Assembly: GCA_947649615.1 (NCBI GenBank)
Contig: CANSSG010000015.1
Location: forward strand, 1 to 63,397
Direction of reading: 5' to 3'
Length of the DNA stretch: 63,397 nucleotides
Source: an uncultured Clostridia bacterium
GTDB lineage: Bacteria > Bacillota > Clostridia > Oscillospirales > Oscillospiraceae
Below are positions 1 to 63,397 of the stretch, in pieces. A program made the position numbers and the translations under genes. The notes under the pieces were generated by a model. That model ran no database searches and was not told where the DNA came from. It worked only from the letters and a program-made list of their open reading frames with translations. Position 1 is the stretch's first letter, and every line of letters begins with the position of its first letter.

Positions 1-482
<482 letters not shown>

Positions 483-484
483 TT

Positions 485-513
485 ACTATACCACCTTTTT
501 GGCTCCGTGTAAA
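485..513 (-). promoter_or_regulatory. Promoter of nifJ
   Basis: On the minus strand TTTACA and TATAGT are separated by exactly 17 bp. The predicted start leaves a leader of about 65 nt before the nifJ ATG. Confidence 0.55.
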
Positions 514-617
514 TGTTATGTTCGCTCCATTTCCGGAAAAATTTCTTTTTCTCCGGAAGTGTAAAAAATCTCTTCCCTTTTTTGGCGATTTTTGCAAATG
601 GGTGGAGGAGGAATCTA

Positions 618-626
618 TGGTATAAT
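618..626 (+). promoter_or_regulatory. Extended -10 promoter ahead of repeat copy A and the comM-like gene
   Basis: TGGTATAAT is an extended -10 (TGn plus a perfect TATAAT). No good -35 is visible at 16-18 bp. If used, the transcript would include the 166-bp element and have a leader of roughly 270 nt before the ATG at 903. The rest of the 414-902 gap holds nothing else I recognise. Confidence 0.4.
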
Positions 627-665
627 GGAGAAAACTGTACGCCTTTTTGGCTTTCGGGGATGGAA

Positions 666-831
666 TATTCGGTTTTCAAGGTACCTCCGTTTGCAACCGG
701 CGCGGGGCAATCCAGGCAGATCAGTCCTGTAGGGCGTTTTTGTTTGAACGCGCGAAGTTCCGGTAGGTGACGCCCACTACACCCTTAGGCCGCATTTGGG
801 CAAAAGTTGCCGTTTTTACAGCAACCTTTTT
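666..831 (+). repeat. Dispersed intergenic element, copy A
   Basis: This 166-bp stretch is repeated in inverted orientation at 31362-31527. The block starting GGGCGTTTTTG and ending GTGACGCCC (44 bp, about 736-779) is identical in both copies; the rest differs at scattered positions. Small conserved hairpins are visible: GCGTT with AACGC, GTAG with CTAC, and at the 3' end AAAAGTTGC with GCAACCTTTT followed by a T-run. Copy A lies between nifJ and the comM-like gene, 71 bp before its ATG. I see no ORF in it. It could be a structured RNA or a non-autonomous mobile repeat. Confidence 0.8.
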
Positions 832-902
832 AAAATTTGTTGAAAAAATATGTTTCCGGCGGCACCGTCCGCCGGCGCAGGAAAGACGAGAAAGGAGCGA
901 GT

Positions 903-2420
903 ATGGTCGTTACAATCCGTTCCCTGGGCTTGCAGGGGATCACCGGCTATGAAGTGTCCGTGGAATGCGCCCTCTCCGGCGGGCTGCCCGCCTTCGACGT
1001 GGTGGGGCTGCCCGACGCCGCCGTCAAGGAGTCCCGGGAGCGCGTCCGCGCCGCCATCAAAAGCTGCGGCGCGAAATTCCCCGTCTCCCGCATTACCGTC
1101 AATCTGGCCCCCGCCGCCCTGCGGAAGGAGGGTACCGTGTACGACCTCCCCATCCTCCTGGGGCTTCTCGCCGCCCAGGGCGATATTGACCCGCCGCCGG
1201 AAACCGCCGCGTTCCTTGGAGAACTATCCCTGACCGGCGCACTGCGGCCCATCACCGGGATGCTCCCCATGGCGATGGCCGCCGCCAGGAACGGCGTAAA
1301 GGAACTGTACGTCCCCGCCGAAAACGCCGCCGAAGCAACCCTGGCCGGGGGATTGACCGTCTATCCGGTGGGGCATGTGGAGGAGCTTCTCGGGCATCTC
1401 CAGGGGCGCGCCCCTATCCCGCCCGCACAGCCTTGGACGCCAGGGCGCAGCGAGGACGCAGGTCCCGATTTCGCCGAAGTCATGGGGCAGGAAAATGTGA
1501 AGCGCGCCCTGGAAATTGCCGCCGCCGGGGGACACAATATACTGCTGATCGGCTCCCCCGGCGCGGGGAAGTCCATGCTGGCCCGCCGCCTGCCTTCCAT
1601 CCTGCCGGATATGACCCGGCAGGAAGCGCTGGAAGCCACCGAGGTCTGGTCCGTGGCGGGGCTGACCGACCGCCGCCATCCCCTGCTCCAGCGCAGGCCC
1701 TTCCGAAGCCCCCACCATACCGTTTCCGCCGTGGCGCTGGCGGGCGGCGGGGCCGTCCCACGCCCAGGGGAGATTTCCCTGGCCCACAACGGTGTGTTGT
1801 TCCTGGATGAGCTGCCGGAGTTCGCCAAGGACGCTATGGAGGTGCTGCGCCAGCCCTTGGAGGACGGGGAAGTCACCATTACCCGCACGGCCGGGAGCGT
1901 CTGCCTGCCCAGCCGGTTTATGCTGGTGTGCGCCATGAATCCCTGCCGGTGCGGCTGGCGGGGGCATCCCTCGGGCCGGTGCAGCTGCACCGACGCTATG
2001 GTGGAGAAATATGTATCCCGCATTTCCGGCCCGATGCTGGACCGGATGGATTTGCATGTGGAGGTGCCTTCAGTGGAGTTTGAAGCCATGCGCCGCCGCC
2101 AGTCGCCGGAACCATCCTCCGTCATCAAGGCCCGGGTGAACGCCGCCCGCGCCCGCCAGGCGGAACGTTTCGCCGGAAGCGGCGTGAGCTGCAACGCCCA
2201 TATGACCGCCGCCCGGGTCGGCGAATTCTGCAAGCTGGACGGCGCGGGCGAGCGGATTTTGAAGGCGGCCTTTGACCGGATGGGGCTGACGGCGCGCAGC
2301 CACGACCGGATCTTACGGGTGGCCCGGACCATCGCGGACCTGGAGGGAGAGGCCAGCATCTCCGCCGCCCATCTGGCGGAAGCGATACAGTACCGGAATA
2401 CGGAAATTTTACGGAGATAA
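903..2420 (+). CDS. comM: YifB/ComM-type magnesium chelatase-like AAA+ ATPase
   Basis: The product is a 505-residue hexameric AAA+ protein of the YifB/ComM family; ComM in other bacteria is a helicase that helps branch migration in natural transformation. Order of parts: N-terminal ChlI-like domain, Walker A GSPGAGKS near residue 217, Walker B VLFLDE near 300, a Cys-rich CRCGW...GRCSC element near 347-365, and a C-terminal Mg-chelatase helical domain. The ATG at 903 follows AAAGGAG and is preferred over an in-frame ATG at 837, which lacks a ribosome site and would add residues unlike the family. dprA at 34 kb is another transformation gene in this window. Confidence 0.92.
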   Translation: MVVTIRSLGLQGITGYEVSVECALSGGLPAFDVVGLPDAAVKESRERVRAAIKSCGAKFPVSRITVNLAPAALRKEGTVYDLPILLGLLAAQGDIDPPPETAAFLGELSLTGALRPITGMLPMAMAAARNGVKELYVPAENAAEATLAGGLTVYPVGHVEELLGHLQGRAPIPPAQPWTPGRSEDAGPDFAEVMGQENVKRALEIAAAGGHNILLIGSPGAGKSMLARRLPSILPDMTRQEALEATEVWSVAGLTDRRHPLLQRRPFRSPHHTVSAVALAGGGAVPRPGEISLAHNGVLFLDELPEFAKDAMEVLRQPLEDGEVTITRTAGSVCLPSRFMLVCAMNPCRCGWRGHPSGRCSCTDAMVEKYVSRISGPMLDRMDLHVEVPSVEFEAMRRRQSPEPSSVIKARVNAARARQAERFAGSGVSCNAHMTAARVGEFCKLDGAGERILKAAFDRMGLTARSHDRILRVARTIADLEGEASISAAHLAEAIQYRNTEILRR

Positions 2421-2428
2421 AAAGGAAA

Positions 2429-2462
2429 GGGTTCCTCCGCAGTACGCGGAGGAGCCCTTTTT
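2429..2462. terminator. Terminator between comM and dnaX
   Basis: A 12-bp stem (2429-2440 with 2446-2457, one G-T pair) with a 5-nt loop is followed by TTTTT on the plus strand. A-rich bases on the other side suggest it serves both convergent genes. Confidence 0.85.
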
Positions 2463-2465
2463 GTG

Positions 2466-4181
2466 TCAAGGCTTCACGGTAAAGCTGTCGAACTTGCTGC
2501 CCTGCCGGATCAACTCATCCAGCTTATCCTCCGGCGGCCCGTCCCCGCTTCCCAGGGCGAAGCGAACGCGAACCTCGCGCCCCAGCTTTGCGCCGGTGGT
2601 CTCGCGGATAACAGCGGCTACCTCCGGGTTGTTCAAGCTTTCCAGGGTCAGGCCGTCGCCGCAGCGGACAACCATTTCATCCCCCTCCAGAAAGCCCCGG
2701 GCGTCGTCCAGCATGAACCAGTACATGGGGGTCAGCTTGTTTTTGTACTGCTCCACCATCTCGTTCCACAGCGCACACCCGGCGGGGGACGGCGGTGCTG
2801 GCTGCGGGGCCGGTTCGGCAGGGACGCCAACCTTGCGCCGCGCGGGCTGCTCCGGCGGAGGGGCTGGCTCCACGCCAGAGGGCGGCCCCTCCTCCCAAGG
2901 CGGCGCGTCCGGCAATGGCGGACGTTCTTCCTCCCAGGGCGGAACATCATCCGCAGGGGGCGGGGCGGGCTGGGCAGGCGCTTTTTTCCTCGTTTTTGGC
3001 GCGGGCGCAGGGGCGGCAGGCGCCGCAGAAACCTGAACTGGCAAGCCGCCTTCCTCCAACCGGGCCAAACGCGCCGACAGGGCCGTCACATCCCCGCACA
3101 GGCTTTCATCGCACAGGCGCAGCAGGCACAGCTCCGCGTCGGTGCGGCGGTTGGCGCTGAGGGACAAAGACGCGGTTACGCTTTGCAGCAGGGACGCCAT
3201 AAACAGCAGCCGGGCCGGGCTGACCCCTTGGGACAGGCTGTCCATCAGCCCGTCGTCATACCCGCCGGACAGCAGGGATGCGCCGCCCTCCGGGGCGGTC
3301 ATGCGGATCAGCAAATCCCGCGTCAAGGCCGACAGTTCCCCCAGCAGCGCACCTACGTCTTTGCCGCCGCTGTAGAGCTTGTCCAGCCACAGCAGGGATG
3401 ACTGGGCATCCCGGCGCAGGATGCAGCCCATCAGCTCCGCCGTCTGCACATTTCCCGCCAGGCCAAGCACGTCCAGCACCCGTTCCCCGTCGATGGTCCC
3501 GCCCGACGCGCCGCACTGGTCCAGAAGGCTCAGGGCGTCCCGCATGGCGCCGTCGGACAGGCGGCTGAGCAGGCTGGCGGCGCCGTCCGTCAACGCCATG
3601 CCCTCCTGCTCCGCTACGTAGCGAAGGCGCTGGGCGATGTCCTGGGGCTGGATGCGTTTGAATGCAAACCGCTGGCAGCGGGAGAGGATCGTGGCGGGAA
3701 CCTTATGCAGCTCGGTGGTAGCCAGGATGAAAATCAGGTGGGCGGGCGGCTCCTCCAAAATCTTCAGCAGCGCATTGAACGCTGAAATGGACAGCATGTG
3801 AACCTCGTCGATAATATACACCCGGTATTTCACGCTGGCGGGGGAATAGACCGCCTCGTCCCGCAGGGCGCGAACCTGGTCCACGCCGTTGTTGCTGGCC
3901 GCGTCCAGCTCCAGTACGTCCAGAAGGCTCCCGTTGTCGATGCCCTGGCAGGCCGGGCATTGGCCGCAGGGATCGCCGTCCACGGGGTTTTGGCAGTTCA
4001 CCGCCTTGGCCAGGATCTTGGCGCAGGTGGTTTTGCCGGTGCCGCGGGTGCCGGTGAACAGGTAGGCGTGGCTGAGCCGGCCTTGGGCGGCCTGACGGCG
4101 GAGGGTCTCCGTGATATGCGCCTGCCCCACCACATCCGCGAAGGACTTCGGCCTCCATTTTCGATACAACGCCTGATACAT
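2466..4181 (-). CDS. dnaX: DNA polymerase III subunits gamma and tau
   Basis: DnaX is the clamp-loader ATPase of the replisome. The 571-residue product shows Walker A GTRGTGKT near residue 41, a zinc module CGQCPAC near 71, DEVH near 123 and the SRC arginine-finger motif (LSRCQ) near 165. A Pro/Glu-rich linker at about 380-460 leads to a C-terminal tau-like region. The start at 4181 (MYQALYRKWRP) matches the family and follows GGGAGG. An upstream in-frame ATG at 4277 would read through the SRP terminator and is rejected. I see no obvious frameshift slippery site. Confidence 0.95.
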   Translation of the reverse strand: MYQALYRKWRPKSFADVVGQAHITETLRRQAAQGRLSHAYLFTGTRGTGKTTCAKILAKAVNCQNPVDGDPCGQCPACQGIDNGSLLDVLELDAASNNGVDQVRALRDEAVYSPASVKYRVYIIDEVHMLSISAFNALLKILEEPPAHLIFILATTELHKVPATILSRCQRFAFKRIQPQDIAQRLRYVAEQEGMALTDGAASLLSRLSDGAMRDALSLLDQCGASGGTIDGERVLDVLGLAGNVQTAELMGCILRRDAQSSLLWLDKLYSGGKDVGALLGELSALTRDLLIRMTAPEGGASLLSGGYDDGLMDSLSQGVSPARLLFMASLLQSVTASLSLSANRRTDAELCLLRLCDESLCGDVTALSARLARLEEGGLPVQVSAAPAAPAPAPKTRKKAPAQPAPPPADDVPPWEEERPPLPDAPPWEEGPPSGVEPAPPPEQPARRKVGVPAEPAPQPAPPSPAGCALWNEMVEQYKNKLTPMYWFMLDDARGFLEGDEMVVRCGDGLTLESLNNPEVAAVIRETTGAKLGREVRVRFALGSGDGPPEDKLDELIRQGSKFDSFTVKP

Positions 4182-4194
4182 AGCTGCCTCCCTA

Positions 4195-4221
4195 CAAAAA
4201 ATAGGGGCCGCAAGGCCCCTA
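4195..4221 (-). terminator. Terminator of the SRP RNA gene
   Basis: On the minus strand an 8-bp stem TAGGGGCC/GGCCCCTA with a 4-nt loop is followed by a T-rich run. It lies 14 bp before the dnaX start, so dnaX probably depends on read-through or its own promoter. Confidence 0.8.
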
Positions 4222-4225
4222 CGCA

Positions 4226-4388
4226 AAATGAAATATTCTCCGCAAGCATCCACTCCGAACCGGCACCCTCGCGGCACATATCGTCCCGCTTAATGCTGCT
4301 CGGTTCCCCGCCTGACATGGTTCACAGGCTTCCATTGCGCGAGACCGGAACCTCAACGCGAATGCCTGCGGAGGATATTTCATTCATG
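4226..4388 (-). ncRNA. ffs: Signal recognition particle RNA (4.5S/scRNA)
   Basis: The minus strand carries the conserved domain IV features: GTGAACCATGTCAGG, a GGGGAAC tetraloop side and GAGCAGCATTAAG. The ends pair with each other: ATGAAATAT and CTCCGCA near 4383-4365 pair with the copies near 4228-4245, closing a long rod about 160 nt long. The RNA binds Ffh and targets membrane and secreted proteins. Exact ends are estimated from the promoter at 4396-4424 and the end pairing. Confidence 0.88.
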
Positions 4389-4395
4389 TGGTCCT

Positions 4396-4424
4396 ATTAT
4401 ACACGATGTTTCCCGAAAATGCAA
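4396..4424 (-). promoter_or_regulatory. Promoter of the SRP RNA gene
   Basis: TTGCAT, 17 bp, TATAAT on the minus strand. The predicted start (about 4389) coincides with the 5' end of the RNA rod. The same two hexamers and spacing occur in the invertible promoter at 43469-43497. Confidence 0.8.
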
Positions 4425-4488
4425 GAGGAAATTTTATCAATATCCCGCAGGAATATGGGGGCAACGAACCGGTTAAGGCTTGGCTGGC

Positions 4489-4540
4489 TATGAAGCTCTC
4501 AGCGGAAGCCGCGCTGGCGGCTTCCGCTGAGGGCTTCATA
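4489..4540. repeat. Long near-perfect hairpin downstream of the pilT-like gene
   Basis: Arms 4489-4510 and 4519-4540 pair over 22 bp with a single G-T pair and an 8-nt loop. It lies 45 bp past the pilT-like stop codon. There is no T-run, so it is not a classic intrinsic terminator; it could stabilise the 3' end of the pilus operon mRNA. Confidence 0.75.
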
Positions 4541-4584
4541 CGGCAAAAATGTCCAGGGCGCAATGGCGGCTTTTCGAGACGCCC

Positions 4585-5646
4585 TTACTTCCCCAGCTTC
4601 TTCTGCATCTGGTCGGGGTTCATGGCGCAGTGTACCGCCGTCTCGGCGGAAATCCGTCCGGCGCGGTATAGCCGGGTGATGGATTCATCCATGGAAATCA
4701 TCCCCTCTGCCGCAGAGGTCTGGATGACGGAGTCGATTTGATGAATGCGGCTGTCGCGGACCATGCTCCGCACCGCGTTGTTCAGGTGCATAATCTCAAA
4801 GGCCGGAACCAGCCCGCCGTCGGCAGACGGCAAAAGCTGCTGGCTGATGACGGTCTTCATCACCTGGGCAAGCTGGATGCGGACCTGCTGCTGCTGGGAC
4901 GGGGGGAATACGTCGATGATGCGGTCGATGGTGTTTACCGCGCCTACTGTGTGCAGGGTGGAAATCACTAAATGCCCCGTCTCGGCCGCTGTCATGGCCG
5001 TCTGTATGGTCTCCAAATCACGCATTTCACCCAGGAGAATCACGTCAGGCGCCTGCCGCAGGCTGGCCCGCAGGGCGGTGACGTAGCTGGATGTGTCCAT
5101 GGCCAGCTCACGCTGGCTGATGATGCTCTTGTCGTTGCGGTGGAGGTACTCAATGGGGTCCTCGATGGTAATGATGTGGGCGTCGCGGTTCCGGTTTACC
5201 GCGTCTACCACGCAGGCTAAGGTGGTCGATTTGCCGCCGCCTGCGGGTCCGGTGACCAGCACCATGCCGCGGGTCATGTTGGCAATCCGCATAACCTCCT
5301 CGGGTATCCCTACGCTCCGCCAGTCGGGAATGCCAAAGCTGACGATCCGGATCACCGCCGCCAGGGAACCTCTCTGGCGGTAGGTGTTCACCCGGAAGCG
5401 GGCCAGGCCGGTGACCGACAGGGAGAAATCATCATCCCCTACAGACATACACTTGTCCATGGGGCGGTGGGCCATGCCGTACAGCTCCCGGACCAGGGAC
5501 TCGGAATCGTCCGGCATCAGGCGGTCGTCTTGGAGGGCTACGATCCGGCCTTCCTTCTTTATGGATACCGCGCGGCCGGCAACAACAAACAGGTCAGATG
5601 CGTTTTCCTCCACCGCCCGCTTGAGATATGTCAGGACACTTTCCAT
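4585..5646 (-). CDS. PilT-like type IV pilus retraction ATPase
   Basis: The 353-residue product is a PilT/GspE-superfamily ATPase. Visible are Walker A GPAGGGKST near residue 132, the Walker B region GEMRDLETI, and the His box GHLVISTLHT, all in the PilT arrangement. It lacks the extra N-terminal domain of PilB extension ATPases. It is the last gene of the pilus-like operon that starts at 9387, 46 bp after the preceding pilin-like gene. PilT normally powers pilus retraction; here it is the only ATPase in the operon, so it may drive both directions or work with a PilB encoded elsewhere. Confidence 0.9.
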   Translation of the reverse strand: MESVLTYLKRAVEENASDLFVVAGRAVSIKKEGRIVALQDDRLMPDDSESLVRELYGMAHRPMDKCMSVGDDDFSLSVTGLARFRVNTYRQRGSLAAVIRIVSFGIPDWRSVGIPEEVMRIANMTRGMVLVTGPAGGGKSTTLACVVDAVNRNRDAHIITIEDPIEYLHRNDKSIISQRELAMDTSSYVTALRASLRQAPDVILLGEMRDLETIQTAMTAAETGHLVISTLHTVGAVNTIDRIIDVFPPSQQQQVRIQLAQVMKTVISQQLLPSADGGLVPAFEIMHLNNAVRSMVRDSRIHQIDSVIQTSAAEGMISMDESITRLYRAGRISAETAVHCAMNPDQMQKKLGK

Positions 5647-5692
5647 AGTGTTATTGCTCCTTTTGTAAAGTTTTGACTGTGCATGCAGATTC

Positions 5693-6085
5693 TCAGAATC
5701 CGTCCCAGAGGTTCATGTACTCCTCCGGCTCCCATTCGCCGGTGTAGACCGTCTGCCAGCGGAGAATCCGGCATGTGCCGCCGCTTAGGGATACTTCTAC
5801 GTTCAATGCCTGCGATTCCCCGACGGGTACGGAGAAGGACGCCGTGCTGCCGGTTTGGGCAACCTCCACGCCCTCCGGAACCGCGCCGCCGTCCCGCAGC
5901 GCAGCCACAACCCGCACCGCTGCGGCGTCCGCTTCGTAGTAGTCCGCCGCGTTCTGGGCGGTCATGGCGGTCAGCTTCGCTTCACGGTCCGCCGTGGCTA
6001 CGGTCAGCACCGCGAACACCGCCAGGCACAAAACGCAGAAGATCATCACAAGGCTTACCGCCCCGGATACGCCGCCCCGCTTCAT
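5693..6085 (-). CDS. Small membrane-anchored protein of the pilus operon (pilin-like)
   Basis: A 130-residue protein with one N-terminal hydrophobic helix (VSLVMIFCVLCLAVFAVL) followed by a soluble domain, the layout of minor pseudopilins, though no clear prepilin peptidase site (G before F and then E) is present. The helix is followed by an alanine-rich stretch (AQNAADYYEADAAAV) as in pilin spines. The start at 6085 overlaps the stop of the upstream gene as ATGA and has GGGAGG before it. I cannot assign a more exact role. Confidence 0.75.
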   Translation of the reverse strand: MKRGGVSGAVSLVMIFCVLCLAVFAVLTVATADREAKLTAMTAQNAADYYEADAAAVRVVAALRDGGAVPEGVEVAQTGSTASFSVPVGESQALNVEVSLSGGTCRILRWQTVYTGEWEPEEYMNLWDGF

Positions 6086-6531
6086 GACGCCACCTCCCAT
6101 GCCGCGATGTCCCAGGTGAGAATCGTTTCGCTTTGGCTTTCCGTCCCGGCGCGGTCGTACCGCTGCACCGACAGGGTCCCGGCGGTATAGCCGTCCGCCG
6201 GGTGCGCCGTCAGGACGAGTTCAAACGCGCCCGGCGCACCAGACGCCAGCTTGTTCCATCCCGCGTCATAGGCAATGTGGACGGCGCCGCCCATCACTTC
6301 GCCTCCGGTGAGTTCCGCCGTCTTATCCAGGCTGCCGCCGGCGGCCTTGAAGCACTCGGCGGCGGTCCGGGCTTCGCCTACGGCGCGGCTGAGGTTCGCG
6401 CTGTCCTGGCTCATGACCTCCGCGCGGACGAACAGCCCCACGCAGATGGCCGCGCACAGGGAAAATACGCCCACTGCGATGAGCAGTTCAATGGCGAACA
6501 GGCCCGAGCGGGTTGGTTTTACGCGTTCCAT
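6082..6531 (-). CDS. Type IV prepilin-like minor pilin
   Basis: This protein of about 149 residues begins with a short basic leader and RSGLFAIELLIAVGVFSLC. That resembles the class III prepilin helix, with Glu at position 5 of the mature chain after the conserved small/aromatic residues. The rest is a soluble domain of the minor pilin type. The second of two nearby in-frame ATGs (6531) is chosen because AAGGAG lies 8 nt upstream; the other (6537) is only 2 nt from it. Genes on both sides overlap by a few bases, so the set is translationally coupled. Confidence 0.78.
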   Translation of the reverse strand: MERVKPTRSGLFAIELLIAVGVFSLCAAICVGLFVRAEVMSQDSANLSRAVGEARTAAECFKAAGGSLDKTAELTGGEVMGGAVHIAYDAGWNKLASGAPGAFELVLTAHPADGYTAGTLSVQRYDRAGTESQSETILTWDIAAWEVAS

Positions 6532-6533
6532 GT

Positions 6534-7007
6534 TCATCCATCACTCCTTATGTATACACCGGCGGTCTGCACCCCGCCGTCCGGACCCGTCAGGGCCAGG
6601 CGCAACAGGCCGTTCTCCATCTCCGCCGTCTCTAAACGCAGGGCGGGGCAGACGGCCTCGCCAAATTCCGGACCCTGCTCATGGCCCTTTTCAAAGAAAA
6701 TTTCCATTAAGTTGCCGTCGTAAACGTACAAAATAGTCTCGTATGTGACGCCATCAATGTCCTCGTAGAGGAACACTGCGCCGCCGTCCCCATAGGACCC
6801 GGTCTCAATCCGCCCCGCCGCGTCGGAGGCGCGGAGCTTGGCCGTGACATAGCTGAGGCTGACCCGGTCCTGGGCGTTCTGGGCGGTCCGGTCCGCCACC
6901 CGGCGGTAGACCCCCGCCCCGGCGGCCAGGCTCAGCAGCAGCGTCGCGCCGAATACACAGGTGAGCATCAGGGCGGCTAAAGCCCCCGCGCCGCTTTGCC
7001 TTCTCAT
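6534..7007 (-). CDS. Pilus-operon protein with N-terminal membrane anchor (DUF4860-like)
   Basis: A 157-residue protein with one N-terminal hydrophobic helix (LAALMLTCVFGATLLLSLA) and a beta-rich soluble part (GVTYETILYVYDGNLMEI). It resembles DUF4860-type proteins found in clostridial type IV pilus operons; that link is from memory of the family. The start at 7007 overlaps the upstream stop (ATGA) and has GGGAGG 7 nt before it. Confidence 0.72.
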   Translation of the reverse strand: MRRQSGAGALAALMLTCVFGATLLLSLAAGAGVYRRVADRTAQNAQDRVSLSYVTAKLRASDAAGRIETGSYGDGGAVFLYEDIDGVTYETILYVYDGNLMEIFFEKGHEQGPEFGEAVCPALRLETAEMENGLLRLALTGPDGGVQTAGVYIRSDG

Positions 7008-7339
7008 GATTCCGCCTCCCATCGCTCCACAACGGTGACGGAGGGGCGCATATTGGATGCGAATATCTCGTAAAATACCGCGTACCGCTCCTCGTCGATC
7101 GCCAGGCCGCTTTTGGCCTTCAGGTCCTCATAGGTGGCGGGATAGACGCCCTCCAGGGCGTAGCAGCTTACTACCGCGCGGTCGGCGGCTTCCTGGGCCA
7201 TGCGCAGGCCTTCGCGGCTGGAGACCGCCGCCGCTTCCTGGACCCCCTTCACCATCCACACCGCCGCCGCAATAAACAGCAGCAGCCCTAACGCCATAGG
7301 GACCCATGACCAGCGGCTTATGTACTTCCGTTTCTTCAT
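7004..7339 (-). CDS. Small pilin-like protein
   Basis: The 111-residue product has a basic N-terminus (MKKRKYISR), one transmembrane helix at about 13-33, then a helical segment and the pilin-like phrase GVYPATYEDLKAKSG. It lacks a clear prepilin cleavage site. ATG at 7339 (GGCGG 5 nt upstream) is preferred over GTG at 7345. It starts 10 bp after the PilC-like gene. Confidence 0.72.
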   Translation of the reverse strand: MKKRKYISRWSWVPMALGLLLFIAAAVWMVKGVQEAAAVSSREGLRMAQEAADRAVVSCYALEGVYPATYEDLKAKSGLAIDEERYAVFYEIFASNMRPSVTVVERWEAES

Positions 7340-7349
7340 GTACACCGCC

Positions 7350-8396
7350 TTATCCGATGGTGGACAGCAGGCCCATCAGCGGCAGCATCACGCTCAGCAG
7401 GATCACGCCCGCCAAGGCGCTGGTGACGACCACAATCGCAGGTTCGATGGCGCCAACCGTCCGGTCGATGCGGCGCAGGCTCTCCTCCTCCTGCCGCTGT
7501 GCCAGGTCCTCCAGGGTATCGGGCAGGGAGCCGGTCTGCTCCGCCAGCTTTAAAAGGCGGCAGTCACGCCCCGTAAACAGGCCGCTTTTAGCCAGGGCTT
7601 CAGCGGGGCTGCCCCCCTCTGCAATGTCCTTACGGCACTGCTCCGTCTTGCTGTCGATCTCCTTCGCGCCGCCGCACAGCTTGGCGGATATCTCCACGGA
7701 GTCCTCCATGCTCATGCCGCTGGATACCGCCATTGCCATAGAGGAAGCGAAGCGGGATACGGCCATCTGGCCCAAAATCCCCCGCCCGCCGAAACGGCAG
7801 CGGAACCATGCCGTGAATTTCTCCCGCAGGGCGGGGATCAGGGCCACTGCCAGCGCCGCAGCGGCAATAACAACCAGAACCACGGCGATGCCGGTGCCTG
7901 CCTTGGCCAGCACGGCGCCGGCGTTCATCATCCCCACCGCCACCGCGCCCATGCGGACGCCAAGCTGGGCAAACACCTTGTCAAATACAGGCAGGACTTG
8001 CGTCACCAGCAGAATCACTACCGCCACCATCACCGCGAACAGCGTTACCGGCACGGTTACCGCGCCGCGTATATCCGCGCTCATGCGGAGCTGACGGTCA
8101 TAATGACGCTGAAGGGACAGCAGGACGTCTTCCAGCCGGCCGGTGTCCTCAGCCAGGGCAACCATGTCCGCCATATAGGCGGGGAAAGCCCCTGTCTCCC
8201 GCAAAGCGGAAGCCAGAGGCATACCCTCTTCTGTTGACTGGCACAGCGTCTCCAGCCATGCACGGGTATTGGGATCGGTTTCATCCTCCCGCAGCATGGA
8301 CAAGCCCTCGCTGATGGGGACGCCGGAACGCACCAGCTGGTACAGCTCGCGGCAGAAAATGGGGAGATACGGGGCGGGGACGCGCAGTCGTTTCAT
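7350..8396 (-). CDS. Type II secretion/type IV pilus platform protein (PilC/GspF family)
   Basis: The 348-residue product has the duplicated GspF/PilC architecture: a cytoplasmic helical domain (PIFCRELYQLVRSGVPISEGL), a membrane pair near 110-160, a second cytoplasmic repeat (VSRFASSMAMAVSSGMSMED), and a C-terminal membrane helix. It forms the inner-membrane platform on which the pilus ATPase acts. It is 19 bp downstream of the transglutaminase lipoprotein gene and followed closely by the pilin-like genes. Confidence 0.9.
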   Translation of the reverse strand: MKRLRVPAPYLPIFCRELYQLVRSGVPISEGLSMLREDETDPNTRAWLETLCQSTEEGMPLASALRETGAFPAYMADMVALAEDTGRLEDVLLSLQRHYDRQLRMSADIRGAVTVPVTLFAVMVAVVILLVTQVLPVFDKVFAQLGVRMGAVAVGMMNAGAVLAKAGTGIAVVLVVIAAAALAVALIPALREKFTAWFRCRFGGRGILGQMAVSRFASSMAMAVSSGMSMEDSVEISAKLCGGAKEIDSKTEQCRKDIAEGGSPAEALAKSGLFTGRDCRLLKLAEQTGSLPDTLEDLAQRQEEESLRRIDRTVGAIEPAIVVVTSALAGVILLSVMLPLMGLLSTIG

Positions 8397-8415
8397 ATGT
8401 CTTTTCCTCCGAATT

Positions 8416-9387
8416 TTAATACAAGTACTTGGCCGTATAGTTCTTTCCGTTGCCGATGTATTTCATGATGCTGGCGCTCTGCTTGTTGCTGGAGGCAAAG
8501 GTGGGGTCCATCAGCTCCCACTCCTGGCCGTTGAAGAAGATCATGCCTTCCACCCAGCCCTCCGTCTCGCTCCAGACATTGATCCAGGCATGCTTCTGCC
8601 CGGTGCTGGTATAGCCCACCACCAGCTTGATCGGCACACCCTGGCTGCGGAGCATGGCGGCCATCAGGGCGGCATAGTCGAAGCAGATGCCCTTGCCCTC
8701 GCTGAGGACCTTGTCGATGTCCGGCAGGTAGTCATATTTAACGCTTTGGGCCTTGGCCGAGTCGTAGGTGAGGGCGTTGACGACGTAGTCGTAGATAACT
8801 TCTACCTTGCTGAGGTTATCCGCCGCGCCCTTTTCCGCAATCTGGTTGGCGGCCACTTGCAGCGCCGTGCTGTTCTCCGTGTAGTTCACGTATTGGTTCG
8901 GACGCAGGAAGGGGGCGAATTCATCGTCCATCTGCGCGTTGATGGTCAGGGACAGCTCCACATTATACTTATTGCCGGAGACGTTTTTATTTACGGTCAC
9001 CAGGTACTTGCCGTTGCCGTCGGAGAGGGGGAACACGTCGTACTCCCCGTCGGTGCGGAGGTAATACTGGTACTGGTCGCCGCCGCTCGGCCCTTTGACG
9101 ACCACCATAAGCTTCGGATTGCCGCCGCCATTCCATTTGACCATGAAATAGCCGTCCTTGACGTTGGAATAGTCGATCTCGGCGGAGCCGCCCTTCTCCA
9201 CCTTCGTGCCGGACGCCGCCGGGGAGAGCACCGTGCTGATGGCGGGCATTCCTGCAAGCGGCACCGCCTCGTCTATCAAGATTCCCAGCGGCACATCCTC
9301 CTCCGCAGGTGCGGCGGAGCATCCGCATACCGCGCCTGCCAGCAGCGTCAGGGCTAAGATCATGCTCAGTAATTTCGTTTTTTTCAT
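8416..9387 (-). CDS. Transglutaminase-like lipoprotein
   Basis: A 323-residue secreted protein with an N-terminal lipoprotein signal (LLAGAVCGCSA) that would anchor it to the outer face of the membrane. The C-terminal third is a transglutaminase-like (papain-fold) domain: Cys in GICFDYA near residue 234, His in KHAWINV near 265, and Asp in MDPTF near 292. These are the three expected catalytic residues. It is the first gene after the consensus promoter at 9477-9505 and leads into the pilus-like operon with only 19 bp between, so a role on pilin or cell-wall substrates is an inference from position. Confidence 0.85.
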   Translation of the reverse strand: MKKTKLLSMILALTLLAGAVCGCSAAPAEEDVPLGILIDEAVPLAGMPAISTVLSPAASGTKVEKGGSAEIDYSNVKDGYFMVKWNGGGNPKLMVVVKGPSGGDQYQYYLRTDGEYDVFPLSDGNGKYLVTVNKNVSGNKYNVELSLTINAQMDDEFAPFLRPNQYVNYTENSTALQVAANQIAEKGAADNLSKVEVIYDYVVNALTYDSAKAQSVKYDYLPDIDKVLSEGKGICFDYAALMAAMLRSQGVPIKLVVGYTSTGQKHAWINVWSETEGWVEGMIFFNGQEWELMDPTFASSNKQSASIMKYIGNGKNYTAKYLY

Positions 9388-9432
9388 AGCACACCATCCT
9401 GATCTTGTCTCGGATTATTGATTGGTCACGCC

Positions 9433-9464
9433 GGTGTGACTTGCTTTTCTTTCCAAATCACACC
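9433..9464. promoter_or_regulatory. Inverted repeat in the leader of the pilus operon
   Basis: GGTGTGA (9433-9439) and TCACACC (9458-9464) form a 7-bp inverted repeat with an 18-bp spacer just downstream of the promoter at 9477-9505. It could be an operator or a leader hairpin. Confidence 0.4.
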
Positions 9465-9476
9465 AGATTACTCGGT

Positions 9477-9505
9477 ATTATAGCACATGGGACGGTCGGT
9501 GTCAA
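9477..9505 (-). promoter_or_regulatory. Consensus promoter of the transglutaminase/pilus operon
   Basis: TTGACA, 17 bp, TATAAT on the minus strand: perfect matches at both boxes. The predicted transcript starts near 9470, about 80 nt before the ATG at 9387. Confidence 0.85.
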
Positions 9506-9515
9506 GGGACCGTGC

Positions 9516-9536
9516 AAAAAAACTCCCGCCAGGGAG
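9516..9536 (-). terminator. Terminator after the SDR reductase gene
   Basis: On the minus strand CTCCC and GGGAG pair over a 4-nt loop followed by seven Ts. It separates the reductase gene from the pilus operon promoter 11 bp further on. Confidence 0.7.
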
Positions 9537-9547
9537 GGTCCGCCCCC

Positions 9548-10339
9548 CTATCCCGCCACCTGCCGCAGCACCATGTCCACCGTAGCCTGCAAGGCTTCCG
9601 GAATCTCCCGCCGGCCCGGCAGCACGGACTGGCAGCCAACGGAGGAATCCTCCTCCCACCGGATGTTCCGCAGGCCCGCCCGCTCCGCCAGCCGTATCCG
9701 AAAGGCGCCGTGGGCGCATTCATCCCTGGTGCCTACATGGAAAATCCCATGCAGGCCCTCTTCCAGAATATACGCCGTCCACTCTGCAATTTGTTCGTCC
9801 GTGGTGAAGTTGAGCCTTATGCCGCTGTAAACGCGGACCGGCCTTCCCTCCCGGTTGGCGGCCCGCAAATCTGCCAGCCTGGGTGCGTTCCGGCCCCAGA
9901 TTTCCGGCGGGCGGAGGATCGCCAGGTTTTCCCCAAGCTTCTCTTGCAGCATGCGCTCACAGGCAATCTTGAACCGGCCGTAGCCGCTTTCCGCCCAGGG
10001 CGCATCGGTTTCGTAGTGGGACCGGTCCGTCTCGCCGTCGAATACGTTGGCGGTGGACAAATACACCATCCGCCCGCCCCGCCGCGATAAATCCTCCGCA
10101 GCAATCCGGTGAACCTCCATCTGCCGCGCAAAATCCCCCCGCAGGCAGGAAATGACCGTATGGGGCCGTATTTCCTCCAAAATCCGCTCCAAGCCGCCTT
10201 CCTCCACATCCAGCCGCCGCAGCCCGCCGTCCCCGCCGGGATGCCGGCAGGCGCCGTAAACCGTTTCCCCGGCGGAGGACAGCCGCCTGCGGATGCATGC
10301 CCCGGCTAAACCGGATGCGCCTAAAATCAAAACCGCCAT
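9548..10339 (-). CDS. RmlD-like NAD(P)-dependent sugar-nucleotide reductase/epimerase
   Basis: The 263-residue product is an extended short-chain dehydrogenase. It has the nucleotide-binding motif GASGLAG at residues 7-13, a STANVFDG strand, and an intact YGRFK catalytic Tyr-Lys pair near residue 120, as in dTDP-4-dehydrorhamnose reductase. It starts 9 bp after the PAP2 phosphatase gene and is probably co-transcribed with it. The actual substrate cannot be told from sequence; no other rml genes are present in the window. Confidence 0.8.
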   Translation of the reverse strand: MAVLILGASGLAGACIRRRLSSAGETVYGACRHPGGDGGLRRLDVEEGGLERILEEIRPHTVISCLRGDFARQMEVHRIAAEDLSRRGGRMVYLSTANVFDGETDRSHYETDAPWAESGYGRFKIACERMLQEKLGENLAILRPPEIWGRNAPRLADLRAANREGRPVRVYSGIRLNFTTDEQIAEWTAYILEEGLHGIFHVGTRDECAHGAFRIRLAERAGLRNIRWEEDSSVGCQSVLPGRREIPEALQATVDMVLRQVAG

Positions 10340-10348
10340 ACAGCCTCC

Positions 10349-11263
10349 CTACTGCGCATACCGCTCAAAAAAGCGGAACGTCATGGGCCAGACGCCCCCT
10401 GCTGCCAGGACCATCAAAAAATACCGGACCGCATGGGCCGCTTCGTGGCCGCCGCAGAGGGCCAGCAGCGGCGCTTTCAGAAGGCTCTTGACCAGAATCA
10501 CCAGTACCAGGCCGCCCAGCAGCTTGACGGCCTGCCCCCACCAGGGGGCGCGGTTGGGGAATTGCAGCAGCCGGTTGTCAAATACGCTGACCAGAAGCAT
10601 CCCGCCGACGGCGCCCGTCATGGAGTACGCGTTTTTAACCGCTTCCGCCAGATTTCCAGGGTCAATATCCGCCGGGAAGGGGAAAAACTCCATAAAACCG
10701 GTAAAGGCCAGGCTGAGCGCCAGCAGAACGCCTAAAATGACGTACATACGGTTGGGAAACCACAAAGTACTCTCAATCAGCGGGTACAGAACGAATACCA
10801 GCACTGCCGCGATGACAAAAGACACCCCTACGTCCGCCGGGGTGTGGACGCCCAAATACATCCGCGAAACCGGCACCAGCAGCGCCGCCGCCAGGCAGGC
10901 GAGCCGCAGCCACAGCCGCCCGGTGAACCGCGCCACGCCGCCAAAGAAGCCCACCGCCGTCTGGGTATGGCCGCTGGGGAAGCTATATCCCGCCGCTTCC
11001 GCGCGGGCGGACTCTACAATGGTGAAATCCGGGTCGCGCACCCAGGGCCGCGGCACCCGGCAGATGATTTTCAACCACTGGTTCACTAGAATGCCTACAA
11101 AACCAACGCTCAGCAGATAATACCCCTTCCGCTTGTCCACGCACCAGAAAACGAACAGCGCCCCGATCATAAAGAAGGTTTCCTCCCCCAGATGGGTCAC
11201 CAGGGACATGAACGCGTCCAGTACAGGATTGCGGATGGATTCAAACCAGTATAATAATTCCAT
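10349..11263 (-). CDS. PAP2-family membrane phosphatase
   Basis: A 304-residue polytopic protein with the three acid-phosphatase motifs: KIICRVPRP near 67, YSFPSGHT near 95 and SRMYLGVHTPADV near 132. Family members dephosphorylate lipid phosphates such as undecaprenyl diphosphate or phosphatidate on the outer face of the membrane. The long N-terminal half and extra C-terminal helices match the larger clostridial form. ATG at 11263 follows AAGGAGGAG; the promoter is at 11301-11330. Confidence 0.87.
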   Translation of the reverse strand: MELLYWFESIRNPVLDAFMSLVTHLGEETFFMIGALFVFWCVDKRKGYYLLSVGFVGILVNQWLKIICRVPRPWVRDPDFTIVESARAEAAGYSFPSGHTQTAVGFFGGVARFTGRLWLRLACLAAALLVPVSRMYLGVHTPADVGVSFVIAAVLVFVLYPLIESTLWFPNRMYVILGVLLALSLAFTGFMEFFPFPADIDPGNLAEAVKNAYSMTGAVGGMLLVSVFDNRLLQFPNRAPWWGQAVKLLGGLVLVILVKSLLKAPLLALCGGHEAAHAVRYFLMVLAAGGVWPMTFRFFERYAQ

Positions 11264-11300
11264 GGCGGCTTCTCCTCCTTGCCGGAAATTTCCTGCCCCT

Positions 11301-11330
11301 ATTATAATCCCCTCCCAGTGTGGAATGCAA
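11301..11330 (-). promoter_or_regulatory. Promoter of the PAP2 phosphatase operon
   Basis: TTGCAT, 18 bp, TATAAT on the minus strand, about 40 nt before the ATG at 11263. Confidence 0.6.
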
Positions 11331-11334
11331 GAGG

Positions 11335-11360
11335 AAAAGGGACCGCTTTTCAGCGACCCC
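11335..11360 (-). terminator. Terminator after the LytTR/DUF3021 pair
   Basis: An 8-bp stem with two G-T pairs (11353-11360 with 11339-11346) followed by TTTTCC on the minus strand, 10 bp past the DUF3021-like stop. Confidence 0.6.
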
Positions 11361-11369
11361 CCATTTGCG

Positions 11370-11819
11370 TTACTCCCCCTTCTCCTCCTTCTGCCTGCGG
11401 TACTGCCCCAGCATGCCGTCGTACTTCCTGCCGGTCATGCGGAAATAGATGTCAAAGCCGATGGTCATGCCAAGGAATGTCAGGAAAAATATGCCGATGA
11501 ACATAATCCACGCGCTGGCCCGTTCCACGGGAAACCACTCCGCTTTCCATGCCGCGAAGGATAGCACGGGCAGGAACAGCGCTGCAAACAGTACGCTCCG
11601 CCAGGTGTAGCGCATTTTCTTGAAAATCCAGTTGGAGAAGCATACCCCCTGAATCAGGGTGGCCGCCACGCTCACCGCGAGCAGGGTCCACAGCATGGCC
11701 AGAGAAATTTCATCGCTGCGGAACACCGTACAGAAAAACAGGTAAATCGCCATAGTCCCGGTATACAGATAGCATGTGGCCGCTTTCCATTCCATAACGC
11801 CCTTCAAAAACCGTTTCAT
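11370..11819 (-). CDS. DUF3021-type membrane protein
   Basis: A 149-residue protein with four predicted membrane helices (about 19-32, 41-61, 74-92 and 103-125) and charged termini, the pattern of DUF3021 proteins. In Firmicutes these are typically encoded directly after a LytTR regulator and are thought to control it. Here the ATG overlaps the LytTR stop codon (ATGA), consistent with tight coupling. Confidence 0.75.
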   Translation of the reverse strand: MKRFLKGVMEWKAATCYLYTGTMAIYLFFCTVFRSDEISLAMLWTLLAVSVAATLIQGVCFSNWIFKKMRYTWRSVLFAALFLPVLSFAAWKAEWFPVERASAWIMFIGIFFLTFLGMTIGFDIYFRMTGRKYDGMLGQYRRQKEEKGE

Positions 11820-12274
11820 TGCAGAATACTCCTTTCTAACTCCCGCAGTTTGTCCTTAAGCTCCCCGGCGTACTGGCGGGACACGTACACCTGCTCCCCG
11901 TTGTCCATGGTCACCAGCATCCGTCCCCCCAGCTCCGGCCGGATGGACTGGATGCGCCGGAAATTGACGATGGCCGACCGCCCAGCCCGGAGGAAGTCCA
12001 GTTCCCGCAGGGCTTCTTCCAATTCGTAGAGCTTCAGAGCGGACTCATAAACCGCATTCTCCGTATAGAGGAACGTTTTTTTGTCCGCCGTGTCGATGTA
12101 GAGGATGTCCTTCACATCCAGCAGGCGCCGTTCGCCGTCCTTCAGGCCGACCAGCTTTTTCTGGTAGACCCGCAGCATAGCGACCAGCCGCAGGATGTCC
12201 TCATCCGCCCGGGGGCAGTTGATGATTACTTCCGTCTCCGGATAGGCCGGATTCTGGTTCAAGGTGATTTTCAT
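11816..12274 (-). CDS. LytTR-type DNA-binding transcriptional regulator
   Basis: A 152-residue stand-alone LytTR protein without a receiver domain. The DNA-binding part spans about residues 50-147 (DVKDILYIDTADKKTFLY, FLRAGRSAIVNFRRI, VYVSRQYAGELK). The start ATG at 12274 follows AAAGGAGGGG. A longer in-frame reading to 12502 runs over the promoter and is not supported. Likely targets include its own operon with the DUF3021-like partner. Confidence 0.85.
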   Translation of the reverse strand: MKITLNQNPAYPETEVIINCPRADEDILRLVAMLRVYQKKLVGLKDGERRLLDVKDILYIDTADKKTFLYTENAVYESALKLYELEEALRELDFLRAGRSAIVNFRRIQSIRPELGGRMLVTMDNGEQVYVSRQYAGELKDKLRELERSILQ

Positions 12275-12296
12275 GGCGTCCCCTCCTTTCCCGTCC

Positions 12297-12324
12297 ATTC
12301 TAACAGAGGGTGGGCAGATTGCAA
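12297..12324 (-). promoter_or_regulatory. Promoter of the LytTR operon
   Basis: TTGCAA, 16 bp, TAGAAT on the minus strand. The start would lie only about 15-20 nt before the ATG. Confidence 0.45.
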
Positions 12325-12457
12325 GCCGTTTTGCCTGAGTGGGTACACGGCGGGCGTAAGCGGCGGTTTTGGGAGGGCGAAATATTTTTGGCAAGATTCC
12401 CTTGACGCTAACTATGTAACCGGGTTCTGCTTCTCGGTGCGGAAAAAGTAAACAGCA

Positions 12458-12492
12458 GGAAAAAGTGCGAAGAGGCAAACCCTTCGCACTTT
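12458..12492 (-). terminator. Terminator after the helix-rich hypothetical gene
   Basis: An 11-bp perfect stem (12482-12492 with 12462-12472) and 9-nt loop, followed on the minus strand by TTTTTCC. It starts 6 bp after the stop of the upstream gene. Confidence 0.85.
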
Positions 12493-12498
12493 CTTCTA

Positions 12499-12933
12499 TC
12501 ATAAATACTGCCGGATATCGGAGACAAGCTGTTCCTCCAGCCGGATCAGCCGTTTGGCGATGTCCTTGGAATCTTCATCCGCCGCCTTGTACTGGTTGAG
12601 GTACTTGTGGAGATACTTCGCCCCCATATTGCACCCGTCGGTCATAAGGCCGGCGACGGCCTGGTCGGACGGGTCCATTCCCAGCTTCACGTTGGTTTTC
12701 ATCCAGCTCATCCCCTTCGCCATAGGGCTTGGCTCTTTCCCCTCGTCGTGGTATTTATCCAACATCCCCTGCAATTCATGGTCCAGGGCTTCATGGGCCT
12801 GCTTGCAGTCCGCCAGCCGCTCCTTGAAATTCCTGTTTTGTACGGCGCCCAGCACCTCGCCGATGGACGCCGCCCCCATTTTCACGCCCGCGTCGCACTC
12901 CCGCAGCAGCTTAATGGTATCCGGTTCAATCAC
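12499..12933 (-). CDS. Helix-rich hypothetical protein (possible four-helix bundle)
   Basis: I do not recognise this 144-residue soluble protein with confidence. It is strongly helical with conserved-looking Glu/His positions (RLADCKQAHEALDHELQGML, RLIRLEEQLVSDIRQYL), which would suit a ferritin-like or DUF2383-like four-helix bundle. The start is GTG at 12933 with GGAGAGG 6 nt upstream. It is divergent from the tryptophanase gene and followed by a strong terminator, so it is probably monocistronic. Confidence 0.7.
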   Translation of the reverse strand: MIEPDTIKLLRECDAGVKMGAASIGEVLGAVQNRNFKERLADCKQAHEALDHELQGMLDKYHDEGKEPSPMAKGMSWMKTNVKLGMDPSDQAVAGLMTDGCNMGAKYLHKYLNQYKAADEDSKDIAKRLIRLEEQLVSDIRQYL

Positions 12934-13158
12934 GCAAATCCTCTCCTTCTCCTTAAGATACCGGTAGTATTTCCGCTTTTTCCGCCCTTACGCAGTGCAG
13001 AACCGGCGGGAATTTGTCTAATCCCACCAGAAAACGCCGGAAGCCGTGCGGCATCCTGTCTATTCTGAACATTTACTTCTTGCATTTAAAATGTTAAAGT
13101 GTTAAAGAAAACCAACGCCGGCTGCCGCCGCAGCCTATAAAAACAGAGGAGAGCAAAA

Positions 13159-14607
13159 ATGGCACAGATCACATTTTACAAGCACGACCCCATCCCCCTG
13201 GAAATGCACAAGGTCCGCATCGTACAGAAATTGAACCTGCTGCCCACCGCCCAACGGCTGCAAAAAATGAAGGACTCCGGCTACAACACCTTCCAGCTCC
13301 ACAACAGCGACATCTTCCTGGATATGCTCACCGACTCCGGCGTCAACGCCATGAGCGACGACATGGAATCCGCCATGCTCCGGGCGGACGACGCCTACGC
13401 CGGCAGCGAGAGCTATTTCCGCATGGAGAAAAAGCTGCAAGAGCTGTTCGGCATCCAGTACTGCCTCCCCGCCCACCAGGGCCGGGCCTGCGAGAACATC
13501 CTGGCCACCCGGTTCGTCAAGCCGGGCAGCTGCGTCATCATGAACTACCACTTCACCACTGCCAAGGCCCACATCACCCGGGTCGGCGGACGCGTGGAGG
13601 AACTGGTCAAGGACGAGGGCCTTGCCAGCAAGAGTACGCTCCCCTTCAAGGGCAACATCGACCTGGAAAAGCTGGAAGCCTGCATCCGCAGGGAAACCCC
13701 GGAGAACGTCCCCTTCGTGCGCCTGGAAGCAGGCACCAACCTCATTGGCGGCCAGCCTATTTCCTACGCCAACATGAAAGCCGCCACGGACGTCTGCAAA
13801 AAATACGGCGTCATGACGGTCCTGGACGCGTCCCTGCTCCAGGACAACCTGTACTTTATCAAAACCCGCGAGGAGGGCATGGCGGACAAGAGCGTCCGGG
13901 AAATCACCCGGATGGTCGCGGATTTGTTTGACATCATCTACTTTTCCGCCCGGAAGTTCGGCTTTGCCCGCGGCGGCGTCGTGCTGGTCCGCGACCGGGA
14001 TTTGTATTACTCCATGGAAGACTTAATCCCCATGTTCGAGGGCTTTTTGACTTACGGCGGCATGTCCGTCCGGGAAATCGAAGCCATGACGGTGGGCTTT
14101 GAGGAGAGCATGGATATGAACATCATCTCCCAAGGACCCCAGTTTGTGGGCTACTGCGTCAAACATCTGGACGATTACGGCGTCCCCGTCATCACCCCCG
14201 GCGGCGGCTTGGGTGCGCATCTGGACGCGGGCGAGTTCGTCAGGCACCTCCCCCAGGAGCAGTACCCCGCCGGGGCGCTGGTCTGCGCGCTCTACATCTG
14301 CGGCGGCATCCGCGGCATGGAGCGCGGCACCCTCTCCGAGGAGCGCAACGCCGACGGCAGCGAGCGCATGGCGTCTATGGAGCTGGTCCGCCTGGCCTTC
14401 CCCCGCCGGGTGTTCACCCTCTCCCAGACGGAGTACGTCATTGACCGGGTGAAGTGGCTCTACGACCACCGGGAGCTGATCGGCGGGCTGCGGTTCGTCC
14501 ATGAGCCGGCCACCCTGCGGTTCTTTACCGGCGTACTGGAACCCATTGGCGATTGGCCGGAAAAGCTGGCGGAGGCGTACATAAAAGATTTCGGCCCCGG
14601 CCAATAA
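13159..14607 (+). CDS. tnaA: Tryptophanase / tyrosine phenol-lyase family PLP lyase
   Basis: The 482-residue product belongs to the beta-eliminating lyases that split tryptophan to indole, pyruvate and ammonia (or tyrosine to phenol). Family landmarks are LTDSGVNAMSD, AYAGSESY, NLIGGQP and MERGTLSEERN. The PLP lysine lies in SARKFGFARGG near residue 265; the enterobacterial enzymes have GKKD there. The arginine found after DAT in TPL is replaced (DASLLQDN). This is the Firmicutes subtype and its substrate is less certain. AGGAG precedes the ATG. A weak TTGCAT-17-TAAAGA lies at 13080-13108. A hairpin follows the gene. Confidence 0.83.
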   Translation: MAQITFYKHDPIPLEMHKVRIVQKLNLLPTAQRLQKMKDSGYNTFQLHNSDIFLDMLTDSGVNAMSDDMESAMLRADDAYAGSESYFRMEKKLQELFGIQYCLPAHQGRACENILATRFVKPGSCVIMNYHFTTAKAHITRVGGRVEELVKDEGLASKSTLPFKGNIDLEKLEACIRRETPENVPFVRLEAGTNLIGGQPISYANMKAATDVCKKYGVMTVLDASLLQDNLYFIKTREEGMADKSVREITRMVADLFDIIYFSARKFGFARGGVVLVRDRDLYYSMEDLIPMFEGFLTYGGMSVREIEAMTVGFEESMDMNIISQGPQFVGYCVKHLDDYGVPVITPGGGLGAHLDAGEFVRHLPQEQYPAGALVCALYICGGIRGMERGTLSEERNADGSERMASMELVRLAFPRRVFTLSQTEYVIDRVKWLYDHRELIGGLRFVHEPATLRFFTGVLEPIGDWPEKLAEAYIKDFGPGQ

Positions 14608-14626
14608 CACTGGAATGGCCAAAAAT

Positions 14627-14649
14627 GGGCTGCCCTATTCGGGCAGCCC
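14627..14649 (+). terminator. Hairpin after the tryptophanase gene
   Basis: A perfect 9-bp stem GGGCTGCCC/GGGCAGCCC with a 5-nt loop, 19 bp after the stop. There is no T-run, so termination may be partial and the small gene at 14696 may be co-transcribed. Confidence 0.55.
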
Positions 14650-14695
14650 TGTGTGGGAGGCATCCCCCACACGCCGCATTTGGAAAGGAGCGCCC

Positions 14696-14887
14696 ATGAC
14701 AGAACTGGAAAAATATCAAGCCTTCCACCAGCAGATACGCCGGAGGAAGGCTGAGATTCCCGCTGAACTAGAGAGCTTGCGGCAGGCGGGCAAAGAAAAG
14801 ACGGTGACATACAAGGAACTGCTGGCGGAGAAGCTGACGGTCGAGGCGGTCCTCATCCGGCTCCGCTGGGCGGGCTTGGAGGATTGA
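14696..14887 (+). CDS. Small helical protein of unknown function
   Basis: A 63-residue, strongly charged, helical protein (LEKYQAFHQQIRRRKAEIP, KELLAEKLTVEAVLIRLRWAGL). The ATG at 14696 follows GGAAAGGAG with good spacing, which is the main reason to call it real. It lies between the tryptophanase hairpin and the convergent thrC gene, ending 10 bp from it. I know no family for it. Confidence 0.6.
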   Translation: MTELEKYQAFHQQIRRRKAEIPAELESLRQAGKEKTVTYKELLAEKLTVEAVLIRLRWAGLED

Positions 14888-14897
14888 CGCCCGCGCC

Positions 14898-16382
14898 CTA
14901 CCCCAAAAACGCCTGCACATTAGCCACCATGTTCTCCCGCTCGATAACGGCGGTGAACCTGGGGGCTTTTCCTTTCAGCGCGGCTAGCCGGGCCGGCGCA
15001 GCCACGCCGGTAACGTCCTGCATCTGGCTGATCCGCTCCAGGCTGCCGGCCACAGGGGGTACGCCGATGGCGTCCAACACGCTGCCGCAGAACTTATAGG
15101 GGCTGGCGGTGGAGACGAAAACCGCCGGCGTCTTATCCCCGGTCTCCTTGCGGTAGTCCGTCAAGACCTTGGCCGCCACAGCGGTGTGGGGGTCAATCAG
15201 ATAGTCGTATTCATGGAGCATTTTAATCGAGGCGGAGGTCTCCTCCTCACTGCAAAATCCGCCGTAAAATACTTCCTGCAACCGCTTTTTCATCTCCGGC
15301 ATAATCTCGTACCGCCCCGTCTGGTCAAGCTGCGCCATATACGTCCGGACCAGCTCGTCGTCGCCGCCGCTGAGGTCGAACAGCAGCCGTTCCAGGTTGC
15401 TTGAGATCAAAATATCCATAGACGGGGACATGGTCGTATGGAAGGGCCGGTTCCGGTCATACACGCCGGTGCGGATAAACGCGGTAAGCACATCGTTGCA
15501 GTTAGACGCGCAGATCAGCCGCCCCACCGGCAGGCCCATCCGCTTCGCGTAATAGCAGGCCAAAATATTCCCAAAATTCCCCGTAGGCACACAATAGTTC
15601 ACTGGCTCGCCCAATTTGATTTCATGGGCGTTGAGCAAGTCGCAATAGGCGGAGATATAGTATACTACCTGGGGCAGGATGCGCCCCCAGTTGATAGAGT
15701 TTGCGGAGGAGAGGAAATACCCCCGCCCCGCCAGCTCCTCCCGAAGCTGCTCATCGGAGAAGATGGCCTTGACGCCGTTCTGCGCGTCGTCGAAGTTGCC
15801 CTTCACCGCGCATACGCCCACATTACCGCCCTCCTGGGTGGCCATTTGCAGCTTTTGAACCTCGCTGACGCCGTTTTCCGGGTAAAAGACCAGGATTTTC
15901 GTCTGCTCCACATCCGCAAAGCCCTCCATAGCGGCCTTTCCCGTATCGCCGGAGGTCGCCACCAGTACGCAGGCGGTCTTTTTCTCCCCGGTCATCCGCA
16001 GGCTGGCGGACAAAAGCTGGGGCAGTATTTGCAGCGCCATATCCTTAAACGCGCTGGTAGGCCCGTGCCACAATTCCAGGCACCAGGTCCGCTTATCCAT
16101 CTGGTGCAGGGGGGCCACCTCGGGGTGGTCGAACTTATCCGGCCCATAGGCGATCTTGGTAAACAGATTCAGTTCCTCAGGCCGGAACTGCTCCAAGTAT
16201 TTCCCCATAATATACGCCGCCCGTTTGCGGTACGGCATGCCGCACAGAATCTCCACCTCCAAGGCGCTGATGCTGGGGAAGCTGACGGGCGTGAACAGGC
16301 CGCCGTCCCGGCTCAGGCCCATAGTAATCGCCTGGGCAGCACTTTTCCGAAGGTTTTTATCCCTTGTGCTCAAATATTGCAT
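14898..16382 (-). CDS. thrC: Threonine synthase
   Basis: Converts O-phosphohomoserine to threonine with PLP. The 494-residue product starts MQYLSTRDKN, typical of the long ThrC form, and carries the PLP lysine in TSAFKDMALQ near residue 111, the phosphate-binding loop ATSGDTGKAA, and PTGNFGNI. The start at 16382 has GGGAGG upstream and lies 25 bp after the yraN stop. It probably belongs to the rbgA-rnhB-yraN string. Confidence 0.95.
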   Translation of the reverse strand: MQYLSTRDKNLRKSAAQAITMGLSRDGGLFTPVSFPSISALEVEILCGMPYRKRAAYIMGKYLEQFRPEELNLFTKIAYGPDKFDHPEVAPLHQMDKRTWCLELWHGPTSAFKDMALQILPQLLSASLRMTGEKKTACVLVATSGDTGKAAMEGFADVEQTKILVFYPENGVSEVQKLQMATQEGGNVGVCAVKGNFDDAQNGVKAIFSDEQLREELAGRGYFLSSANSINWGRILPQVVYYISAYCDLLNAHEIKLGEPVNYCVPTGNFGNILACYYAKRMGLPVGRLICASNCNDVLTAFIRTGVYDRNRPFHTTMSPSMDILISSNLERLLFDLSGGDDELVRTYMAQLDQTGRYEIMPEMKKRLQEVFYGGFCSEEETSASIKMLHEYDYLIDPHTAVAAKVLTDYRKETGDKTPAVFVSTASPYKFCGSVLDAIGVPPVAGSLERISQMQDVTGVAAPARLAALKGKAPRFTAVIERENMVANVQAFLG

Positions 16383-16407
16383 ACTGTTTCCTCCCGAACG
16401 CGCCCGC

Positions 16408-16767
16408 TCAGAACGCGCTGATAATGTATTTAATCTGCCTGCGCCCATCCGGCCCGGCGGGATAGACCTCCGCCACATCGAACCGGCAGGGGCAGTCCTC
16501 CCCTGTCTGGGCCAGGTACCAGGACGCCGCGTCCCGCAGCTTCCGCTGCTTTGCGGCGGTCACCGCCTCCCTGGGCGGCGCAATCGCCCGGGACGAGCGC
16601 GTCTTGACCTCCACAAAGCACAGGACGCCGTCCGCCGTCCGGGCAATGAGGTCAATTTCCCCCCACCGGCAGCGGTACTGCCTTGCCACAATGGCACAGC
16701 CGCGGCGCTCCAGGCAATCCGCCACAGCCGCTTCCCCCCGGTCGCCCCGTTTTTTCCGCTCATCCAC
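16408..16767 (-). CDS. YraN/UPF0102 family nuclease-like protein
   Basis: A 119-residue protein of the YraN family, which has a restriction endonuclease-like fold. Conserved pieces are GDRGEAAVADCLERRG, the catalytic-type WGEIDLIAR...FVEVKTR (E-D-ExK pattern) and AVTAAKQRKLRDAA. Its exact role is not established. The start overlaps the end of rnhB by 8 bp, the usual gene neighbourhood of this family. Confidence 0.9.
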   Translation of the reverse strand: MDERKKRGDRGEAAVADCLERRGCAIVARQYRCRWGEIDLIARTADGVLCFVEVKTRSSRAIAPPREAVTAAKQRKLRDAASWYLAQTGEDCPCRFDVAEVYPAGPDGRRQIKYIISAF

Positions 16768-17395
16768 GCCGCCCGGCCTCCCATTTTTTCAGAAAGCTCA
16801 TCCGGTGGATGGGGCTTGGCCCGTATTGGGCCAACATGGCATAGTGGAGTTTCGTGCCATACCCCTTGTGTTGGTCAAAGCAGTACTGGGGATATTTTTC
16901 CGCCATTTCTTCCATGTACCGGTCCCTGCTGACCTTCGCCAGGATGGACGCGGCGGCGATGCTGGCGCTGCGCCCATCGCCGCCCACGACGGTCTCATGG
17001 GGCGTCGTAATAGCAAAGGACTGCCCCCGGTCCCGGTTGCCGTCGATCAGGGCGTAGTCCGGCTGGACGGCCAGCGCGTCAATCGCAAGCTGCATCGCCT
17101 TGATCCGCGCGCTAAGGATATCGGTCGCGTCGATTTCCCCGGCAGTGACAAATGCCACCGCCCAATCCACCGCCTGCTCCTGGATTTGGCTGAAGAGCAA
17201 GTCCCGCCGCTTCGGCGTCACCTTTTTGGAATCGTTCAGGTACGGCAGCTCCAACCCTTCCGGCAGGACCACCGCCCCGGCGTACACCGGCCCGGCCAAA
17301 GGCCCCGCCCCCGCTTCATCGCAGCCGCAGACCACGGCGAAGCCCTTCTCATGGGAGATGCGTTCCAGTTCCCACATTGGCAGCGTCTTATGCAT
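16760..17395 (-). CDS. rnhB: Ribonuclease HII
   Basis: RNase HII removes ribonucleotides and RNA primers from DNA. The 211-residue product has the metal-binding residues in CGCDEAGAGPLAG (residues 24-36), ALIDGNRD and the SIAAASILAKVSRDRYM block. I place the start at 17395 (MHKTLPMWELE), where GGAGG lies 6 nt upstream; the inner ATG at 17377 has no ribosome site. It overlaps the rbgA stop by 8 bp. Confidence 0.93.
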   Translation of the reverse strand: MHKTLPMWELERISHEKGFAVVCGCDEAGAGPLAGPVYAGAVVLPEGLELPYLNDSKKVTPKRRDLLFSQIQEQAVDWAVAFVTAGEIDATDILSARIKAMQLAIDALAVQPDYALIDGNRDRGQSFAITTPHETVVGGDGRSASIAAASILAKVSRDRYMEEMAEKYPQYCFDQHKGYGTKLHYAMLAQYGPSPIHRMSFLKKWEAGRRG

Positions 17396-18272
17396 TCCGC
17401 TCCTCCAAATCCTCCGGCAGCTCCAAGGTAAACCGGCCCAGCTTCCCGCCCCGGAATTCGTCCAGGAGGATGCGCGCCATGCGCCCGGTATCAATCTCGC
17501 CGCCCCGGAGGACAAACCCCCGCTTACGCCCCGTCTCCATCAGCAGTTCGTAACCGGATTCTCCCTCCCGGACCTCCACCTTATACCGGTCCAGCAGGGA
17601 TTGGGGGTAATATTTTCCTAAATAAGCTATCAACTGGGAAGCAAGTTCCTCCAAGTCCATGATTTCATCCCTGACCGCGCCGGTGCAGGCCAGCCGGAAG
17701 CCCACCGCCGGGTCCTCAAACTTAGGCCACAGCATCCCCGGCGTATCCAGCAGTTCCAGGCTTTGGTCTACCGGCACCCATTGCTTGGCCCTCGTGACGC
17801 CGGGGCGGTCCTCAGCCTTAGCGGTTTTACGCCGTGCCGTTTGATTGATAAAAGTAGATTTCCCCACATTGGGGATGCCCAGAATCATCACCCGCAGCAT
17901 CCGCCCGGCCTGGCCTTTTTCCGCATAGGCGGCAATTTTGTCCGCCAGCAGCGCCCGCACGGCGGCGGGGAACTGCTTGGTCCCCTGCCCCTGCTTGGCG
18001 TTGGCTTCCAGGACGGCGAATCCCCGGCCGCGAAAATACGCCGCCCATTTCTTAGTTGCGGCAGGGTCGGCCAGGTCTACCCGGTTAAGGACCACCAGCC
18101 TGGGCTTCTCCCTGGTCAATTCCTCCACATCCGGATTGCGGCTGGACAGCGGCGCCCGGGCGTCCAGGATCTCACAGACCGCGTCCATATGCTTAAGCTG
18201 CTCTGCAATCATCCGCCGGGTTTTCGTCATATGGCCGGGGTACCATTGGATATTCATTGCGCTGTTTTCCAT
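17388..18272 (-). CDS. rbgA: Ribosome biogenesis GTPase RbgA/YlqF
   Basis: RbgA is a circularly permuted GTPase needed for late 50S assembly. In the 294-residue product the motifs appear in permuted order: NRVD (G4) near residue 61, then GIPNVGKST (G1) near 130, then DTPGM (G3), followed by a C-terminal RNA-binding domain. N-terminal QWYPGHM is characteristic. It sits 11 bp after lepB and overlaps rnhB, so lepB-rbgA-rnhB-yraN-thrC look like one transcript. Confidence 0.94.
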   Translation of the reverse strand: MENSAMNIQWYPGHMTKTRRMIAEQLKHMDAVCEILDARAPLSSRNPDVEELTREKPRLVVLNRVDLADPAATKKWAAYFRGRGFAVLEANAKQGQGTKQFPAAVRALLADKIAAYAEKGQAGRMLRVMILGIPNVGKSTFINQTARRKTAKAEDRPGVTRAKQWVPVDQSLELLDTPGMLWPKFEDPAVGFRLACTGAVRDEIMDLEELASQLIAYLGKYYPQSLLDRYKVEVREGESGYELLMETGRKRGFVLRGGEIDTGRMARILLDEFRGGKLGRFTLELPEDLEERNA

Positions 18273-18283
18273 AGCGGCCCCCG

Positions 18284-18910
18284 TCAGTGCAGCATGCCCA
18301 AGCGGCTCCAGTCGGCCCGGCCGGTATCCGGCGTCCTGCCTGGAATCAGCAGGAAGACAGCCTTGCCCTGAAGATAGCCCTCCTTCACCGGCCCGAGACG
18401 GCTGTCCCTGCTGTCGCTGCTATGGTTGCGGTTGTCGCCCATAACGAACACCTCGTCCTCCGCCAGGGTAATGGGGAATTCCATCCCTGCGGCGCTCCAG
18501 GTCGGCTCTTTGGCGTACGGCTCATCCACGGCCACGCCGTCCACGTAGACGACGCCCTCATAAAAGTCAATATCCACGCTCTGCCCCCCTACGGCGACAA
18601 TTCGCTTAACCAGCGTCTCATTGAGGGGGGTCTCGGCGTTGAAATCATTAATGACCACCACGTCCCCAGCCTTGAAGTCGCAGAACATAGCGTTAAGCAC
18701 CAGCAGTTCATCCCCGGTATAGAGGGTGTCCTGCATAGACGGGCCGTTGACGCTGATGAGCCGTACGCCGAACGTAAACAGCAGGACGACGCCCACCACG
18801 GCAGTCACCAACGCCTGCGCCCAGCAATAGAGGACGCTTTCCGTAGATTCCGGCTCCTTCGGTTTTTTCTGTGATGCAGCAGGCTTCCAGCCCATATTTT
18901 CTTCCTCCAT
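18284..18910 (-). CDS. lepB: Signal peptidase I
   Basis: Cleaves signal peptides of exported proteins at the outer face of the membrane. The 208-residue product has a cytoplasmic tail, one membrane helix at about 31-48, the catalytic serine in GPSMQDTL (Ser58) and the general-base lysine in LVKRIVAVGG (Lys102), plus the GDNRNHSSDSR box. ATG at 18910 follows AAAGGAG. It is the first gene of the lepB-rbgA-rnhB string. Confidence 0.95.
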   Translation of the reverse strand: MEEENMGWKPAASQKKPKEPESTESVLYCWAQALVTAVVGVVLLFTFGVRLISVNGPSMQDTLYTGDELLVLNAMFCDFKAGDVVVINDFNAETPLNETLVKRIVAVGGQSVDIDFYEGVVYVDGVAVDEPYAKEPTWSAAGMEFPITLAEDEVFVMGDNRNHSSDSRDSRLGPVKEGYLQGKAVFLLIPGRTPDTGRADWSRLGMLH

Positions 18911-18959
18911 GGCAGTAATCTCCTTTGCAATCCATCGTTGCCGTTTTCCTCTCCGGTAT

Positions 18960-18988
18960 AGCATAGCACAGATTAAAATAAATTACAA
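18960..18988 (-). promoter_or_regulatory. Promoter of lepB
   Basis: TTGTAA, 17 bp, TATGCT on the minus strand, about 45 nt before the ATG. The remaining 18989-19149 stretch shows nothing I recognise. Confidence 0.45.
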
Positions 18989-19149
18989 CAAATTTACTGT
19001 GAAACTTCCTGGGGCCGTATGCCGCCCTTATTCTCTCCCAATGCCGGTTGAAACCTTGCGCAGGGGGTTGGTTCCATCTGTCACATGCCGGCGGCCATGC
19101 GCATAGAGTGTCTCGTATGCAGCGGCGGGAAGGTCTGTTTTTTCCGGCA

Positions 19150-19192
19150 TAGCGGGACGCCCGCCGGTTTTGCCGGCGGGCGTCCCGCTATA
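19150..19192. repeat. 19-bp perfect hairpin before the glycosyltransferase gene
   Basis: Arms 19150-19168 and 19174-19192 are perfectly complementary with a 5-nt loop (TTTTG). It lies 25 bp before the ATG at 19218, almost touching the ribosome site at 19201. There is no T-run after it on either strand. Confidence 0.75.
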
Positions 19193-19217
19193 TCAACCCC
19201 AAAGGAGGCTCTATCTT

Positions 19218-20306
19218 ATGGTGAGCGTCAGCCTGTGCATGATTGTACGAAACGAGGAGGATGTATTGGCGCGGTGCCTGGACAGCGCGGCGTATCTGGT
19301 GGATGAGATAATCATTGTGGACACCGGCTCCACCGACCGCACACGGGAAATCGCCGCCCGCTTTACCAGCCAAATCTTTGACTTCCCCTGGCAGGATGAC
19401 TTTTCCGCCGCCCGGAACGAGTCCTTTTCCCACGCCACAATGGACTACTGCCTGTGGCTGGACGCGGACGACGTATTTCTGGAAGCGGACCAGAGGGCGT
19501 TCCTGGCTTTGAAGGCGTCTTTGGACCCTGATGTATCGGTGGTCATGGCGCCTTACCACACCGGCTTTGACGAGGGGGGCCGGGTAACCTTCTCCTATTA
19601 CCGGGAACGGCTCATCCGGAACCGGGCCGGTATGAAGTGGGCGGGGTCCGTCCATGAGGCGGTCACGCCGGTGGGGAAGGTCGTTTATTCGGAATTTGCC
19701 GTCACCCACCGGAAAACCAAGCCCTCCGACCCGGACCGGAACCTGCGGATCTACCAGGCGCAGCTGGCAGCGGGAAAGGCGCTGGAGCCGCGCCAGCAGT
19801 TCTACTATGGCCGGGAGCTGTATTACCACCGCCGCTGGGAGGAGGCGCTGGCGGTCTTTGAGGGGTTTTTAAGGGAGGGCCGGGGCTGGGTGGAGAACAA
19901 TATTGACGCCTGCCGCCAATGCGCCTACTGCCAGAAGGCGTTAGGCCGTGAACAGGCGGCATTGGAATCGCTGTTCCGCACCTTCGCCTACGACCAGCCC
20001 CGGGCCGAGGTCTGCTGTGAAATCGGCCTCTGGTTTTTCCAGCGGGAGGAGTTCCGGCAGGCCGCCTATTGGTACGCCCTGGCCCTGACCTGCGCCCGGG
20101 ACGACCGCAGGGGCGGCTTCGTCTCACCGGACTGCTACGGCTACCTGCCGTGCATTCAGATGTGCGTTTGCTACAGCCGCCTGGGCGATTTGAAAAGGGC
20201 GGAAGCGTTCAACGAGCTGGCCGCCTTCTTCAAGCCGGATTCTCCGGCGGTCCGCCACAACCGCGCCGTCTTTCAGGCCCCGCCGGAGCAGGCGGCCGAA
20301 AGCTGA
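19218..20306 (+). CDS. Family 2 glycosyltransferase with TPR-like C-terminus
   Basis: A 362-residue protein. The N-terminal GT-A domain (about 1-230) shows SLCMIVRNEEDVLARCL, VDTGSTDRT and the metal-binding WLDADD. The C-terminal part is built of helical repeats (YYHRRWEEALAVFEGFL, CAYCQKALGREQAALESL) typical of the SunS-like GT2 plus TPR proteins. ATG at 19218 with AAAGGAGG upstream is chosen over an ATG at 19170 that lies inside the hairpin. It is a single gene, convergent with ptsI (10 bp between stops). Acceptor unknown; peptide or surface glycosylation is possible. Confidence 0.85.
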   Translation: MVSVSLCMIVRNEEDVLARCLDSAAYLVDEIIIVDTGSTDRTREIAARFTSQIFDFPWQDDFSAARNESFSHATMDYCLWLDADDVFLEADQRAFLALKASLDPDVSVVMAPYHTGFDEGGRVTFSYYRERLIRNRAGMKWAGSVHEAVTPVGKVVYSEFAVTHRKTKPSDPDRNLRIYQAQLAAGKALEPRQQFYYGRELYYHRRWEEALAVFEGFLREGRGWVENNIDACRQCAYCQKALGREQAALESLFRTFAYDQPRAEVCCEIGLWFFQREEFRQAAYWYALALTCARDDRRGGFVSPDCYGYLPCIQMCVCYSRLGDLKRAEAFNELAAFFKPDSPAVRHNRAVFQAPPEQAAES

Positions 20307-20316
20307 GCGAGTCCTG

Positions 20317-22053
20317 TCACGCAGGGGGCGCCTGCCCACGGGAGGTTTCCACGGCGGCCCTGAGGCAGCCCTCTGCACCGGCGGCGGTAGACTGCTCCAA
20401 CGCCTTCCTGGCCAGCTTATCCGCCTCGCATCCCTGCCAGCGGCTAACACAGGCGCGGGTGGACAGCACCGAAGCCGTGCTGACGGAGAACTCGTCCAGC
20501 CCCCAGGCTATGAGCAGGGGGATCACCGCCGGGTCTGCCGCCGCTTCGCCGCACATGCCCACGGGAATGCCCGCTTCCTTAGCGGCGGCAATCACATGCC
20601 GGATGGCGCGCAGCACCGCAGGCTGGAAGACGGAATAGAGGTTCTCCACCTGGGCGTTGCCCCGGTCCGCCGCCATGGTGTATTGGATCAGGTCGTTGGT
20701 GCCGATGGAGAAAAAGCCGCATTCTTTGGCCAGCAGGCCGGCAATCAGCGCAGCAGACGGCGTCTCAATCATCACTCCCATGACCATGTCCTTGTCATAG
20801 GGGCGCTGTTCCGCCTCCAATTCCGCCTTGCATGCATCCAGCAGCGCCCGCGCCGCGCGGACTTCCTCCACACAGGAAACCATGGGGAGCATAATGCGAA
20901 TATTTTTCCCCTCCGCCCCCGCCCGGAGCAAGGCCCGGAGCTGCACCTTGTAAAGTTCCGGGCGGGCCAGGCAGTATCGAATCGCCCGGCAGCCTAAAAA
21001 CGGGTTTTCCTCCGCTTCCATATCCAGGCAGGCCGCAGCCTTGTCCCCGCCCACGTCCAGGGTGCGGATCACGACGTCCCGGCCCGCCATGATGCGGGCG
21101 GCTTCGCGATATGCTTCATACTGCTCGGCCTCGCCCGGGGGATTGGCGCGGTTCATGAACATAAATTCCGTACGGAACAAGCCGATGCCCTCCGCCCCGG
21201 CGTGAAGGGCGGCCCTCGCTTCGGCTGCGGAGCCGACGTTGGCGCAGAGGCGGTAGCGCCGGCCATCCGCGTCCACGGTGGGGCGGTCCCGATAGCCCGC
21301 CAGCAAAGCCCGCTGGGCATGGAAGGCTTCCTGCCGCCTGCGGTATTCGCTGCGGGTCCCCTCGTCCGGATGGAGGATGACCGCGCCGTTCCCGCCGTCT
21401 ACAATCAGCCTGTCGCCGTCCTTGATGAACGCCAAGGCTTTCGGTATACTGAGGACGGCGGGCAGTCCCAACGCCCGGGCCAAGATGGCGGAATGGCTGG
21501 TCCACCCCCCGGTCTCGGTGAGGATAGCGGCTGTATTTTCTTTGTCCAGCCCAACGGTCATGGACGGCGTCAGGTCCCGGGCGACCAGGACGCTCCCTGA
21601 AGCCAGTTGGGACAAATCCGGCTCCTCCGCCCCCAGGAGGATGGCCAGCAGGCGGCGGCGCATATCCCGGACGTCGGCAGAACGCTGGCGCATCGCTTCG
21701 TCTGCAACGCCGGCGAACATGCCGGCATACATCGTGCATACGCCGTCTGCCGCCGCCTCGGCGCAGGCGCCGCCCTCTATGGCTTCCTCCATTTGCGCGC
21801 GCATATACGGGTCCGCCAGCATGGCGGCCTGGCCGGTAAGGATCTCCGCTTCCTTTTCGCCCACCCGCTCCCTGATTTCCGCAGCCATAGCGGCGGTACG
21901 GCGCGCGAAGGCGGCAATCCCCGCCTGAAGGCGCGCCTTTTCCGCCTCCCTGCCGGAGTAGGGTATATGGGAATAATCCAGATTTATCTCACGCAGGCAG
22001 ACGGCCCGGCCCAGGCCTATGCCGTCCGACGCGGCAATTCCCCGCAGGATCAT
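20317..22053 (-). CDS. ptsI: PTS enzyme I (phosphoenolpyruvate-protein phosphotransferase)
   Basis: Transfers phosphate from PEP to HPr in the sugar phosphotransferase system. The 578-residue product has the HPr-binding N-terminal domain, the phosphorylated histidine in GGWTSHSAILAR near residue 186, and the C-terminal PEP-binding barrel (GIGLFRTEFMF, MLPMVSCVEEV, GMCGEAAADP). It follows ptsH by 60 bp on the same strand. No sugar-specific permease is nearby. Confidence 0.95.
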   Translation of the reverse strand: MILRGIAASDGIGLGRAVCLREINLDYSHIPYSGREAEKARLQAGIAAFARRTAAMAAEIRERVGEKEAEILTGQAAMLADPYMRAQMEEAIEGGACAEAAADGVCTMYAGMFAGVADEAMRQRSADVRDMRRRLLAILLGAEEPDLSQLASGSVLVARDLTPSMTVGLDKENTAAILTETGGWTSHSAILARALGLPAVLSIPKALAFIKDGDRLIVDGGNGAVILHPDEGTRSEYRRRQEAFHAQRALLAGYRDRPTVDADGRRYRLCANVGSAAEARAALHAGAEGIGLFRTEFMFMNRANPPGEAEQYEAYREAARIMAGRDVVIRTLDVGGDKAAACLDMEAEENPFLGCRAIRYCLARPELYKVQLRALLRAGAEGKNIRIMLPMVSCVEEVRAARALLDACKAELEAEQRPYDKDMVMGVMIETPSAALIAGLLAKECGFFSIGTNDLIQYTMAADRGNAQVENLYSVFQPAVLRAIRHVIAAAKEAGIPVGMCGEAAADPAVIPLLIAWGLDEFSVSTASVLSTRACVSRWQGCEADKLARKALEQSTAAGAEGCLRAAVETSRGQAPPA

Positions 22054-22113
22054 GGTGCAATCCCTCCTTTTACCCGGCGGCCCAAAGGCTCCACCGGAGC
22101 GTATGCCAATTTC

Positions 22114-22380
22114 TCACATGTCGTCCAGGCCGGATTCTATCAGTTCCAGCGCCTTCCTGAGGGCTTCTTCCTCCTGGGGTCCGCTGCACTGGATTTCTAT
22201 TTCTGCGCCCTGCTTGATGCAGGCGAGCATCAGGCTCATGATGGATTTGGCGTCGGCGGATTTCCCCTTGGAAAGGACGCGCACATCGCAATCCATTTCC
22301 TTCATAGCGGAGACAAAAATTTGCGCGGGGCGCATATGTAGCCCCTGGGGGTTGATGACCTTCGTTTTTGCGGATACCAC
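22114..22380 (-). CDS. ptsH: HPr phosphocarrier protein
   Basis: Small PTS phosphocarrier of 88 residues. With the GTG start at 22380 the active histidine in NPQGLHMRPA is His15 and the regulatory serine in AKSIMSL is Ser46, the standard HPr numbering. This is why I prefer it to the GTG at 22389. Ser46 suggests HPr kinase/CcpA control of carbon catabolism. An AAAGGAA site precedes it. The -35/-10 candidate upstream (TTGACG, 15 bp, TATAAA) is poorly spaced. Confidence 0.92.
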   Translation of the reverse strand: MVSAKTKVINPQGLHMRPAQIFVSAMKEMDCDVRVLSKGKSADAKSIMSLMLACIKQGAEIEIQCSGPQEEEALRKALELIESGLDDM

Positions 22381-22456
22381 AGTAAGCACTTCCTTTCAAA
22401 TGGAATGGTTTATAGGCCCGCCCAGACGGCGTCAACCGCCTGTGAATACAGGTTCT

Positions 22457-22505
22457 AAAACGCCGCAGCCCGGCGCGGCACCTCGTGTCGCGCCAGCCTG
22501 CGGCG
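22457..22505 (-). terminator. Terminator of ackA
   Basis: CGCCGCAG (22505-22498 on the minus strand) pairs with CTGCGGCG (22468-22461), with an inner GGCGCG/CGCGCC stem, then TTTTAG. It lies about 30 bp after the ackA stop. Confidence 0.75.
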
Positions 22506-22533
22506 GAACGCCTATTGGCGGATGGCTTGTGAA

Positions 22534-23721
22534 TTACTTGCAGAGGGCGGCGGTATCCATAGCGATCATCAGTTCCTCATTGGTGGGGATCACGAAGACC
22601 TTGACCTTGGAATCCGCGGCGGAGACGTCCACTTCCTTGCCCCGGACGTTGTTCTTTTCCGCGTCCATCTTGACGCCCATGTACTCCATGCCCTCGCAGA
22701 TCTTATAGCGCAGCTCGCAGGAGTTCTCGCCAATCCCGGCGGTAAAGACGATGGCGTCCACGCCGCCCATGGCGTTGGCGTACGCGCCGATAAACTTCTT
22801 GACCTCGTAAATGAACTTCTCCAGCGCCAGGGCGGCCCGCTCGTTGCCCTTGGCGGAAGCGTCCTCCAGGTCGCGGAAGTCGGAGCTGACGCCGGAAATG
22901 CCCAGTACGCCGGACTTCTTGTTGAGGATGTTCAGCATTTCCTTGATATCGTAGCCATAGCGGCCCATCAGGTATTCCAGAATCGTAGCGTCCACGTCGC
23001 CGGAGCGGGTACCCATGGGGAACCCGGCCAAAGGCCCAAGGCCCATGGTGGTATCCACGCACTTGCCGTCCACCACGGCGGACAGGGAGGAGCCGTTGCC
23101 CAGGTGGCAGCAGATCACCTTGCTGTGCGCGGGGTTGCCCAGCATGTCGGCGGCCCGGGCGGAGACATAGCGGTGGCTGGTGCCATGGAAGCCGTAGCGG
23201 CGCACGTCGTCCTTCTCATAGTACTCGTAAGGGATGGCGTAAATGTAGGCCTTGGGGGGCATGGTCATGTGGAAAGCGGTGTCGAACACGGCCACCTGGG
23301 GCGTCTTGGGCATAATTTTCTGGCAGGCTTCGATGCCCATGAGGTTGGCGGGGTTGTGGAGGGGTCCCAGGGGGATGCATTTTTTAATGGCCTCGATGCA
23401 CTTGTCGTCGATGATGCAGCTCTCGGTGAAGGCCATACCGCCATGGAGGACGCGGTGGCCCACGGCGGCGATTTCATCGGTGGAGGAAATCACGCCCTTA
23501 ACGGGGTCCACCATGATATCCAGCACGGACTGGATGGCCTCGGCGTGGGTGGGCATAGGGATCTCCTGCTTCACATCCTCCCGGCCGGGGACCTTGTGGG
23601 TCAGCCGCCCGTCGATGCCGATGCGCTCACACAGGCCCTTGGCGAACACCTGGCCCCCCTCGGACTCCATGAACTGGTACTTCAGGGAAGAGCTGCCCGC
23701 ATTGATGATTAGAATTTTCAT
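22534..23721 (-). CDS. ackA: Acetate kinase
   Basis: Makes ATP and acetate from acetyl phosphate. The 395-residue product starts MKILIINAGSSSLKYQ and has the conserved HRVLHGG, GFHGTSHRYVS, HLGNGSS and FTAGIGENS motifs, with family-typical length. It is divergent from tmcAL, as in many Firmicutes, and has a clear promoter at 23823-23851. It would work with the PFOR encoded at the left edge. Confidence 0.97.
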   Translation of the reverse strand: MKILIINAGSSSLKYQFMESEGGQVFAKGLCERIGIDGRLTHKVPGREDVKQEIPMPTHAEAIQSVLDIMVDPVKGVISSTDEIAAVGHRVLHGGMAFTESCIIDDKCIEAIKKCIPLGPLHNPANLMGIEACQKIMPKTPQVAVFDTAFHMTMPPKAYIYAIPYEYYEKDDVRRYGFHGTSHRYVSARAADMLGNPAHSKVICCHLGNGSSLSAVVDGKCVDTTMGLGPLAGFPMGTRSGDVDATILEYLMGRYGYDIKEMLNILNKKSGVLGISGVSSDFRDLEDASAKGNERAALALEKFIYEVKKFIGAYANAMGGVDAIVFTAGIGENSCELRYKICEGMEYMGVKMDAEKNNVRGKEVDVSAADSKVKVFVIPTNEELMIAMDTAALCK

Positions 23722-23822
23722 CCGTCAAATTCTCCTTCTATTGTTATTGTTTTGTTATTTTTTGTTTCCGGCCTGTCTCTTGCATTTCCGGCCCGAGACG
23801 GCTAGAATAGATACCATCCCAT

Positions 23823-23851
23823 ATTGTAGACTATTTACGCCGGTTAGACAA
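23823..23851 (-). promoter_or_regulatory. Promoter of ackA
   Basis: TTGTCT, 17 bp, TACAAT on the minus strand, giving a leader of about 95 nt. Confidence 0.6.
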
Positions 23852-23907
23852 CCATTTTTTCGTAAGTTTTTCCAAAATTTTTTTCAACGCTTAAAAAGGA
23901 GATTTCC

Positions 23908-25104
23908 ATGGCAGTTGCAGGCGTCATTGCGGAATACAACCCCTTCCACAAGGGCCATGGGTGGCAGCTCACCCGGCTCCGCAGCGTCCTGGGGTCCGAT
24001 ACCGCCGTGGTGGCCTGCATGAGCGGGAACTTCGTCCAGCGGGGCAGCTTCGCCATCATGAACGCACACGCCCGTGCAGAGGCCGCCCTCCACGGCGGCG
24101 TGGACTTGGTACTGGAGCTGCCCACCCCCTGGGCCGCCGCCGGAGCGGAGCGTTTTGCCCAGGGCGGCGCGGCGGTGCTGGCCGCCACAGGGGTGGTCAC
24201 CCACCTGGCCTTCGGCTGCGAGTGCGCCGCTCTGGAACCATTGCGGCAGGCGGCGGAGAGCCTGGAGGACCCGGCGTATCCCGCCGGGCTGCGGCGGTTT
24301 TTAGGCGAAGGCATGACCTTTGCCGCCGCCCGCCAAGCCGCCGTCCGTACGCTGGCGGGGGATGCGGCGGACTGCCTGTCCCAGCCCAACAACCTCCTGG
24401 CGGTCGAGTATCTCCGCGCCCTGAAATCCCTGGGGCGTCCTATCATCCCCCTGGCCCTCCCCCGCGTTGGTGCGGCCCACGACAGCGAAGCGGCAGGCCC
24501 TTACCCCTCCGCCTCAGCCATCCGGCGGATGCTGCTGGAGGGAGATGGCTGGCAAAACGTCCTGCCGCCGCCCACCGCCGCCATTGTTTCCCGGGAAATC
24601 CAGGCCGGGCGCGCCCCGGTACAGATGGAAAACTGCCAGCGGGCGCTGCTGTTCCAGCTCCGCCGGATGTCAGAGGCGGATTTCCTGCCCTACGACGGCG
24701 GAAACGAGGGCCTATACCGCCGTTTTTACGCCGCGGTCCACGCCGGGCGTACCCTTGACGGGATTCTCGCCCTTGCCAAAACCAAGCGGTATCCCCTCTC
24801 CCGCCTGCGCCGGATGCTGCTGCAAAGCTGCCTGGGCGTCCCCCAAGCCGCCCAGGGGGAGACGCCGCCCTATCTGCGTGTGCTGGCCGCCAACGAACGG
24901 GGCCGTGCGCTGCTGGGGCAGATGCGGAAAACGGCGGCCCTGCCGGTGATCACCAAGCCCGGCCACATCCGCCGTCTCAGTAAAGAAGCCCAGCGGGTTT
25001 TCGACCAGGAAGCCCGCTGCGGAGACCTATACGCGCTGGCCTACCCCGACCTGGGGCAGGCCGTGCCGGAGCGGGGCTACACCGTTTCCCCGGTGATGCT
25101 GTAG
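23908..25104 (+). CDS. tmcAL: tRNA(Met) cytidine acetate ligase (TmcAL/YlbM family)
   Basis: TmcAL makes N4-acetylcytidine at the wobble base of elongator tRNA-Met using acetate and ATP. The 398-residue product has the nucleotidyltransferase-like HxGH-type motif in AEYNPFHKGH (residues 8-17), the MSGNFVQRG loop and GVDLVLELP. ATG at 23908 follows AAAAAGGAG. It stands back to back with ackA, which links it to acetate supply. The lipoprotein gene follows after 25 bp and may be co-transcribed. Confidence 0.9.
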   Translation: MAVAGVIAEYNPFHKGHGWQLTRLRSVLGSDTAVVACMSGNFVQRGSFAIMNAHARAEAALHGGVDLVLELPTPWAAAGAERFAQGGAAVLAATGVVTHLAFGCECAALEPLRQAAESLEDPAYPAGLRRFLGEGMTFAAARQAAVRTLAGDAADCLSQPNNLLAVEYLRALKSLGRPIIPLALPRVGAAHDSEAAGPYPSASAIRRMLLEGDGWQNVLPPPTAAIVSREIQAGRAPVQMENCQRALLFQLRRMSEADFLPYDGGNEGLYRRFYAAVHAGRTLDGILALAKTKRYPLSRLRRMLLQSCLGVPQAAQGETPPYLRVLAANERGRALLGQMRKTAALPVITKPGHIRRLSKEAQRVFDQEARCGDLYALAYPDLGQAVPERGYTVSPVML

Positions 25105-25129
25105 CCCTTTGGAAAAGGAGAAGAAGGAC

Positions 25130-25972
25130 ATGAAACGACATATATTATTATGCGCATCCGTACTCTTGCTGCTGACCGCCTGTGCGGGAATGGCCGCATC
25201 CGACCCCGTCCCTCCCGCCGCCCCGCCGGAAGCCCCGGCAGCGGATGCGTATGAGAAACCGGAATACGAGGTTCTTCCCTTTGTCTCCGGCAATCAATTC
25301 CTGTCGGAGGACGGGGAACAGGAGGTCATCGCCGTATACAGCTACCAGGCCATCCTGCTGTCGTTAACCAACGAAGGCGCCCTTTCCCCGGCGGACGGGG
25401 AAGCGGCGGCGCGGAACATAGAAGCCTTCAACAGCAAGATGCAGTCCATCAGCGCGGATTTGACAGAGCAGGGCAAGGCGATGGCGGCGGACGCGGCGGA
25501 GGTTTACGCGGAATTCGGTACGCTGCCTTCGGAGTACGAAGACAGCGCGGACATAGGCGCGGACTTTTGCGGAGACATCGTATCCGTCTATCTGCACCGC
25601 AGCACCTACACTGGCGGCGCGCATCCCAACCGCTATACCGCCAGCTATCTTTTTGACCTGGCCGCAGGGCAGTTCATCTACCCCACCCAGCTTGCGGAGG
25701 ACCCGGAAGCCTTCCACGCCGGTGCGGCGGAAGCGCTGCTGGCCCAGGCGGAAGCCCATCCCGCCCACGACTCCTTCTGGCAGGATTACACGGACATCAT
25801 CGCCCGCTGGAACGAGGCTGCGGTACATTTCACCGGCGAAGGCATGACGGTGTGCTATTCTCCCTACGAGCTTGCGCCCTACAGCGCCGGCGAGGTCGAA
25901 CTGGCCCTCACCTGGGACCAGCTCCGCCCCCTGCTGGGGGAAACCGGCATGGCCCGCCTGGGGCAGGAATAG
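25130..25972 (+). CDS. Lipoprotein with DUF4163/DUF3298-like domains
   Basis: A 280-residue secreted lipoprotein: signal peptide with lipobox LLTAC, a Pro/Ala-rich linker, then a domain with SVYLHRSTYTGGAHPN and YLFDLAAGQFIYPTQL. These phrases are typical of DUF3298 and DUF4163 proteins such as the extracellular part of RsiV. Function unknown; binding of peptidoglycan or lysozyme-like ligands is only a family hint. I start it at ATG 25130 (MKRHILLC), which gives a proper signal peptide; an ATG at 25109 would add a charged leader. Confidence 0.8.
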   Translation: MKRHILLCASVLLLLTACAGMAASDPVPPAAPPEAPAADAYEKPEYEVLPFVSGNQFLSEDGEQEVIAVYSYQAILLSLTNEGALSPADGEAAARNIEAFNSKMQSISADLTEQGKAMAADAAEVYAEFGTLPSEYEDSADIGADFCGDIVSVYLHRSTYTGGAHPNRYTASYLFDLAAGQFIYPTQLAEDPEAFHAGAAEALLAQAEAHPAHDSFWQDYTDIIARWNEAAVHFTGEGMTVCYSPYELAPYSAGEVELALTWDQLRPLLGETGMARLGQE

Positions 25973-25990
25973 CGGAACGACATAATAAAA

Positions 25991-26026
25991 GGGGTCCTGC
26001 CGCATTGACGGCAGGACCCCTGGCCA
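25991..26026. terminator. Shared terminator between the lipoprotein gene and upp
   Basis: A perfect 12-bp stem (25991-26002 with 26009-26020). On the minus strand it is followed by TTTTATT, so it mainly suits upp; on the plus strand ATTTTC follows after 6 nt. Confidence 0.75.
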
Positions 26027-26050
26027 TTTTCTGAAAAAACCTTTCCCGTT

Positions 26051-26686
26051 TTATTTCGTACCAAATATCCGGTCGCCGGCATCACCCAGGCCGGGGACGA
26101 TATAGCCGTTCTCATTCAGCTTTTCATCCACCGCGCCGCAATAGATTTCCACATCCGGATGTTCCTTCTGGATTCGCTCGATTCCCTCCGGCGCGGCCAG
26201 CAGGACCATCAGCTTGATATTCGCGCAGCCGTATTCCTTCATAAACCCGATGGCGGCGGCGGCAGACCCGCCGGTAGCCAGCATGGGGTCCACGATAAGC
26301 ACATCCCGCTCCGCAATATCCTTGGGCATTTTGCAGAAGTACTTCACCGGCTCCAGGGTTTCCTCGTTGCGGTACAGGCCGATATGCCCCACCCGGGCCG
26401 ACGGCACCATCCGCAGTACGCCCTCCACCAGCCCCAGGCCCGCCCGGAGGATCGGCACCACCGCGAACTTCTTCCCCTTGAGCGTAGGGGCCATCGTCCG
26501 GCAGATGGGGGTTTCCACCGCCTTCTGCGCCAGCGGCAGGTCACGGGTGGCCTCGTAGGTCAGGAGCATACCGATCTCGCTCACCAACTCCCGGAAATCC
26601 TTGGTGGAGGTGTCCTTATCCCGCAGGATCGTCAGCTTGTGGGCCAGCAGGGGATGGTTGGCAACGTGGACTTTTTCACTGTACAT
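26051..26686 (-). CDS. upp: Uracil phosphoribosyltransferase
   Basis: Salvages uracil to UMP with PRPP. The 211-residue product has the UPRTase PRPP loop [14 protein letters not shown] and the C-terminal uracil-binding region DRIFGTK. Length and N-terminus ([18 protein letters not shown]) are typical. It lies 44 bp after tsaB with an AAAGGAG site; I found no separate promoter, so it may share the tsaE-tsaB transcript. Confidence 0.96.
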
Positions 26687-26730
26687 GGCAATTCTCCTTT
26701 TGTATATATAATGGCATCATTCCAACGGTT

Positions 26731-27429
26731 TTATACGCGCTGCTCCCGCTCCAGCCGTTCCCGCTCCGCCTGGCTGAGCCGGAGGTAGACCGGGGCCAAT
26801 TCCTGGGCGGATACGGCGCGGTCCATGCTCCGCCAGGCGGCCATCCCCACGCCTACGGCGCTTTGCAGCCGCAGGTGTCCCGGCGCGGCCGCGCAGGCAA
26901 TGCCCCTACCGGTCAAAAAGTCCAGGCAAAGCCCCGCCCCGTCGCCTGCCGCCACCAGCGGCCCTTCCAGCCCCGCCAGATCGCGGGCGGCGTCCTCAAG
27001 GGAAACGGCCCGGTCTTCCCGCAGCCGGACCAGCGTCCCGCCCCCGGCCCGGAACACGGCGTTGTAGATTTGCTGCCGCCGCGCGTCCATCGCGCACACA
27101 ACGGTTCCCTCCATGTGGGCCAGCGGCCACGCCATCGCTTCCAGGGTAGAGACCGGCACACAGGGCTTATCCGCCGCCCAGGCCAGCCCTTTCACCGTGG
27201 CAATGCCGATCCGCAGCCCGGTAAAGGAACCCGGACCCGCCGCCACAGCCAGGGCATCCATCTCCCCGGCAGCCAGCCCGCTGTTCCGCAGCATATCCTC
27301 CACCATAGGCAGCAGAGTCCGGCTGTGGGTCAGCCCTGTGGCCTGCCATGCGGAAGCGATGACCCCGCCGTCCTCCAGCACCGCGCAGGACGCCGCCTTT
27401 GCGGAGCTTTCCAACGCCAATAGCTTCAT
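26731..27429 (-). CDS. tsaB: tRNA threonylcarbamoyladenosine biosynthesis protein TsaB
   Basis: TsaB is the scaffold partner of TsaD and TsaE in making t6A37 of tRNAs that read ANN codons. The 232-residue product has the ASKHA-type N-terminus MKLLALESSAKAASCAVL and VAAGPGSFTGLRIG. The start at 27429 overlaps the tsaE stop as ATGA. A longer reading into tsaE is not supported. tsaD is not in the window. Confidence 0.93.
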   Translation of the reverse strand: MKLLALESSAKAASCAVLEDGGVIASAWQATGLTHSRTLLPMVEDMLRNSGLAAGEMDALAVAAGPGSFTGLRIGIATVKGLAWAADKPCVPVSTLEAMAWPLAHMEGTVVCAMDARRQQIYNAVFRAGGGTLVRLREDRAVSLEDAARDLAGLEGPLVAAGDGAGLCLDFLTGRGIACAAAPGHLRLQSAVGVGMAAWRSMDRAVSAQELAPVYLRLSQAERERLEREQRV

Positions 27430-27857
27430 GTGGTTTTCGCCCCCTCGATGGTGATGTTCCGCCAATCCGCATGGTCCGGATGGCGCTGAATGACGACATG
27501 CACCGCGTCCTCCGGCAGCGCACCGGGGACCTGTTCGCTCCATTCCACGGCGCAGACGCCGCCCCGGGCCAGGTAGTCCTCCCAGCCGATGTCGAACAGC
27601 TCATCCGCCCCGCCCAGCCGGTACATGTCAAAGTGAAAGAGGGGGAGCGCACCCTCATACTCGTTTACGATGGTAAAGGTAGGGCTGGTAACACGGCCCC
27701 CGCATCCCAGCCCCTTTGCCAGCCCCCGTGTAAAGGCGGTTTTTCCGGCCCCCAGCCCGCCCTGATAAGCGACGACGGACCCGGCTTCCAGCCGTTGGGC
27801 GAGATTCCTTCCGATTTCTTCCGTTTCCTGTTCATTGTGGGAGAGATAGACTTCCAT
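27426..27857 (-). CDS. tsaE: tRNA threonylcarbamoyladenosine biosynthesis ATPase TsaE
   Basis: A 143-residue P-loop ATPase that recycles the TsaBD complex. Walker A GGLGAGKTAFTRG lies near residue 33, then SPTFTIVNEY and FHFDMYRL, all family signatures. It overlaps tsaB by 4 bp. An extended -10 (TGGTATACT) lies upstream at 27933-27941. Confidence 0.94.
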   Translation of the reverse strand: MEVYLSHNEQETEEIGRNLAQRLEAGSVVAYQGGLGAGKTAFTRGLAKGLGCGGRVTSPTFTIVNEYEGALPLFHFDMYRLGGADELFDIGWEDYLARGGVCAVEWSEQVPGALPEDAVHVVIQRHPDHADWRNITIEGAKTT

Positions 27858-27932
27858 AACTGCCGCATCCTTCTGCGCATCCGGCGCGGGGGATTCATTC
27901 CCCGGCCGCCGGCCTGTTCAAGTATTTTCCCA

Positions 27933-27941
27933 AGTATACCA
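27933..27941 (-). promoter_or_regulatory. Extended -10 promoter of tsaE-tsaB
   Basis: TGGTATACT on the minus strand about 75 nt before the tsaE ATG; the -35 region (TTTTCT at 17 bp) is poor. Confidence 0.4.
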
Positions 27942-27995
27942 CAAAACCGCCGTTTAGAAAAGCCCCCTGGCAAATTTTTCAAAGCCCCGCCCCGC

Positions 27996-28027
27996 AAAAC
28001 CGCCCCGCCCAAGCAAGGGCGGGGCGG
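27996..28027 (-). terminator. Terminator of the hybrid histidine kinase gene
   Basis: A perfect 11-bp G/C stem (28017-28027 with 28000-28010), 6-nt loop, then TTTTG on the minus strand, 15 bp past the stop. Confidence 0.85.
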
Positions 28028-28041
28028 TCAAAAACTCCAGG

Positions 28042-31000
28042 TTATTTCAAAACCTTTTCCATGGTTTCCAGCAGGGTGGCGATATTGATAGGCTTAGCAA
28101 TATGCCCATTCATGCCGCATTTCAGCGCGGCCTGCTTATCCTCCTCAAAGGCGTTGGCGGTCATGGCCAGGATCGGCAGTTCCGTCTGCCCGCAGTCCGG
28201 CAGGGCGCGGATCGCCTTGGCGGCCTCATAGCCGTCCATCACCGGCATCTGGATATCCATCAGCACCAGCCGGTAGTATCCCGGCTCCGCCCGTTTGACC
28301 ATATCCACGGCGATTTGCCCATTCTCGGCAATTTCCAGCGTGAATCCCGCCTCCTCCAAGATTGCCAAAGCGATTTCCCGGTTCAGCTCATTGTCCTCCG
28401 CCAGCAGAATGCGCCCGGTGTGCATCCCCGGCTCCAAGGAGACGTCTTCATCCAACTTTGCCGCATCCGCGTCCACGATGGAGCGCAGGCAGCGGCGCAG
28501 TTCGGAGTGGAACAGGGGCTTGCTGCAAAAGGCGGTGACGCCCGCTTCCCTGGCTTCCTCCTCGATGTCCGACCAATCGTAAGCGGTAAGGACGATGATA
28601 GGCACTTCGTCCCCGATTTCCTTCCGGATGCGGCGGGCCACCTCCACACCGTTCAAATCCGGCAGCAGCCAGTCGATGACATAGACGCAGTAGTTGTCCT
28701 CCCGCATGACGGCCTGCCGGGTGCGCAGCACCGCTTCCCGGCCGGACAGGGTCCATTCCGCCCGCAGGCCGATTTGTTGGAGCATGAAGGACACGCTGTC
28801 GCAGGTATTGAAGTCGTCGTCCACCACCAGGGCGCGGCGGCCGGACAGTTCCGGGATGATCTGCTGTTCCTTCTCGCCGCCGCACAGGCGGAAGGTAAGG
28901 GATACGGTAAACTCCGAACCCATGCCCTGCTCGCTTTTAACGGAGATGGAACCGTTCATCATATCCACGATATTTTTCGTGATGGCCATGCCAAGGCCCG
29001 TACCCTGGATGCCGCTGATGGTGGTATTCCGTTCCCGCTCGAACGGCTCGAAGATATGGGCGACGAACTCCTTGCTCATGCCGATGCCCGTGTCGCGGAT
29101 GCGGAATTCATAGCTGCCGAAGCCTGCGGGCGCACCCTGCTTCTGGATAATCCGCATACTGACGATGCCCCCGGCGGGGGTGTACTTGACGGCGTTGCTG
29201 AGCAGGTTCAGCAGGAGTTGGTTCAGCCGCAGCTTGTCGCAGCAAATCTCCTCGTCCACCACGTCCACCGCGTCGATATACAGTTCCAACTGCTTGGCGT
29301 GGATGTCGGACTGGATGATGCTGCGCAGGCCGTGGAGGATGTCCGGCAGGTTGGTGGGCGCTTCTTCCAGGTGCATTTTGCCGCTTTCAATGCGGCTCAT
29401 ATCCAGGATATCGTTAATCAGGCTCAGCAGATGGTTGCCGGAGGTCATGATTTTCTTGAGGTATTCCTCCACCAGATCCCTCTGGTCCAGATGGGTCACC
29501 GCCAGGGCGGTAAAGCCCACAATGGCGTTCATAGGCGTACGGATATCGTGGGACATATTGGAGAGGAACACGGTTTTCGCCTTGCTGGCCCGGTTGGCCT
29601 GAAGAAGGGCGTCCTCCAGCAGGCTCTTTTTCTCCATCTCGCTGCGGGTCTCCTCGTCCACGCTGCGCAGGCCCAGGACGATGCCCCGGCTTTCCTGCCA
29701 AGACCCCGCGCACACCGCCTTGAACTGGAAATATTCCAGTTGGCCGTCGCAGCAGGTGCGGTAGTTGGCGTAGCACATGTGCTTCTCGCTCAGTTCCTTG
29801 GACAGCCACTCCGGGGAGACGGTCTGGCGCATCAGATCCCGGTCCTCCGCGTAGACGTACCGCTCTATGTACTGCTCCATGCTCTCCCGGAGATGGATGC
29901 CGCCTGTGAATATTTCGTCCAGCTTCCGCCGGCTGTTGTTCTCCACCCGCAGGGGATAGCCCACGCCGGTATCCAGGTCGAAGAAGCACACCAGGGTATA
30001 GTCGATGCTCAACGCCTGGACCAATTCCATGTGGCGGCGTTCTTTTTCCGAGCGTTCCTGCTCCTCGCGCTGCCGCTGGGCGGTGCAGTCCAGCAGGAAG
30101 CGCTGGTAAAGCAGCTCATCGTTTTCCTCAATGAGCTTGATGTTGCCCATGACGTGCAGCGTACGGCCATCCTTGTGGCGGACGCGGTATTCTACGCTGA
30201 CGCTGTCGCCCACGGTTTCCAGGGAGCGGATGCAGCTTTGGACCCTGTCCTTATCCTCGGGGGCGATGGACGCCGCCACCATCTGGAAGCCGTCCGCCAG
30301 CATTTCCTCCGGGTTCTCATAGCCCAGTATGGACAGGGCCGCGCGGTTGATGCTGAGGATGCGGGAGCCGTCGGTGGAGTGGCGCATAACGCCGCAGTCC
30401 ATGGTAGTGAACAAAGTCTCCAGGGTGCGGTTCTTCTGGGTGATGGCCTGCTGGTAGGCCCGCTCCTGGGTGATGTCGATGGCGACGCCCACGGTACCCA
30501 TGACGCTGTTGTCCAGGTCGTACAGGGGGGATTTATAGGTAGTCAGGATCCGCTTGCCGCCGCCGGTGTCAATAACCTCCTCGGACACCAGGGTCCGTTC
30601 CTCGGTCATAACGATCCGTTCCGACTCGATGCAGGCGGGGTCATCCTGCTCCACATCCCAGATGTAGGCGTGGCCCCGGCCCTGCACCTGGGCCTTGGTT
30701 TTGTTTACCGTGTGGCAAAAGCTGTCGTTGACCTTTTCATGGATGCCGTTTTTATCCTTGTACCAGACAAGGCTGGGGATGCTGTTGATGGTGGCCTCCA
30801 GATATTGGCTGGTCTGCCACGCGTCGCGGCTGGCCTTGTACTTGCGCTGCCAGCGGCAGAAGCGGTAGCGCAGCTCCGCCTCCTCCATGGGGAAGGTCCA
30901 CACGTCCTCCGCCTGGTCCAGCAGACCGGCCAGCAGAGGGATTTGTTCCTTTTCCGCCAGGAGGATCAACGCTCCGTCCGGCTTTTTGCAGCGGCAGAGC

Positions 31001-31197
31001 ATCCCGGCTGTATCCACCGGAGCGCAGCCCCGCAGGTCGGCAAAAATCACGTCTGCTCCGGCGGCGTCTGTTTCATTTGGCGCGGCGGACTCGGAGAAAA
31101 CATGGTCAAAGCATTCCAGTGGGGGTATAGATTTGACCGTATCCCACAAAGCTGGCTGGCAGCCGGTCAAATAAATATGAAGACGGCAATGGTACAT
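28042..31197 (-). CDS. Hybrid sensor histidine kinase with PAS domains and two receivers
   Basis: A 1051-residue signalling protein with no membrane helix, so a cytoplasmic sensor. Order: an N-terminal degenerate receiver-like region (1-110), two or three PAS domains (about 125-510, with [15 protein letters not shown] and [11 protein letters not shown]), HisKA with the phospho-His in [13 protein letters not shown] near 548, HATPase ([11 protein letters not shown]), then two receivers: ALVVDDD...[10 protein letters not shown] near 785-900 and ILLAEDN...[10 protein letters not shown] near 925-1045. Both keep the Asp and the later Lys. No output regulator is adjacent. It has a consensus promoter. 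Confidence 0.92.
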
Positions 31198-31230
31198 GGG
31201 CTTTCCCTCCGCAGTAGTTCTTTCTTTTCC

Positions 31231-31259
31231 ATTTTAACCGCCCGCTGTGTCCCTGTCAA
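31231..31259 (-). promoter_or_regulatory. Promoter of the hybrid histidine kinase
   Basis: TTGACA, 17 bp, TAAAAT on the minus strand, about 30 nt before the ATG. Because it lies downstream of repeat copy B, the repeat is not part of this leader. Confidence 0.75.
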
Positions 31260-31361
31260 GGGGGTGGGGGGTCGTTCTATTCTCACGGGGACATGGCGCA
31301 TTTGCGCCCATCAGGGCATGATCCAGCCAAGCCCTGGGCGCGGGATAAAAATTTTTTTTGC

Positions 31362-31527
31362 AAAAGGTTGCACGAAACACAGCAACTTTTTGCCAAATGC
31401 GGCCTACAGGTGTAGCGGGCGTCACCTACCGGAACTTCGCGCGTTCAAACAAAAACGCCCACAGGGGTTGATCTCCCTGGCTTTTCCCCGCACCGGTTGC
31501 AAACGGTTGTACCTTGAAAACCGAATA
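31362..31527 (-). repeat. Dispersed intergenic element, copy B
   Basis: Second copy of the element at 666-831, in the opposite orientation. It lies in the 408-bp gap between topA and the histidine kinase gene, after the topA hairpin and about 100 bp before the kinase promoter. The 44-bp core is identical to copy A. Compensation is visible: the GTAG/CTAC pair is kept while the loop base differs, and the 3' hairpin GTTGC/GCAAC is kept while its loop changes. I see no ORF or terminal target duplication. Confidence 0.8.
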
Positions 31528-31560
31528 CCCTCCCGCTCAAAAGCTGGTGCGGCGGGCGGG

Positions 31561-31606
31561 AAAAAGACCAGCCGTTTGGGCGTTTTGACATTTTTCAAAC
31601 ACGCCC
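31561..31606 (-). terminator. Hairpin at the end of topA
   Basis: GGGCGTGTTTG and CAAAACGCCC (31606-31596 with 31587-31578 on the minus strand) pair with one bulge, overlapping the stop codon. A TTTTT run follows 12 nt later, so termination efficiency is uncertain. Confidence 0.45.
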
Positions 31607-33996
31607 TATTCCTCCGCCTTCCCCGCCGGCGCTTTCTTCGCCGCAGTTTTCGCTGTGGATTTTTTTGCAGCGGCCTTTTTCACCGTAGTTTTTTTCGCCG
31701 CGGCCGTTTTAGTAGCCGCTGCTTTCGCGGCCGCCGGTTTTTTCGCCGGCGTTTTCTTCGCGGCTGTTTTCTTCGCGGGGGCCTTCTTCACCGGCGCAGG
31801 CGCGGCGTCAGCCGCCCCGGGGGCCTCCCCGGCTTCCTCTCCGGCAGGCTTCTTCTTCCAGCCGCCCCGCTTTTCCTCGGGGGTAAAATTCTCGCACTTT
31901 TCGTTAATGCAGAAGGGCTTTTTGAACCCCTTGCCGGCTTTTTTGAACATGGTGTCGCCGCATGCGGGGCAATTATCCGCCACGGGGACGTCCCAGGTCA
32001 TAAAGTCGCATTTATTTGCCTCGTCCTTGCTGGTCAGCCGTTCGCAGCAATAGTACGTGTACTGCTTCCCGGTTTTCTTGCTGTTGCCCGTGCGCTTCAT
32101 CAAGCGGCCCCCGCACTTAGGGCATTGACCCGGCATCGCCACCACCAGGGGCTTGGTAAACGTACATTCTGGATACCCCGGGCAGGCCAGGAACCGGCCA
32201 AACCGGCCGCTTTTGATAACCATTTTCCGCCCGCATGCATCGCAGACCTCGTCGGACTCCTCGTCAGGCACCTTTAACCGGATGCCCTCCAAGTCCTTTT
32301 CCGCCTTGTCCAGTTCCGCGCGGAAGGGCGTGTAAAATTCCCGCAGCAGTTCTTTCCATTGTTTTCCGCCGGCCTCGACGTTATCCAGTTCCTTCTCCAT
32401 GTTCGCCGTAAAGCCGGTATCGACGATGTCGGAAAACTTATCCGCCATCAGCCCGTTGACCACCTCGCCCAAAGGCGTCGTGTGGAGGTATTTTCCATCC
32501 TTGACCACATATTCCCGGTCCAGGATGGTACTGACCGTAGGGGCGTAGGTAGAAGGCCGTCCGATCCCGTTTTCCTCCATAGCCCGGATCAGGGACGCGT
32601 CGGTATACCGGGGCGGCGGCTGGGTAAAGTGCTGGCCAGGCTGGAAATCCAGGCTTTTAAGGGGCTGTCCCTCCGTCAGCGGGGGAAGCTTCCCTTCCTT
32701 TTCCTCTTTTTCCTCGTCCTTGCCCTCCTCATAGACGGCGGTGTAGCCGGAGAATTTCAAACTGCTGCTGCTTGCCCGGAAGGTGTGTATGCCGGCTTCG
32801 ATTTCCACGGAAACCGCGTCATAGACGGCGTTGGACATCTGGCAGGCCACAAACCGGCTCCAAATCAGCCAATACAGCCGGTACTGGTCGTTTGTCAAGT
32901 CCTTTTTCACCCGTTCCGGCGTCAATTCCACATCACTGGGCCGGATGGCTTCGTGGGCATCCTGTGCGCCGGCCTTCGTCTTGTAAACCCGCGGCGTAGC
33001 GGGGCAGTAACCGCTGCCGTAGCGTCCCTGGATGAACCCCCGGGCGGCAGCCAGCGCTTCATCGCTCAAGCGCAGCGAATCGGTACGCATGTAGGTAATC
33101 AAGCCCACCGCGCCCTCGCCGGAGATATCCACACCCTCATAAAGCTGCTGGGCGATCGCCATGGTGCGCCGGGGCGTCATGCTCAGCTTGCGGCTGGCCT
33201 CCTGCTGAAGGGTAGAGGTGGTAAATGGCGCGGCAGGCGAACGCTGTTTTTCCTGCCGCTTCACCGTCTTGACGGCGAAAGCGGCGGCTTTGACGGCGGC
33301 AATGACCGCCTCCACCTCCTCGATGGTGTTCAGTTCCTTTTTCTTCCCGTTCTCGCCGTGATAGTGGGCGAGGAAAGCGCTGCGCCCGGTGCCGTCGGCA
33401 GTAAGCTTCGCATCCAGGGACCAATACTCCTGGGGCTGGAACGCGGCAATCTCATGCTCCCGGTCGCAGACCATCCGGGTGGCCGCCGACTGCACCCGCC
33501 CTGCGGACAAGCCGCTGCGGATTTTCTTCCACAGCAGCGGCGAGAGCTGATACCCCACGATCCGGTCCAGAATCCGGCGGGCCTGCTGGGCGTCCACTAG
33601 GCTCTGGTCGATTTCCCGGGGCGCGGCGATAGACTCGCTGACCACGCGCTTCGTAATTTCGTTAAAGGTCACCCGGCGGGCCTTCTGGTCCTCCAAGCCA
33701 AGCAGTTCCTTTAAATGCCAGCTAATGGCTTCCCCCTCCCGGTCCGGGTCGGTTGCGAGGTAGACCATATCGCTGGCCTTAGCGGACTTTTTCAAATCGC
33801 TGATAATATCTTCTTTTCCCTTGATAGGGCAGTATTTCGGTTCAAAGTTGTTTTCAATGTCCACGCCCAAGGTGCTCTTGGGCAGGTCCCGCAGGTGGCC
33901 CATGCAGGCTTTCACCTGGTAGCTGGGTCCTAAATATTTGCCGATTGTTTTGGCTTTGGCGGGAGACTCCACGATCACGAGACTCGATTTTGCCAT
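31606..33996 (-). CDS. topA: DNA topoisomerase I with Lys/Ala-rich tail
   Basis: Type IA topoisomerase that relaxes negative supercoils. The 796-residue product has the TOPRIM motifs (VIVESPAKAKTIGKYLG, ATDPDREGEAISWHL), the active tyrosine in GLITYMRTDSL, and three C-terminal zinc-finger modules (CDACGRK, CPKCGG, CPACGD). After the last finger come about 70 residues of histone H1-like Lys/Ala/Pro repeats (KKAPAKKTAAKKTPAKK). Start: the second ATG (33996), 6 nt after AGGAGG; the first ATG touches that site. It follows dprA by 90 bp. Confidence 0.95.
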   Translation of the reverse strand: MAKSSLVIVESPAKAKTIGKYLGPSYQVKACMGHLRDLPKSTLGVDIENNFEPKYCPIKGKEDIISDLKKSAKASDMVYLATDPDREGEAISWHLKELLGLEDQKARRVTFNEITKRVVSESIAAPREIDQSLVDAQQARRILDRIVGYQLSPLLWKKIRSGLSAGRVQSAATRMVCDREHEIAAFQPQEYWSLDAKLTADGTGRSAFLAHYHGENGKKKELNTIEEVEAVIAAVKAAAFAVKTVKRQEKQRSPAAPFTTSTLQQEASRKLSMTPRRTMAIAQQLYEGVDISGEGAVGLITYMRTDSLRLSDEALAAARGFIQGRYGSGYCPATPRVYKTKAGAQDAHEAIRPSDVELTPERVKKDLTNDQYRLYWLIWSRFVACQMSNAVYDAVSVEIEAGIHTFRASSSSLKFSGYTAVYEEGKDEEKEEKEGKLPPLTEGQPLKSLDFQPGQHFTQPPPRYTDASLIRAMEENGIGRPSTYAPTVSTILDREYVVKDGKYLHTTPLGEVVNGLMADKFSDIVDTGFTANMEKELDNVEAGGKQWKELLREFYTPFRAELDKAEKDLEGIRLKVPDEESDEVCDACGRKMVIKSGRFGRFLACPGYPECTFTKPLVVAMPGQCPKCGGRLMKRTGNSKKTGKQYTYYCCERLTSKDEANKCDFMTWDVPVADNCPACGDTMFKKAGKGFKKPFCINEKCENFTPEEKRGGWKKKPAGEEAGEAPGAADAAPAPVKKAPAKKTAAKKTPAKKPAAAKAAATKTAAAKKTTVKKAAAKKSTAKTAAKKAPAGKAEE

Positions 33997-34086
33997 TGAC
34001 ATCCTCCTGGGCGGCTGGTAGCGCCGCCGGGACAGCCGCCGCGCCGCCCGGCGCGCGGAATCCCTTTTTCATAGATTCTTGTTGGT

Positions 34087-35298
34087 TTATTTGAGCGTGA
34101 CAAGCAGGGAGAAGCGTTTTCCGCTCTCCTGCGCCACGATCCTGTCTAATTCCAAAACGGTCAGGGCCGATAAGATACGGCGCGTGGGGATCTGGGTTTC
34201 TTCAATCAGATCGTCCACCTGGACCGTGCGGCCATCCAAGGCCTTGACGATGCGGAGCTGGTCGTCTGTGAGGCCATGGTCCCCCGACAAATCCAGCAGG
34301 GGCAGCGCAGGCGCCGCCGGTTCTGGCGGCGCTTTTTCAGGCGGCTTTTTCTCCGGTTTTCCCGGCAGGGGCGGCGCACCGAAACGGCGCGGCTCCTCCC
34401 GCCTGAGGGAACGTATTTTATGGGGATACTGCCCCGCATAATGGCTCAGCACATCCCAGGCGTCAGTAACCACGCCCGCGCCGTCCCTGAGGAGCAGATT
34501 GCTGCCTGCACAGCGACGGTCTCCCACCTGGCCTGGAATAACGAACACATCCCGGCCCTGGTCAAGGGCGCGGTTGGCGGTAATCAGCGCCCCGCTTCTT
34601 TCCGGCGCTTCCATGACCACCACGCCTACGCTTAAGCCGCTGATAATCCGGTTGCGCACCGGAAAATGACTGCCCATATGGTCGGTTCCCGGCGGGTATT
34701 CGGAAAGGATGACGCCCCTCGCGGCGATATCCTCATACAACCCCCGGTTTTCCTTTGGAAAAACAATATCATGCCCTCCGCCAATGACGGCGGCGGTAAA
34801 GCCATTCGCCCGCAGGGCGCCCCGGTGTGCGGCGGCGTCCGCGCCGGACGCAAGCCCGGAGACCACCACCGCTCCCAGCCCCGCCATCTGATAAGCCAGC
34901 CTTTCCCCCTGCTCCAAGGCGTAGACGGACGCCTGACGGGTGCCAACCATCGCGACGGCCACTTCTTCGTCGAAGCAGGGCATTCTTCCCTGAACATAGA
35001 GGAGCAAAGGCGGGTCGAAGATATTGCGCAAGCGGTCGGGATAACCGGCGTCTTGTTTGGTAATAATTTGGAGACCCAGGCGGTCGCAGTCGCCTAAAAT
35101 CTGGTCGGCCTGGGAGAGGGATTTATTCATCAATACATCCGCTGCTTGGCGGGTCATCCCCTTCACCAGGAAGTATTCCTCTTTTTCTCCATAATAAATT
35201 TGTTCCGGCCCACCAAAATGCTCCAGGAGGGTCAGCTTCATTTGGCTGCTCAGTCTCGGCAGATTCGCCAACCAGAGCCAGAACTTTATCGCTGCCAT
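34087..35298 (-). CDS. dprA: DNA-processing protein DprA (Smf)
   Basis: DprA binds incoming single-stranded DNA in transformation and loads RecA. The 403-residue product has an N-terminal SAM-like helical part (LPRLSSQMKLTLLEHFG), the Rossmann-like core (VGTRQASVYALEQG, SGLASGADAAAHRGAL, VIPGQVGD) and a C-terminal winged helix (LTDDQLRIVKALDG). The start at 35298 (MAAIKFWLW) has GGGAG upstream; longer readings run into G/C-rich non-coding sequence. It leads into topA, the common Firmicutes order. With comM and the pilus operon it hints at competence. Confidence 0.93.
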   Translation of the reverse strand: MAAIKFWLWLANLPRLSSQMKLTLLEHFGGPEQIYYGEKEEYFLVKGMTRQAADVLMNKSLSQADQILGDCDRLGLQIITKQDAGYPDRLRNIFDPPLLLYVQGRMPCFDEEVAVAMVGTRQASVYALEQGERLAYQMAGLGAVVVSGLASGADAAAHRGALRANGFTAAVIGGGHDIVFPKENRGLYEDIAARGVILSEYPPGTDHMGSHFPVRNRIISGLSVGVVVMEAPERSGALITANRALDQGRDVFVIPGQVGDRRCAGSNLLLRDGAGVVTDAWDVLSHYAGQYPHKIRSLRREEPRRFGAPPLPGKPEKKPPEKAPPEPAAPALPLLDLSGDHGLTDDQLRIVKALDGRTVQVDDLIEETQIPTRRILSALTVLELDRIVAQESGKRFSLLVTLK

Positions 35299-35466
35299 GG
35301 CGCGCTCCCTTCTCCTCGCCGCCGCCGCGCGGCGGCAGGGGGCTTTTTTCTTTTCCCCCCTGCGGGGGCGTTCTCTTCTCTTGCCGGAAAAAACCGGCAG
35401 GCATGGGGCGGCTGCATAAAGCGGTCTCGCAAAGTCCACGGCAGGCTCCCAAGGGCGCGGGGACGC

Positions 35467-36225
35467 CTACCGGTAGCCTTCCCACAAAAGCGCCGCCGCT
35501 GCCGCCGCAACGTTTAAAGATTCGCACTTCTCCTCCATGGGAATCCGAAGCGTCTGCGAACAGATCGAAAGGGCTTCCCCAGTCAAGCCGCTCCCCTCGC
35601 TGCCAAGGAGGATAACGCTGTTTTGCAGCGCCGCTTCCCGGAGGTCTATCGTATCGCTGCGCAGCGCCGTGCCTAATATGGCGAGGGCGGAACGCGCCGC
35701 CGCTTCTTGCAGTTGGGTTAATGTAAACCGCCATATGGGCAGGCGGAAAATGGCCCCCATGGTGCTGCGGACGGTTTTGGGATTGTATAAATCCGCACAC
35801 CCGGGAAGCAGAAATACGCCCCGCGCACCAAACGCGTCCGCCGTGCGGAGGATGGTTCCGATGTTGCCGGGGTCCTGCACCCCTTCTAACGCCAGGTACC
35901 TGCCCGGAGGAAGCCGCTCAGGCGGCGGGCCGCTGGGTATCCGTCCCAGAAACAGCACCCCCTGCGGCGATTCCATGGGGCTGATGGACTGCATAACGTC
36001 CGGAGGGACTTCCACGATCCGGACATCCTCCGGCAGTTCCGGCAGGGCCGCTTCCGCCGTATGGACTACGGCTGTTAATGGCGCCTGCCAGCGGACCGCT
36101 TCCGCCAGAAGCTTGACGCCGTCGCCGATGTACTCCCCGGACCCGGCACGGTGCGCCCGGGACGAGGCCAGCTTGCGAATGTGAAGCATCAGCGGGTTCG
36201 CCCGGCTGGTGATGCGCTCCGCCAT
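35467..36225 (-). CDS. TrmH-family (SpoU) RNA 2'-O-methyltransferase
   Basis: A 252-residue SPOUT methyltransferase. The N-terminal substrate-binding part contains TSRANPLMLHIRKLASSRAHR; the knotted catalytic part shows GVQDPGNIGTILRTADAFG, NPKTVRSTMGAI and LLGSEGSGLTGEAL, where SAM binds. Homologues modify 23S rRNA (RlmB-like) or tRNA, and the exact target cannot be told. The start at 36225 (MAERITSR) is chosen because a consensus promoter lies just upstream. Confidence 0.88.
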   Translation of the reverse strand: MAERITSRANPLMLHIRKLASSRAHRAGSGEYIGDGVKLLAEAVRWQAPLTAVVHTAEAALPELPEDVRIVEVPPDVMQSISPMESPQGVLFLGRIPSGPPPERLPPGRYLALEGVQDPGNIGTILRTADAFGARGVFLLPGCADLYNPKTVRSTMGAIFRLPIWRFTLTQLQEAAARSALAILGTALRSDTIDLREAALQNSVILLGSEGSGLTGEALSICSQTLRIPMEEKCESLNVAAAAAALLWEGYR

Positions 36226-36258
36226 ATAGGACCTTACCCCCTTCGCAGATTCTTCCTT

Positions 36259-36287
36259 ATAATATAGGTATACTCCCCTCTTGTCAA
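36259..36287 (-). promoter_or_regulatory. Promoter of the TrmH-family methyltransferase gene
   Basis: TTGACA, 17 bp, TATTAT on the minus strand, about 30 nt before the ATG. Confidence 0.75.
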
Positions 36288-36399
36288 GACGGGGTTTTGT
36301 CGTTTTTGGGTTTTTATGCGGGGCAGGGGAGTTTTTGCGGCTGCGCACAGCGTCTCGCTGCATGGAATGGCGTCAATCCTTTTTAGATGAGAAACTGTC

Positions 36400-36428
36400 T
36401 TCACAAGCCGGAATATTGGTGGTAGAAT
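36400..36428 (+). promoter_or_regulatory. Promoter of the first polysaccharide cluster
   Basis: TTCACA, 17 bp, TAGAAT, one mismatch from consensus in each box, about 80 nt before the ATG at 36513. Confidence 0.55.
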
Positions 36429-36512
36429 AAGGCAAAAGGAAAACGGGTGGAGATTGGATCCAGGCGGCGGACGCAGCGCCGTTTATCTTTATAGGAAGGG
36501 GGAAAATGACCA

Positions 36513-37646
36513 ATGGCTAACCGGGCAGGCTGCGGCTGGCAGGCCGGAGACGTAGGCATTCTGACATTCCACTGTTCTGACAATTATGGCGCGATGCTAC
36601 AGGCATACGGTCTCAAGCAGTGCTTGCGTTCGCATGGGGTGGCGGCGGACATCGTCCGCTATGAGCCGCCCTTTCTCACGGGCCGGCACTGGCGGCTCCC
36701 TTATGTCCCCATACAGAATGTATGGAGTCTGGCCGCTATGGGATACGGCTTTTTGCACAACTTGCAGGCGGGCGCGCAGTTCGCCCGCAGGCGGAAAAAT
36801 ATGGGGCGGTTCCGGAAAACCTATTTGATAGATAAAGGCCAGCCCAGGGTTTTGTTCCTTCCAGGCCTGCGGAAGCTTCCCTACCGCCGCTATGTGGTGG
36901 GCAGCGACCAGATTTGGAATCCTGCCATCACCTACGGCCTGCGCAAAGCCTATTTCGGAGCCTTTGCAGGCGCAAGGGATGCGCATGTAACCGCCTATGC
37001 GGCCAGCTTAGGCGGCGCGTCCCTCCCCGAAAAGTACCGGCAGGAATTTTCCGTCCTGCTCCGGAATTTGGACGCGGTGTCTGTCCGGGAGACCGGGGCG
37101 GTTCCCTATGTACAGCAATTTTTCCCCGGAAAGGTAGAGACCGTGCTGGACCCTGTGTTTTTCCTTGAGAAAGAAGAATGGGAGAAGGTGGAGCGCGCCC
37201 CGGGCCAGGGGAAATACATACTGGCCTATACCACAGAGCCAAACCGGCAGATGGCTGAATATGTCCAGGCCCTTTCCCGAAAGACCGGGCTGGCGGCGGT
37301 GGAGCTGCGGGCCGCAGCGGGGCGGGACGCCGGCGTGGCGGCTGCGGCGGGACCGGCTGAATTTCTCGGGTATATCCACCATGCGGCGTATGTTGTAACC
37401 AACTCCTTTCATGCCGCCGCTTTTTCCATTATTTTTGAAAAGCAATTCCTGGTTTTCGCCCACAGCACCGTCAACGAACGGCTGGCATCGGTGCTGGCCG
37501 TTCATGGGCTGGAAGACCGTCTCTGCCGGAACGGCGGCGGGATTGACGCGCCGGTGGACTGGCCGGCGGTGCGGGCGCGGACGGCGGCGGCCGTAAAGTC
37601 CTCTCGGGAATTCCTGATAAAGCATGTGGCTGAGGGATTAAAATGA
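36513..37646 (+). CDS. Polysaccharide pyruvyl transferase family protein
   Basis: The 377-residue product resembles CsaB/WcaK-type pyruvyl transferases, which add pyruvate ketals to surface glycans. Landmarks: DVGILTFHCSDNYGAMLQAYGLK at the N-terminus (residues 13 on), YVVGSDQIWNP near 128, VLDPVFFL near 212 and TNSFHAAAFSIIF near 297. First gene of a four-gene string (pyruvyl transferase, F420-type beta subunit, DUF1919, GT2); its stop overlaps the next ATG by 4 bp. An ATG ten bases upstream is out of frame and soon stops. Confidence 0.88.
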   Translation: MANRAGCGWQAGDVGILTFHCSDNYGAMLQAYGLKQCLRSHGVAADIVRYEPPFLTGRHWRLPYVPIQNVWSLAAMGYGFLHNLQAGAQFARRRKNMGRFRKTYLIDKGQPRVLFLPGLRKLPYRRYVVGSDQIWNPAITYGLRKAYFGAFAGARDAHVTAYAASLGGASLPEKYRQEFSVLLRNLDAVSVRETGAVPYVQQFFPGKVETVLDPVFFLEKEEWEKVERAPGQGKYILAYTTEPNRQMAEYVQALSRKTGLAAVELRAAAGRDAGVAAAAGPAEFLGYIHHAAYVVTNSFHAAAFSIIFEKQFLVFAHSTVNERLASVLAVHGLEDRLCRNGGGIDAPVDWPAVRARTAAAVKSSREFLIKHVAEGLK

Positions 37647-38755
37647 CACCATATCAGAGTAAAGAGAAGTGCCGCGGATGCAGCGCATGCCGGGATGCCT
37701 GCCCTGTAGAAGCTATTCGGATGGAACGGGATTCGGAGGGGTTTTGGTATCCCCAGACGGATGAGTCCCGGTGTATACAGTGCGGCCGCTGCCAGGCGGT
37801 GTGTCCGATAGGAAAAACGGAGACGGCGCAAACCGGCTGCTGCTTCGGGGCCAGAGCCAAGGAGGACGCCGTACGGTACGGCAGCTCCTCCGGCGGTGTG
37901 TTCCCCCTGCTGGCAGAATATGTCCTCCGGCGGCAGGGGGCGGTTTTTGGCGCAGGCTGGGGAGAACACATGGAAGCCGTCCACCAGGAGGCCCGGTCCC
38001 GGGCGGAATTGGAGGGCCTGAAGGGTACCAAATACGTCCAAAGCCGCCTGGAAGGCGTCTACCGCCGGGTTGCGGCGCTGCTGGCGGAGGGCGAATGGGT
38101 GCTTTTCAGCGGTACGCCCTGTCAGGCCCACGCCCTGCGGTTGTTCTTAGGGAAGCCCTATCCTAAGCTGCTGACGGCGGACCTGGTGTGCTATGGCGCG
38201 CCGTCCCCTGGCGTGTGGGAAGACTATGTCCGGCTGCTGGAACGCAGGCATGGCGGTACACTTACCGCCTTTTCCTTCCGGGACAAGCGGAACCGGGACA
38301 GCGGCCACACACGGGCCTATGTATGCGGCGGAAAAGAGTTTGCGGGGAATCTGCGCTTTGATCCCTACTGCGGGTTATACTTTTCCAACTGCATCATCCG
38401 GCCCGCCTGCCACGCTTGCCCGTACTGTACCACAGACCGGGGGAGCGATTTCACCCTGGGCGATTTCTGGGGTATTGAGAAAATCCAGGCGGACGACGGC
38501 ATGGGCAATTCCCTGGTGATCCTCCACACGGACAAGGCGGCGGCGGTCTGGACGGAAATCCGGGAGGAACTGGATTGGTTCCCCTGCCAGAGGGAGGACC
38601 TGCTCCAGCCCCGGCTGGTCAGCCCCACCCCCGCCGCAGGGAGCCGCAGGCTGTTCATGGCGCTGCGGCGGGTGCTGCCGGGGGCGGCACTGTTTATCTT
38701 GGCGGAAAAAGCACGGCTGCTGGCAGGACTGCGGCGGCGGATGAAAGGGAGGTGA
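37643..38755 (+). CDS. Coenzyme F420 hydrogenase/dehydrogenase beta-subunit family protein with two 4Fe-4S clusters
   Basis: The 370-residue product starts with a bacterial-type ferredoxin module: Cys10, 13, 16, 20 and Cys44, 47, 50, 54. This is followed by FrhB-like N- and C-terminal domains (YGSSSGGVFPLLAEY, GTPCQAHALR, GDFWGIEK). Such proteins are regularly found beside polysaccharide pyruvyl transferases in gut Firmicutes and Bacteroidetes glycan clusters. The electron acceptor and reaction are not known. It is coupled by ATGA to the gene before. Confidence 0.88.
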   Translation: MTPYQSKEKCRGCSACRDACPVEAIRMERDSEGFWYPQTDESRCIQCGRCQAVCPIGKTETAQTGCCFGARAKEDAVRYGSSSGGVFPLLAEYVLRRQGAVFGAGWGEHMEAVHQEARSRAELEGLKGTKYVQSRLEGVYRRVAALLAEGEWVLFSGTPCQAHALRLFLGKPYPKLLTADLVCYGAPSPGVWEDYVRLLERRHGGTLTAFSFRDKRNRDSGHTRAYVCGGKEFAGNLRFDPYCGLYFSNCIIRPACHACPYCTTDRGSDFTLGDFWGIEKIQADDGMGNSLVILHTDKAAAVWTEIREELDWFPCQREDLLQPRLVSPTPAAGSRRLFMALRRVLPGAALFILAEKARLLAGLRRRMKGR

Positions 38756-38759
38756 AAGC

Positions 38760-39407
38760 ATGGCGGATATATGGGAGTATTTAAGAGATCAGGAATGGAA
38801 GCTATATAAAAAGCGCCGCCGGAGACGGCTGAAAAATACGGATTTCACAATCATTAGTTCCAACTGTATTGGTACGATTATGTACCACGACTTGGGGCTT
38901 CCCTACCGGACGCCTACAGTAAATCTTACCATCAGTATGCGGGACTTGGTAAAAATGGCTGGGCGTCTCCGGTGGTACATGGCACAGGAGCTTATAGAAT
39001 GCGCGCTGGAAGAAGGGCTTGAATGCCCCGCTGCCTGGTTGGGGGACGTCCGGGTCAATTTTGCCCACTACAATTCTTTTGCGGAAGCAGCGAAAAAGTG
39101 GGAGGAACGGAAAAAGCGGATCAACTGGGATTGCATCGTCCTCACTGGCGCAGAGAGAGGCGATTGCGGCTATGAGGTCCTCCAGGCTTTTGACCAACTC
39201 CCTTGGCCCAACAAGGTGGTGTTTACCAAGGCGGAATACCCGGAATTTTCATCGTCTTTTCACATCCAGGGGTTTGAGGACCAGCCGGAACTGGGAATGG
39301 TACTGGGCTGTCGGACCCAACTGCTGAAAAGACGGTACATGGACGATTTTGATTACGTGGCCTTTCTGAACAAGGCGGTGCGGACAGGCCGGATTGGGGT
39401 GGAATAG
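38760..39407 (+). CDS. DUF1919 family polysaccharide cluster protein
   Basis: A 215-residue protein with the DUF1919 pattern: FTIISSNCIGTIMYHDLGL near residue 29, PTVNLTISMRDLVK, WLGDVRVNFAHYNSF and VFTKAEYPEF. The family occurs in exopolysaccharide and lipooligosaccharide loci; its biochemical role is unestablished. It starts 4 bp after the F420-type gene and ends one base before the next start, so it is in the same operon. A basic stretch (KKRRRRRLK) lies near residue 17. Confidence 0.82.
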   Translation: MADIWEYLRDQEWKLYKKRRRRRLKNTDFTIISSNCIGTIMYHDLGLPYRTPTVNLTISMRDLVKMAGRLRWYMAQELIECALEEGLECPAAWLGDVRVNFAHYNSFAEAAKKWEERKKRINWDCIVLTGAERGDCGYEVLQAFDQLPWPNKVVFTKAEYPEFSSSFHIQGFEDQPELGMVLGCRTQLLKRRYMDDFDYVAFLNKAVRTGRIGVE

Positions 39408-40409
39408 GTGCAGCAGAAAGCTTCCTTTAGACCGGGTGTGGTGTCCATCGTGACGCCGGTGTACAACGGCGCGGACTGCCTGCCTAAAATGCTGGATTCC
39501 GTGCTGGCACAGAGCTGGCGGCAAATTGAGATGATCCTGGTGGACGATGGTTCCTCCGACAATACGCTGCAAGTGGCGGAAAGCTACCGGGAAAAATTTG
39601 CCGCCCGGGGGTACGGCTTCCGTATTGTGGAGGGAGAACATGAAAACGCCGCCGCCGCTATCAGCCGGGGGCTTCCCTTTGTTGCGGGGGAGTACCTGAT
39701 CTGGCCGGACAGCGATGATGTGCTGGCGCCGGCGTCTGTGGAAAAGCGAGTGCGGTTTCTGGAGGAAAACCCCGGTTATCAATGCGTTCGCTCCCTCCCG
39801 TACTACTTCGGCTGGGAGGCCGGCGAACCCCGCCCGCCTGACGAGCCGCAGGGGGAGTTGTCCAGGGAATATCTATTCTGGGACATCCTGGAAACAAGGA
39901 CTTTTGTCTGCTGCGGGTGCTATATGCTGCGCTCAGCGCCGTTTTTCGCCATCTATCCAGAACGCCGGATTCCAGCGTATGGCGTGGGGCAGAACTTTCA
40001 AATGCTCCTGCCTTTTTTATACCGCCATAAATGCCACACCATCCGGGAGCCGCTTTACGGCGTCGCCGTCCGGCCCGGAAGCCATTCCCGGATGCCGCTG
40101 ACTCAGGCCCAGGAGGAAAAAAAGTACGCGGATTATGAGCGCCTGATGGATGAAATCGCCGCCCTCTGCGGCATAGACAGCCCGGCGGAACAGAACCGCA
40201 TCCGCTGCTGGAAGGCAAACCGGCGGTATCGGATTTCCTTGAAGTACCGCCGGTGGAAGGAAGCCTTCCGCGCCTTGGGGCAAGTGCGGCGGTACGGAGA
40301 AGTCCAGGCGGGCAATGCGGTCAAGGAACTGCTCTGGGCACTTTTTCACAATTCCTGGGTATGGAAAAAGCTATACCCCGCTTACCGCCGGTTTTTCCAT
40401 GACAGGTAA
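39408..40409 (+). CDS. Family 2 glycosyltransferase
   Basis: A 333-residue GT-A enzyme: VSIVTPVYNGADCLPKML, VDDGSSDN and the metal-binding WPDSDD near residue 103. GTG start at 39408, directly after the previous stop codon, with GGGGTGG upstream. Last gene of the first cluster's forward string. Its 3' end overlaps the convergent glycosyltransferase gene by 28 bp. Donor and acceptor sugars cannot be told. Confidence 0.87.
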   Translation: MQQKASFRPGVVSIVTPVYNGADCLPKMLDSVLAQSWRQIEMILVDDGSSDNTLQVAESYREKFAARGYGFRIVEGEHENAAAAISRGLPFVAGEYLIWPDSDDVLAPASVEKRVRFLEENPGYQCVRSLPYYFGWEAGEPRPPDEPQGELSREYLFWDILETRTFVCCGCYMLRSAPFFAIYPERRIPAYGVGQNFQMLLPFLYRHKCHTIREPLYGVAVRPGSHSRMPLTQAQEEKKYADYERLMDEIAALCGIDSPAEQNRIRCWKANRRYRISLKYRRWKEAFRALGQVRRYGEVQAGNAVKELLWALFHNSWVWKKLYPAYRRFFHDR

Positions 40410-41413
40410 TCATGCCATATTCTGGACAACAGGCCCACGGCGGGATACCAGCGCAGGCGGAACAGCCAAATGAGCGTCTTCCTGACCCAGTGGCCGCAGG
40501 AGCGGTTATACGCCATGGCTTCGCAGTAAAGCGCATTTTCCCGCAATATGCGGCAGATTTGCAGCTTTTCGGCAAAGGTGCTGGTATTTTCCCGGCAGAA
40601 TACCGTCCATACCATTGTGTAACTCAGATTTTCCAGGGCATAGGAGAAGAAATCCAGCTCTAACTGAGGGAGCATGCGGCAGCTTATCAGAACCTCCTTT
40701 AGCTTTTCCAGCAGCCGGGAAAGGTTGCCGGCCAGCATGGGGTTGAAGCGGTGGGAGGAGGAGTCCGGGTGAAGGTTGTAATAGTAAACCGGGGCGGGGC
40801 AATAGGCGCAGCGCCGCACCTGGGCTAAGTACTCCGCGTTAAAAAGCTTGTCCTCCCCGAAAAAAAGTTCCGGGGAAAAGCGGATGGAAGCGGCTTCAAT
40901 CAGTTCCCTCCGGTACGCCTTGGCGCAGGGGGAGACGAAGTTCAGATTGCCGCCCTCTACCAGCGGGAGACGCTGAATGAGACTGCGGAACAGCGCCGGA
41001 AGCTGCTCCCGCCCAAACCAAAGCGTTTCCGGCGTAGGACCCGCCGCCAAGTCCGTCTCTGACCGGGCGAAGTCAAAAAGGAGAATATCCTGGCCCTGGT
41101 ATCCCTCCCGGGCAACGAGATTCAGAAAATTAGGGGAGATAAAATCGTCGGCGTCCACAAACACAATCCATTCGCCCCGGCAGGCGTCCATCCCCCGGTT
41201 CCGGGCGGCGGACGCCCCTGCGTTTTCCTGGGAAATGAACTTGATCCGGCTGTCCCGGGCGGCGTATTCCCCGCAAATCTGAAAGCTTCCGTCCGTAGAA
41301 CCGTCATTGACCAGGATCATCTCGAAGTCTTGGTAAACGGAGCGCAGGACGGAGTCCAGGCAGCCGCGCAGGTATTGCGCCGCGTTATAAACGGGAATCA
41401 CGACAGAAATCAT
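40382..41413 (-). CDS. Family 2 glycosyltransferase
   Basis: A 343-residue GT-A enzyme: MISVVIPVYNAAQYLRGCL, VNDGSTDGS and FVDADD near 90, followed by a C-terminal helical part. The start at 41413 has GAGGAG 7 nt before it. It is transcribed against the flanking genes, from a promoter at 41447-41475 that overlaps the one for the divergent gene. Confidence 0.88.
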   Translation of the reverse strand: MISVVIPVYNAAQYLRGCLDSVLRSVYQDFEMILVNDGSTDGSFQICGEYAARDSRIKFISQENAGASAARNRGMDACRGEWIVFVDADDFISPNFLNLVAREGYQGQDILLFDFARSETDLAAGPTPETLWFGREQLPALFRSLIQRLPLVEGGNLNFVSPCAKAYRRELIEAASIRFSPELFFGEDKLFNAEYLAQVRRCAYCPAPVYYYNLHPDSSSHRFNPMLAGNLSRLLEKLKEVLISCRMLPQLELDFFSYALENLSYTMVWTVFCRENTSTFAEKLQICRILRENALYCEAMAYNRSCGHWVRKTLIWLFRLRWYPAVGLLSRIWHDYLSWKNRR

Positions 41414-41426
41414 ACCGCATCTCCTC

Positions 41427-41454
41427 TGCACATACAATTATCTTGCAGTATAAT
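41427..41454 (+). promoter_or_regulatory. Promoter of the glycosyltransferase gene at 41504
   Basis: TGCACA, 16 bp, TATAAT on the plus strand. The TATAAT shares bases with the -10 of the divergent promoter, so the two probably exclude each other. Confidence 0.4.
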
Positions 41455-41475
41455 ATGGCGCCGGAGGAAATGCAA
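41447..41475 (-). promoter_or_regulatory. Promoter of the minus-strand glycosyltransferase gene
   Basis: TTGCAT, 17 bp, TATACT on the minus strand, about 35 nt before the ATG at 41413. Confidence 0.55.
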
Positions 41476-41503
41476 GCGGTTTACCATTCCACAGGGGGAG
41501 GAT

Positions 41504-42520
41504 ATCAAAATATTTACTTTTATTGTAACATGCTACCAGCAGTCAGACGTCGTGGTCATGGCGCTGGAAAGCGTTAAATATCAAATCAAGCATTACGGAC
41601 AGGGCCGCAAATTCCAGCTCATTGCCGCCGACGACGGTTCCACGGACGGCAGCAGGGAAGTTATCCAAAGGTGGACGGAACAAAACCAGGGCTTGTTTGA
41701 AAAAACCGACCTGCTGTTCCGGGAGGAAAACGGCGGCATCTGCCGCAATTATGTGGACGCGCTGCGGGCTGTGGAAGGGGAACAGTTTGTGAAGGTGGAC
41801 GGCGACGACCTGCTGGCGCCCTACAACGTGTTTGAACTGACGGAACTGCTTTCGGAATACGACATGGTCTGCCCTGCCTTTATCAAGTTTTCCGGCTCCG
41901 GAAATTTAGTTAAATCGTACCGTACTTATTTAGAGGTGGTGTTGCAGGCATTTATCAAGGGAAAGGCCCTGCATCGGGCGGTAAAGCTGGGCTGCCCGCT
42001 GTCAGGGACGGCCATATACCGGAAATCCCTCCTGACGGAGGAGGTCTATGATTTTATCCTGCGTTTCCGGACGGTCAATGACCGCGCCTGTTTCCAAAAA
42101 ATCATTACGGCAAACCCAGGAATCAAAACCTGTTATGTCAACCGGCCCATCATCTTGTACCGGGTATCCGGCACATCCATATCCCATTTTAACAGCGCCA
42201 GCCGGATATTGCATAATCAGGAAATCGGGCGTCTGTGCCGGGTTCAGCGGAAAGAGGAGCATTCCCCCCTGTTCCGGTTCCTGCTGCTGGCGCAGGAGAA
42301 AGCCGCCGCCTTCCGGGTAAGCCCCAGCAGATTTGTGCGGTTTTTTCGCTTTTTCTCCCCCTATTTTGTTATCATGCTGTGGCTGTATATCACACGCTTT
42401 TTTACCATCCGGCGCATGGAACGGGAACTGGTGGACCGGCATTGGCAGGACTGCGCCGCCCATTACCGGCGGATCGAGACGGCAACGGCGGATTTCCTGC
42501 GGCAAAGAAGGAATATGTAG
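41504..42520 (+). CDS. Family 2 glycosyltransferase without a canonical start codon
   Basis: A GT-A enzyme of about 337 residues with FTFIVTCYQQSDVV, ADDGSTDGS and KVDGDD, plus a C-terminal hydrophobic segment (FVIMLWLYITRF). Homologues begin with Met-Lys-Ile-Phe; here a strong GGGGGAGG site (41494-41501) is followed in frame by ATC (41504) or ATA (41510). The first normal codons, GTG 41552 and ATG 41558, would remove the first strand of the fold. An in-frame ATG at 41330 lies inside the divergent gene, upstream of the promoter. A rare start codon, a recent start mutation or a base error are all possible. Confidence 0.72.
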   Translation: MKIFTFIVTCYQQSDVVVMALESVKYQIKHYGQGRKFQLIAADDGSTDGSREVIQRWTEQNQGLFEKTDLLFREENGGICRNYVDALRAVEGEQFVKVDGDDLLAPYNVFELTELLSEYDMVCPAFIKFSGSGNLVKSYRTYLEVVLQAFIKGKALHRAVKLGCPLSGTAIYRKSLLTEEVYDFILRFRTVNDRACFQKIITANPGIKTCYVNRPIILYRVSGTSISHFNSASRILHNQEIGRLCRVQRKEEHSPLFRFLLLAQEKAAAFRVSPSRFVRFFRFFSPYFVIMLWLYITRFFTIRRMERELVDRHWQDCAAHYRRIETATADFLRQRRNM

Positions 42521-42546
42521 AAAATCTGTCCCCAATAGTGTATAAT
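42518..42546 (+). promoter_or_regulatory. Promoter of the tyrosine recombinase gene
   Basis: TAGAAA, 17 bp, TATAAT. The -10 is perfect, the -35 weak. It begins inside the last codons of the upstream glycosyltransferase gene. Confidence 0.55.
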
Positions 42547-42559
42547 AGTTCAATTATAC
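42540..42559. promoter_or_regulatory. Palindrome over the recombinase -10 and start site
   Basis: GTATAAT-AGTTCA-ATTATAC: perfect 7-bp arms around 6 bp, covering the -10 box and the likely transcription start. It could be an operator for a repressor of the recombinase. Confidence 0.45.
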
Positions 42560-42578
42560 AACAAGGAGGACTATGTAC

Positions 42579-43427
42579 ATGAGAGTACGGGAACTGACTG
42601 CCGGAAAAATTGCAGCCTACGCCAAGAGCCTGCGGGCGGAAGACCGGGCCGCAGCCACGGTTGAGAAGTACCGCCGGGATATCGCCGCCTTTGCCGGGTG
42701 GCTGGCGGAACGGGCGGTAACCAAGGAGTTGGCAGCCCAGTGGAAAAATCATCTGTTGGCGGAGGGGCTGTCCCCCGCGACGGTCAATGCAAAAATATCC
42801 GCCCTCAACGGACTTTTCAGCTTTTTGGGCTGGCGGGAATGCCGTATCAAGTTTTTGCGAATCCAACGCCAGCTGTTCCGGGAAAAGTCCCGCGAGCTGA
42901 CCCGCCGGGAGTACGAACGGTTAGTGGAGACAGCCCGCAAGCTGGGCCGGGTCCGGCTGGAACTTTTGATGGAAACCATCTGCTCTACAGGCATCCGGGT
43001 CAGCGAAGTGCGCTACATTACCGTGGAAGCCGCCAGGGATGGACAGGCGGTCATCCGGCTAAAAGGGAAAATCAGAACCATCCTCCTCCCCCGCAAGCTG
43101 TGCATTAAGCTGCTTAAATATGCTCGAAAAACAAAAACCGCCACTGGCGAGATTTTTCTCACCAAAAGCGGTAACAGCCTGTCGCGTAAGCAAATCTGGC
43201 AGGAGATGAAAGCCCTGTGCGTCCGGGCCGGGGTAGAGCCGTCCAAGGTGTTCCCCCACAATCTGCGGCATCTCTTTGCCACCGTCTTCTACCAGGTCAG
43301 CCGGGACTTGGTAAAGCTGGCGGATACGCTGGGCCATTCGTCTGTGGAAACAACGAGGATATATCTGATGACCAGCGTGTCGGAACATGCAAAATATTTG
43401 GAGAAATTGCGATTGGTCCAATTATAG
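42579..43427 (+). CDS. Tyrosine recombinase, likely invertase of the adjacent promoter segment
   Basis: A 282-residue XerC/D-like recombinase with an N-terminal SAM-like core-binding domain (1-95) and a complete catalytic set: Arg140 (STGIRVSE), Lys164 region (RLKGK), His227 and Arg230 (PHNLRH), His253 (LGHS) and Tyr262 (TTRIYL). I prefer the ATG at 42579, 9 nt after AGGAGG; the ATG at 42573 is only 3 nt from it. The stop codon lies inside the left arm of a 27-bp inverted repeat, and the inverted arm restores the same TATAGAC, so inversion would not alter the protein. Position and repeats suggest it flips 43423-43732. Confidence 0.93.
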   Translation: MRVRELTAGKIAAYAKSLRAEDRAAATVEKYRRDIAAFAGWLAERAVTKELAAQWKNHLLAEGLSPATVNAKISALNGLFSFLGWRECRIKFLRIQRQLFREKSRELTRREYERLVETARKLGRVRLELLMETICSTGIRVSEVRYITVEAARDGQAVIRLKGKIRTILLPRKLCIKLLKYARKTKTATGEIFLTKSGNSLSRKQIWQEMKALCVRAGVEPSKVFPHNLRHLFATVFYQVSRDLVKLADTLGHSSVETTRIYLMTSVSEHAKYLEKLRLVQL

Positions 43428-43449
43428 ACAGAATATGTGATTTGCCAAC
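43423..43449 (+). repeat. Left inverted repeat of the invertible segment (IRL)
   Basis: A 27-bp sequence starting TATAGACAG and ending TTTGCCAAC, matched perfectly in inverted orientation at 43706-43732. It overlaps the last bases of the recombinase gene. Confidence 0.93.
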
Positions 43450-43468
43450 TATTGATTTTTTCACGCTT

Positions 43469-43497
43469 ATTATATATGTGGCCTTTCAAAAATGCAA
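43469..43497 (-). promoter_or_regulatory. Invertible promoter, now facing away from the pel operon
   Basis: TTGCAT, 17 bp, TATAAT on the minus strand, with the same hexamers and spacing as the SRP RNA promoter at 4396-4424. At present the transcript would leave through the left repeat and run antisense into the recombinase gene. Confidence 0.75.
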
Positions 43498-43507
43498 TAG
43501 GCAATTT

Positions 43508-43525
43508 GACAGAATATGTGATTTG
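43508..43525 (+). repeat. Third, partial copy of the recombination repeat
   Basis: GACAGAATATGTGATTTG is identical to the central 18 bp of the left repeat and in the same direction. It may mark the real recombinase binding core. It also creates a TTGACA at 43506-43511, but the -10 at the right distance (CAGGAT) is poor. Confidence 0.8.
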
Positions 43526-43593
43526 TGGCAGGATGAAAAAGCCGCCTGTCTGTCGAAACAGCCGTTAAGCAATATGAGATGGCAGGATTAAGG

Positions 43594-43631
43594 AGAGCCG
43601 CGGGAAAATGTCCCTTAACGGCTCTATTTTT
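43594..43631 (+). terminator. Directional terminator inside the invertible segment
   Basis: AGAGCCG (43594-43600) pairs with CGGCTCT (43619-43625), inner GGGA with TCCC, followed by ATTTTTG. A second possible pairing, AGCCGTTAAG (43560-43569) with CTTAACGGCT (43614-43623), shares the right arm. Read from the other strand there is no T-run, so inversion would remove terminator function. Confidence 0.75.
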
Positions 43632-43705
43632 GTACGCCTGCACATCTCCAGAAAGACCACCAATTATGTTTCCAATGGATTTGCATGATTAATCAAAGCG
43701 GAACT

Positions 43706-43732
43706 GTTGGCAAATCACATATTCTGTCTATA
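43706..43732 (-). repeat. Right inverted repeat of the invertible segment (IRR)
   Basis: Perfect 27-bp inverted match to 43423-43449. The match ends exactly at both borders: the next bases on each side differ. Confidence 0.93.
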
Positions 43733-43809
43733 CATGAAAACCGGCAAAAAGAATCCCATACAGGCGTTGGCTGGGTCCGCTTCCATGTTTAGAACAGGCT
43801 TCATAAATG

Positions 43810-43829
43810 TGCCGGCTGCTTCGCCGGCA
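43810..43829 (+). promoter_or_regulatory. Leader hairpin before the PelD-like gene
   Basis: TGCCGGC and GCCGGCA pair over a 6-nt loop, 14 bp before the ATG and next to the AGGGG ribosome site. It may influence translation of the operon. Confidence 0.4.
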
Positions 43830-43843
43830 GGAAAGCAGGGGAT

Positions 43844-46021
43844 ATGGAGATTTTATTGATTGGGACCGGTCAGTTGGCGGAGGCTCTCATCGATCGATTC
43901 AACAAAAATGGGGAAAGAGTCTATCTGCTTACCGGCCAGAGAGAGCCGCTGCCTTTCCGGCAGCATGTTTTTGAAAAATATAATTTCGCCTATGACGACG
44001 AGAGCGTAAAGGACATCTTTGACAGCATTAAGCCAGACATTACTATCTTTACCGGCGCATGGGACAGCCATTTTGACTGGGAGAAGGCGCGGCAGGAGTC
44101 CGTTCGGTACACAGCAGCCCTGATTAACATCCTCACCGCCTACACCATGCGGGGCAGCGGCCGCTTTGTGTACCTGTCCTCCCAGGAGGTGTTTACCGGC
44201 TCCTTCCCCAACAATCTGCCGGAAACCTGGAATACGAATCCGAAGGGCCTGCGCAGTATGGCGATTGCCCAGGGAGAGGATATCTGCGCCAACTACTGCC
44301 AGAACCAAGGCCTGGATATACGCACCCTGCGCCTGGATCATCTCTACTGCATTCCCAAAAGGGGGCGGCCGGGCCTGGACCCCTGCTGCGCCATGTGCCT
44401 GGAGGCACTCAGAAGCGGTAAGATATTTGCCAGCGACCGCGATGTGTTCTCCATGCTGTTTGTCAAGGACGCGGCGGAACTGGCCTGCAAGGCCATTACC
44501 GCGCCAAAGCTGGAACGGCCGGTATACCATATTTCCTCTATGGAGGAAATCAACGGCTTGCAGCTTGCCCGGATGGTTCAGGAGTCTATGGGCAGCGGCG
44601 TCGAGGTAATCGACGAATCCGTAGGCGAACACCGCCGGGTCGTCCTGGACGGCGCCGCCTTTTCCAACGAACTGGGGCAGAAGATTTTTACCCGATATCC
44701 GGAAGGCGTCAAACAGGTTGCCCAGTTCATGAAGCGGAACCGGGAGTCCTTCATTCGCGCGGAGGACGCCGGTGGAAGCCGTCTGGCCCGGTTCCTGCAC
44801 AGGACCCGGGTCCTTATTGCCGCTCTGGTGCCTTATGTGGAGAACGTAATCTGCGGTTTTATTTTTTTCTTTCTGAACAAATATACTGCTGGCAACGGCT
44901 TTTTTGACCGGGTGGACCTGTTTTTGCTATACGTGCTGCTGTTTGCCGTGGCGTTGGGCCAGCGGCAGGCGGTGCTCTCGGGCCTTCTGGCCTCCTTTGG
45001 CTACTGCCTCCAGCAGATGCACACCCGCAGCGGCTTCGCGGTGCTGCTGGACTACAACACCTATGTGTGGATGGCGCAGTTATTCATCGTAGGCATGGTG
45101 GTGGGCTACATAAAAGATCAGCTCCACACCGTAAAGCGGGAGAGCCGGGATCAGATTGCCTATCTGGAAGGGCGGCTCAACGACATCGCGGAAATCAACG
45201 ACAGTAATGTGCGGATGAAGGAAAACTTCGAGATTCAATTGGTGAATCAGAAGGACAGCCTGGGAAAGATTTACGACATCACCTCCACCCTGGAACGGCA
45301 GGCTCCGGAAGAAGTGCTTTTTACCGCCGTACGGGTCCTCTCCCATCTGATGGACTGCGGCGGCGCAGCAATCTACACCGTGGCAAACCGCAGCTACGCC
45401 CGCCTTTTTTCCTCCACCTCCAAGGAGGCAAGAAGCCTTGGGCACTCAATTGAATACACTGCTATGACGGAGATGTATAGCGAGCTGAAAGAGCGGCGGG
45501 TCTTCATCAACAAGTCCATGCGGGAAAACCTGCCCCTGATGGCCAGCGCCGTGTATAGCGAGGACGGCATGGAGTTGATTTTCATGCTATGGGGCATTCC
45601 CTGGCAGCGCATGACCATGGCGGAGGCCAACCGGCTGGCCGTAATCGGTCAAATGGTCCAGACCGCCGTCGTGCGGGCTAACCAATATCTGGACGCCCTC
45701 AGCAGCCAACGGTATGTGGAAGGCACCCGGCTGATGGCCGGGAACGCGTTCCGCCAGCTTGCAAAAGCTTTCCTAGGCGCCAGAGACCAGGGCTTGACGG
45801 AATGCGCCCTGCTGGAGGTCCCGGTGCAGAACGGGGACTGTGCTGCCGCTGCGTCCGCCCTCGGCAGAAACACCCGGCAGTCGGACTATATGGGCTATGC
45901 CCGGGATGGCGTACTGTACGTGCTCCTCTCCAACACCAGCAGCGAAAATGCCGGGATCATCCAAGAACGGTTCCTGGCGGCGGGGTACGAAAGCCGCCTG
46001 ATTGAGGAGGCGTCGCTGTGA
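43844..46021 (+). CDS. pelD: PelD-like c-di-GMP receptor fused to a degenerate NAD epimerase domain
   Basis: A 725-residue protein. Residues 1-310: epimerase-like Rossmann domain with GTGQLAEAL at the N-terminus; where the family has YxxxK it reads RSMAI (about 137-141), so catalysis is unlikely. 330-430: four membrane helices. 435-480: coiled coil. 470-600: GAF domain. 630-725: degenerate GGDEF domain ending in RQSD (678-681), five residues, then RDGVLYVLL in place of GGDEF. RQSD fits the RxxD I-site by which PelD binds c-di-GMP. Membrane helices, GAF and pseudo-GGDEF in this order match PelD. First gene of the pel-type operon. Confidence 0.82.
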   Translation: MEILLIGTGQLAEALIDRFNKNGERVYLLTGQREPLPFRQHVFEKYNFAYDDESVKDIFDSIKPDITIFTGAWDSHFDWEKARQESVRYTAALINILTAYTMRGSGRFVYLSSQEVFTGSFPNNLPETWNTNPKGLRSMAIAQGEDICANYCQNQGLDIRTLRLDHLYCIPKRGRPGLDPCCAMCLEALRSGKIFASDRDVFSMLFVKDAAELACKAITAPKLERPVYHISSMEEINGLQLARMVQESMGSGVEVIDESVGEHRRVVLDGAAFSNELGQKIFTRYPEGVKQVAQFMKRNRESFIRAEDAGGSRLARFLHRTRVLIAALVPYVENVICGFIFFFLNKYTAGNGFFDRVDLFLLYVLLFAVALGQRQAVLSGLLASFGYCLQQMHTRSGFAVLLDYNTYVWMAQLFIVGMVVGYIKDQLHTVKRESRDQIAYLEGRLNDIAEINDSNVRMKENFEIQLVNQKDSLGKIYDITSTLERQAPEEVLFTAVRVLSHLMDCGGAAIYTVANRSYARLFSSTSKEARSLGHSIEYTAMTEMYSELKERRVFINKSMRENLPLMASAVYSEDGMELIFMLWGIPWQRMTMAEANRLAVIGQMVQTAVVRANQYLDALSSQRYVEGTRLMAGNAFRQLAKAFLGARDQGLTECALLEVPVQNGDCAAAASALGRNTRQSDYMGYARDGVLYVLLSNTSSENAGIIQERFLAAGYESRLIEEASL

Positions 46022-46980
46022 GCGGAATGCTGAGTTGGCGGGGTTTTATCGTCCTGTGGATATTGAACCTGCTGACGGCGGTAATTTACCTGGCCGTGGG
46101 CGCGTTGGTGATATCCCCGCTAAGGACCAGAAAGGAGCGGAAGGCTGGGGCAGAGGTGTGCCATGACAACCGGCGGACCTACCTGCTGCGGTTTTTGGTT
46201 ATGGCGCTCTGCCCTGTGGTGGGTCCGCTGTTCTTCCTCTTTTCTTACATACTCTTTCGGATGCCGCTGTGGATGCAGCCCAGCCTGTCGGACGTGGTGT
46301 TCAGCAAGGAGCGGGTCAAAACCTACCTGAAAGCCGATGAAGAGCGGGAGCGGGACATGATCCCCCTGGAAGAAGCCCTATTCATTAACAAAAGCAAAGA
46401 CCTGCGCCTGGTGATGATGAACACCATCCGCGGGGACGTCCACGCCGCCCTGGGCGTGATCCTGCTGGCATTAAACAGCGAGGATTCCGAAACTGCCCAC
46501 TACGCCGCCTCCGTCCTCAGCGGGGAGTTGGACGATTTCCGAACCAAAGTCCGGCAGCTGCGCCGGTCTATCGCCGGAGAGGAGGATGGGGAAACCGGTG
46601 CAGAACTGGAGCTTCTCCCCTACATGGACGGCTTTCTCAAGCAGCGGGTATTTTCAGAACTGGAGCAGAAAAAAATGGTGGGCATTATGGCTGGGGCGGC
46701 CCAGTCCCTCTTTGACAAGGACCCCTGCCAGCTTACGGAAGCCCACTATGAGAGCATATGCCTGCGGCTGTTGGAGACGGAGAATTTTGCGGAATCGGAA
46801 ACGTGGTGCGCCCGGCTGTCCGCCCAGTATTCGGACTCCCTCCCTTCTTATACATGCAGGCTGAAGCTGTACTTTTCTACTAAAAACCGGGAAGCCTTTT
46901 TTGACACGATGGCCGCGCTGAAGCGCTCGGCGGTCGTGATTGACAATGAGACGCTGGAACTGATCAAGGTATTCGGTTAG
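46018..46980 (+). CDS. PelE-like membrane protein with TPR-type domain
   Basis: A 320-residue protein with two N-terminal membrane helices (about 8-30 and 57-78) and a long helical cytoplasmic part (YAASVLSGELDDFRTKVRQL, YESICLRLLETENFAESETWC) that would suit TPR-like repeats. This is the PelE layout, and the position between PelD- and PelA/F-like genes supports it. GTG start at 46018, overlapping the previous stop, with GAGGAGG 7 nt upstream. PelE is thought to join the c-di-GMP receptor to the synthase. Confidence 0.75.
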   Translation: MSGMLSWRGFIVLWILNLLTAVIYLAVGALVISPLRTRKERKAGAEVCHDNRRTYLLRFLVMALCPVVGPLFFLFSYILFRMPLWMQPSLSDVVFSKERVKTYLKADEERERDMIPLEEALFINKSKDLRLVMMNTIRGDVHAALGVILLALNSEDSETAHYAASVLSGELDDFRTKVRQLRRSIAGEEDGETGAELELLPYMDGFLKQRVFSELEQKKMVGIMAGAAQSLFDKDPCQLTEAHYESICLRLLETENFAESETWCARLSAQYSDSLPSYTCRLKLYFSTKNREAFFDTMAALKRSAVVIDNETLELIKVFG

Positions 46981-47019
46981 GGCCTGTTTGATACATGGCG
47001 GAACGTCCAAGGGTAGATG

Positions 47020-47062
47020 CTTTTCCGCCGTCCGGCGGAAAAGAGCGCCCTTTGGGCGTTTT
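47020..47062 (+). terminator. Tandem hairpins between the PelE- and PelA-like genes
   Basis: First a perfect 10-bp stem (47020-47029 with 47034-47043), then CGCCC/GGGCG over TTT (47046-47058) followed by TTTTG. The second looks like an intrinsic terminator inside the operon and may reduce expression of the downstream genes. Confidence 0.6.
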
Positions 47063-47105
47063 GCAAATATGCCCTGAGCGTACACGATGCGATGGGAGGA
47101 CGCAG

Positions 47106-48923
47106 ATGATATCGCGCCGCAACTATTTATCTATTGCAGCGATTATGCTGGTGGTTCTGTTCATGTTTCAGTTTACCAACGTAACGCTGGAAATGTGGAA
47201 TGACTACGAAAGAAATGAGAACGCCGTGGATATATCGGAACTGACGGCCAGGAGCAGCGTCTTCGCGGCGGAGGATGGGGCGGCTTTAGACGCCGCCCGG
47301 CCCGCTGCGGCCTACATCGGCGGCGGGGGCGCTATCGGCCGGATGGCGGCCGATTGGGCCGCTTATACAAAGCGGGGGTTCGTCTCCAGCGCCCGTCTGG
47401 CAGATTTTGAGCCAGGGACGAACCTGCCTGAATTGATGATTGTGGATGGCGCCGGAATGGACTGGGACGCCGGAATGGTCCAATCTCTGGAAAATTACGC
47501 CGGCAGAGGGGTTCACCTGGTATTCGCCAGCCTGCCGGACGCGTCCGTGATCCAGAAAACGCCGGAACTGCGGGATCTGCTGGGCATCTACAAGGTGCGC
47601 GCCCAACGCACCAAAACACAGGGGATTCACCTCTACGGCGGCTTTCTGCTTGGCGGGGCATGCATCTATCAGGTGGAAGAACCGAAGGATGAGGAACGCC
47701 AGGATATGGAACTGGAAATGCCCTGGTACATCCTGGACGCGGGCACAAAGGCATATATGAAAGGGATTCCCCCAGGAGAGGAGAAGGTAGAGGACTACCC
47801 GGCGGTTATTTGGCGGCGGAGCCTGGAGAACGCCTACGTCTTCGCGGTAAACGGCGGCTATATGGAAGACGCCACGGGGCTGGGCATCCTCTCCGCCATG
47901 GTTTCGGAAACCACTAGCTGCACGGTCTACCCGGTGGTGAACGCCCAAAGCCTGGTGCTGGCCAACTATCCCTGTTTGGCCGCAGAAAACGGCGCCGTGC
48001 TGGACCGGTACTACAGCCGCTCTATGCAGGGGTTGTACCGGGACGTTTTGTGGCCTGACCTCACCGCCGTCTACCATCGAGGCAATCTGGGGCTGTCCTG
48101 CATGATGTCCGTCCAGTTTGACTATAGCGACGCCCGCCATCCCAGCCAGGGCCAGTTCGTCTATTATATGAAGCTGCTCAACGAACTGGACGCGGAGCCG
48201 GGGCTGTCCCTGTATAGCGTTTCGGATACGCCGGCAACGGAGCGGCTGGCGGCGGATTTCAACTTTATGCGGCAGGCGCAGCTAGAATACAAATTTACTT
48301 CCCTTTACGGCGGCGGGTTAGATGAAAAGGACTTGAACGACGCGTTGGGCTGGGGCGACCTGGCAAACGTGCGCACGGTGGTCTTCCCCTATGACGGCGG
48401 CAGCAGCGTACTGGGCTACCAGACGGAACAGGTGACCCGGCAGACCGCCATCGCCGACGGCTTTGCCCATACTTACCGGAGCGACCTGCGGATGCGGAGC
48501 GTGGAAACAGCCCTCGCCTATACCAGCGTCCTGGTCGACGCCGCCAGGGCGGTATATCCTGACAGCAAAAACGACACCTGGGACGTGTTATCCCAGCGGC
48601 TTACCGCAGACGTCCCAAGCAGTTGGGATAACTTCGAGGTTTTTGACCCTGCTACAGTTTCCCAATGCGATGGGCGCATTCGGGACTTCCTCGCTATGGA
48701 TTATACCTACAGCCGCGAGGGAAACCTGGTCTCCATCCAACATACCGGCAGCGGTACGGCGTGGTTTCTCCTTCGCGCCCCCGGCGAGACGGTGGAATCT
48801 GTGGAGGGAGGCAGCGTCCGCGAGATGGAGGAAGGCGTATACCTCCTGGAGACCGGCGCAGGCCAGGTGGAGGTTGTCCTGCGTCCGGCGCTTCCGGAAT
48901 GGCGGGCCGCCGGAAACGAATGA
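47106..48923 (+). CDS. PelA-like DUF2194 family protein, membrane-anchored
   Basis: A 605-residue protein with one N-terminal membrane helix (about 9-25) and a large extracytoplasmic part. The middle (SCMMSVQFDYSDARHPSQGQ near residue 335) resembles the polysaccharide deacetylase-like fold of DUF2194, which in Gram-positive Pel loci takes the place of the PelA deacetylase. I cannot find the usual His-x-x-x-His metal motif, so activity is uncertain. The C-terminus (about 510-605) looks like a beta-sandwich. ATG at 47106 with GGGAGG 6 nt before; a longer reading from 46995 covers the hairpins and is rejected. Confidence 0.72.
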   Translation: MISRRNYLSIAAIMLVVLFMFQFTNVTLEMWNDYERNENAVDISELTARSSVFAAEDGAALDAARPAAAYIGGGGAIGRMAADWAAYTKRGFVSSARLADFEPGTNLPELMIVDGAGMDWDAGMVQSLENYAGRGVHLVFASLPDASVIQKTPELRDLLGIYKVRAQRTKTQGIHLYGGFLLGGACIYQVEEPKDEERQDMELEMPWYILDAGTKAYMKGIPPGEEKVEDYPAVIWRRSLENAYVFAVNGGYMEDATGLGILSAMVSETTSCTVYPVVNAQSLVLANYPCLAAENGAVLDRYYSRSMQGLYRDVLWPDLTAVYHRGNLGLSCMMSVQFDYSDARHPSQGQFVYYMKLLNELDAEPGLSLYSVSDTPATERLAADFNFMRQAQLEYKFTSLYGGGLDEKDLNDALGWGDLANVRTVVFPYDGGSSVLGYQTEQVTRQTAIADGFAHTYRSDLRMRSVETALAYTSVLVDAARAVYPDSKNDTWDVLSQRLTADVPSSWDNFEVFDPATVSQCDGRIRDFLAMDYTYSREGNLVSIQHTGSGTAWFLLRAPGETVESVEGGSVREMEEGVYLLETGAGQVEVVLRPALPEWRAAGNE

Positions 48924-48941
48924 CTGGAGGAGGTGGCGTGT

Positions 48942-50381
48942 ATGCGCATTTGTATGGTGGCAGAGGGATGCTATCCCTATGCCGTGGGCGGCGTTTCCAG
49001 TTGGGTCCACAGTATGATCCGCTCCTTTCCTGAGCATGAATTCGTCCTTCTGACCATTGTATCCAGCCGTGATATGCGCGGGAAATTCGCCTACACGCTG
49101 CCGGACAATGTGACGGAAGTCCACGAACTGTACTTGCAGGACAAGGATTGGAGCGGCCGCCGGAAAAACCGGATGAACCGTACGGAATTTAACGCCCTGC
49201 GCAGCCTGCTGCTGGACCAGCGGATCGACTGGGAGACCCTGATTGACTTTTTTCAGAAGAAACGCCCCTCCCTCAACGGCATATTAATGGGCGAGGACTT
49301 TTTCCATGTGGTGTCCGAGTTTTACCAACTCCATTACAGCCAAGTGGTATTTTCGGATTTCTTGTGGATGATGCGCTCCATCTACCTGCCCCTCTTCTTT
49401 ACGCTGGAAATGGAACTGCCAGAAGCGGACCTATACCACTGCCTATGCACCGGCTACGCCGGTGTGCTGGGCAGTATGGCCAAGCATTTGTACGGCAGCC
49501 CTCTCATGATTTCCGAACACGGCATCTACACCAGGGAGCGGGAGGAAGAATTGGTAAAGGCCAAGTGGGTGCAAGGCTTGTATAAGAACGTGTGGATCAG
49601 CCAATTCCGGAAGATGTCCCGCCTGGCCTATGAGCGGGCGGACCTGGTGACCAGCCTGTACGAGCATGCCCGCACCCTGCAAGTGGAACTGGACTGCCCG
49701 GAGCAGAAGACCCTGGTGACCCCCAACGGCATCCAGGTGGCGGACTTCCAAAATCTGCCGGGAAAGACGGAGGAGGATGAAGGCTGGATTAATGTGGGGG
49801 CCGTGCTGCGGGTCACTCCGATCAAGGATGTGAAGTCCCTTCTCCAAGCCTTCGCCTTTGCCAAGGAGCGGGAACCTGCGCTGAAGCTGTGGGTCATAGG
49901 GCCGTGGGAGGAGGATGTAGAGTATGCACAGGACTGCTTTGATCTGGTGGAGGATTTGCCGCTCCGGGATGTGGTTTTCACCGGCAGAGTTAACGTCAGG
50001 GAGTATCTCGGGCGAATGGACATGACCATCCTCACCAGCATCAGCGAGGGCCAGCCGTTGACCATCCTGGAGAGCTTTGCCGCCCATAAGCCCGCCATTG
50101 CCACGGATGTGGGAAACTGCCGCGGGCTGATTATGGGCGAGGGCGACGGCCTGGGCGCAGCGGGGCTAATTACCCATATCATGAACTTGGAGGAGATATC
50201 CCAGGCCATCCTCTATCTGGCCCACCACCCCGAGGAGCGCCGGAGGATGGGGGAAATCGGATACCGGCGCGTGTGCGCCCACTACCGTATTGACCAGATG
50301 CATGACGCCTATCAGCGCATTTACCGCGACTTCTCCGAGAAGGAGAGACGGAAGCCGGGACAGCCTGTTGCGGCGCATTAG
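48942..50381 (+). CDS. pelF: PelF-type glycosyltransferase (GT4)
   Basis: The 479-residue product begins MRICMVAEGCYPYAVGGVSSWVH, the PelF signature, and has the GT4 nucleotide-binding end with ExxxxxxxE in SEGQPLTILE near 372. PelF is the soluble synthase of Pel, thought to use UDP-N-acetylhexosamine. Also typical are SEHGIYTREREEEL near 192 and VTPNGI near 263. ATG at 48942 follows AGGAGG by 8 nt; a GTG at 48933 is less well placed. It lies 18 bp after the DUF2194 gene and 23 bp before pelG. Confidence 0.9.
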   Translation: MRICMVAEGCYPYAVGGVSSWVHSMIRSFPEHEFVLLTIVSSRDMRGKFAYTLPDNVTEVHELYLQDKDWSGRRKNRMNRTEFNALRSLLLDQRIDWETLIDFFQKKRPSLNGILMGEDFFHVVSEFYQLHYSQVVFSDFLWMMRSIYLPLFFTLEMELPEADLYHCLCTGYAGVLGSMAKHLYGSPLMISEHGIYTREREEELVKAKWVQGLYKNVWISQFRKMSRLAYERADLVTSLYEHARTLQVELDCPEQKTLVTPNGIQVADFQNLPGKTEEDEGWINVGAVLRVTPIKDVKSLLQAFAFAKEREPALKLWVIGPWEEDVEYAQDCFDLVEDLPLRDVVFTGRVNVREYLGRMDMTILTSISEGQPLTILESFAAHKPAIATDVGNCRGLIMGEGDGLGAAGLITHIMNLEEISQAILYLAHHPEERRRMGEIGYRRVCAHYRIDQMHDAYQRIYRDFSEKERRKPGQPVAAH

Positions 50382-50404
50382 GAACGCGGGAGGAGGAATG
50401 GCGG

Positions 50405-51859
50405 ATGGCCGGCATCGGCGTAACGCTGAATAAATTTTTTGAAAAGAGGTCCCTGACGGCCGGTCTGGCGGGCGTTGCCTACGGCTCCTGCCTGACGGTG
50501 GCCCCCATGGTGCTGGTAATTGGGGTTTTGCTGCTGCTGGAATGGATTCTGGGGTTCGACACCTTGGATTACTATACCAGGGAGTTGTTCTCCTGTACCA
50601 TTTTGTACATTTTCATTTTCGCCCTGCTGACTGCGGCGCCCTTTAACTCGCTGCTCTCCAAGTACATGCAGGACGCCATCTTCGAGGAGCGTTACCAGGA
50701 CATTCTGCCTTGCTATTACCTCGGGCTGCTGATGAATGTGGCCCTGAGCTGCCTGCTGGGCGTTCCCTTCTGCCTGTGGGAGCATTTTGTGGGGAATGTG
50801 CCGGTGGCCTATGTGTTCACCGGCTTCTGCGGGTTTATTGCCCTGGTGCTGGTGTTCTATTCCCAGCTTTACCTCTCCATCTGCAAGGACTACGGCAGGA
50901 TATCCCTGTTTTATTTGCTGGGCCTTGCGGCCGCCTTCCTTCTGTCCCTGGCCCTCCGCTATTGGGCAGGGTGGGAAATCACGGAATGTATGCTGATGGG
51001 CTTTACGGTGGGCTTTTTCCTTACCGCTGTGTTGGAGTACGGCTCGGTGCGCCGGTATTTCGTGAAAAACAGCAACCGGTTCCGCCCGGTGCTGCGGTAC
51101 TTCCGGCTGTACTGGCATCTGGTGGTCATTAACTTCTTTTATACCTTGGGGCTGTATATTCACAACTTTGTTTTTTGGACGACGGATATGCGGATGGTGG
51201 TAGCCCGGTCCTTTGTCTGCGCCCAGCCCTACGACATGGCCTCCTGCCTGGCCATGTTTACCAATATTTCCGCCACAGTGATTTTTATCGCCCGGGTGGA
51301 GATGTACTTTCACAGCCGCTATAAGGCCTACTCCGAGGCGGTCATCGGCGGCAGGCTTTCGGACATCCGGAACAACAAGCGGGAGATGCTTCGGGAAATT
51401 TCCAACCAATTGATGGATTTAGCCCGCATCCAGTTTATCATCTCCGTCGTGGTATATCTGATTCTTGTGGTGGTGCTGCCCCGTTTCGGCTTCGCGGGGC
51501 TGGTCATGCGCATCTACCCCTGCCTGGCCGCGGGATACTTCATCCTGTTCCAGATGTACGCGGAAATCCTTTTTCTCTACTATTACAAAGACATGTGGGG
51601 CGCGGTGTTTACGGCGGTGGGCTTCTGCGCGGTCACATGCCTGGCCAGCATCGCGGCAACCACTCTGCCGGACATCTGGTACGGTATTGGCGTGGTGATA
51701 GGGTCCTTTGTGGGCTGGACTACCGGATACTTCCGGCTGCGCTGGGTAGAGCGGCACATGGACGCCCAGGTGTTCTGCCAGGGCAAGCTGATCGAACGAG
51801 GCGCCGGTATCCGCCCCTCGGGACAGGTGTACCAAAGGGCGCGTGAAGACGGACGCTGA
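50405..51859 (+). CDS. pelG: PelG-type polysaccharide exporter
   Basis: A 484-residue membrane protein with about 12 helices, the MOP-flippase-like partner of PelF. N-terminal GIGVTLNKFFEKRSLTAGLAGVAYG and APFNSLLSKYMQDAIFEERY near 80 are PelG hallmarks. It would pass the growing chain across the membrane, since Gram-positive bacteria need no outer-membrane PelB/C. ATG at 50405 with GGAGGAGG 8 nt upstream. Confidence 0.9.
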   Translation: MAGIGVTLNKFFEKRSLTAGLAGVAYGSCLTVAPMVLVIGVLLLLEWILGFDTLDYYTRELFSCTILYIFIFALLTAAPFNSLLSKYMQDAIFEERYQDILPCYYLGLLMNVALSCLLGVPFCLWEHFVGNVPVAYVFTGFCGFIALVLVFYSQLYLSICKDYGRISLFYLLGLAAAFLLSLALRYWAGWEITECMLMGFTVGFFLTAVLEYGSVRRYFVKNSNRFRPVLRYFRLYWHLVVINFFYTLGLYIHNFVFWTTDMRMVVARSFVCAQPYDMASCLAMFTNISATVIFIARVEMYFHSRYKAYSEAVIGGRLSDIRNNKREMLREISNQLMDLARIQFIISVVVYLILVVVLPRFGFAGLVMRIYPCLAAGYFILFQMYAEILFLYYYKDMWGAVFTAVGFCAVTCLASIAATTLPDIWYGIGVVIGSFVGWTTGYFRLRWVERHMDAQVFCQGKLIERGAGIRPSGQVYQRAREDGR

Positions 51860-51868
51860 GGAGGGCCT

Positions 51869-52261
51869 ATGGGTATCACAATTTTTATGCGGTGCGCCAT
51901 TGTGGGGATTGGCCTGCTCCTGGCGGGGATCAGCGTATGGTACTACGCCAAGAAAAAAATGACCTCGGATATGGCGGCTACCTGGTGCCTGCTGGGCGCG
52001 GCGGTCATGGCGGTGGGCGTTATACCTGCCTTTTCCCAATGGTTGGGGTTCATCTCCTTTGGGACGGGCGTGGCGCTGCTCTGCGTAGGCGCAGCGGTTC
52101 TGATGGGCGCTTTCCGCATCTGCCTGATGATTTCCCGGCTGGTGATACAAAACCAAGAACTGGCTATGACCGTGTCCCTCCTGCTGGCGGAGCAGCGGGA
52201 GGATCGGGAAGAAAACGCCGGAGGGAGCCGGGATCATGAAGAAAGTCTTGTTTGTCATTAA
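51869..52261 (+). CDS. Small membrane protein (DUF2304-like)
   Basis: A 130-residue protein with three hydrophobic segments (about 8-25, 34-52, 58-79) and a charged C-terminal tail after QNQELAMTVSLLLAEQ. The pattern resembles DUF2304 proteins, small membrane proteins commonly encoded beside Dpm-like GT2 enzymes such as the one two genes on. Its 3' end overlaps the GT4 gene by 26 bp. Role unknown. Confidence 0.7.
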   Translation: MGITIFMRCAIVGIGLLLAGISVWYYAKKKMTSDMAATWCLLGAAVMAVGVIPAFSQWLGFISFGTGVALLCVGAAVLMGAFRICLMISRLVIQNQELAMTVSLLLAEQREDREENAGGSRDHEESLVCH

Positions 52262-53432
52262 CACCCTGGGCGTCGGCGGGGCAGAACGCGCCTTGCTGGA
52301 GCTGCTGGAAGGCCTGGCCGGCGGGGCATATGACATTAATCTCTATCTGATGCTGGGCCGGGGGCAACTGATGGACCAGGTGCCAGAGGGCATACAGCTG
52401 CTCAATCCCAGCATAAACACCGGCTCCGTGCTGGATGGTCCCGGCCGGCGGGCCTTGGCGGGCATGGTGGCCGCCTGCTTTTTTCGGAATGGGAAATGGG
52501 CGGGCAAGCTGGCAAGCGTACTGTGCGCCTTGCCGCCTATGCTGCGCAGGCGGCGGATACAGCTTGACAAGCTGCTTTGGCGGGTGGTGTCCGATGGGAC
52601 CGTCCGGCTGGATACGCGCTATGACGTAGCGGTGGCCTGGCTGGAGGGTGGGGCTGCGTACTTTGTGGCAGACCATGTCCAGGCCGGCAAAAAGCTGGCT
52701 GTCGTCCATATTGACTATACGCAAAGCGGGTATACGCGGGCGCAGGACTGCGGCTGCTGGTCCGCGTTTCAGAAAATATTTGTTGTCTCCGAGGAAATCC
52801 GCAGCCCCTTTCTCCAGGTGCATCCGGAATGCCGGGACAGGGTTCATGTGCTGCCCAATATCGTGAATCAGGAAAAAATCCGCCGTCTGGCCCAGGAGCC
52901 AGGGGGCTTTTCCGATGGCTGGACTGGGCTGCGCCTCCTCAGCGTAGGGCGGCTTACCTACCAGAAGGCATTCGATACCGCCATCGAAGCCATGAAGCTT
53001 TTGAAGGACGCCGGATACAGCGTCCGGTGGTACGTGCTGGGCGAAGGAGAGCAGCGGGGGGCGTTGGAGAAAAAAATTGCCGCTCTGGGCCTGGAGGAGG
53101 ACTTCTTACTTCTGGGTACTGTGAAAAACCCATTCCCCTACTATGCCCAATCGGACGTATACGTCCACGCCACCCGCTATGAAGGATGGAGCATTGCCGT
53201 ACAGGAGGCGCAGACCCTAGGCTGCGCCATTGTGGTATCCGACACCAGCGGCAACCGCCGTCAGGTCGTCCACAACCGGGACGGCCTGCTGTGTACGCTG
53301 CGCCCGGAGGATATCGCCCGGACCATCGGGTGTTTGCTGAGCGATGAGGACCGGCGAAAACGCCTGGGGGAAGCGGCCAGAACTAAAAAGACCGCCGCCC
53401 GGGAGACGGTACGGGCGCTGCTGGAATTTTGA
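52236..53432 (+). CDS. Family 4 glycosyltransferase
   Basis: A 398-residue GT-B enzyme: FVINTLGVGGAERALLELL at the N-terminus, VLPNIVNQEK near 204, VGRLTYQKAFDTAIEA and ExxxxxxxE in YEGWSIAVQEAQ near 312. ATG at 52236 follows GGAGGGAG inside the end of the preceding gene. It probably adds a sugar to a lipid-linked intermediate of a glycan separate from, or attached to, the Pel-type polymer. Confidence 0.9.
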   Translation: MKKVLFVINTLGVGGAERALLELLEGLAGGAYDINLYLMLGRGQLMDQVPEGIQLLNPSINTGSVLDGPGRRALAGMVAACFFRNGKWAGKLASVLCALPPMLRRRRIQLDKLLWRVVSDGTVRLDTRYDVAVAWLEGGAAYFVADHVQAGKKLAVVHIDYTQSGYTRAQDCGCWSAFQKIFVVSEEIRSPFLQVHPECRDRVHVLPNIVNQEKIRRLAQEPGGFSDGWTGLRLLSVGRLTYQKAFDTAIEAMKLLKDAGYSVRWYVLGEGEQRGALEKKIAALGLEEDFLLLGTVKNPFPYYAQSDVYVHATRYEGWSIAVQEAQTLGCAIVVSDTSGNRRQVVHNRDGLLCTLRPEDIARTIGCLLSDEDRRKRLGEAARTKKTAARETVRALLEF

Positions 53433-53453
53433 TTGCCACAGGGAGAAAGAGAC

Positions 53454-54218
53454 ATGGAAAGAAAAGACCTGCTGATTATTATGCCCGCCCACAACGAGGA
53501 GGAGAATCTTCCCCGCCTGTTGGATCAGATGGATGCAGAGAAGGTTGGACAAATGGCGGACGTGCTTGTCATCAACGACGCTTCCGAGGACGGTACGGCA
53601 AATATTATTTCGGCGCGCGGGTACCGGATGATTTCCAACGTATTCTGCCTGGGCTATGGCGGCGCGATACAAGTGGGGTATAAATACGCGGTCCAAGAGG
53701 GCTATCAATACGTCATCCAAATTGATTCGGACGGCCAGCACGATGTAAGCAACATCCCTATCCTATATGAACGGCTGTTGCGCCAGGACGGGGCGGGGAA
53801 ACGTCCCGACATCGTCCTTGGCTCCCGGTATCTGGAGCACAGCAAAAGCTTTCCGCTGTCCCCGGCCAAGCGGTTGGCCCACCGGATGTTCCGCGTATTA
53901 ATCCGGCTCATGACGGGGCAGACCATTACCGATCCCACCACCGGCCTCCAGGGATTAAGCCGCCGGGCTTTTTCCTGCTATGCACAGTACAACAACTTCG
54001 ATGTAAAGTACCCGGACGCCAATATGCTCATGCAAATGCTGCTGTTAAATTACCGGGTAGTGGAAGTGCCCGCCCTCATGCACCCACGCACGGCGGGCAT
54101 CAGCATCCATTCCGGACTGAAGCCGCTGTGGTACATGATCCGTATGCTTTACAGCACCCTGGCAATCGCCCTTCGCATCAAGGGCTTGAAACTAGACGCC
54201 AGGAACCGAGCGTCGTGA
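53454..54218 (+). CDS. Dpm1/DPG-synthase-like family 2 glycosyltransferase
   Basis: A 254-residue GT2 enzyme: LLIIMPAHNEEENLPRLL, NDASEDGT and the IQIDSDGQHD metal motif near 92, with TDPTTGLQGLSRRAF near 160. Similar enzymes put a sugar on polyprenyl phosphate for later use by GT-C transferases, which fits the GT-C-like protein encoded next. It has no membrane helix of its own; the DUF2304-like protein two genes before may help. ATG at 53454, GGGAG 8 nt upstream. Confidence 0.88.
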   Translation: MERKDLLIIMPAHNEEENLPRLLDQMDAEKVGQMADVLVINDASEDGTANIISARGYRMISNVFCLGYGGAIQVGYKYAVQEGYQYVIQIDSDGQHDVSNIPILYERLLRQDGAGKRPDIVLGSRYLEHSKSFPLSPAKRLAHRMFRVLIRLMTGQTITDPTTGLQGLSRRAFSCYAQYNNFDVKYPDANMLMQMLLLNYRVVEVPALMHPRTAGISIHSGLKPLWYMIRMLYSTLAIALRIKGLKLDARNRAS

Positions 54219-54242
54219 CCGTCCTGGGAAGGAGGAATCCCT

Positions 54243-56540
54243 TTGGATATTTCCAATACCCCCTACTGGGTTTTTGAATTTCTGAAAGTCCTCTGCGGCT
54301 ATCTGCTGGTAGGATTTCTGTGGCCGCGGTTTGTGTTTGCCGGGCGCCTGCGCGGGAAATCCGTGATTTATCAGTTTAGCTTCTGCGTTTCGGTGCAGAT
54401 GGTTCTGATTAACACGGTGGTACTCGGCCTGGGGCTGCTCCATATTCTCAATGCCTGGACAGTCCGTACTGTTTTTTACGGCGTCCCTCTGGCGGTTTTA
54501 TACCGGAGACTTCATATAACGGAGGAGAAAGTGGAGGACGCGTTCCGCGTCATAACCTTCGCGCGCTCCAAACTGCTGCTGCGGCGTTTGGGCCGTGCCG
54601 CCGCCAGGCGGATGAAGCTGCTGTGGCGCGCCGTGCAGGCGCATCCGCTGGATTATTTGGCCCTGGGAATTGTCGTGGTGTACGCGCTGGTCTATTTCTC
54701 ATGGGGGGCCTTTCAAAACACTTCCTATGGTTATGGCGACCAGTATGTCCACCATGCTTGGATCCAAGGCCTGATACAGGGCGAAATATTTCTCGATGGC
54801 GTTTACCCGGCGGGAATGCACTGTATGCTGTATGCCATCCATACCCTGCTGGGCGTGAGCCTATACAATCTATTGCTCTTTTTCGGGTGCATACAATGCA
54901 TCCTTTTCCTTGCGGCGTCCTACTGCCTGCTCCGGGAGTTGTTCCATTGGCGGTTCACGCCTATCTTTGTTTTGGCTGGATTCGTCCTTCTTGAAGCAAA
55001 CGGCAGCTTACAAGGAATGTCCCGCCTGCAATGGACGCTTCCTCTGGAGTTTGCCCTTGCACCGCAAATGATTTGCCTGTTGTACCTGATTCGATATCTG
55101 CGGTATGGCGGGAAGAAGGTGGAAAAGGGGAAATTCGCCGGGTATATCGCAGGAGACGAGCTGCTTGTCTTTATGTTGGCACTGGCGGCTATGTTGGCAG
55201 CCCATTTCCACGCGGCCATGATGGCATTCCTTATGTGCCTGATGGTGGCGCTTTTTTACCTCAAAAGGACTTTTAGCAAGGAACGGTTTCTATCCCTGGT
55301 ATTGGCGGTCCTATGCGGCGCTTTCATTGCGCTTGCGCCCATGGCGGCCGCGCTGGCCTCAGGCATCCCTATGCAGGCATCTCTGAACTGGGCCTTGGGC
55401 ATCATTGGCGGCGAAACGGACACGGAGCGCCGGAGCAGCCAACTGGAAGAACTGAACGAAGAGTTGGCCAGGAACGAGACCGGTGTCTCCGGGGAAGTAG
55501 AAGCGCGTACGGCTTTTGCCGTCAAAGTGTTCCGCCGCGCCTACACAGGGATTCTTGATCCAAGCTGGGCTGTGCCGCTGCTGATTCTGATGGCGGTGGT
55601 CACCCTTGGCGGCGCGGCGCTGAAGCTGGCGATGCAGTTTCCGCCCTTCCGATGTTGTTGGTTTGTTCGAACAGGACTGACCCGGCTATGGCTGGATAAT
55701 TATTTCCTCCTGACCGGGCTTTCCTTTATAATGACCTTCCTATATATCCTTCCGTATGTAGGCCTCCCGGAATTGGTGGTCGCAGCACGGCTGGTTACAA
55801 CGATGCGGATGCTTTTTTTTGCAGCAGCGGCGATTCCCCTGGACTTCCTCTTCGCCCTCCTCTCGCTGAGACTGAAGAATCCCGCTTTAAACCTTCTTTC
55901 CGCTTTTTGCCTGACCCTAATCTGCCTTTGGGCCGTAATGGGTGAAAACTACCACCACTTCCTCTACTATGAACTGACCCGTTACCGGGCGGAGGTGGCG
56001 GTAATGAACCATATTATTCAAAATTATCCAAAGGATGAATTTACCGTTGTATCGCCTACGGACGGCTTGTACCACGTAATTGCGTATGGCAGGCATGAGG
56101 AATTGGTGGACTTCCTCCATAAAGCAGCAGACGGGAGATATTTCATTCCCACAGAGCATGTCTTCATCTTTATTGAGAAAAAGCCCCTTGTGTACGCGCA
56201 AAACCATATAGCCCAGGGACCCGCTTTCCTCGGCAGGCCGGACAACCGGGATCAGTATGTTCAATTTGGAAGGCCGTGGAGCGTTGCGCCAACAATTACT
56301 GCTACGGAGATATCCCCGGAAGCGGCTCGGGAGGACTTGGGCGAATATAACAAGCCGTTCGATTACTACCGCTATGACCGTACGGTGGTAGAATCCAAAG
56401 CATATGCCTGGTGCCAGCGGTTTGCGGAACTTTATCCCAGCGAGGTGGACATATACTATGAGGATGACAGCTTTGTCTGCTACTATTTCCGGCAGGAGCC
56501 TAACGCGCCCTATGATTTGGCTATCGGCTATGGGGAATAA
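54243..56540 (+). CDS. Large polytopic membrane protein, GT-C glycosyltransferase-like
   Basis: A 765-residue protein with at least 12 predicted membrane helices over residues 10-565 and a C-terminal extracytoplasmic domain (about 580-765). The first large outer loop contains YGYGDQYVHHAWIQGL near 158, an acidic-residue pattern like GT-C enzymes. It resembles the DUF6541-type family, but I cannot name it surely. TTG start at 54243 with AAGGAGG 7 nt before. Placed after a Dpm-like GT2, it may use polyprenyl-phosphate sugars. Confidence 0.75.
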   Translation: MDISNTPYWVFEFLKVLCGYLLVGFLWPRFVFAGRLRGKSVIYQFSFCVSVQMVLINTVVLGLGLLHILNAWTVRTVFYGVPLAVLYRRLHITEEKVEDAFRVITFARSKLLLRRLGRAAARRMKLLWRAVQAHPLDYLALGIVVVYALVYFSWGAFQNTSYGYGDQYVHHAWIQGLIQGEIFLDGVYPAGMHCMLYAIHTLLGVSLYNLLLFFGCIQCILFLAASYCLLRELFHWRFTPIFVLAGFVLLEANGSLQGMSRLQWTLPLEFALAPQMICLLYLIRYLRYGGKKVEKGKFAGYIAGDELLVFMLALAAMLAAHFHAAMMAFLMCLMVALFYLKRTFSKERFLSLVLAVLCGAFIALAPMAAALASGIPMQASLNWALGIIGGETDTERRSSQLEELNEELARNETGVSGEVEARTAFAVKVFRRAYTGILDPSWAVPLLILMAVVTLGGAALKLAMQFPPFRCCWFVRTGLTRLWLDNYFLLTGLSFIMTFLYILPYVGLPELVVAARLVTTMRMLFFAAAAIPLDFLFALLSLRLKNPALNLLSAFCLTLICLWAVMGENYHHFLYYELTRYRAEVAVMNHIIQNYPKDEFTVVSPTDGLYHVIAYGRHEELVDFLHKAADGRYFIPTEHVFIFIEKKPLVYAQNHIAQGPAFLGRPDNRDQYVQFGRPWSVAPTITATEISPEAAREDLGEYNKPFDYYRYDRTVVESKAYAWCQRFAELYPSEVDIYYEDDSFVCYYFRQEPNAPYDLAIGYGE

Positions 56541-57933
56541 GCGGGGCTTTCTGCGGCAGGCAGCAGCCTTTGCCGCCGCACTTATCCTAACGGTAGTATT
56601 TCTATTTATTTGTGGGGGGTGGATGGAATTGAGCCGGCTGCATGTGAGCGCAGAGACCTTTGCGGAGTCCCCGCGGCCTTTGCAGAATCCAAACCGGGGC
56701 TTTTACCGCATCTATAGTTTTTACATTACCAATCAGACGGTAGATTACACTGCCGAGGTAGACCGGCTCTACAGCGGAGATGATGATACCACTTTGGCCC
56801 TTATCGAGGTCAATCTGACGGCGTATCGGGCCGGGGATATCAGTCAGGCCGGATTAGAGAACATTAACGCCCTTTTCAAGGCCCTTTCCAACAAGGGCAA
56901 GGGCCTGATCGTACGATTCCTTTATGACTTGGAGGGGAAAAACCTCCTCACGGAGCCAAGCCGCCTGGACCGCATTCTCCGCCACATGGAGCAGCTTCGG
57001 GAGATCCTCCACCGCTACGCCGGCGGCATTTTTACGCTCCAGGGCCTCTTTATCGGAGACTGGGGGGAGATGCACAACACGCGGTATCACACCGCAGAAG
57101 ACCTGCGGCTATTAGCCCAAAAGCTGGCGGATGTCGCCCCCTCCCGTCTCTGTGTGCGTACGCCGGCCCAGTGGCGGACGGTTACCCTGGATGGGACGGA
57201 CACCGCCTTAGCCGCCCGGTTGGGGCTGTTCAACGACGGCATGTTGGGCAGCGAGAATGACCTTGGCACCTACGACCTGGAGCTCCACGGCGGCCAGCGC
57301 CGGAGCAGGGCGGAGGAACTGGCATTCCAAGAAACCCTGTGCCGCAGCGTCCCCAACGGCGGCGAGGTGGTGATAAGCAACCCGTTTAACGATTTTGAGA
57401 ACGCGGTGCGGGATTTGTCCACTATGCATGTCACCTACCTGAACAAGGATTACGATGCGGCGGTGATGGAGAAATGGGCCGCAGCCACCGTATCCGAAAA
57501 CGGCTGCTTTAACGGCATGGATGGTCTCTCTTATATAGAGCGCCATTTAGGCTACCGCCTGCTTATCAGCAGCGTGAAAATAGAGCGGAACCTATTCCAA
57601 CAGCAGCTCACCATAAAAGCCACGTTCCGGAACGAGGGCTTCGCCCCCTTATATGAGGAACCGGATGTGGCGGTGAGCCTGCGCAGTATGGACGCCGTCC
57701 TAATAGGAGAGTATCCGGCGGAGCATTGCCTTCTGGCCCTTCCCGGCGGGGCGGAGAGGGGAAATACCTCCGCCGTCCAGGCCGTTATTCCTACAAGGGA
57801 CCTGGCAAAGGGTGTCTACACGGTATACCTAACGCTGAAGGATCCCGGCTCTGCACAAGAAATCCTCCTGGCAAACACCCAGGACGCCGGTCCCTATGGA
57901 TACTGCTTGGGAGAGATTGAGGTGCGCCGGTGA
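56530..57933 (+). CDS. DUF4874/DUF4832 domain protein, membrane-anchored
   Basis: A 467-residue protein with one N-terminal membrane helix (about 8-31), then a barrel-like part beginning RPLQNPNRGFYRIYSF and containing ALIEVNLTAYRAGDIS and GLFIGDWGEMHNTRYHT (DUF4874), and a second part with GLFNDGMLGSENDLGTY (DUF4832), ending in a beta domain. Such proteins occur in exopolysaccharide loci and look like glycoside hydrolases, but no activity is established. The start at 56530 overlaps the previous gene by 11 bp; ATG at 56512 is an alternative. Confidence 0.8.
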   Translation: MGNKRGFLRQAAAFAAALILTVVFLFICGGWMELSRLHVSAETFAESPRPLQNPNRGFYRIYSFYITNQTVDYTAEVDRLYSGDDDTTLALIEVNLTAYRAGDISQAGLENINALFKALSNKGKGLIVRFLYDLEGKNLLTEPSRLDRILRHMEQLREILHRYAGGIFTLQGLFIGDWGEMHNTRYHTAEDLRLLAQKLADVAPSRLCVRTPAQWRTVTLDGTDTALAARLGLFNDGMLGSENDLGTYDLELHGGQRRSRAEELAFQETLCRSVPNGGEVVISNPFNDFENAVRDLSTMHVTYLNKDYDAAVMEKWAAATVSENGCFNGMDGLSYIERHLGYRLLISSVKIERNLFQQQLTIKATFRNEGFAPLYEEPDVAVSLRSMDAVLIGEYPAEHCLLALPGGAERGNTSAVQAVIPTRDLAKGVYTVYLTLKDPGSAQEILLANTQDAGPYGYCLGEIEVRR

Positions 57934-59489
57934 CGGAGAAAGGCAACCGGCAGAAAAACCGGCTCGAATATTCCGCCATCAACGCCGGCGTGGCCATGGC
58001 GTCCCAGTCGCTTAGGATCGTGGCGGGTTATATCAGCCGGGTGGTGTTTACCCGCACTCTGAGCACCAGCTACGCCGGGGTCAACGGGCTGTTTGCGGAT
58101 ATTTTAGGGGTCTTGTCCCTATCGGAACTGGGCATTGCCTCGGTCATGAGCTATGCGCTATACCGCCCTATCGCGCAGAACGACATTCCCAGGATTCAGG
58201 CCGTCATGAAGCTGTACAAACGCCTGTATATGTGCGTGGCGGCTTTTGTGGGGGCGGTCGGGCTGTCAATGCTGCCGTTCCTGGACTATTTTGCAGGAGA
58301 CCTGTCCGCCATAGAGCATCTGGAGTTGATCTATCTGCTATATCTGGGGAATTCTGTAACGTCCTACCTACTGATGTACCGGAGCACCCTGATCACAGCC
58401 CATCAGAGGGAGTATATCGTCACCCTCTACTATACAGCCTTTTCCCTGGTGCAGATTATCCTGCAAATCATCCTTCTGCTGACCACCGGGAGCTATATCG
58501 CGTACCTGCTGGCCGCCATAATTGGCTCGCTGCTGTGCAACCTCTGCATTTCCCGGCAGGCGGGCCGTATGTACCCTTACTTGCGGGAAAAAAGCAGCCA
58601 CGCGCTGCCTGCGGCCGAGAAACGAGAAATCCGCCGCAATATAGGCGCCCTCGCCCTGCACCGGTTGGGGGCGGTGGTCATCAACAACACGGACAACCTG
58701 CTGCTCTCCCGCTTTACAGGCATTGCCAGCGTAGGAATCTATTCCAACTACTATCTGGTCATCCACTCCGTCCAGCAGGTGTTGGCCCGGCTCTTCCAAG
58801 GAATGGCCGCCAGCATTGGCAATCTGGGCGCGTCGGAGGAACGGGAGACGTTGGAGCCGGTCTTCTATAACGCTTTTTTTATCGGGCAATGGGTCTACGG
58901 TTTGACGGCTATCTGCCTGTATGAACTGCTGCCCCCATTTATTGAACTCAGCTTTGGACCGGCGTATCTCCTTGACCGCTCCACCCTGCTGATTTTGTGC
59001 ATCCTCGTCTTTTTGCAGGGCATGCGGAAGGCGGTCGCCACCTTCTGGTATGCCCTGGGCATGTTCTGGCTGGACCGGTACAAGGCGCTGGCGGAAGCGG
59101 TGTTAAATCTGATTTTTTCCATCATGCTGGTTATTCGCTATGGGATTGCCGGCGTATTCATGGGGACGGTTCTTAGTATGCTGCTGGTGCCGGTGTGGGT
59201 GGACCCATATATGTTTTTCCGCCACTGCCTGAAAAAATCACCGGTCCCCTTTGTACGGAAATACATCAGTTATTTGACGGTTATCGGGCTTGCCTGGTGG
59301 CTGACAGACGTTGTGTGCAGCTTTGCCGCAGGCGGACTGCTTCGGGTGCTGCTTGTGCGGATGGCGATCTGTGTCCTGATGATCAACGGCGTCTTTGCAG
59401 CCGCCCACTTCTGGCGGCAGGAGTTCAAAAGCATGCTGTGGCTGGCGGCTTCCTTGCTGAAAGGTAGGGCGGCTATGAAGAAGACGTAG
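57930..59489 (+). CDS. Oligosaccharide flippase (Wzx/MOP family)
   Basis: A 519-residue protein with about 12-14 membrane helices; N-terminal RIVAGYISRVVFTRTLSTSYAGVNGLF and LSLSELGIASVMSYALYRP are typical of Wzx-like lipopolysaccharide biosynthesis proteins in clostridia. It would flip a lipid-linked oligosaccharide outward. As PelG is also present, this points to a second glycan made by the same operon. GTG start at 57930, overlapping the previous stop. Last gene before a strong hairpin. Confidence 0.88.
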   Translation: MTEKGNRQKNRLEYSAINAGVAMASQSLRIVAGYISRVVFTRTLSTSYAGVNGLFADILGVLSLSELGIASVMSYALYRPIAQNDIPRIQAVMKLYKRLYMCVAAFVGAVGLSMLPFLDYFAGDLSAIEHLELIYLLYLGNSVTSYLLMYRSTLITAHQREYIVTLYYTAFSLVQIILQIILLLTTGSYIAYLLAAIIGSLLCNLCISRQAGRMYPYLREKSSHALPAAEKREIRRNIGALALHRLGAVVINNTDNLLLSRFTGIASVGIYSNYYLVIHSVQQVLARLFQGMAASIGNLGASEERETLEPVFYNAFFIGQWVYGLTAICLYELLPPFIELSFGPAYLLDRSTLLILCILVFLQGMRKAVATFWYALGMFWLDRYKALAEAVLNLIFSIMLVIRYGIAGVFMGTVLSMLLVPVWVDPYMFFRHCLKKSPVPFVRKYISYLTVIGLAWWLTDVVCSFAAGGLLRVLLVRMAICVLMINGVFAAAHFWRQEFKSMLWLAASLLKGRAAMKKT

Positions 59490-59567
59490 GCCTTAGAACA
59501 CCGCATACCCCCACTAAGGACGGGAGGAAGCGGTGCTGCTATTTGTCTGTTTTCGTTCTTTCATAGC

Positions 59568-59608
59568 AAGGCCCCCTATGTAGGTTTATTTCCTACATAG
59601 GGGGCCTT
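59568..59608. terminator. Terminator at the end of the pel-type operon
   Basis: A perfect 17-bp stem (59568-59584 with 59592-59608) with a 7-nt loop. Flanking A/T is modest on both sides; it probably serves both convergent transcripts. Confidence 0.8.
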
Positions 59609-59616
59609 TATATAAG

Positions 59617-60375
59617 CTACGCCGCCGGCAGGCTGCTGCCGTCTGGCAGGAGGAACAGGCTGGCTTCCTGCGGAGAGAGCTCCGGTTCGCCGGCGGTGAA
59701 CCGGTAGGCCAGTTCTCCGTCCAACAGGCGCTCTGCTGCCGTCAGAAGCCCGTTAATACCCACCCAATAGCGGTCTGTATAGCCGTCCTTATCGGGATGG
59801 GTCTCTACATAGATACAGTTCCCGCCAAAGGCCGTCCGGTACTCCGCCAGGGCAATCGTTTCCGGCGGCAGTTCCCGCACCGTCTCATAGCTGAGCATCC
59901 GCCCGGCGGCGTCGGCGGTCAGTCCGGCGGATTCCAGGCGGACCCAGTCCGTCTCATCGTCGTACCACACCCCCGCCACAGAACCCTCGCCGGAGGGAGC
60001 GGGTTCCACCAAAGTATGCCGGACGCTGCCGTCGGGCAGGGTGGTGTCCAGCCGGGTCTGCCCGCCGCTGACGTATACCTGGGATACGGACTGCCCGCTG
60101 CCGCCCTTCCAGAAGGTTTCCACCGTCTGGCTACGGCTGTAGGCCGTGGGGCGGGCCAGGATGCTTATGGCGCTGCCGACCGTCTCGGGCGTGATGGCAA
60201 TGATGTTCAGATGGCTGCCGGGGTTGTCTTCACCGGCGCCGGAGGTGTCGGTCTGGCTCTCCGGCAGGACGATCTCACTGGTCTGGCGGCGGCCGCCCCA
60301 GGCCAGCATGGCCATAATGACCAGCAGCAGTACGCCGAAGCCTAAGCTGACATAGGCTACGCGCTTCTTATCCAA
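59617..60375 (-). CDS. Membrane-anchored LolA/RseB-like protein of unknown function
   Basis: A 252-residue protein with one N-terminal helix (about 9-25) and an extracytoplasmic beta-rich domain (VSQVYVSGGQTRLDTTLPDG, VWYDDETDWVRLES, DRYWVGINGLLTAAE) like the LolA/RseB fold. TTG start at 60375 with AAAGGAGG 7 nt upstream; a longer reading overlaps wecB and is rejected. It follows wecB by 31 bp, on the same strand. Confidence 0.75.
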   Translation of the reverse strand: MDKKRVAYVSLGFGVLLLVIMAMLAWGGRRQTSEIVLPESQTDTSGAGEDNPGSHLNIIAITPETVGSAISILARPTAYSRSQTVETFWKGGSGQSVSQVYVSGGQTRLDTTLPDGSVRHTLVEPAPSGEGSVAGVWYDDETDWVRLESAGLTADAAGRMLSYETVRELPPETIALAEYRTAFGGNCIYVETHPDKDGYTDRYWVGINGLLTAAERLLDGELAYRFTAGEPELSPQEASLFLLPDGSSLPAA

Positions 60376-60406
60376 GACGGCGCCTCCTTTCCCGTTCCCA
60401 GGGGGG

Positions 60407-61555
60407 TTACGCTCCTGCCCGGAAGTCCTCCGGTTTGGCTCCCCGCCCGAAATGCCACAAAATCGCGTCCGCGATGCGGCCGCAGGCCTTCCCATCGCCG
60501 TAGGGGTTGGCCGCGTGGGCCATGGCGGCGTAAGCCGGCGGGCTGGTGAGCAGCTCGTGGGCCATGGACACGATGTCCTCGTACTTTACCCCCGCCAGCT
60601 TCACCGTACCGGCGGTTACGGCCTCGGGCCGCTCGGTCTCCCGGCGCAGTACCAGCACGGGCTTGCCCAGGGCGGGGGCTTCCTCCTGAAGGCCGCCGGA
60701 ATCGGTAAGCACCAAATCGCTCCGGGCCATCAGATTATGCATCTCGTCAGCCGCCAGGGGGGGGATCAGATGGACATTGGGAATCCCGCCCAGATGCTTT
60801 TTCGCGCACTCCTGGACCACCGGGCTGAGATGGACGGGATATACCATCTCTACCTCGTGGGTCCGGGCGATTTCCGCTAAGGCGGACATGATGTCCTCCA
60901 TAGGCTGGCCGTAATTCTCCCGCCGGTGGCAGGTAACCAGCAGGATTTTCTTCTCTCCGTAAGGCAGGCGGTTCAGTTCATCCGCCGCAAACCGGTAATC
61001 TGGCCGCACGGTAGTTTTCAGCGCGTCAATTACCGTGTTCCCGGTGACGAACACGCCTCCGGTGATTCCCTCCCGGCGCAGGTTTTCCCGGTTGTTTTCC
61101 GTGGGGCAGAAATACAAATCCGCAATAGCGGTCACCAGCTTCCGGTTCATCTCCTCGGGGTAGGGGGAGTATTTGTCGTAGGTCCGCAGGCCTGCTTCCA
61201 CATGGCCGACCGGCACCTTGTGGTAAAAAGCTGACAGCGCCCCCGCGAAAGTGGTGGAGGTGTCGCCATGAACCAGGATCATGTCCGGCTTCAGGGCCTC
61301 AATGGCCTCGTCCATGCCCGTCAGGCACTTGCTGGTGATGGTGCTGAGGGTCTGGCGGGGGGTCATGATGTCCAAGTCCCATTGGGGGCGGAGGTCAAAC
61401 ACCTGCAATACGCTGTCCAGCATTTCCCGGTGCTGGGCGGTGACGCAGCAGATGGACTCGATCCCCTCCCGCCCGGCCAGTTCTTTGACCAGAGGAGCCA
61501 TCTTAATCGCTTCCGGCCTGGTGCCGAAAACGCTCATAATACGCAGCTTTTCCAC
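60407..61555 (-). CDS. wecB: UDP-N-acetylglucosamine 2-epimerase (non-hydrolysing)
   Basis: Interconverts UDP-GlcNAc and UDP-ManNAc for wall polymer synthesis. The 382-residue product has MSVFGTRPEAIKMAPL, VHGDTSTTFAGAL, HVEAGLRT, TCHRRENYG and TDSGGLQEEAP, all diagnostic. GTG start at 61555, GGAGG 6 nt before, one base from the stop of the tagO-like gene. Together they suggest teichoic-acid-like or related wall glycan synthesis, or nucleotide-sugar supply to the clusters at 36-59 kb. Confidence 0.95.
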   Translation of the reverse strand: MEKLRIMSVFGTRPEAIKMAPLVKELAGREGIESICCVTAQHREMLDSVLQVFDLRPQWDLDIMTPRQTLSTITSKCLTGMDEAIEALKPDMILVHGDTSTTFAGALSAFYHKVPVGHVEAGLRTYDKYSPYPEEMNRKLVTAIADLYFCPTENNRENLRREGITGGVFVTGNTVIDALKTTVRPDYRFAADELNRLPYGEKKILLVTCHRRENYGQPMEDIMSALAEIARTHEVEMVYPVHLSPVVQECAKKHLGGIPNVHLIPPLAADEMHNLMARSDLVLTDSGGLQEEAPALGKPVLVLRRETERPEAVTAGTVKLAGVKYEDIVSMAHELLTSPPAYAAMAHAANPYGDGKACGRIADAILWHFGRGAKPEDFRAGA

Positions 61556-61556
61556 T

Positions 61557-62666
61557 TTATCCCTCCTCTTCCGCAGGGGCGTCCGGGGCCGGTTCTGCCG
61601 CAGCTTCCTCATGCTTGTGGTGGTCGTGGGGGTAGCGGGCGATGCGGGCCACGGTGTAGGCCGTGCCAATCAGCGCCGCTACGGATAAAATCACCTTCAA
61701 ATACCCGCTGGTAACAAGCATCACCGCGCACAGCCCCAGCACGGTGGCTACCAAATATAGGGTGGCTACCGCCTGCTTCTGGTTCATGCCCATGTCGATA
61801 AGCTTGTGGTGGGTATGGCTGCGGTCGGCCTTCATGGGGTTCTGGCCCTTCATGATCCGGCGGGTGAAGGCGGACACGGTGTCAAAGATGGGGAAGCCCA
61901 GGATGATAAACGGCACTACGAAGGAAATAACCGCGTACAGCTTGAACAGGCCCGTCACCGAGACCGTGGCCAGCACAAACCCCAAAAAGGTGGCCCCCGT
62001 GTCGCCCATGAAAATTTTGGCGGGGTTGCGGTTGTAGGGGATAAAGCCGATGCAACCTCCCACCAGGGCCGCGCAGATAACACCCATGCCCATATCCCCC
62101 ATCAGCAGGGCGATAATCAGCATGGTCAGAGCCGCGATGGTGGACACGCCGTCCGCCAGGCCGTCCAGGCCGTCAATGAGGTTGACGGAGTTGGTTACCG
62201 CCACAATCCAGACCACGGTGATAGGCACCGCCATGATGCCGAAGTCCCAATAGTGGTCTCCGAAAGGCAGGGGGTTGGCAATCATCTCAATGAGGACGCC
62301 GTGCCACACGGCAATAAGGGCCGCTACGATCTGCAAAATGAACTTGATGCCTGCCCCCAGCGGGTGGGAGTCATCCACTACGCCTACGGCCACGATGATA
62401 CACCCGCCCAGGAGGATGCCCCGAAGCTGCCGGTTCACGTCCGCAAACAGCAGCACAGCAACCACAAATCCAATAAAAATCGCCAGCCCGCCTAGACGGG
62501 GGATGGGGTGGTCGTGCATCCTCCGCTTGTCCTTCGGCACGTCCACCGCGCCGATCTTCACCGCCAGCCACTTTACCAGCGGCGTCAGGCAGAAGCTCAG
62601 GATCAGGGAAACCCCCAGGGACAAAATCACCGGCATAACGCTTGTCCGGTCAAAAAATCCATTCAT
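61557..62666 (-). CDS. tagO: Undecaprenyl-phosphate N-acetylglucosaminyl 1-phosphate transferase (TagO/WecA family)
   Basis: A 369-residue integral membrane enzyme with about 11 helices that starts lipid-linked glycan synthesis. Motifs: PIPRLGGLAIF near 56, VGVVDD near 96, NLIDGLDGLADG near 166, FMGDTGATFLG near 222 and the HTHHKLI box near 285. The C-terminal tail (HDHHKHEEAAAEPAPDAP) is His-, Glu- and Pro-rich and cytoplasmic. It is followed directly by wecB. It could prime both the wall polymer and the flippase-dependent glycan. Confidence 0.92.
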   Translation of the reverse strand: MNGFFDRTSVMPVILSLGVSLILSFCLTPLVKWLAVKIGAVDVPKDKRRMHDHPIPRLGGLAIFIGFVVAVLLFADVNRQLRGILLGGCIIVAVGVVDDSHPLGAGIKFILQIVAALIAVWHGVLIEMIANPLPFGDHYWDFGIMAVPITVVWIVAVTNSVNLIDGLDGLADGVSTIAALTMLIIALLMGDMGMGVICAALVGGCIGFIPYNRNPAKIFMGDTGATFLGFVLATVSVTGLFKLYAVISFVVPFIILGFPIFDTVSAFTRRIMKGQNPMKADRSHTHHKLIDMGMNQKQAVATLYLVATVLGLCAVMLVTSGYLKVILSVAALIGTAYTVARIARYPHDHHKHEEAAAEPAPDAPAEEEG

Positions 62667-62684
62667 TTCTTTGCCTGCCTCCGG

Positions 62685-63397
62685 TTATCTGGCAACGAAG
62701 CCAAGCTTTTTGTAGACCTTCCGCAAGGTCTTTTCCGCCGCATAGGACGCCTTTTCGGCCCCGGCGCGGTAGACGCTCTCCAGATAGGCCTTGTCCGAGA
62801 GAATGCGGCGGGCTTCCTCCTGAATGGGGCGCACCATCTCTACAACGGCTTCCCCTACGGCGGGCTTGAATTTGCCGTAGCCCATGCCGTCAAACTCCTG
62901 CTCGATTTCCTCAAAGGCCTTGCCGGTGGCGGCGGCATAAATGTTCATCAGGTTGGCTACGCCGGGCTTATTCTCCGGGTCGTAGCGGACGCATCGCTCG
63001 GTATCGCTGTCGGTGATGGCCCGCTTGAACTGCTTCATGATGGCGTCGGGGCTGTCCATGAGGGTCACTCGCCCGGTGTCGTTATTTTCGCTCTTGCTCA
63101 TTTTGGCGGAAGGGTTGGTCAGGCTCATGATCCTGGCCCCTACCTTGGGGATATATGGCTCGGGCATTTTGAACACTTCGCCGTACACGCCGTTGAACCG
63201 CTGGACGATATTCCGGGCAAGCTCCACATGCTGCTTCTGATCCTCGCCTACGGGGACGACGTCCGGCTGATAGAGCAGGATGTCCGCCGCCATCAGGCTG
63301 GGGTAGGTGAAAAGCCCGCCGTTGATGTTATCCGCGTTCTTGGCGGACTTGTCCTTGAACTGGGTCATGCGGGAAAGCTCGCCGAACATGGCGTAGC
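62685..63397 (-). CDS. trpS: Tryptophanyl-tRNA synthetase, C-terminal part
   Basis: The last 236 or so residues of TrpRS; the 5' part lies beyond the right edge. The KMSKS loop (AKMSKSENN) that binds ATP and tRNA is present, as are GGLFTYPSLMAADILLY and PVGEDQKQHVELARN from the Rossmann core. It charges tRNA-Trp. The tagO-like gene starts 18 bp after it, so trpS, tagO and wecB may share a transcript. Confidence 0.96.
   Translation of the reverse strand, partial: YAMFGELSRMTQFKDKSAKNADNINGGLFTYPSLMAADILLYQPDVVPVGEDQKQHVELARNIVQRFNGVYGEVFKMPEPYIPKVGARIMSLTNPSAKMSKSENNDTGRVTLMDSPDAIMKQFKRAITDSDTERCVRYDPENKPGVANLMNIYAAATGKAFEEIEQEFDGMGYGKFKPAVGEAVVEMVRPIQEEARRILSDKAYLESVYRAGAEKASYAAEKTLRKVYKKLGFVAR

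Follow-up and report, generated by a model that had tools for sequence, protein, structure and literature searches.

Within the window, the whole 63,397-nucleotide stretch analysed from an uncultured Clostridia bacterium of the Oscillospiraceae (contig CANSSG010000015.1), a tyrosine recombinase gene, a 310-bp segment delimited by inverted repeats (arms plus interior, 43423-43732) and a Pel-type operon follow one another on the forward strand. The recombinase, a XerD-type protein of 284 aa and the proposed invertase (42573..43427, +), exceeded the Pfam cut-offs for both recombinase domains (PF00589, E = 1.5e-24; PF02899, E = 2.7e-11) and combines the SAM-like N-terminal domain, catalytic domain and residue set of XerC/D-type tyrosine recombinases. 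Its closest solved structure was XerD (1a0p), with which the R, K, HxxR, H and Y positions align; we take R, K, HxxR, H (H/W) and Y to be the catalytic positions of tyrosine recombinases. The equivalog models for XerC, XerD and XerA all scored the protein below their cut-offs, and it is therefore none of these three. The first-pass annotation had described a complete recombinase gene ending inside a repeat, and the open reading frame, the Pfam domains and the TAG stop codon at 43425-43427, within the left arm, bear this out; the start that it gave, 42579, is in frame but is the second ATG of a reading frame that opens at 42573. A promoter-like TAGAAA-17-TATAAT, called by consensus match only, lies ahead of the gene (42518..42546, +).

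A repeat scan of the window recovered the left arm L (43423..43449, +) and the right arm R (43706..43732, -) as perfect 27-nt inverted copies (27/27 nt complementary) with 256 nt between them, just as had been reported. Chance origin of the repeat was dismissed, as the best pair in 430 shuffled Pel upstream regions scored 14, and neither these nor 212 control windows contained a pair scoring at least 16. An exact copy of the 18-nt core, the third site M (43508..43525, +), lies 81 nt from L in the same orientation; this direct repeat of the L core is unmentioned in the first-pass annotation. Such an extra same-orientation core copy was present in all four window-type Pel cassettes having both arms and in 3 of 42 other cassette rows, and a plain two-state switch leaves it unexplained.

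Downstream of the segment, the PelD-like protein (43844..46021, +) joins an N-terminal epimerase/SDR domain to a C-terminal part with an RxxD motif that was invariant in 16 sequences. The profile of this C-terminal part matched diguanylate cyclase weakly (E = 0.0035), and a single-sequence phmmer search with the C-terminus of PelD gave no match among solved structures. The next genes encode a probable PelE (46018..46980, +), named by position only and without a family match among Pfam and equivalog-type models, a probable PelA-type protein (DUF2194; 46995..48923, +; PF09960, E = 3.3e-17), a PelF glycosyltransferase (48933..50381, +; NF038011, 360.8 bits, cut-off 100) and a PelG exporter (50405..51859, +; PF16933, 475.7 bits, cut-off 29). 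With both PelF and PelG, the pair that marks Gram-positive Pel operons, over their model cut-offs, the earlier identification of a Pel-type operon downstream of the switch is upheld. Further predicted genes continue in the same direction (51869..57933, +), encoding a DUF2304 protein, two glycosyltransferases, a large protein that matched no family and DUF4874/DUF4832.

Promoter- and terminator-like sites between the arms

The segment contains a candidate invertible promoter, TTGCAT-17-TATAAT (43469..43497, -), with its -35 at 43497-43492 and its -10 at 43474-43469, whose score, a sequence score only, was equalled in 3% of 300 shuffles. A 13-nt signature, AAATTGCCTATTG (43495..43507, -), overlaps the -35. 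As first described, this promoter points away from the operon, and in the assembled orientation it would be antisense to the recombinase gene. In this orientation pelD has no consensus promoter reading into it, and because the promoter is directed leftward and none replaces it, the Pel operon is predicted to be OFF as assembled, a proposal of the first-pass annotation that the comparative evidence below supports. In the inverted, ON state transcription would begin at ~43693, about 150 nt 5' of the PelD ATG at 43844, and the arithmetic agrees with the spacing suggested earlier.

The rightward terminator-like site (43594..43632, +) consists of a hairpin (43594-43625) and a U-run to 43632; the hairpin with AUUUUUG folds at -16.1 kcal/mol, a value equally good in 6 of 200 shuffles. 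Its support is modest because the list of the consensus scan omits it and the longer stretch 43535-43640 folds no better than shuffles (43/200 equally good). A leftward terminator-like site (43563..43540, -) was called by the consensus scan (15/200 shuffles equally good). Since the segment has one such site for each direction, inversion would exchange one terminator-like site for the other and would not simply disable the terminator said to face the operon. Inversion would move the promoter downstream of both terminator-like sites, and in the ON state a terminator-like site would still shield pelD from read-through out of the recombinase gene.

Promoter-like sequence also occurs in the arms. 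The consensus scan found TTGGCA-16-TATAAT within the left arm itself (43448-43421, -; 11/12 match), a site that, like the leftward terminator-like site, went unmentioned in the first-pass annotation, and across the right arm and its flank runs a TTGGCA-16-TATACA directed at pelD, from which weak pelD transcription could arise in either orientation. It is conceivable, though we consider it distinctly unlikely, that an arm promoter of the form TTGGCA-16-TATAxx works regardless of orientation and is repressed by recombinase binding, with inversion mattering little. Such an arrangement would suit the near-consensus left arm, the third site adjoining the -35 and the related locus L085, whose best rightward promoter site uses the arm itself; against this, the right-arm copy in the window has a poor -10, and family-wide the promoter, found in both orientations, keeps a near-fixed offset within the segment.

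Homologous cassettes and other Pel loci

Judged from sequence, the window locus is a member of an inverton cassette family common among its bacterial relatives. A repeat pair followed the recombinase in 46 of 58 rows, its start falling between -8 and +75 nt relative to where the recombinase match ends and its arms having 195-383 nt between them. Orienting the loci placed the site pairs 3' of the recombinase, and repeats on its 5' side were dismissed on this account; site centres vary between loci and agree within a locus. Across 45 homologous cassettes the promoter pointed to the recombinase in 21 and to the far side in 8, with no clear promoter call in 16. The distance from the -10 end to the outer arm edge was mirrored (median 66 nt left-facing and 65 nt right-facing), and the promoter lay 30-80 nt from the arm edge in 27 of 29 cassettes, against 21% of best sites in shuffles.

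The recombinase family also adjoins unrelated targets, and the cassettes therefore move or are recruited. This association would also be expected if the recombinase served a small mobile element as its integrase, with the repeats as attachment sites or ends of that element, a reading that we hold to be very improbable: both arms, inverted relative to each other, are downstream of the recombinase and so do not enclose it, and their 195-383 nt spacing with a promoter at a near-fixed offset also argues against it. An origin of the repeats as mobile-element ends was dismissed, the recombinase not being flanked by the arms.

Window-type Pel switches having both arms numbered four (the window, L116, L087 and L085), and in none of them did a clear internal promoter face pelD alone. 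L116 is OFF like the window, with its promoter 116 nt from the arm edge, outside the usual 30-80 nt, and L087 has similar promoters in both directions. In the switch-less sister species G122, the gene order is glycosyltransferase-pelD and a promoter faces pelD; the same 13-mer overlaps its -35, at a place identical to that in the window. The G122 intergenic region aligned to the window segment with weak scores (30-37), best just 5' of the pelD start, and a search for arm remnants in G122 reached 12/18 at best, not above chance. G122 has lost the switch or never possessed one, and in G171, the third genome of the genus with Pel genes, both recombinase and repeat are lacking. The contig with the recombinase (79% identical) and the Pel contig of Pseudoflavonifractor sp. 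524-17 stop at the same arm base, which fits what a culture of mixed orientation would give. A search for the promoter signature gave no match on either of these contigs, a result consistent with, but no proof of, absence of the segment from them.

These comparisons also bear on whether the locus is a former inverton now locked OFF, with weak pelD expression from another promoter or none. The single orientation in the window and its nearest relative, L085, is compatible with such a fossil, as is the loss or primary absence of the switch in G122. We nevertheless think it unlikely, given an intact recombinase reading frame with its catalytic residues, identical arms (27/27) and an exact third core that suggest continued use, and the 524-17 contigs that end at the arms.

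Repeat pairs scoring at least 16 preceded PelD in 9 of 43 Pel loci, compared to 0 of 212 control windows, leaving 34 Pel loci without such a repeat. Candidate switches thus also occur at Pel loci other than the window's, and named strains that carry them were Pseudoflavonifractor sp. 524-17 and Schaedlerella arabinosiphila DSM 106076. The Lachnospiraceae candidates have a different recombinase type, and between two genomes (L095 and L113) a homologous Pel-upstream segment is inverted whilst the flanks are colinear. Related gut bacteria seem to have reached Pel switches more than once. More tentatively, and with rather more doubt than confidence, we suggest that Pel may behave as a phase-variable, capsule-like trait in gut Clostridia, brought under DNA inversion on several occasions by different recombinases. 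These would comprise a three-site lineage dedicated to Pel in Oscillospiraceae, another lineage in Lachnospiraceae and a recombinase working in trans, by which two or three Pel operons of one genome may be flipped independently (in Schaedlerella arabinosiphila and in a Lachnospiraceae MAG). From the third site a further state would then arise: recombinase bound on each side of the promoter could silence it locally, or recombination of the two direct sites could irreversibly remove the promoter.

Proposed Pel switch and known systems

Overall, the reading that we favour, with a probability of roughly 0.87, is that the locus is a phase-variable promoter switch (inverton) with a dedicated recombinase, placed before a Pel-type operon and assembled in the OFF orientation. 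The recombinase would synapse both 27-nt arms and invert the segment between them, giving two layers of Pel control, a heritable transcriptional ON/OFF choice and c-di-GMP acting on the PelD RxxD site. The anatomy of the locus, the way relatives conserve it, the occurrence of either promoter orientation among homologous cassettes and the 524-17 contig ends are observations, and from them flipping would follow for the window's organism; which promoter is active, c-di-GMP binding and the phenotype are likewise inferred. Counting against this reading are the want of a clear internal promoter facing pelD alone in the four window-type switches, the promoter-like sequence of the right arm, the third site, the 16 cassettes without a clear promoter call and the Pel loci, G171 among them, that have no such repeat.

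In Bacteroides, capsule operons have invertible promoters that are flipped by recombinases. These switches likewise precede polysaccharide operons, but belong to another phylum and use other sites, whereas in the window a dedicated recombinase adjoins its own Pel operon. RecV of Clostridioides difficile also drives inversion, upstream of motility or c-di-GMP genes, with no Pel operon among the matches listed for its switches (PMC9286219, PMC7446863). According to the main text of Jin et al. 2025 (PMC11892184), group 139 invertons, for which inversion was shown by reads and of which 32/33 are from Clostridia, are linked to group 35 tyrosine recombinases; inverton orientation in that study shifts with culture passage, and, by the printed coordinates, 227 nt separate the arms of a read-supported inverton in Intestinimonas butyriciproducens. 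The cassettes described here have an adjacent tyrosine recombinase, a clostridial host and segment length in common with these, and segment length and host class would fit their putative assignment to group 139 invertons with group 35 recombinases. Pel is unnamed in that main text, where the sole word beginning with 'pel' is 'pellets'.

The Gram-positive pelDEADAFG operons of Whitfield et al. 2020 (PMC7112168) resemble the window in their PelF/PelG operon, the SDR domain of clostridial PelD and a DUF4832 accessory gene. The control described in the abstract of that paper is by c-di-GMP, and 'recombinase', 'inversion' and 'phase vari' are absent from its main text, as they are from the Streptococcus intermedius Pel paper (PMC12345266). 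An invertible promoter before a Pel operon was not found among the literature matches listed.

Invertons are already known as a kind, and the Pel operon would be a new target for them. Pel is a widespread biofilm matrix polymer, and what is known of its control mainly concerns c-di-GMP and transcription factors. If the proposed switch is real, a DNA-level decision would sit above the c-di-GMP control of Pel, and the large recombinase family of gut Clostridia would gain a target and a promoter logic. Ultimately, a heritable DNA switch of this type would amount to bet-hedging of Pel production by single cells of gut commensals.

Organization of the proposed switch and the Pel-type operon

The window spans the entire contig C15, one of 70 in a 2.65-Mb assembly. 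It encodes a 284-aa tyrosine recombinase (42573-43427, plus strand). As the first-pass annotation noted, the stop lies inside one arm (left, 43423-43449) of a perfect 27-nt inverted repeat, with the other arm (right, 43706-43732) lying 256 nt beyond. The promoter that it placed between the arms, TTGCAT-17-TATAAT, was located at 43497-43469 on the minus strand, pointing away from the operon. Also between the arms are a third site, an exact 18-nt core copy oriented like the left arm (43508-43525), and leftward (43563-43540) and rightward (43594-43632) terminator-like sites. No plus-strand promoter was listed by a consensus scan from the left arm to the pelD start (43844). At up to three mismatches, the core occurred at four places in the assembly, comprising the three exact copies of the switch and one copy with three mismatches.

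An extra same-orientation core copy, 63-85 nt from the left arm, was found in all four window-type Pel cassettes (the window's included) that have both arms. Among the remaining 42 rows of our cassette survey, one of them a duplicate, three had an extra same-orientation copy and one more had an inverted copy. The centre of this third site matched its own arms fully in the window and the related locus L087, and partially in L116. Recombination between left arm and third site would remove the window's promoter, while recombination between third site and right arm would flip only the terminator-like sites. The promoter of L116 lies beyond the third site, thus the order is not conserved.

Within the operon, PelF and PelG exceeded curated cut-offs. 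PelE is a probable assignment from position, and the PelA-like protein a probable one from position and DUF2194. The PelD-like protein carries an N-terminal epimerase/SDR domain, as described for clostridial PelD by Whitfield et al. (2020, PMC7112168). The presence of a downstream DUF4832 gene is likewise a feature of clostridial pel loci. The PelD-like C-terminal part retained the RxxD motif (16/16 aligned sequences) and as a 16-sequence profile weakly matched diguanylate cyclase (E 0.0035), with no match as a single-sequence query; four GGDEF matches were found in the assembly. Within the genus, 25 genomes were searched and three had a PelF above its cut-off, namely the genome of the window, G122 and G171.

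Recurrence of repeat pairs ahead of pelD

From 81 Pel loci (80 listed plus the window) we used the 52 in which the PelD match reached near the PelD start, excluding those with partial PelD matches only (L118, L119, L124, L143, L150 and L152) or no match; 43 of the 52 had at least 1 kb of upstream sequence. Counting inverted repeats that scored at least 16, had a gap of 120-1500 and lay in the 1.8 kb preceding pelD, 9 of these 43 loci had one, compared to 0/212 control windows from the same loci, mostly coding, and 0/430 shuffles. Four were window-type (the window, L085, L087 and L116), L097 had another site and a recombinase at 47% identity, and L102, L108, L113 and L120 shared sites of the form TCGCAGAG-N7-CTCTGCGA. 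Outside this count were L095 (TCGCAGAG type, arms further out) and L086, from Pseudoflavonifractor sp. 524-17, which is not labelled as a MAG. The Pel contig of 524-17 ends in CAAAACACATATTCTGT.., and another of its contigs, carrying a recombinase 79% identical to the window's, stops at the same base of the matching arm; the invertible segment was not found in the contigs searched, and these ends would fit an assembler stopping because both orientations were present.

Among the 80 named Pel loci listed, from which records of the window's own genome may be missing, the closest by PelF (89%) and recombinase (90%) was that of Lawsonibacter sp. ABMPRH_161_14 (L085), placed in Oscillospiraceae by the tree tool. 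In a quick-method PelF tree (43 rows, L086 and L095 labelled as switches), switch types required at least seven changes, and starred branches forced at least four changes in switch presence or absence. In the recombinase tree, the window, L085, 524-17 and L087 grouped together (99); L116 branched next to them (88), and L097 fell in another part of the tree.

Comparison of L095 (Schaedlerella arabinosiphila) with L113 (Lachnospiraceae MAG) aligned the pelD side (80%) and the left arm (27 nt) on the plus strand, and a 1.4-kb segment with a recombinase-like gene on the minus strand (74%). The two homologous Pel loci are thus inverted relative to each other in this segment, through a recombinase other than the window's, to which the segment's gene is 22-24% identical. 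The TTGAAA-17-TAATAT promoter of the segment points towards pelD in L113, where a leftward site scores almost as well, and away from it in L095. By the same score, used on its own for all five loci, the promoter is directed at pelD in L120 and away from it in L102, with no clear call for L108. L095 and L120 lie on one S. arabinosiphila contig and L102, L108 and L113 in one genome, and this sharing of one site type suggests that one recombinase acts on several Pel operons. In the Lachnospiraceae Pel loci L095 and L120, the interval from right arm to pelD contains a short stretch resembling an ORF (encoding ..LEKAEEILRNVY..) that is alike in both, and L108 has one like it. S. arabinosiphila also contains a second inverted site-pair family, CGCAGAT..ATCTGCGA (2-mismatch hits at G177:C1:3169228-3169605 and 3202423-3204104), possibly another recombinase specificity.

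Promoter orientation in homologous cassettes and sister genomes

A search of 150 genomes from the bacterial family gave recombinase matches (E 0.001 or better) in 142, many being distant Xer-like proteins; among the matches listed, relatives at 38-66% identity over most of their length spanned many genera. Our cassette survey comprised 58 rows with matches extending to residue 270 or beyond (two places of one genome counted twice, a few matches partial). A repeat pair starting -8 to +75 nt from the match end, with 195-383 nt between arms, was found in 46; in 7 of the 12 rows without one, the contig ends within 145 nt of the match. Contigs end within 100 nt downstream of the recombinases in G087:C56, where the end itself is arm-like sequence, G070:C7 and G019:C151; a sample containing a mixture of the two orientations would be expected to give such ends. 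Half-sites resemble GACAAAAT; the site centre differs between loci and is the same within one locus. Tyrosine recombination requires matching centres within a site pair.

Promoters were scored in 45 distinct cassettes (one duplicate dropped; 300 shuffles each). The better site pointed to the recombinase in 21 cassettes and to the far side in 8; the remaining 16 gave no clear call. Median distances between the -10 end and the exit arm's outer edge were 66 nt for the first group and 65 nt for the second, and this near-equality indicates one promoter position seen in two mirror orientations. Overall, 27 of 29 promoters lay 30-80 nt from that edge, whereas only 21% of the best sites in shuffled sequences did. 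Both exceptions belong to Pel cassettes (L116, 116 nt; L085, 13 nt, arm-based). Both orientations exist across homologous cassettes.

The sister genome G122 (L043/L088) has the glycosyltransferase-pelD order of the window, with no recombinase at that position. Its 413-bp gap contains a promoter, TTGTAA-16-TATAAT, read by eye, facing pelD. The 13-mer AAATTGCCTATTG overlaps its -35 and recurs on the opposite strand at the equivalent position in the promoter of the window, supporting the earlier proposal that the assembly captures the OFF state. The motif faces away in L085 (one mismatch), and in L087 faces both away (one mismatch) and towards pelD (two mismatches); L087 may therefore be ON in either orientation, an argument against a simple switch at that locus. 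Two-mismatch copies of the motif far upstream in L098 and L127 have no apparent meaning. PelF phylogeny placed G122 among switch-bearing relatives (support 89), so it possibly lost the switch. The G171 Pel locus had neither recombinase nor repeat.

Relation to known invertons and neighbouring genes

The window's cassette family is probably that of inverton group 139 of Jin et al. (2025, PMC11892184). This group comprises 33 invertons, 32 of them clostridial, for which a link to a tyrosine recombinase group and flipping at read level were reported. The literature searched contained no report of an invertible promoter ahead of a Pel operon. This kind of switch is known; what is new is that it targets Pel, that this targeting recurs, and that there is a third site.

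Some cassettes are followed by a second recombinase-like gene (L045:9624-10508, L052:9947-10819, L057:9144-10001), possibly a catalytically dead regulator under switch control; the one scanned (L045) had an N-terminal SAM domain and no catalytic-domain match, and several similar family hits end near residue 250. Ten proteins encoded near other cassettes, picked from 22 listed, were scanned. Four were DUF4379 proteins (treble-clef, 4-5 repeats; role unknown), starting within ~60 nt after the switch (L046:10645-11808, L050:9836-10759, L059:1246-2361, L060:14210-15253). Another 4 of the 10 were S-layer-homology proteins, with large ones 0.2 to 3 kb past the cassette (L046:6806-10660, L051:9884-13339, L054:5170-8307, L056:4063-6687). 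Given these S-layer-homology proteins beyond its cassettes, the window's recombinase family may phase-vary cell-surface proteins.
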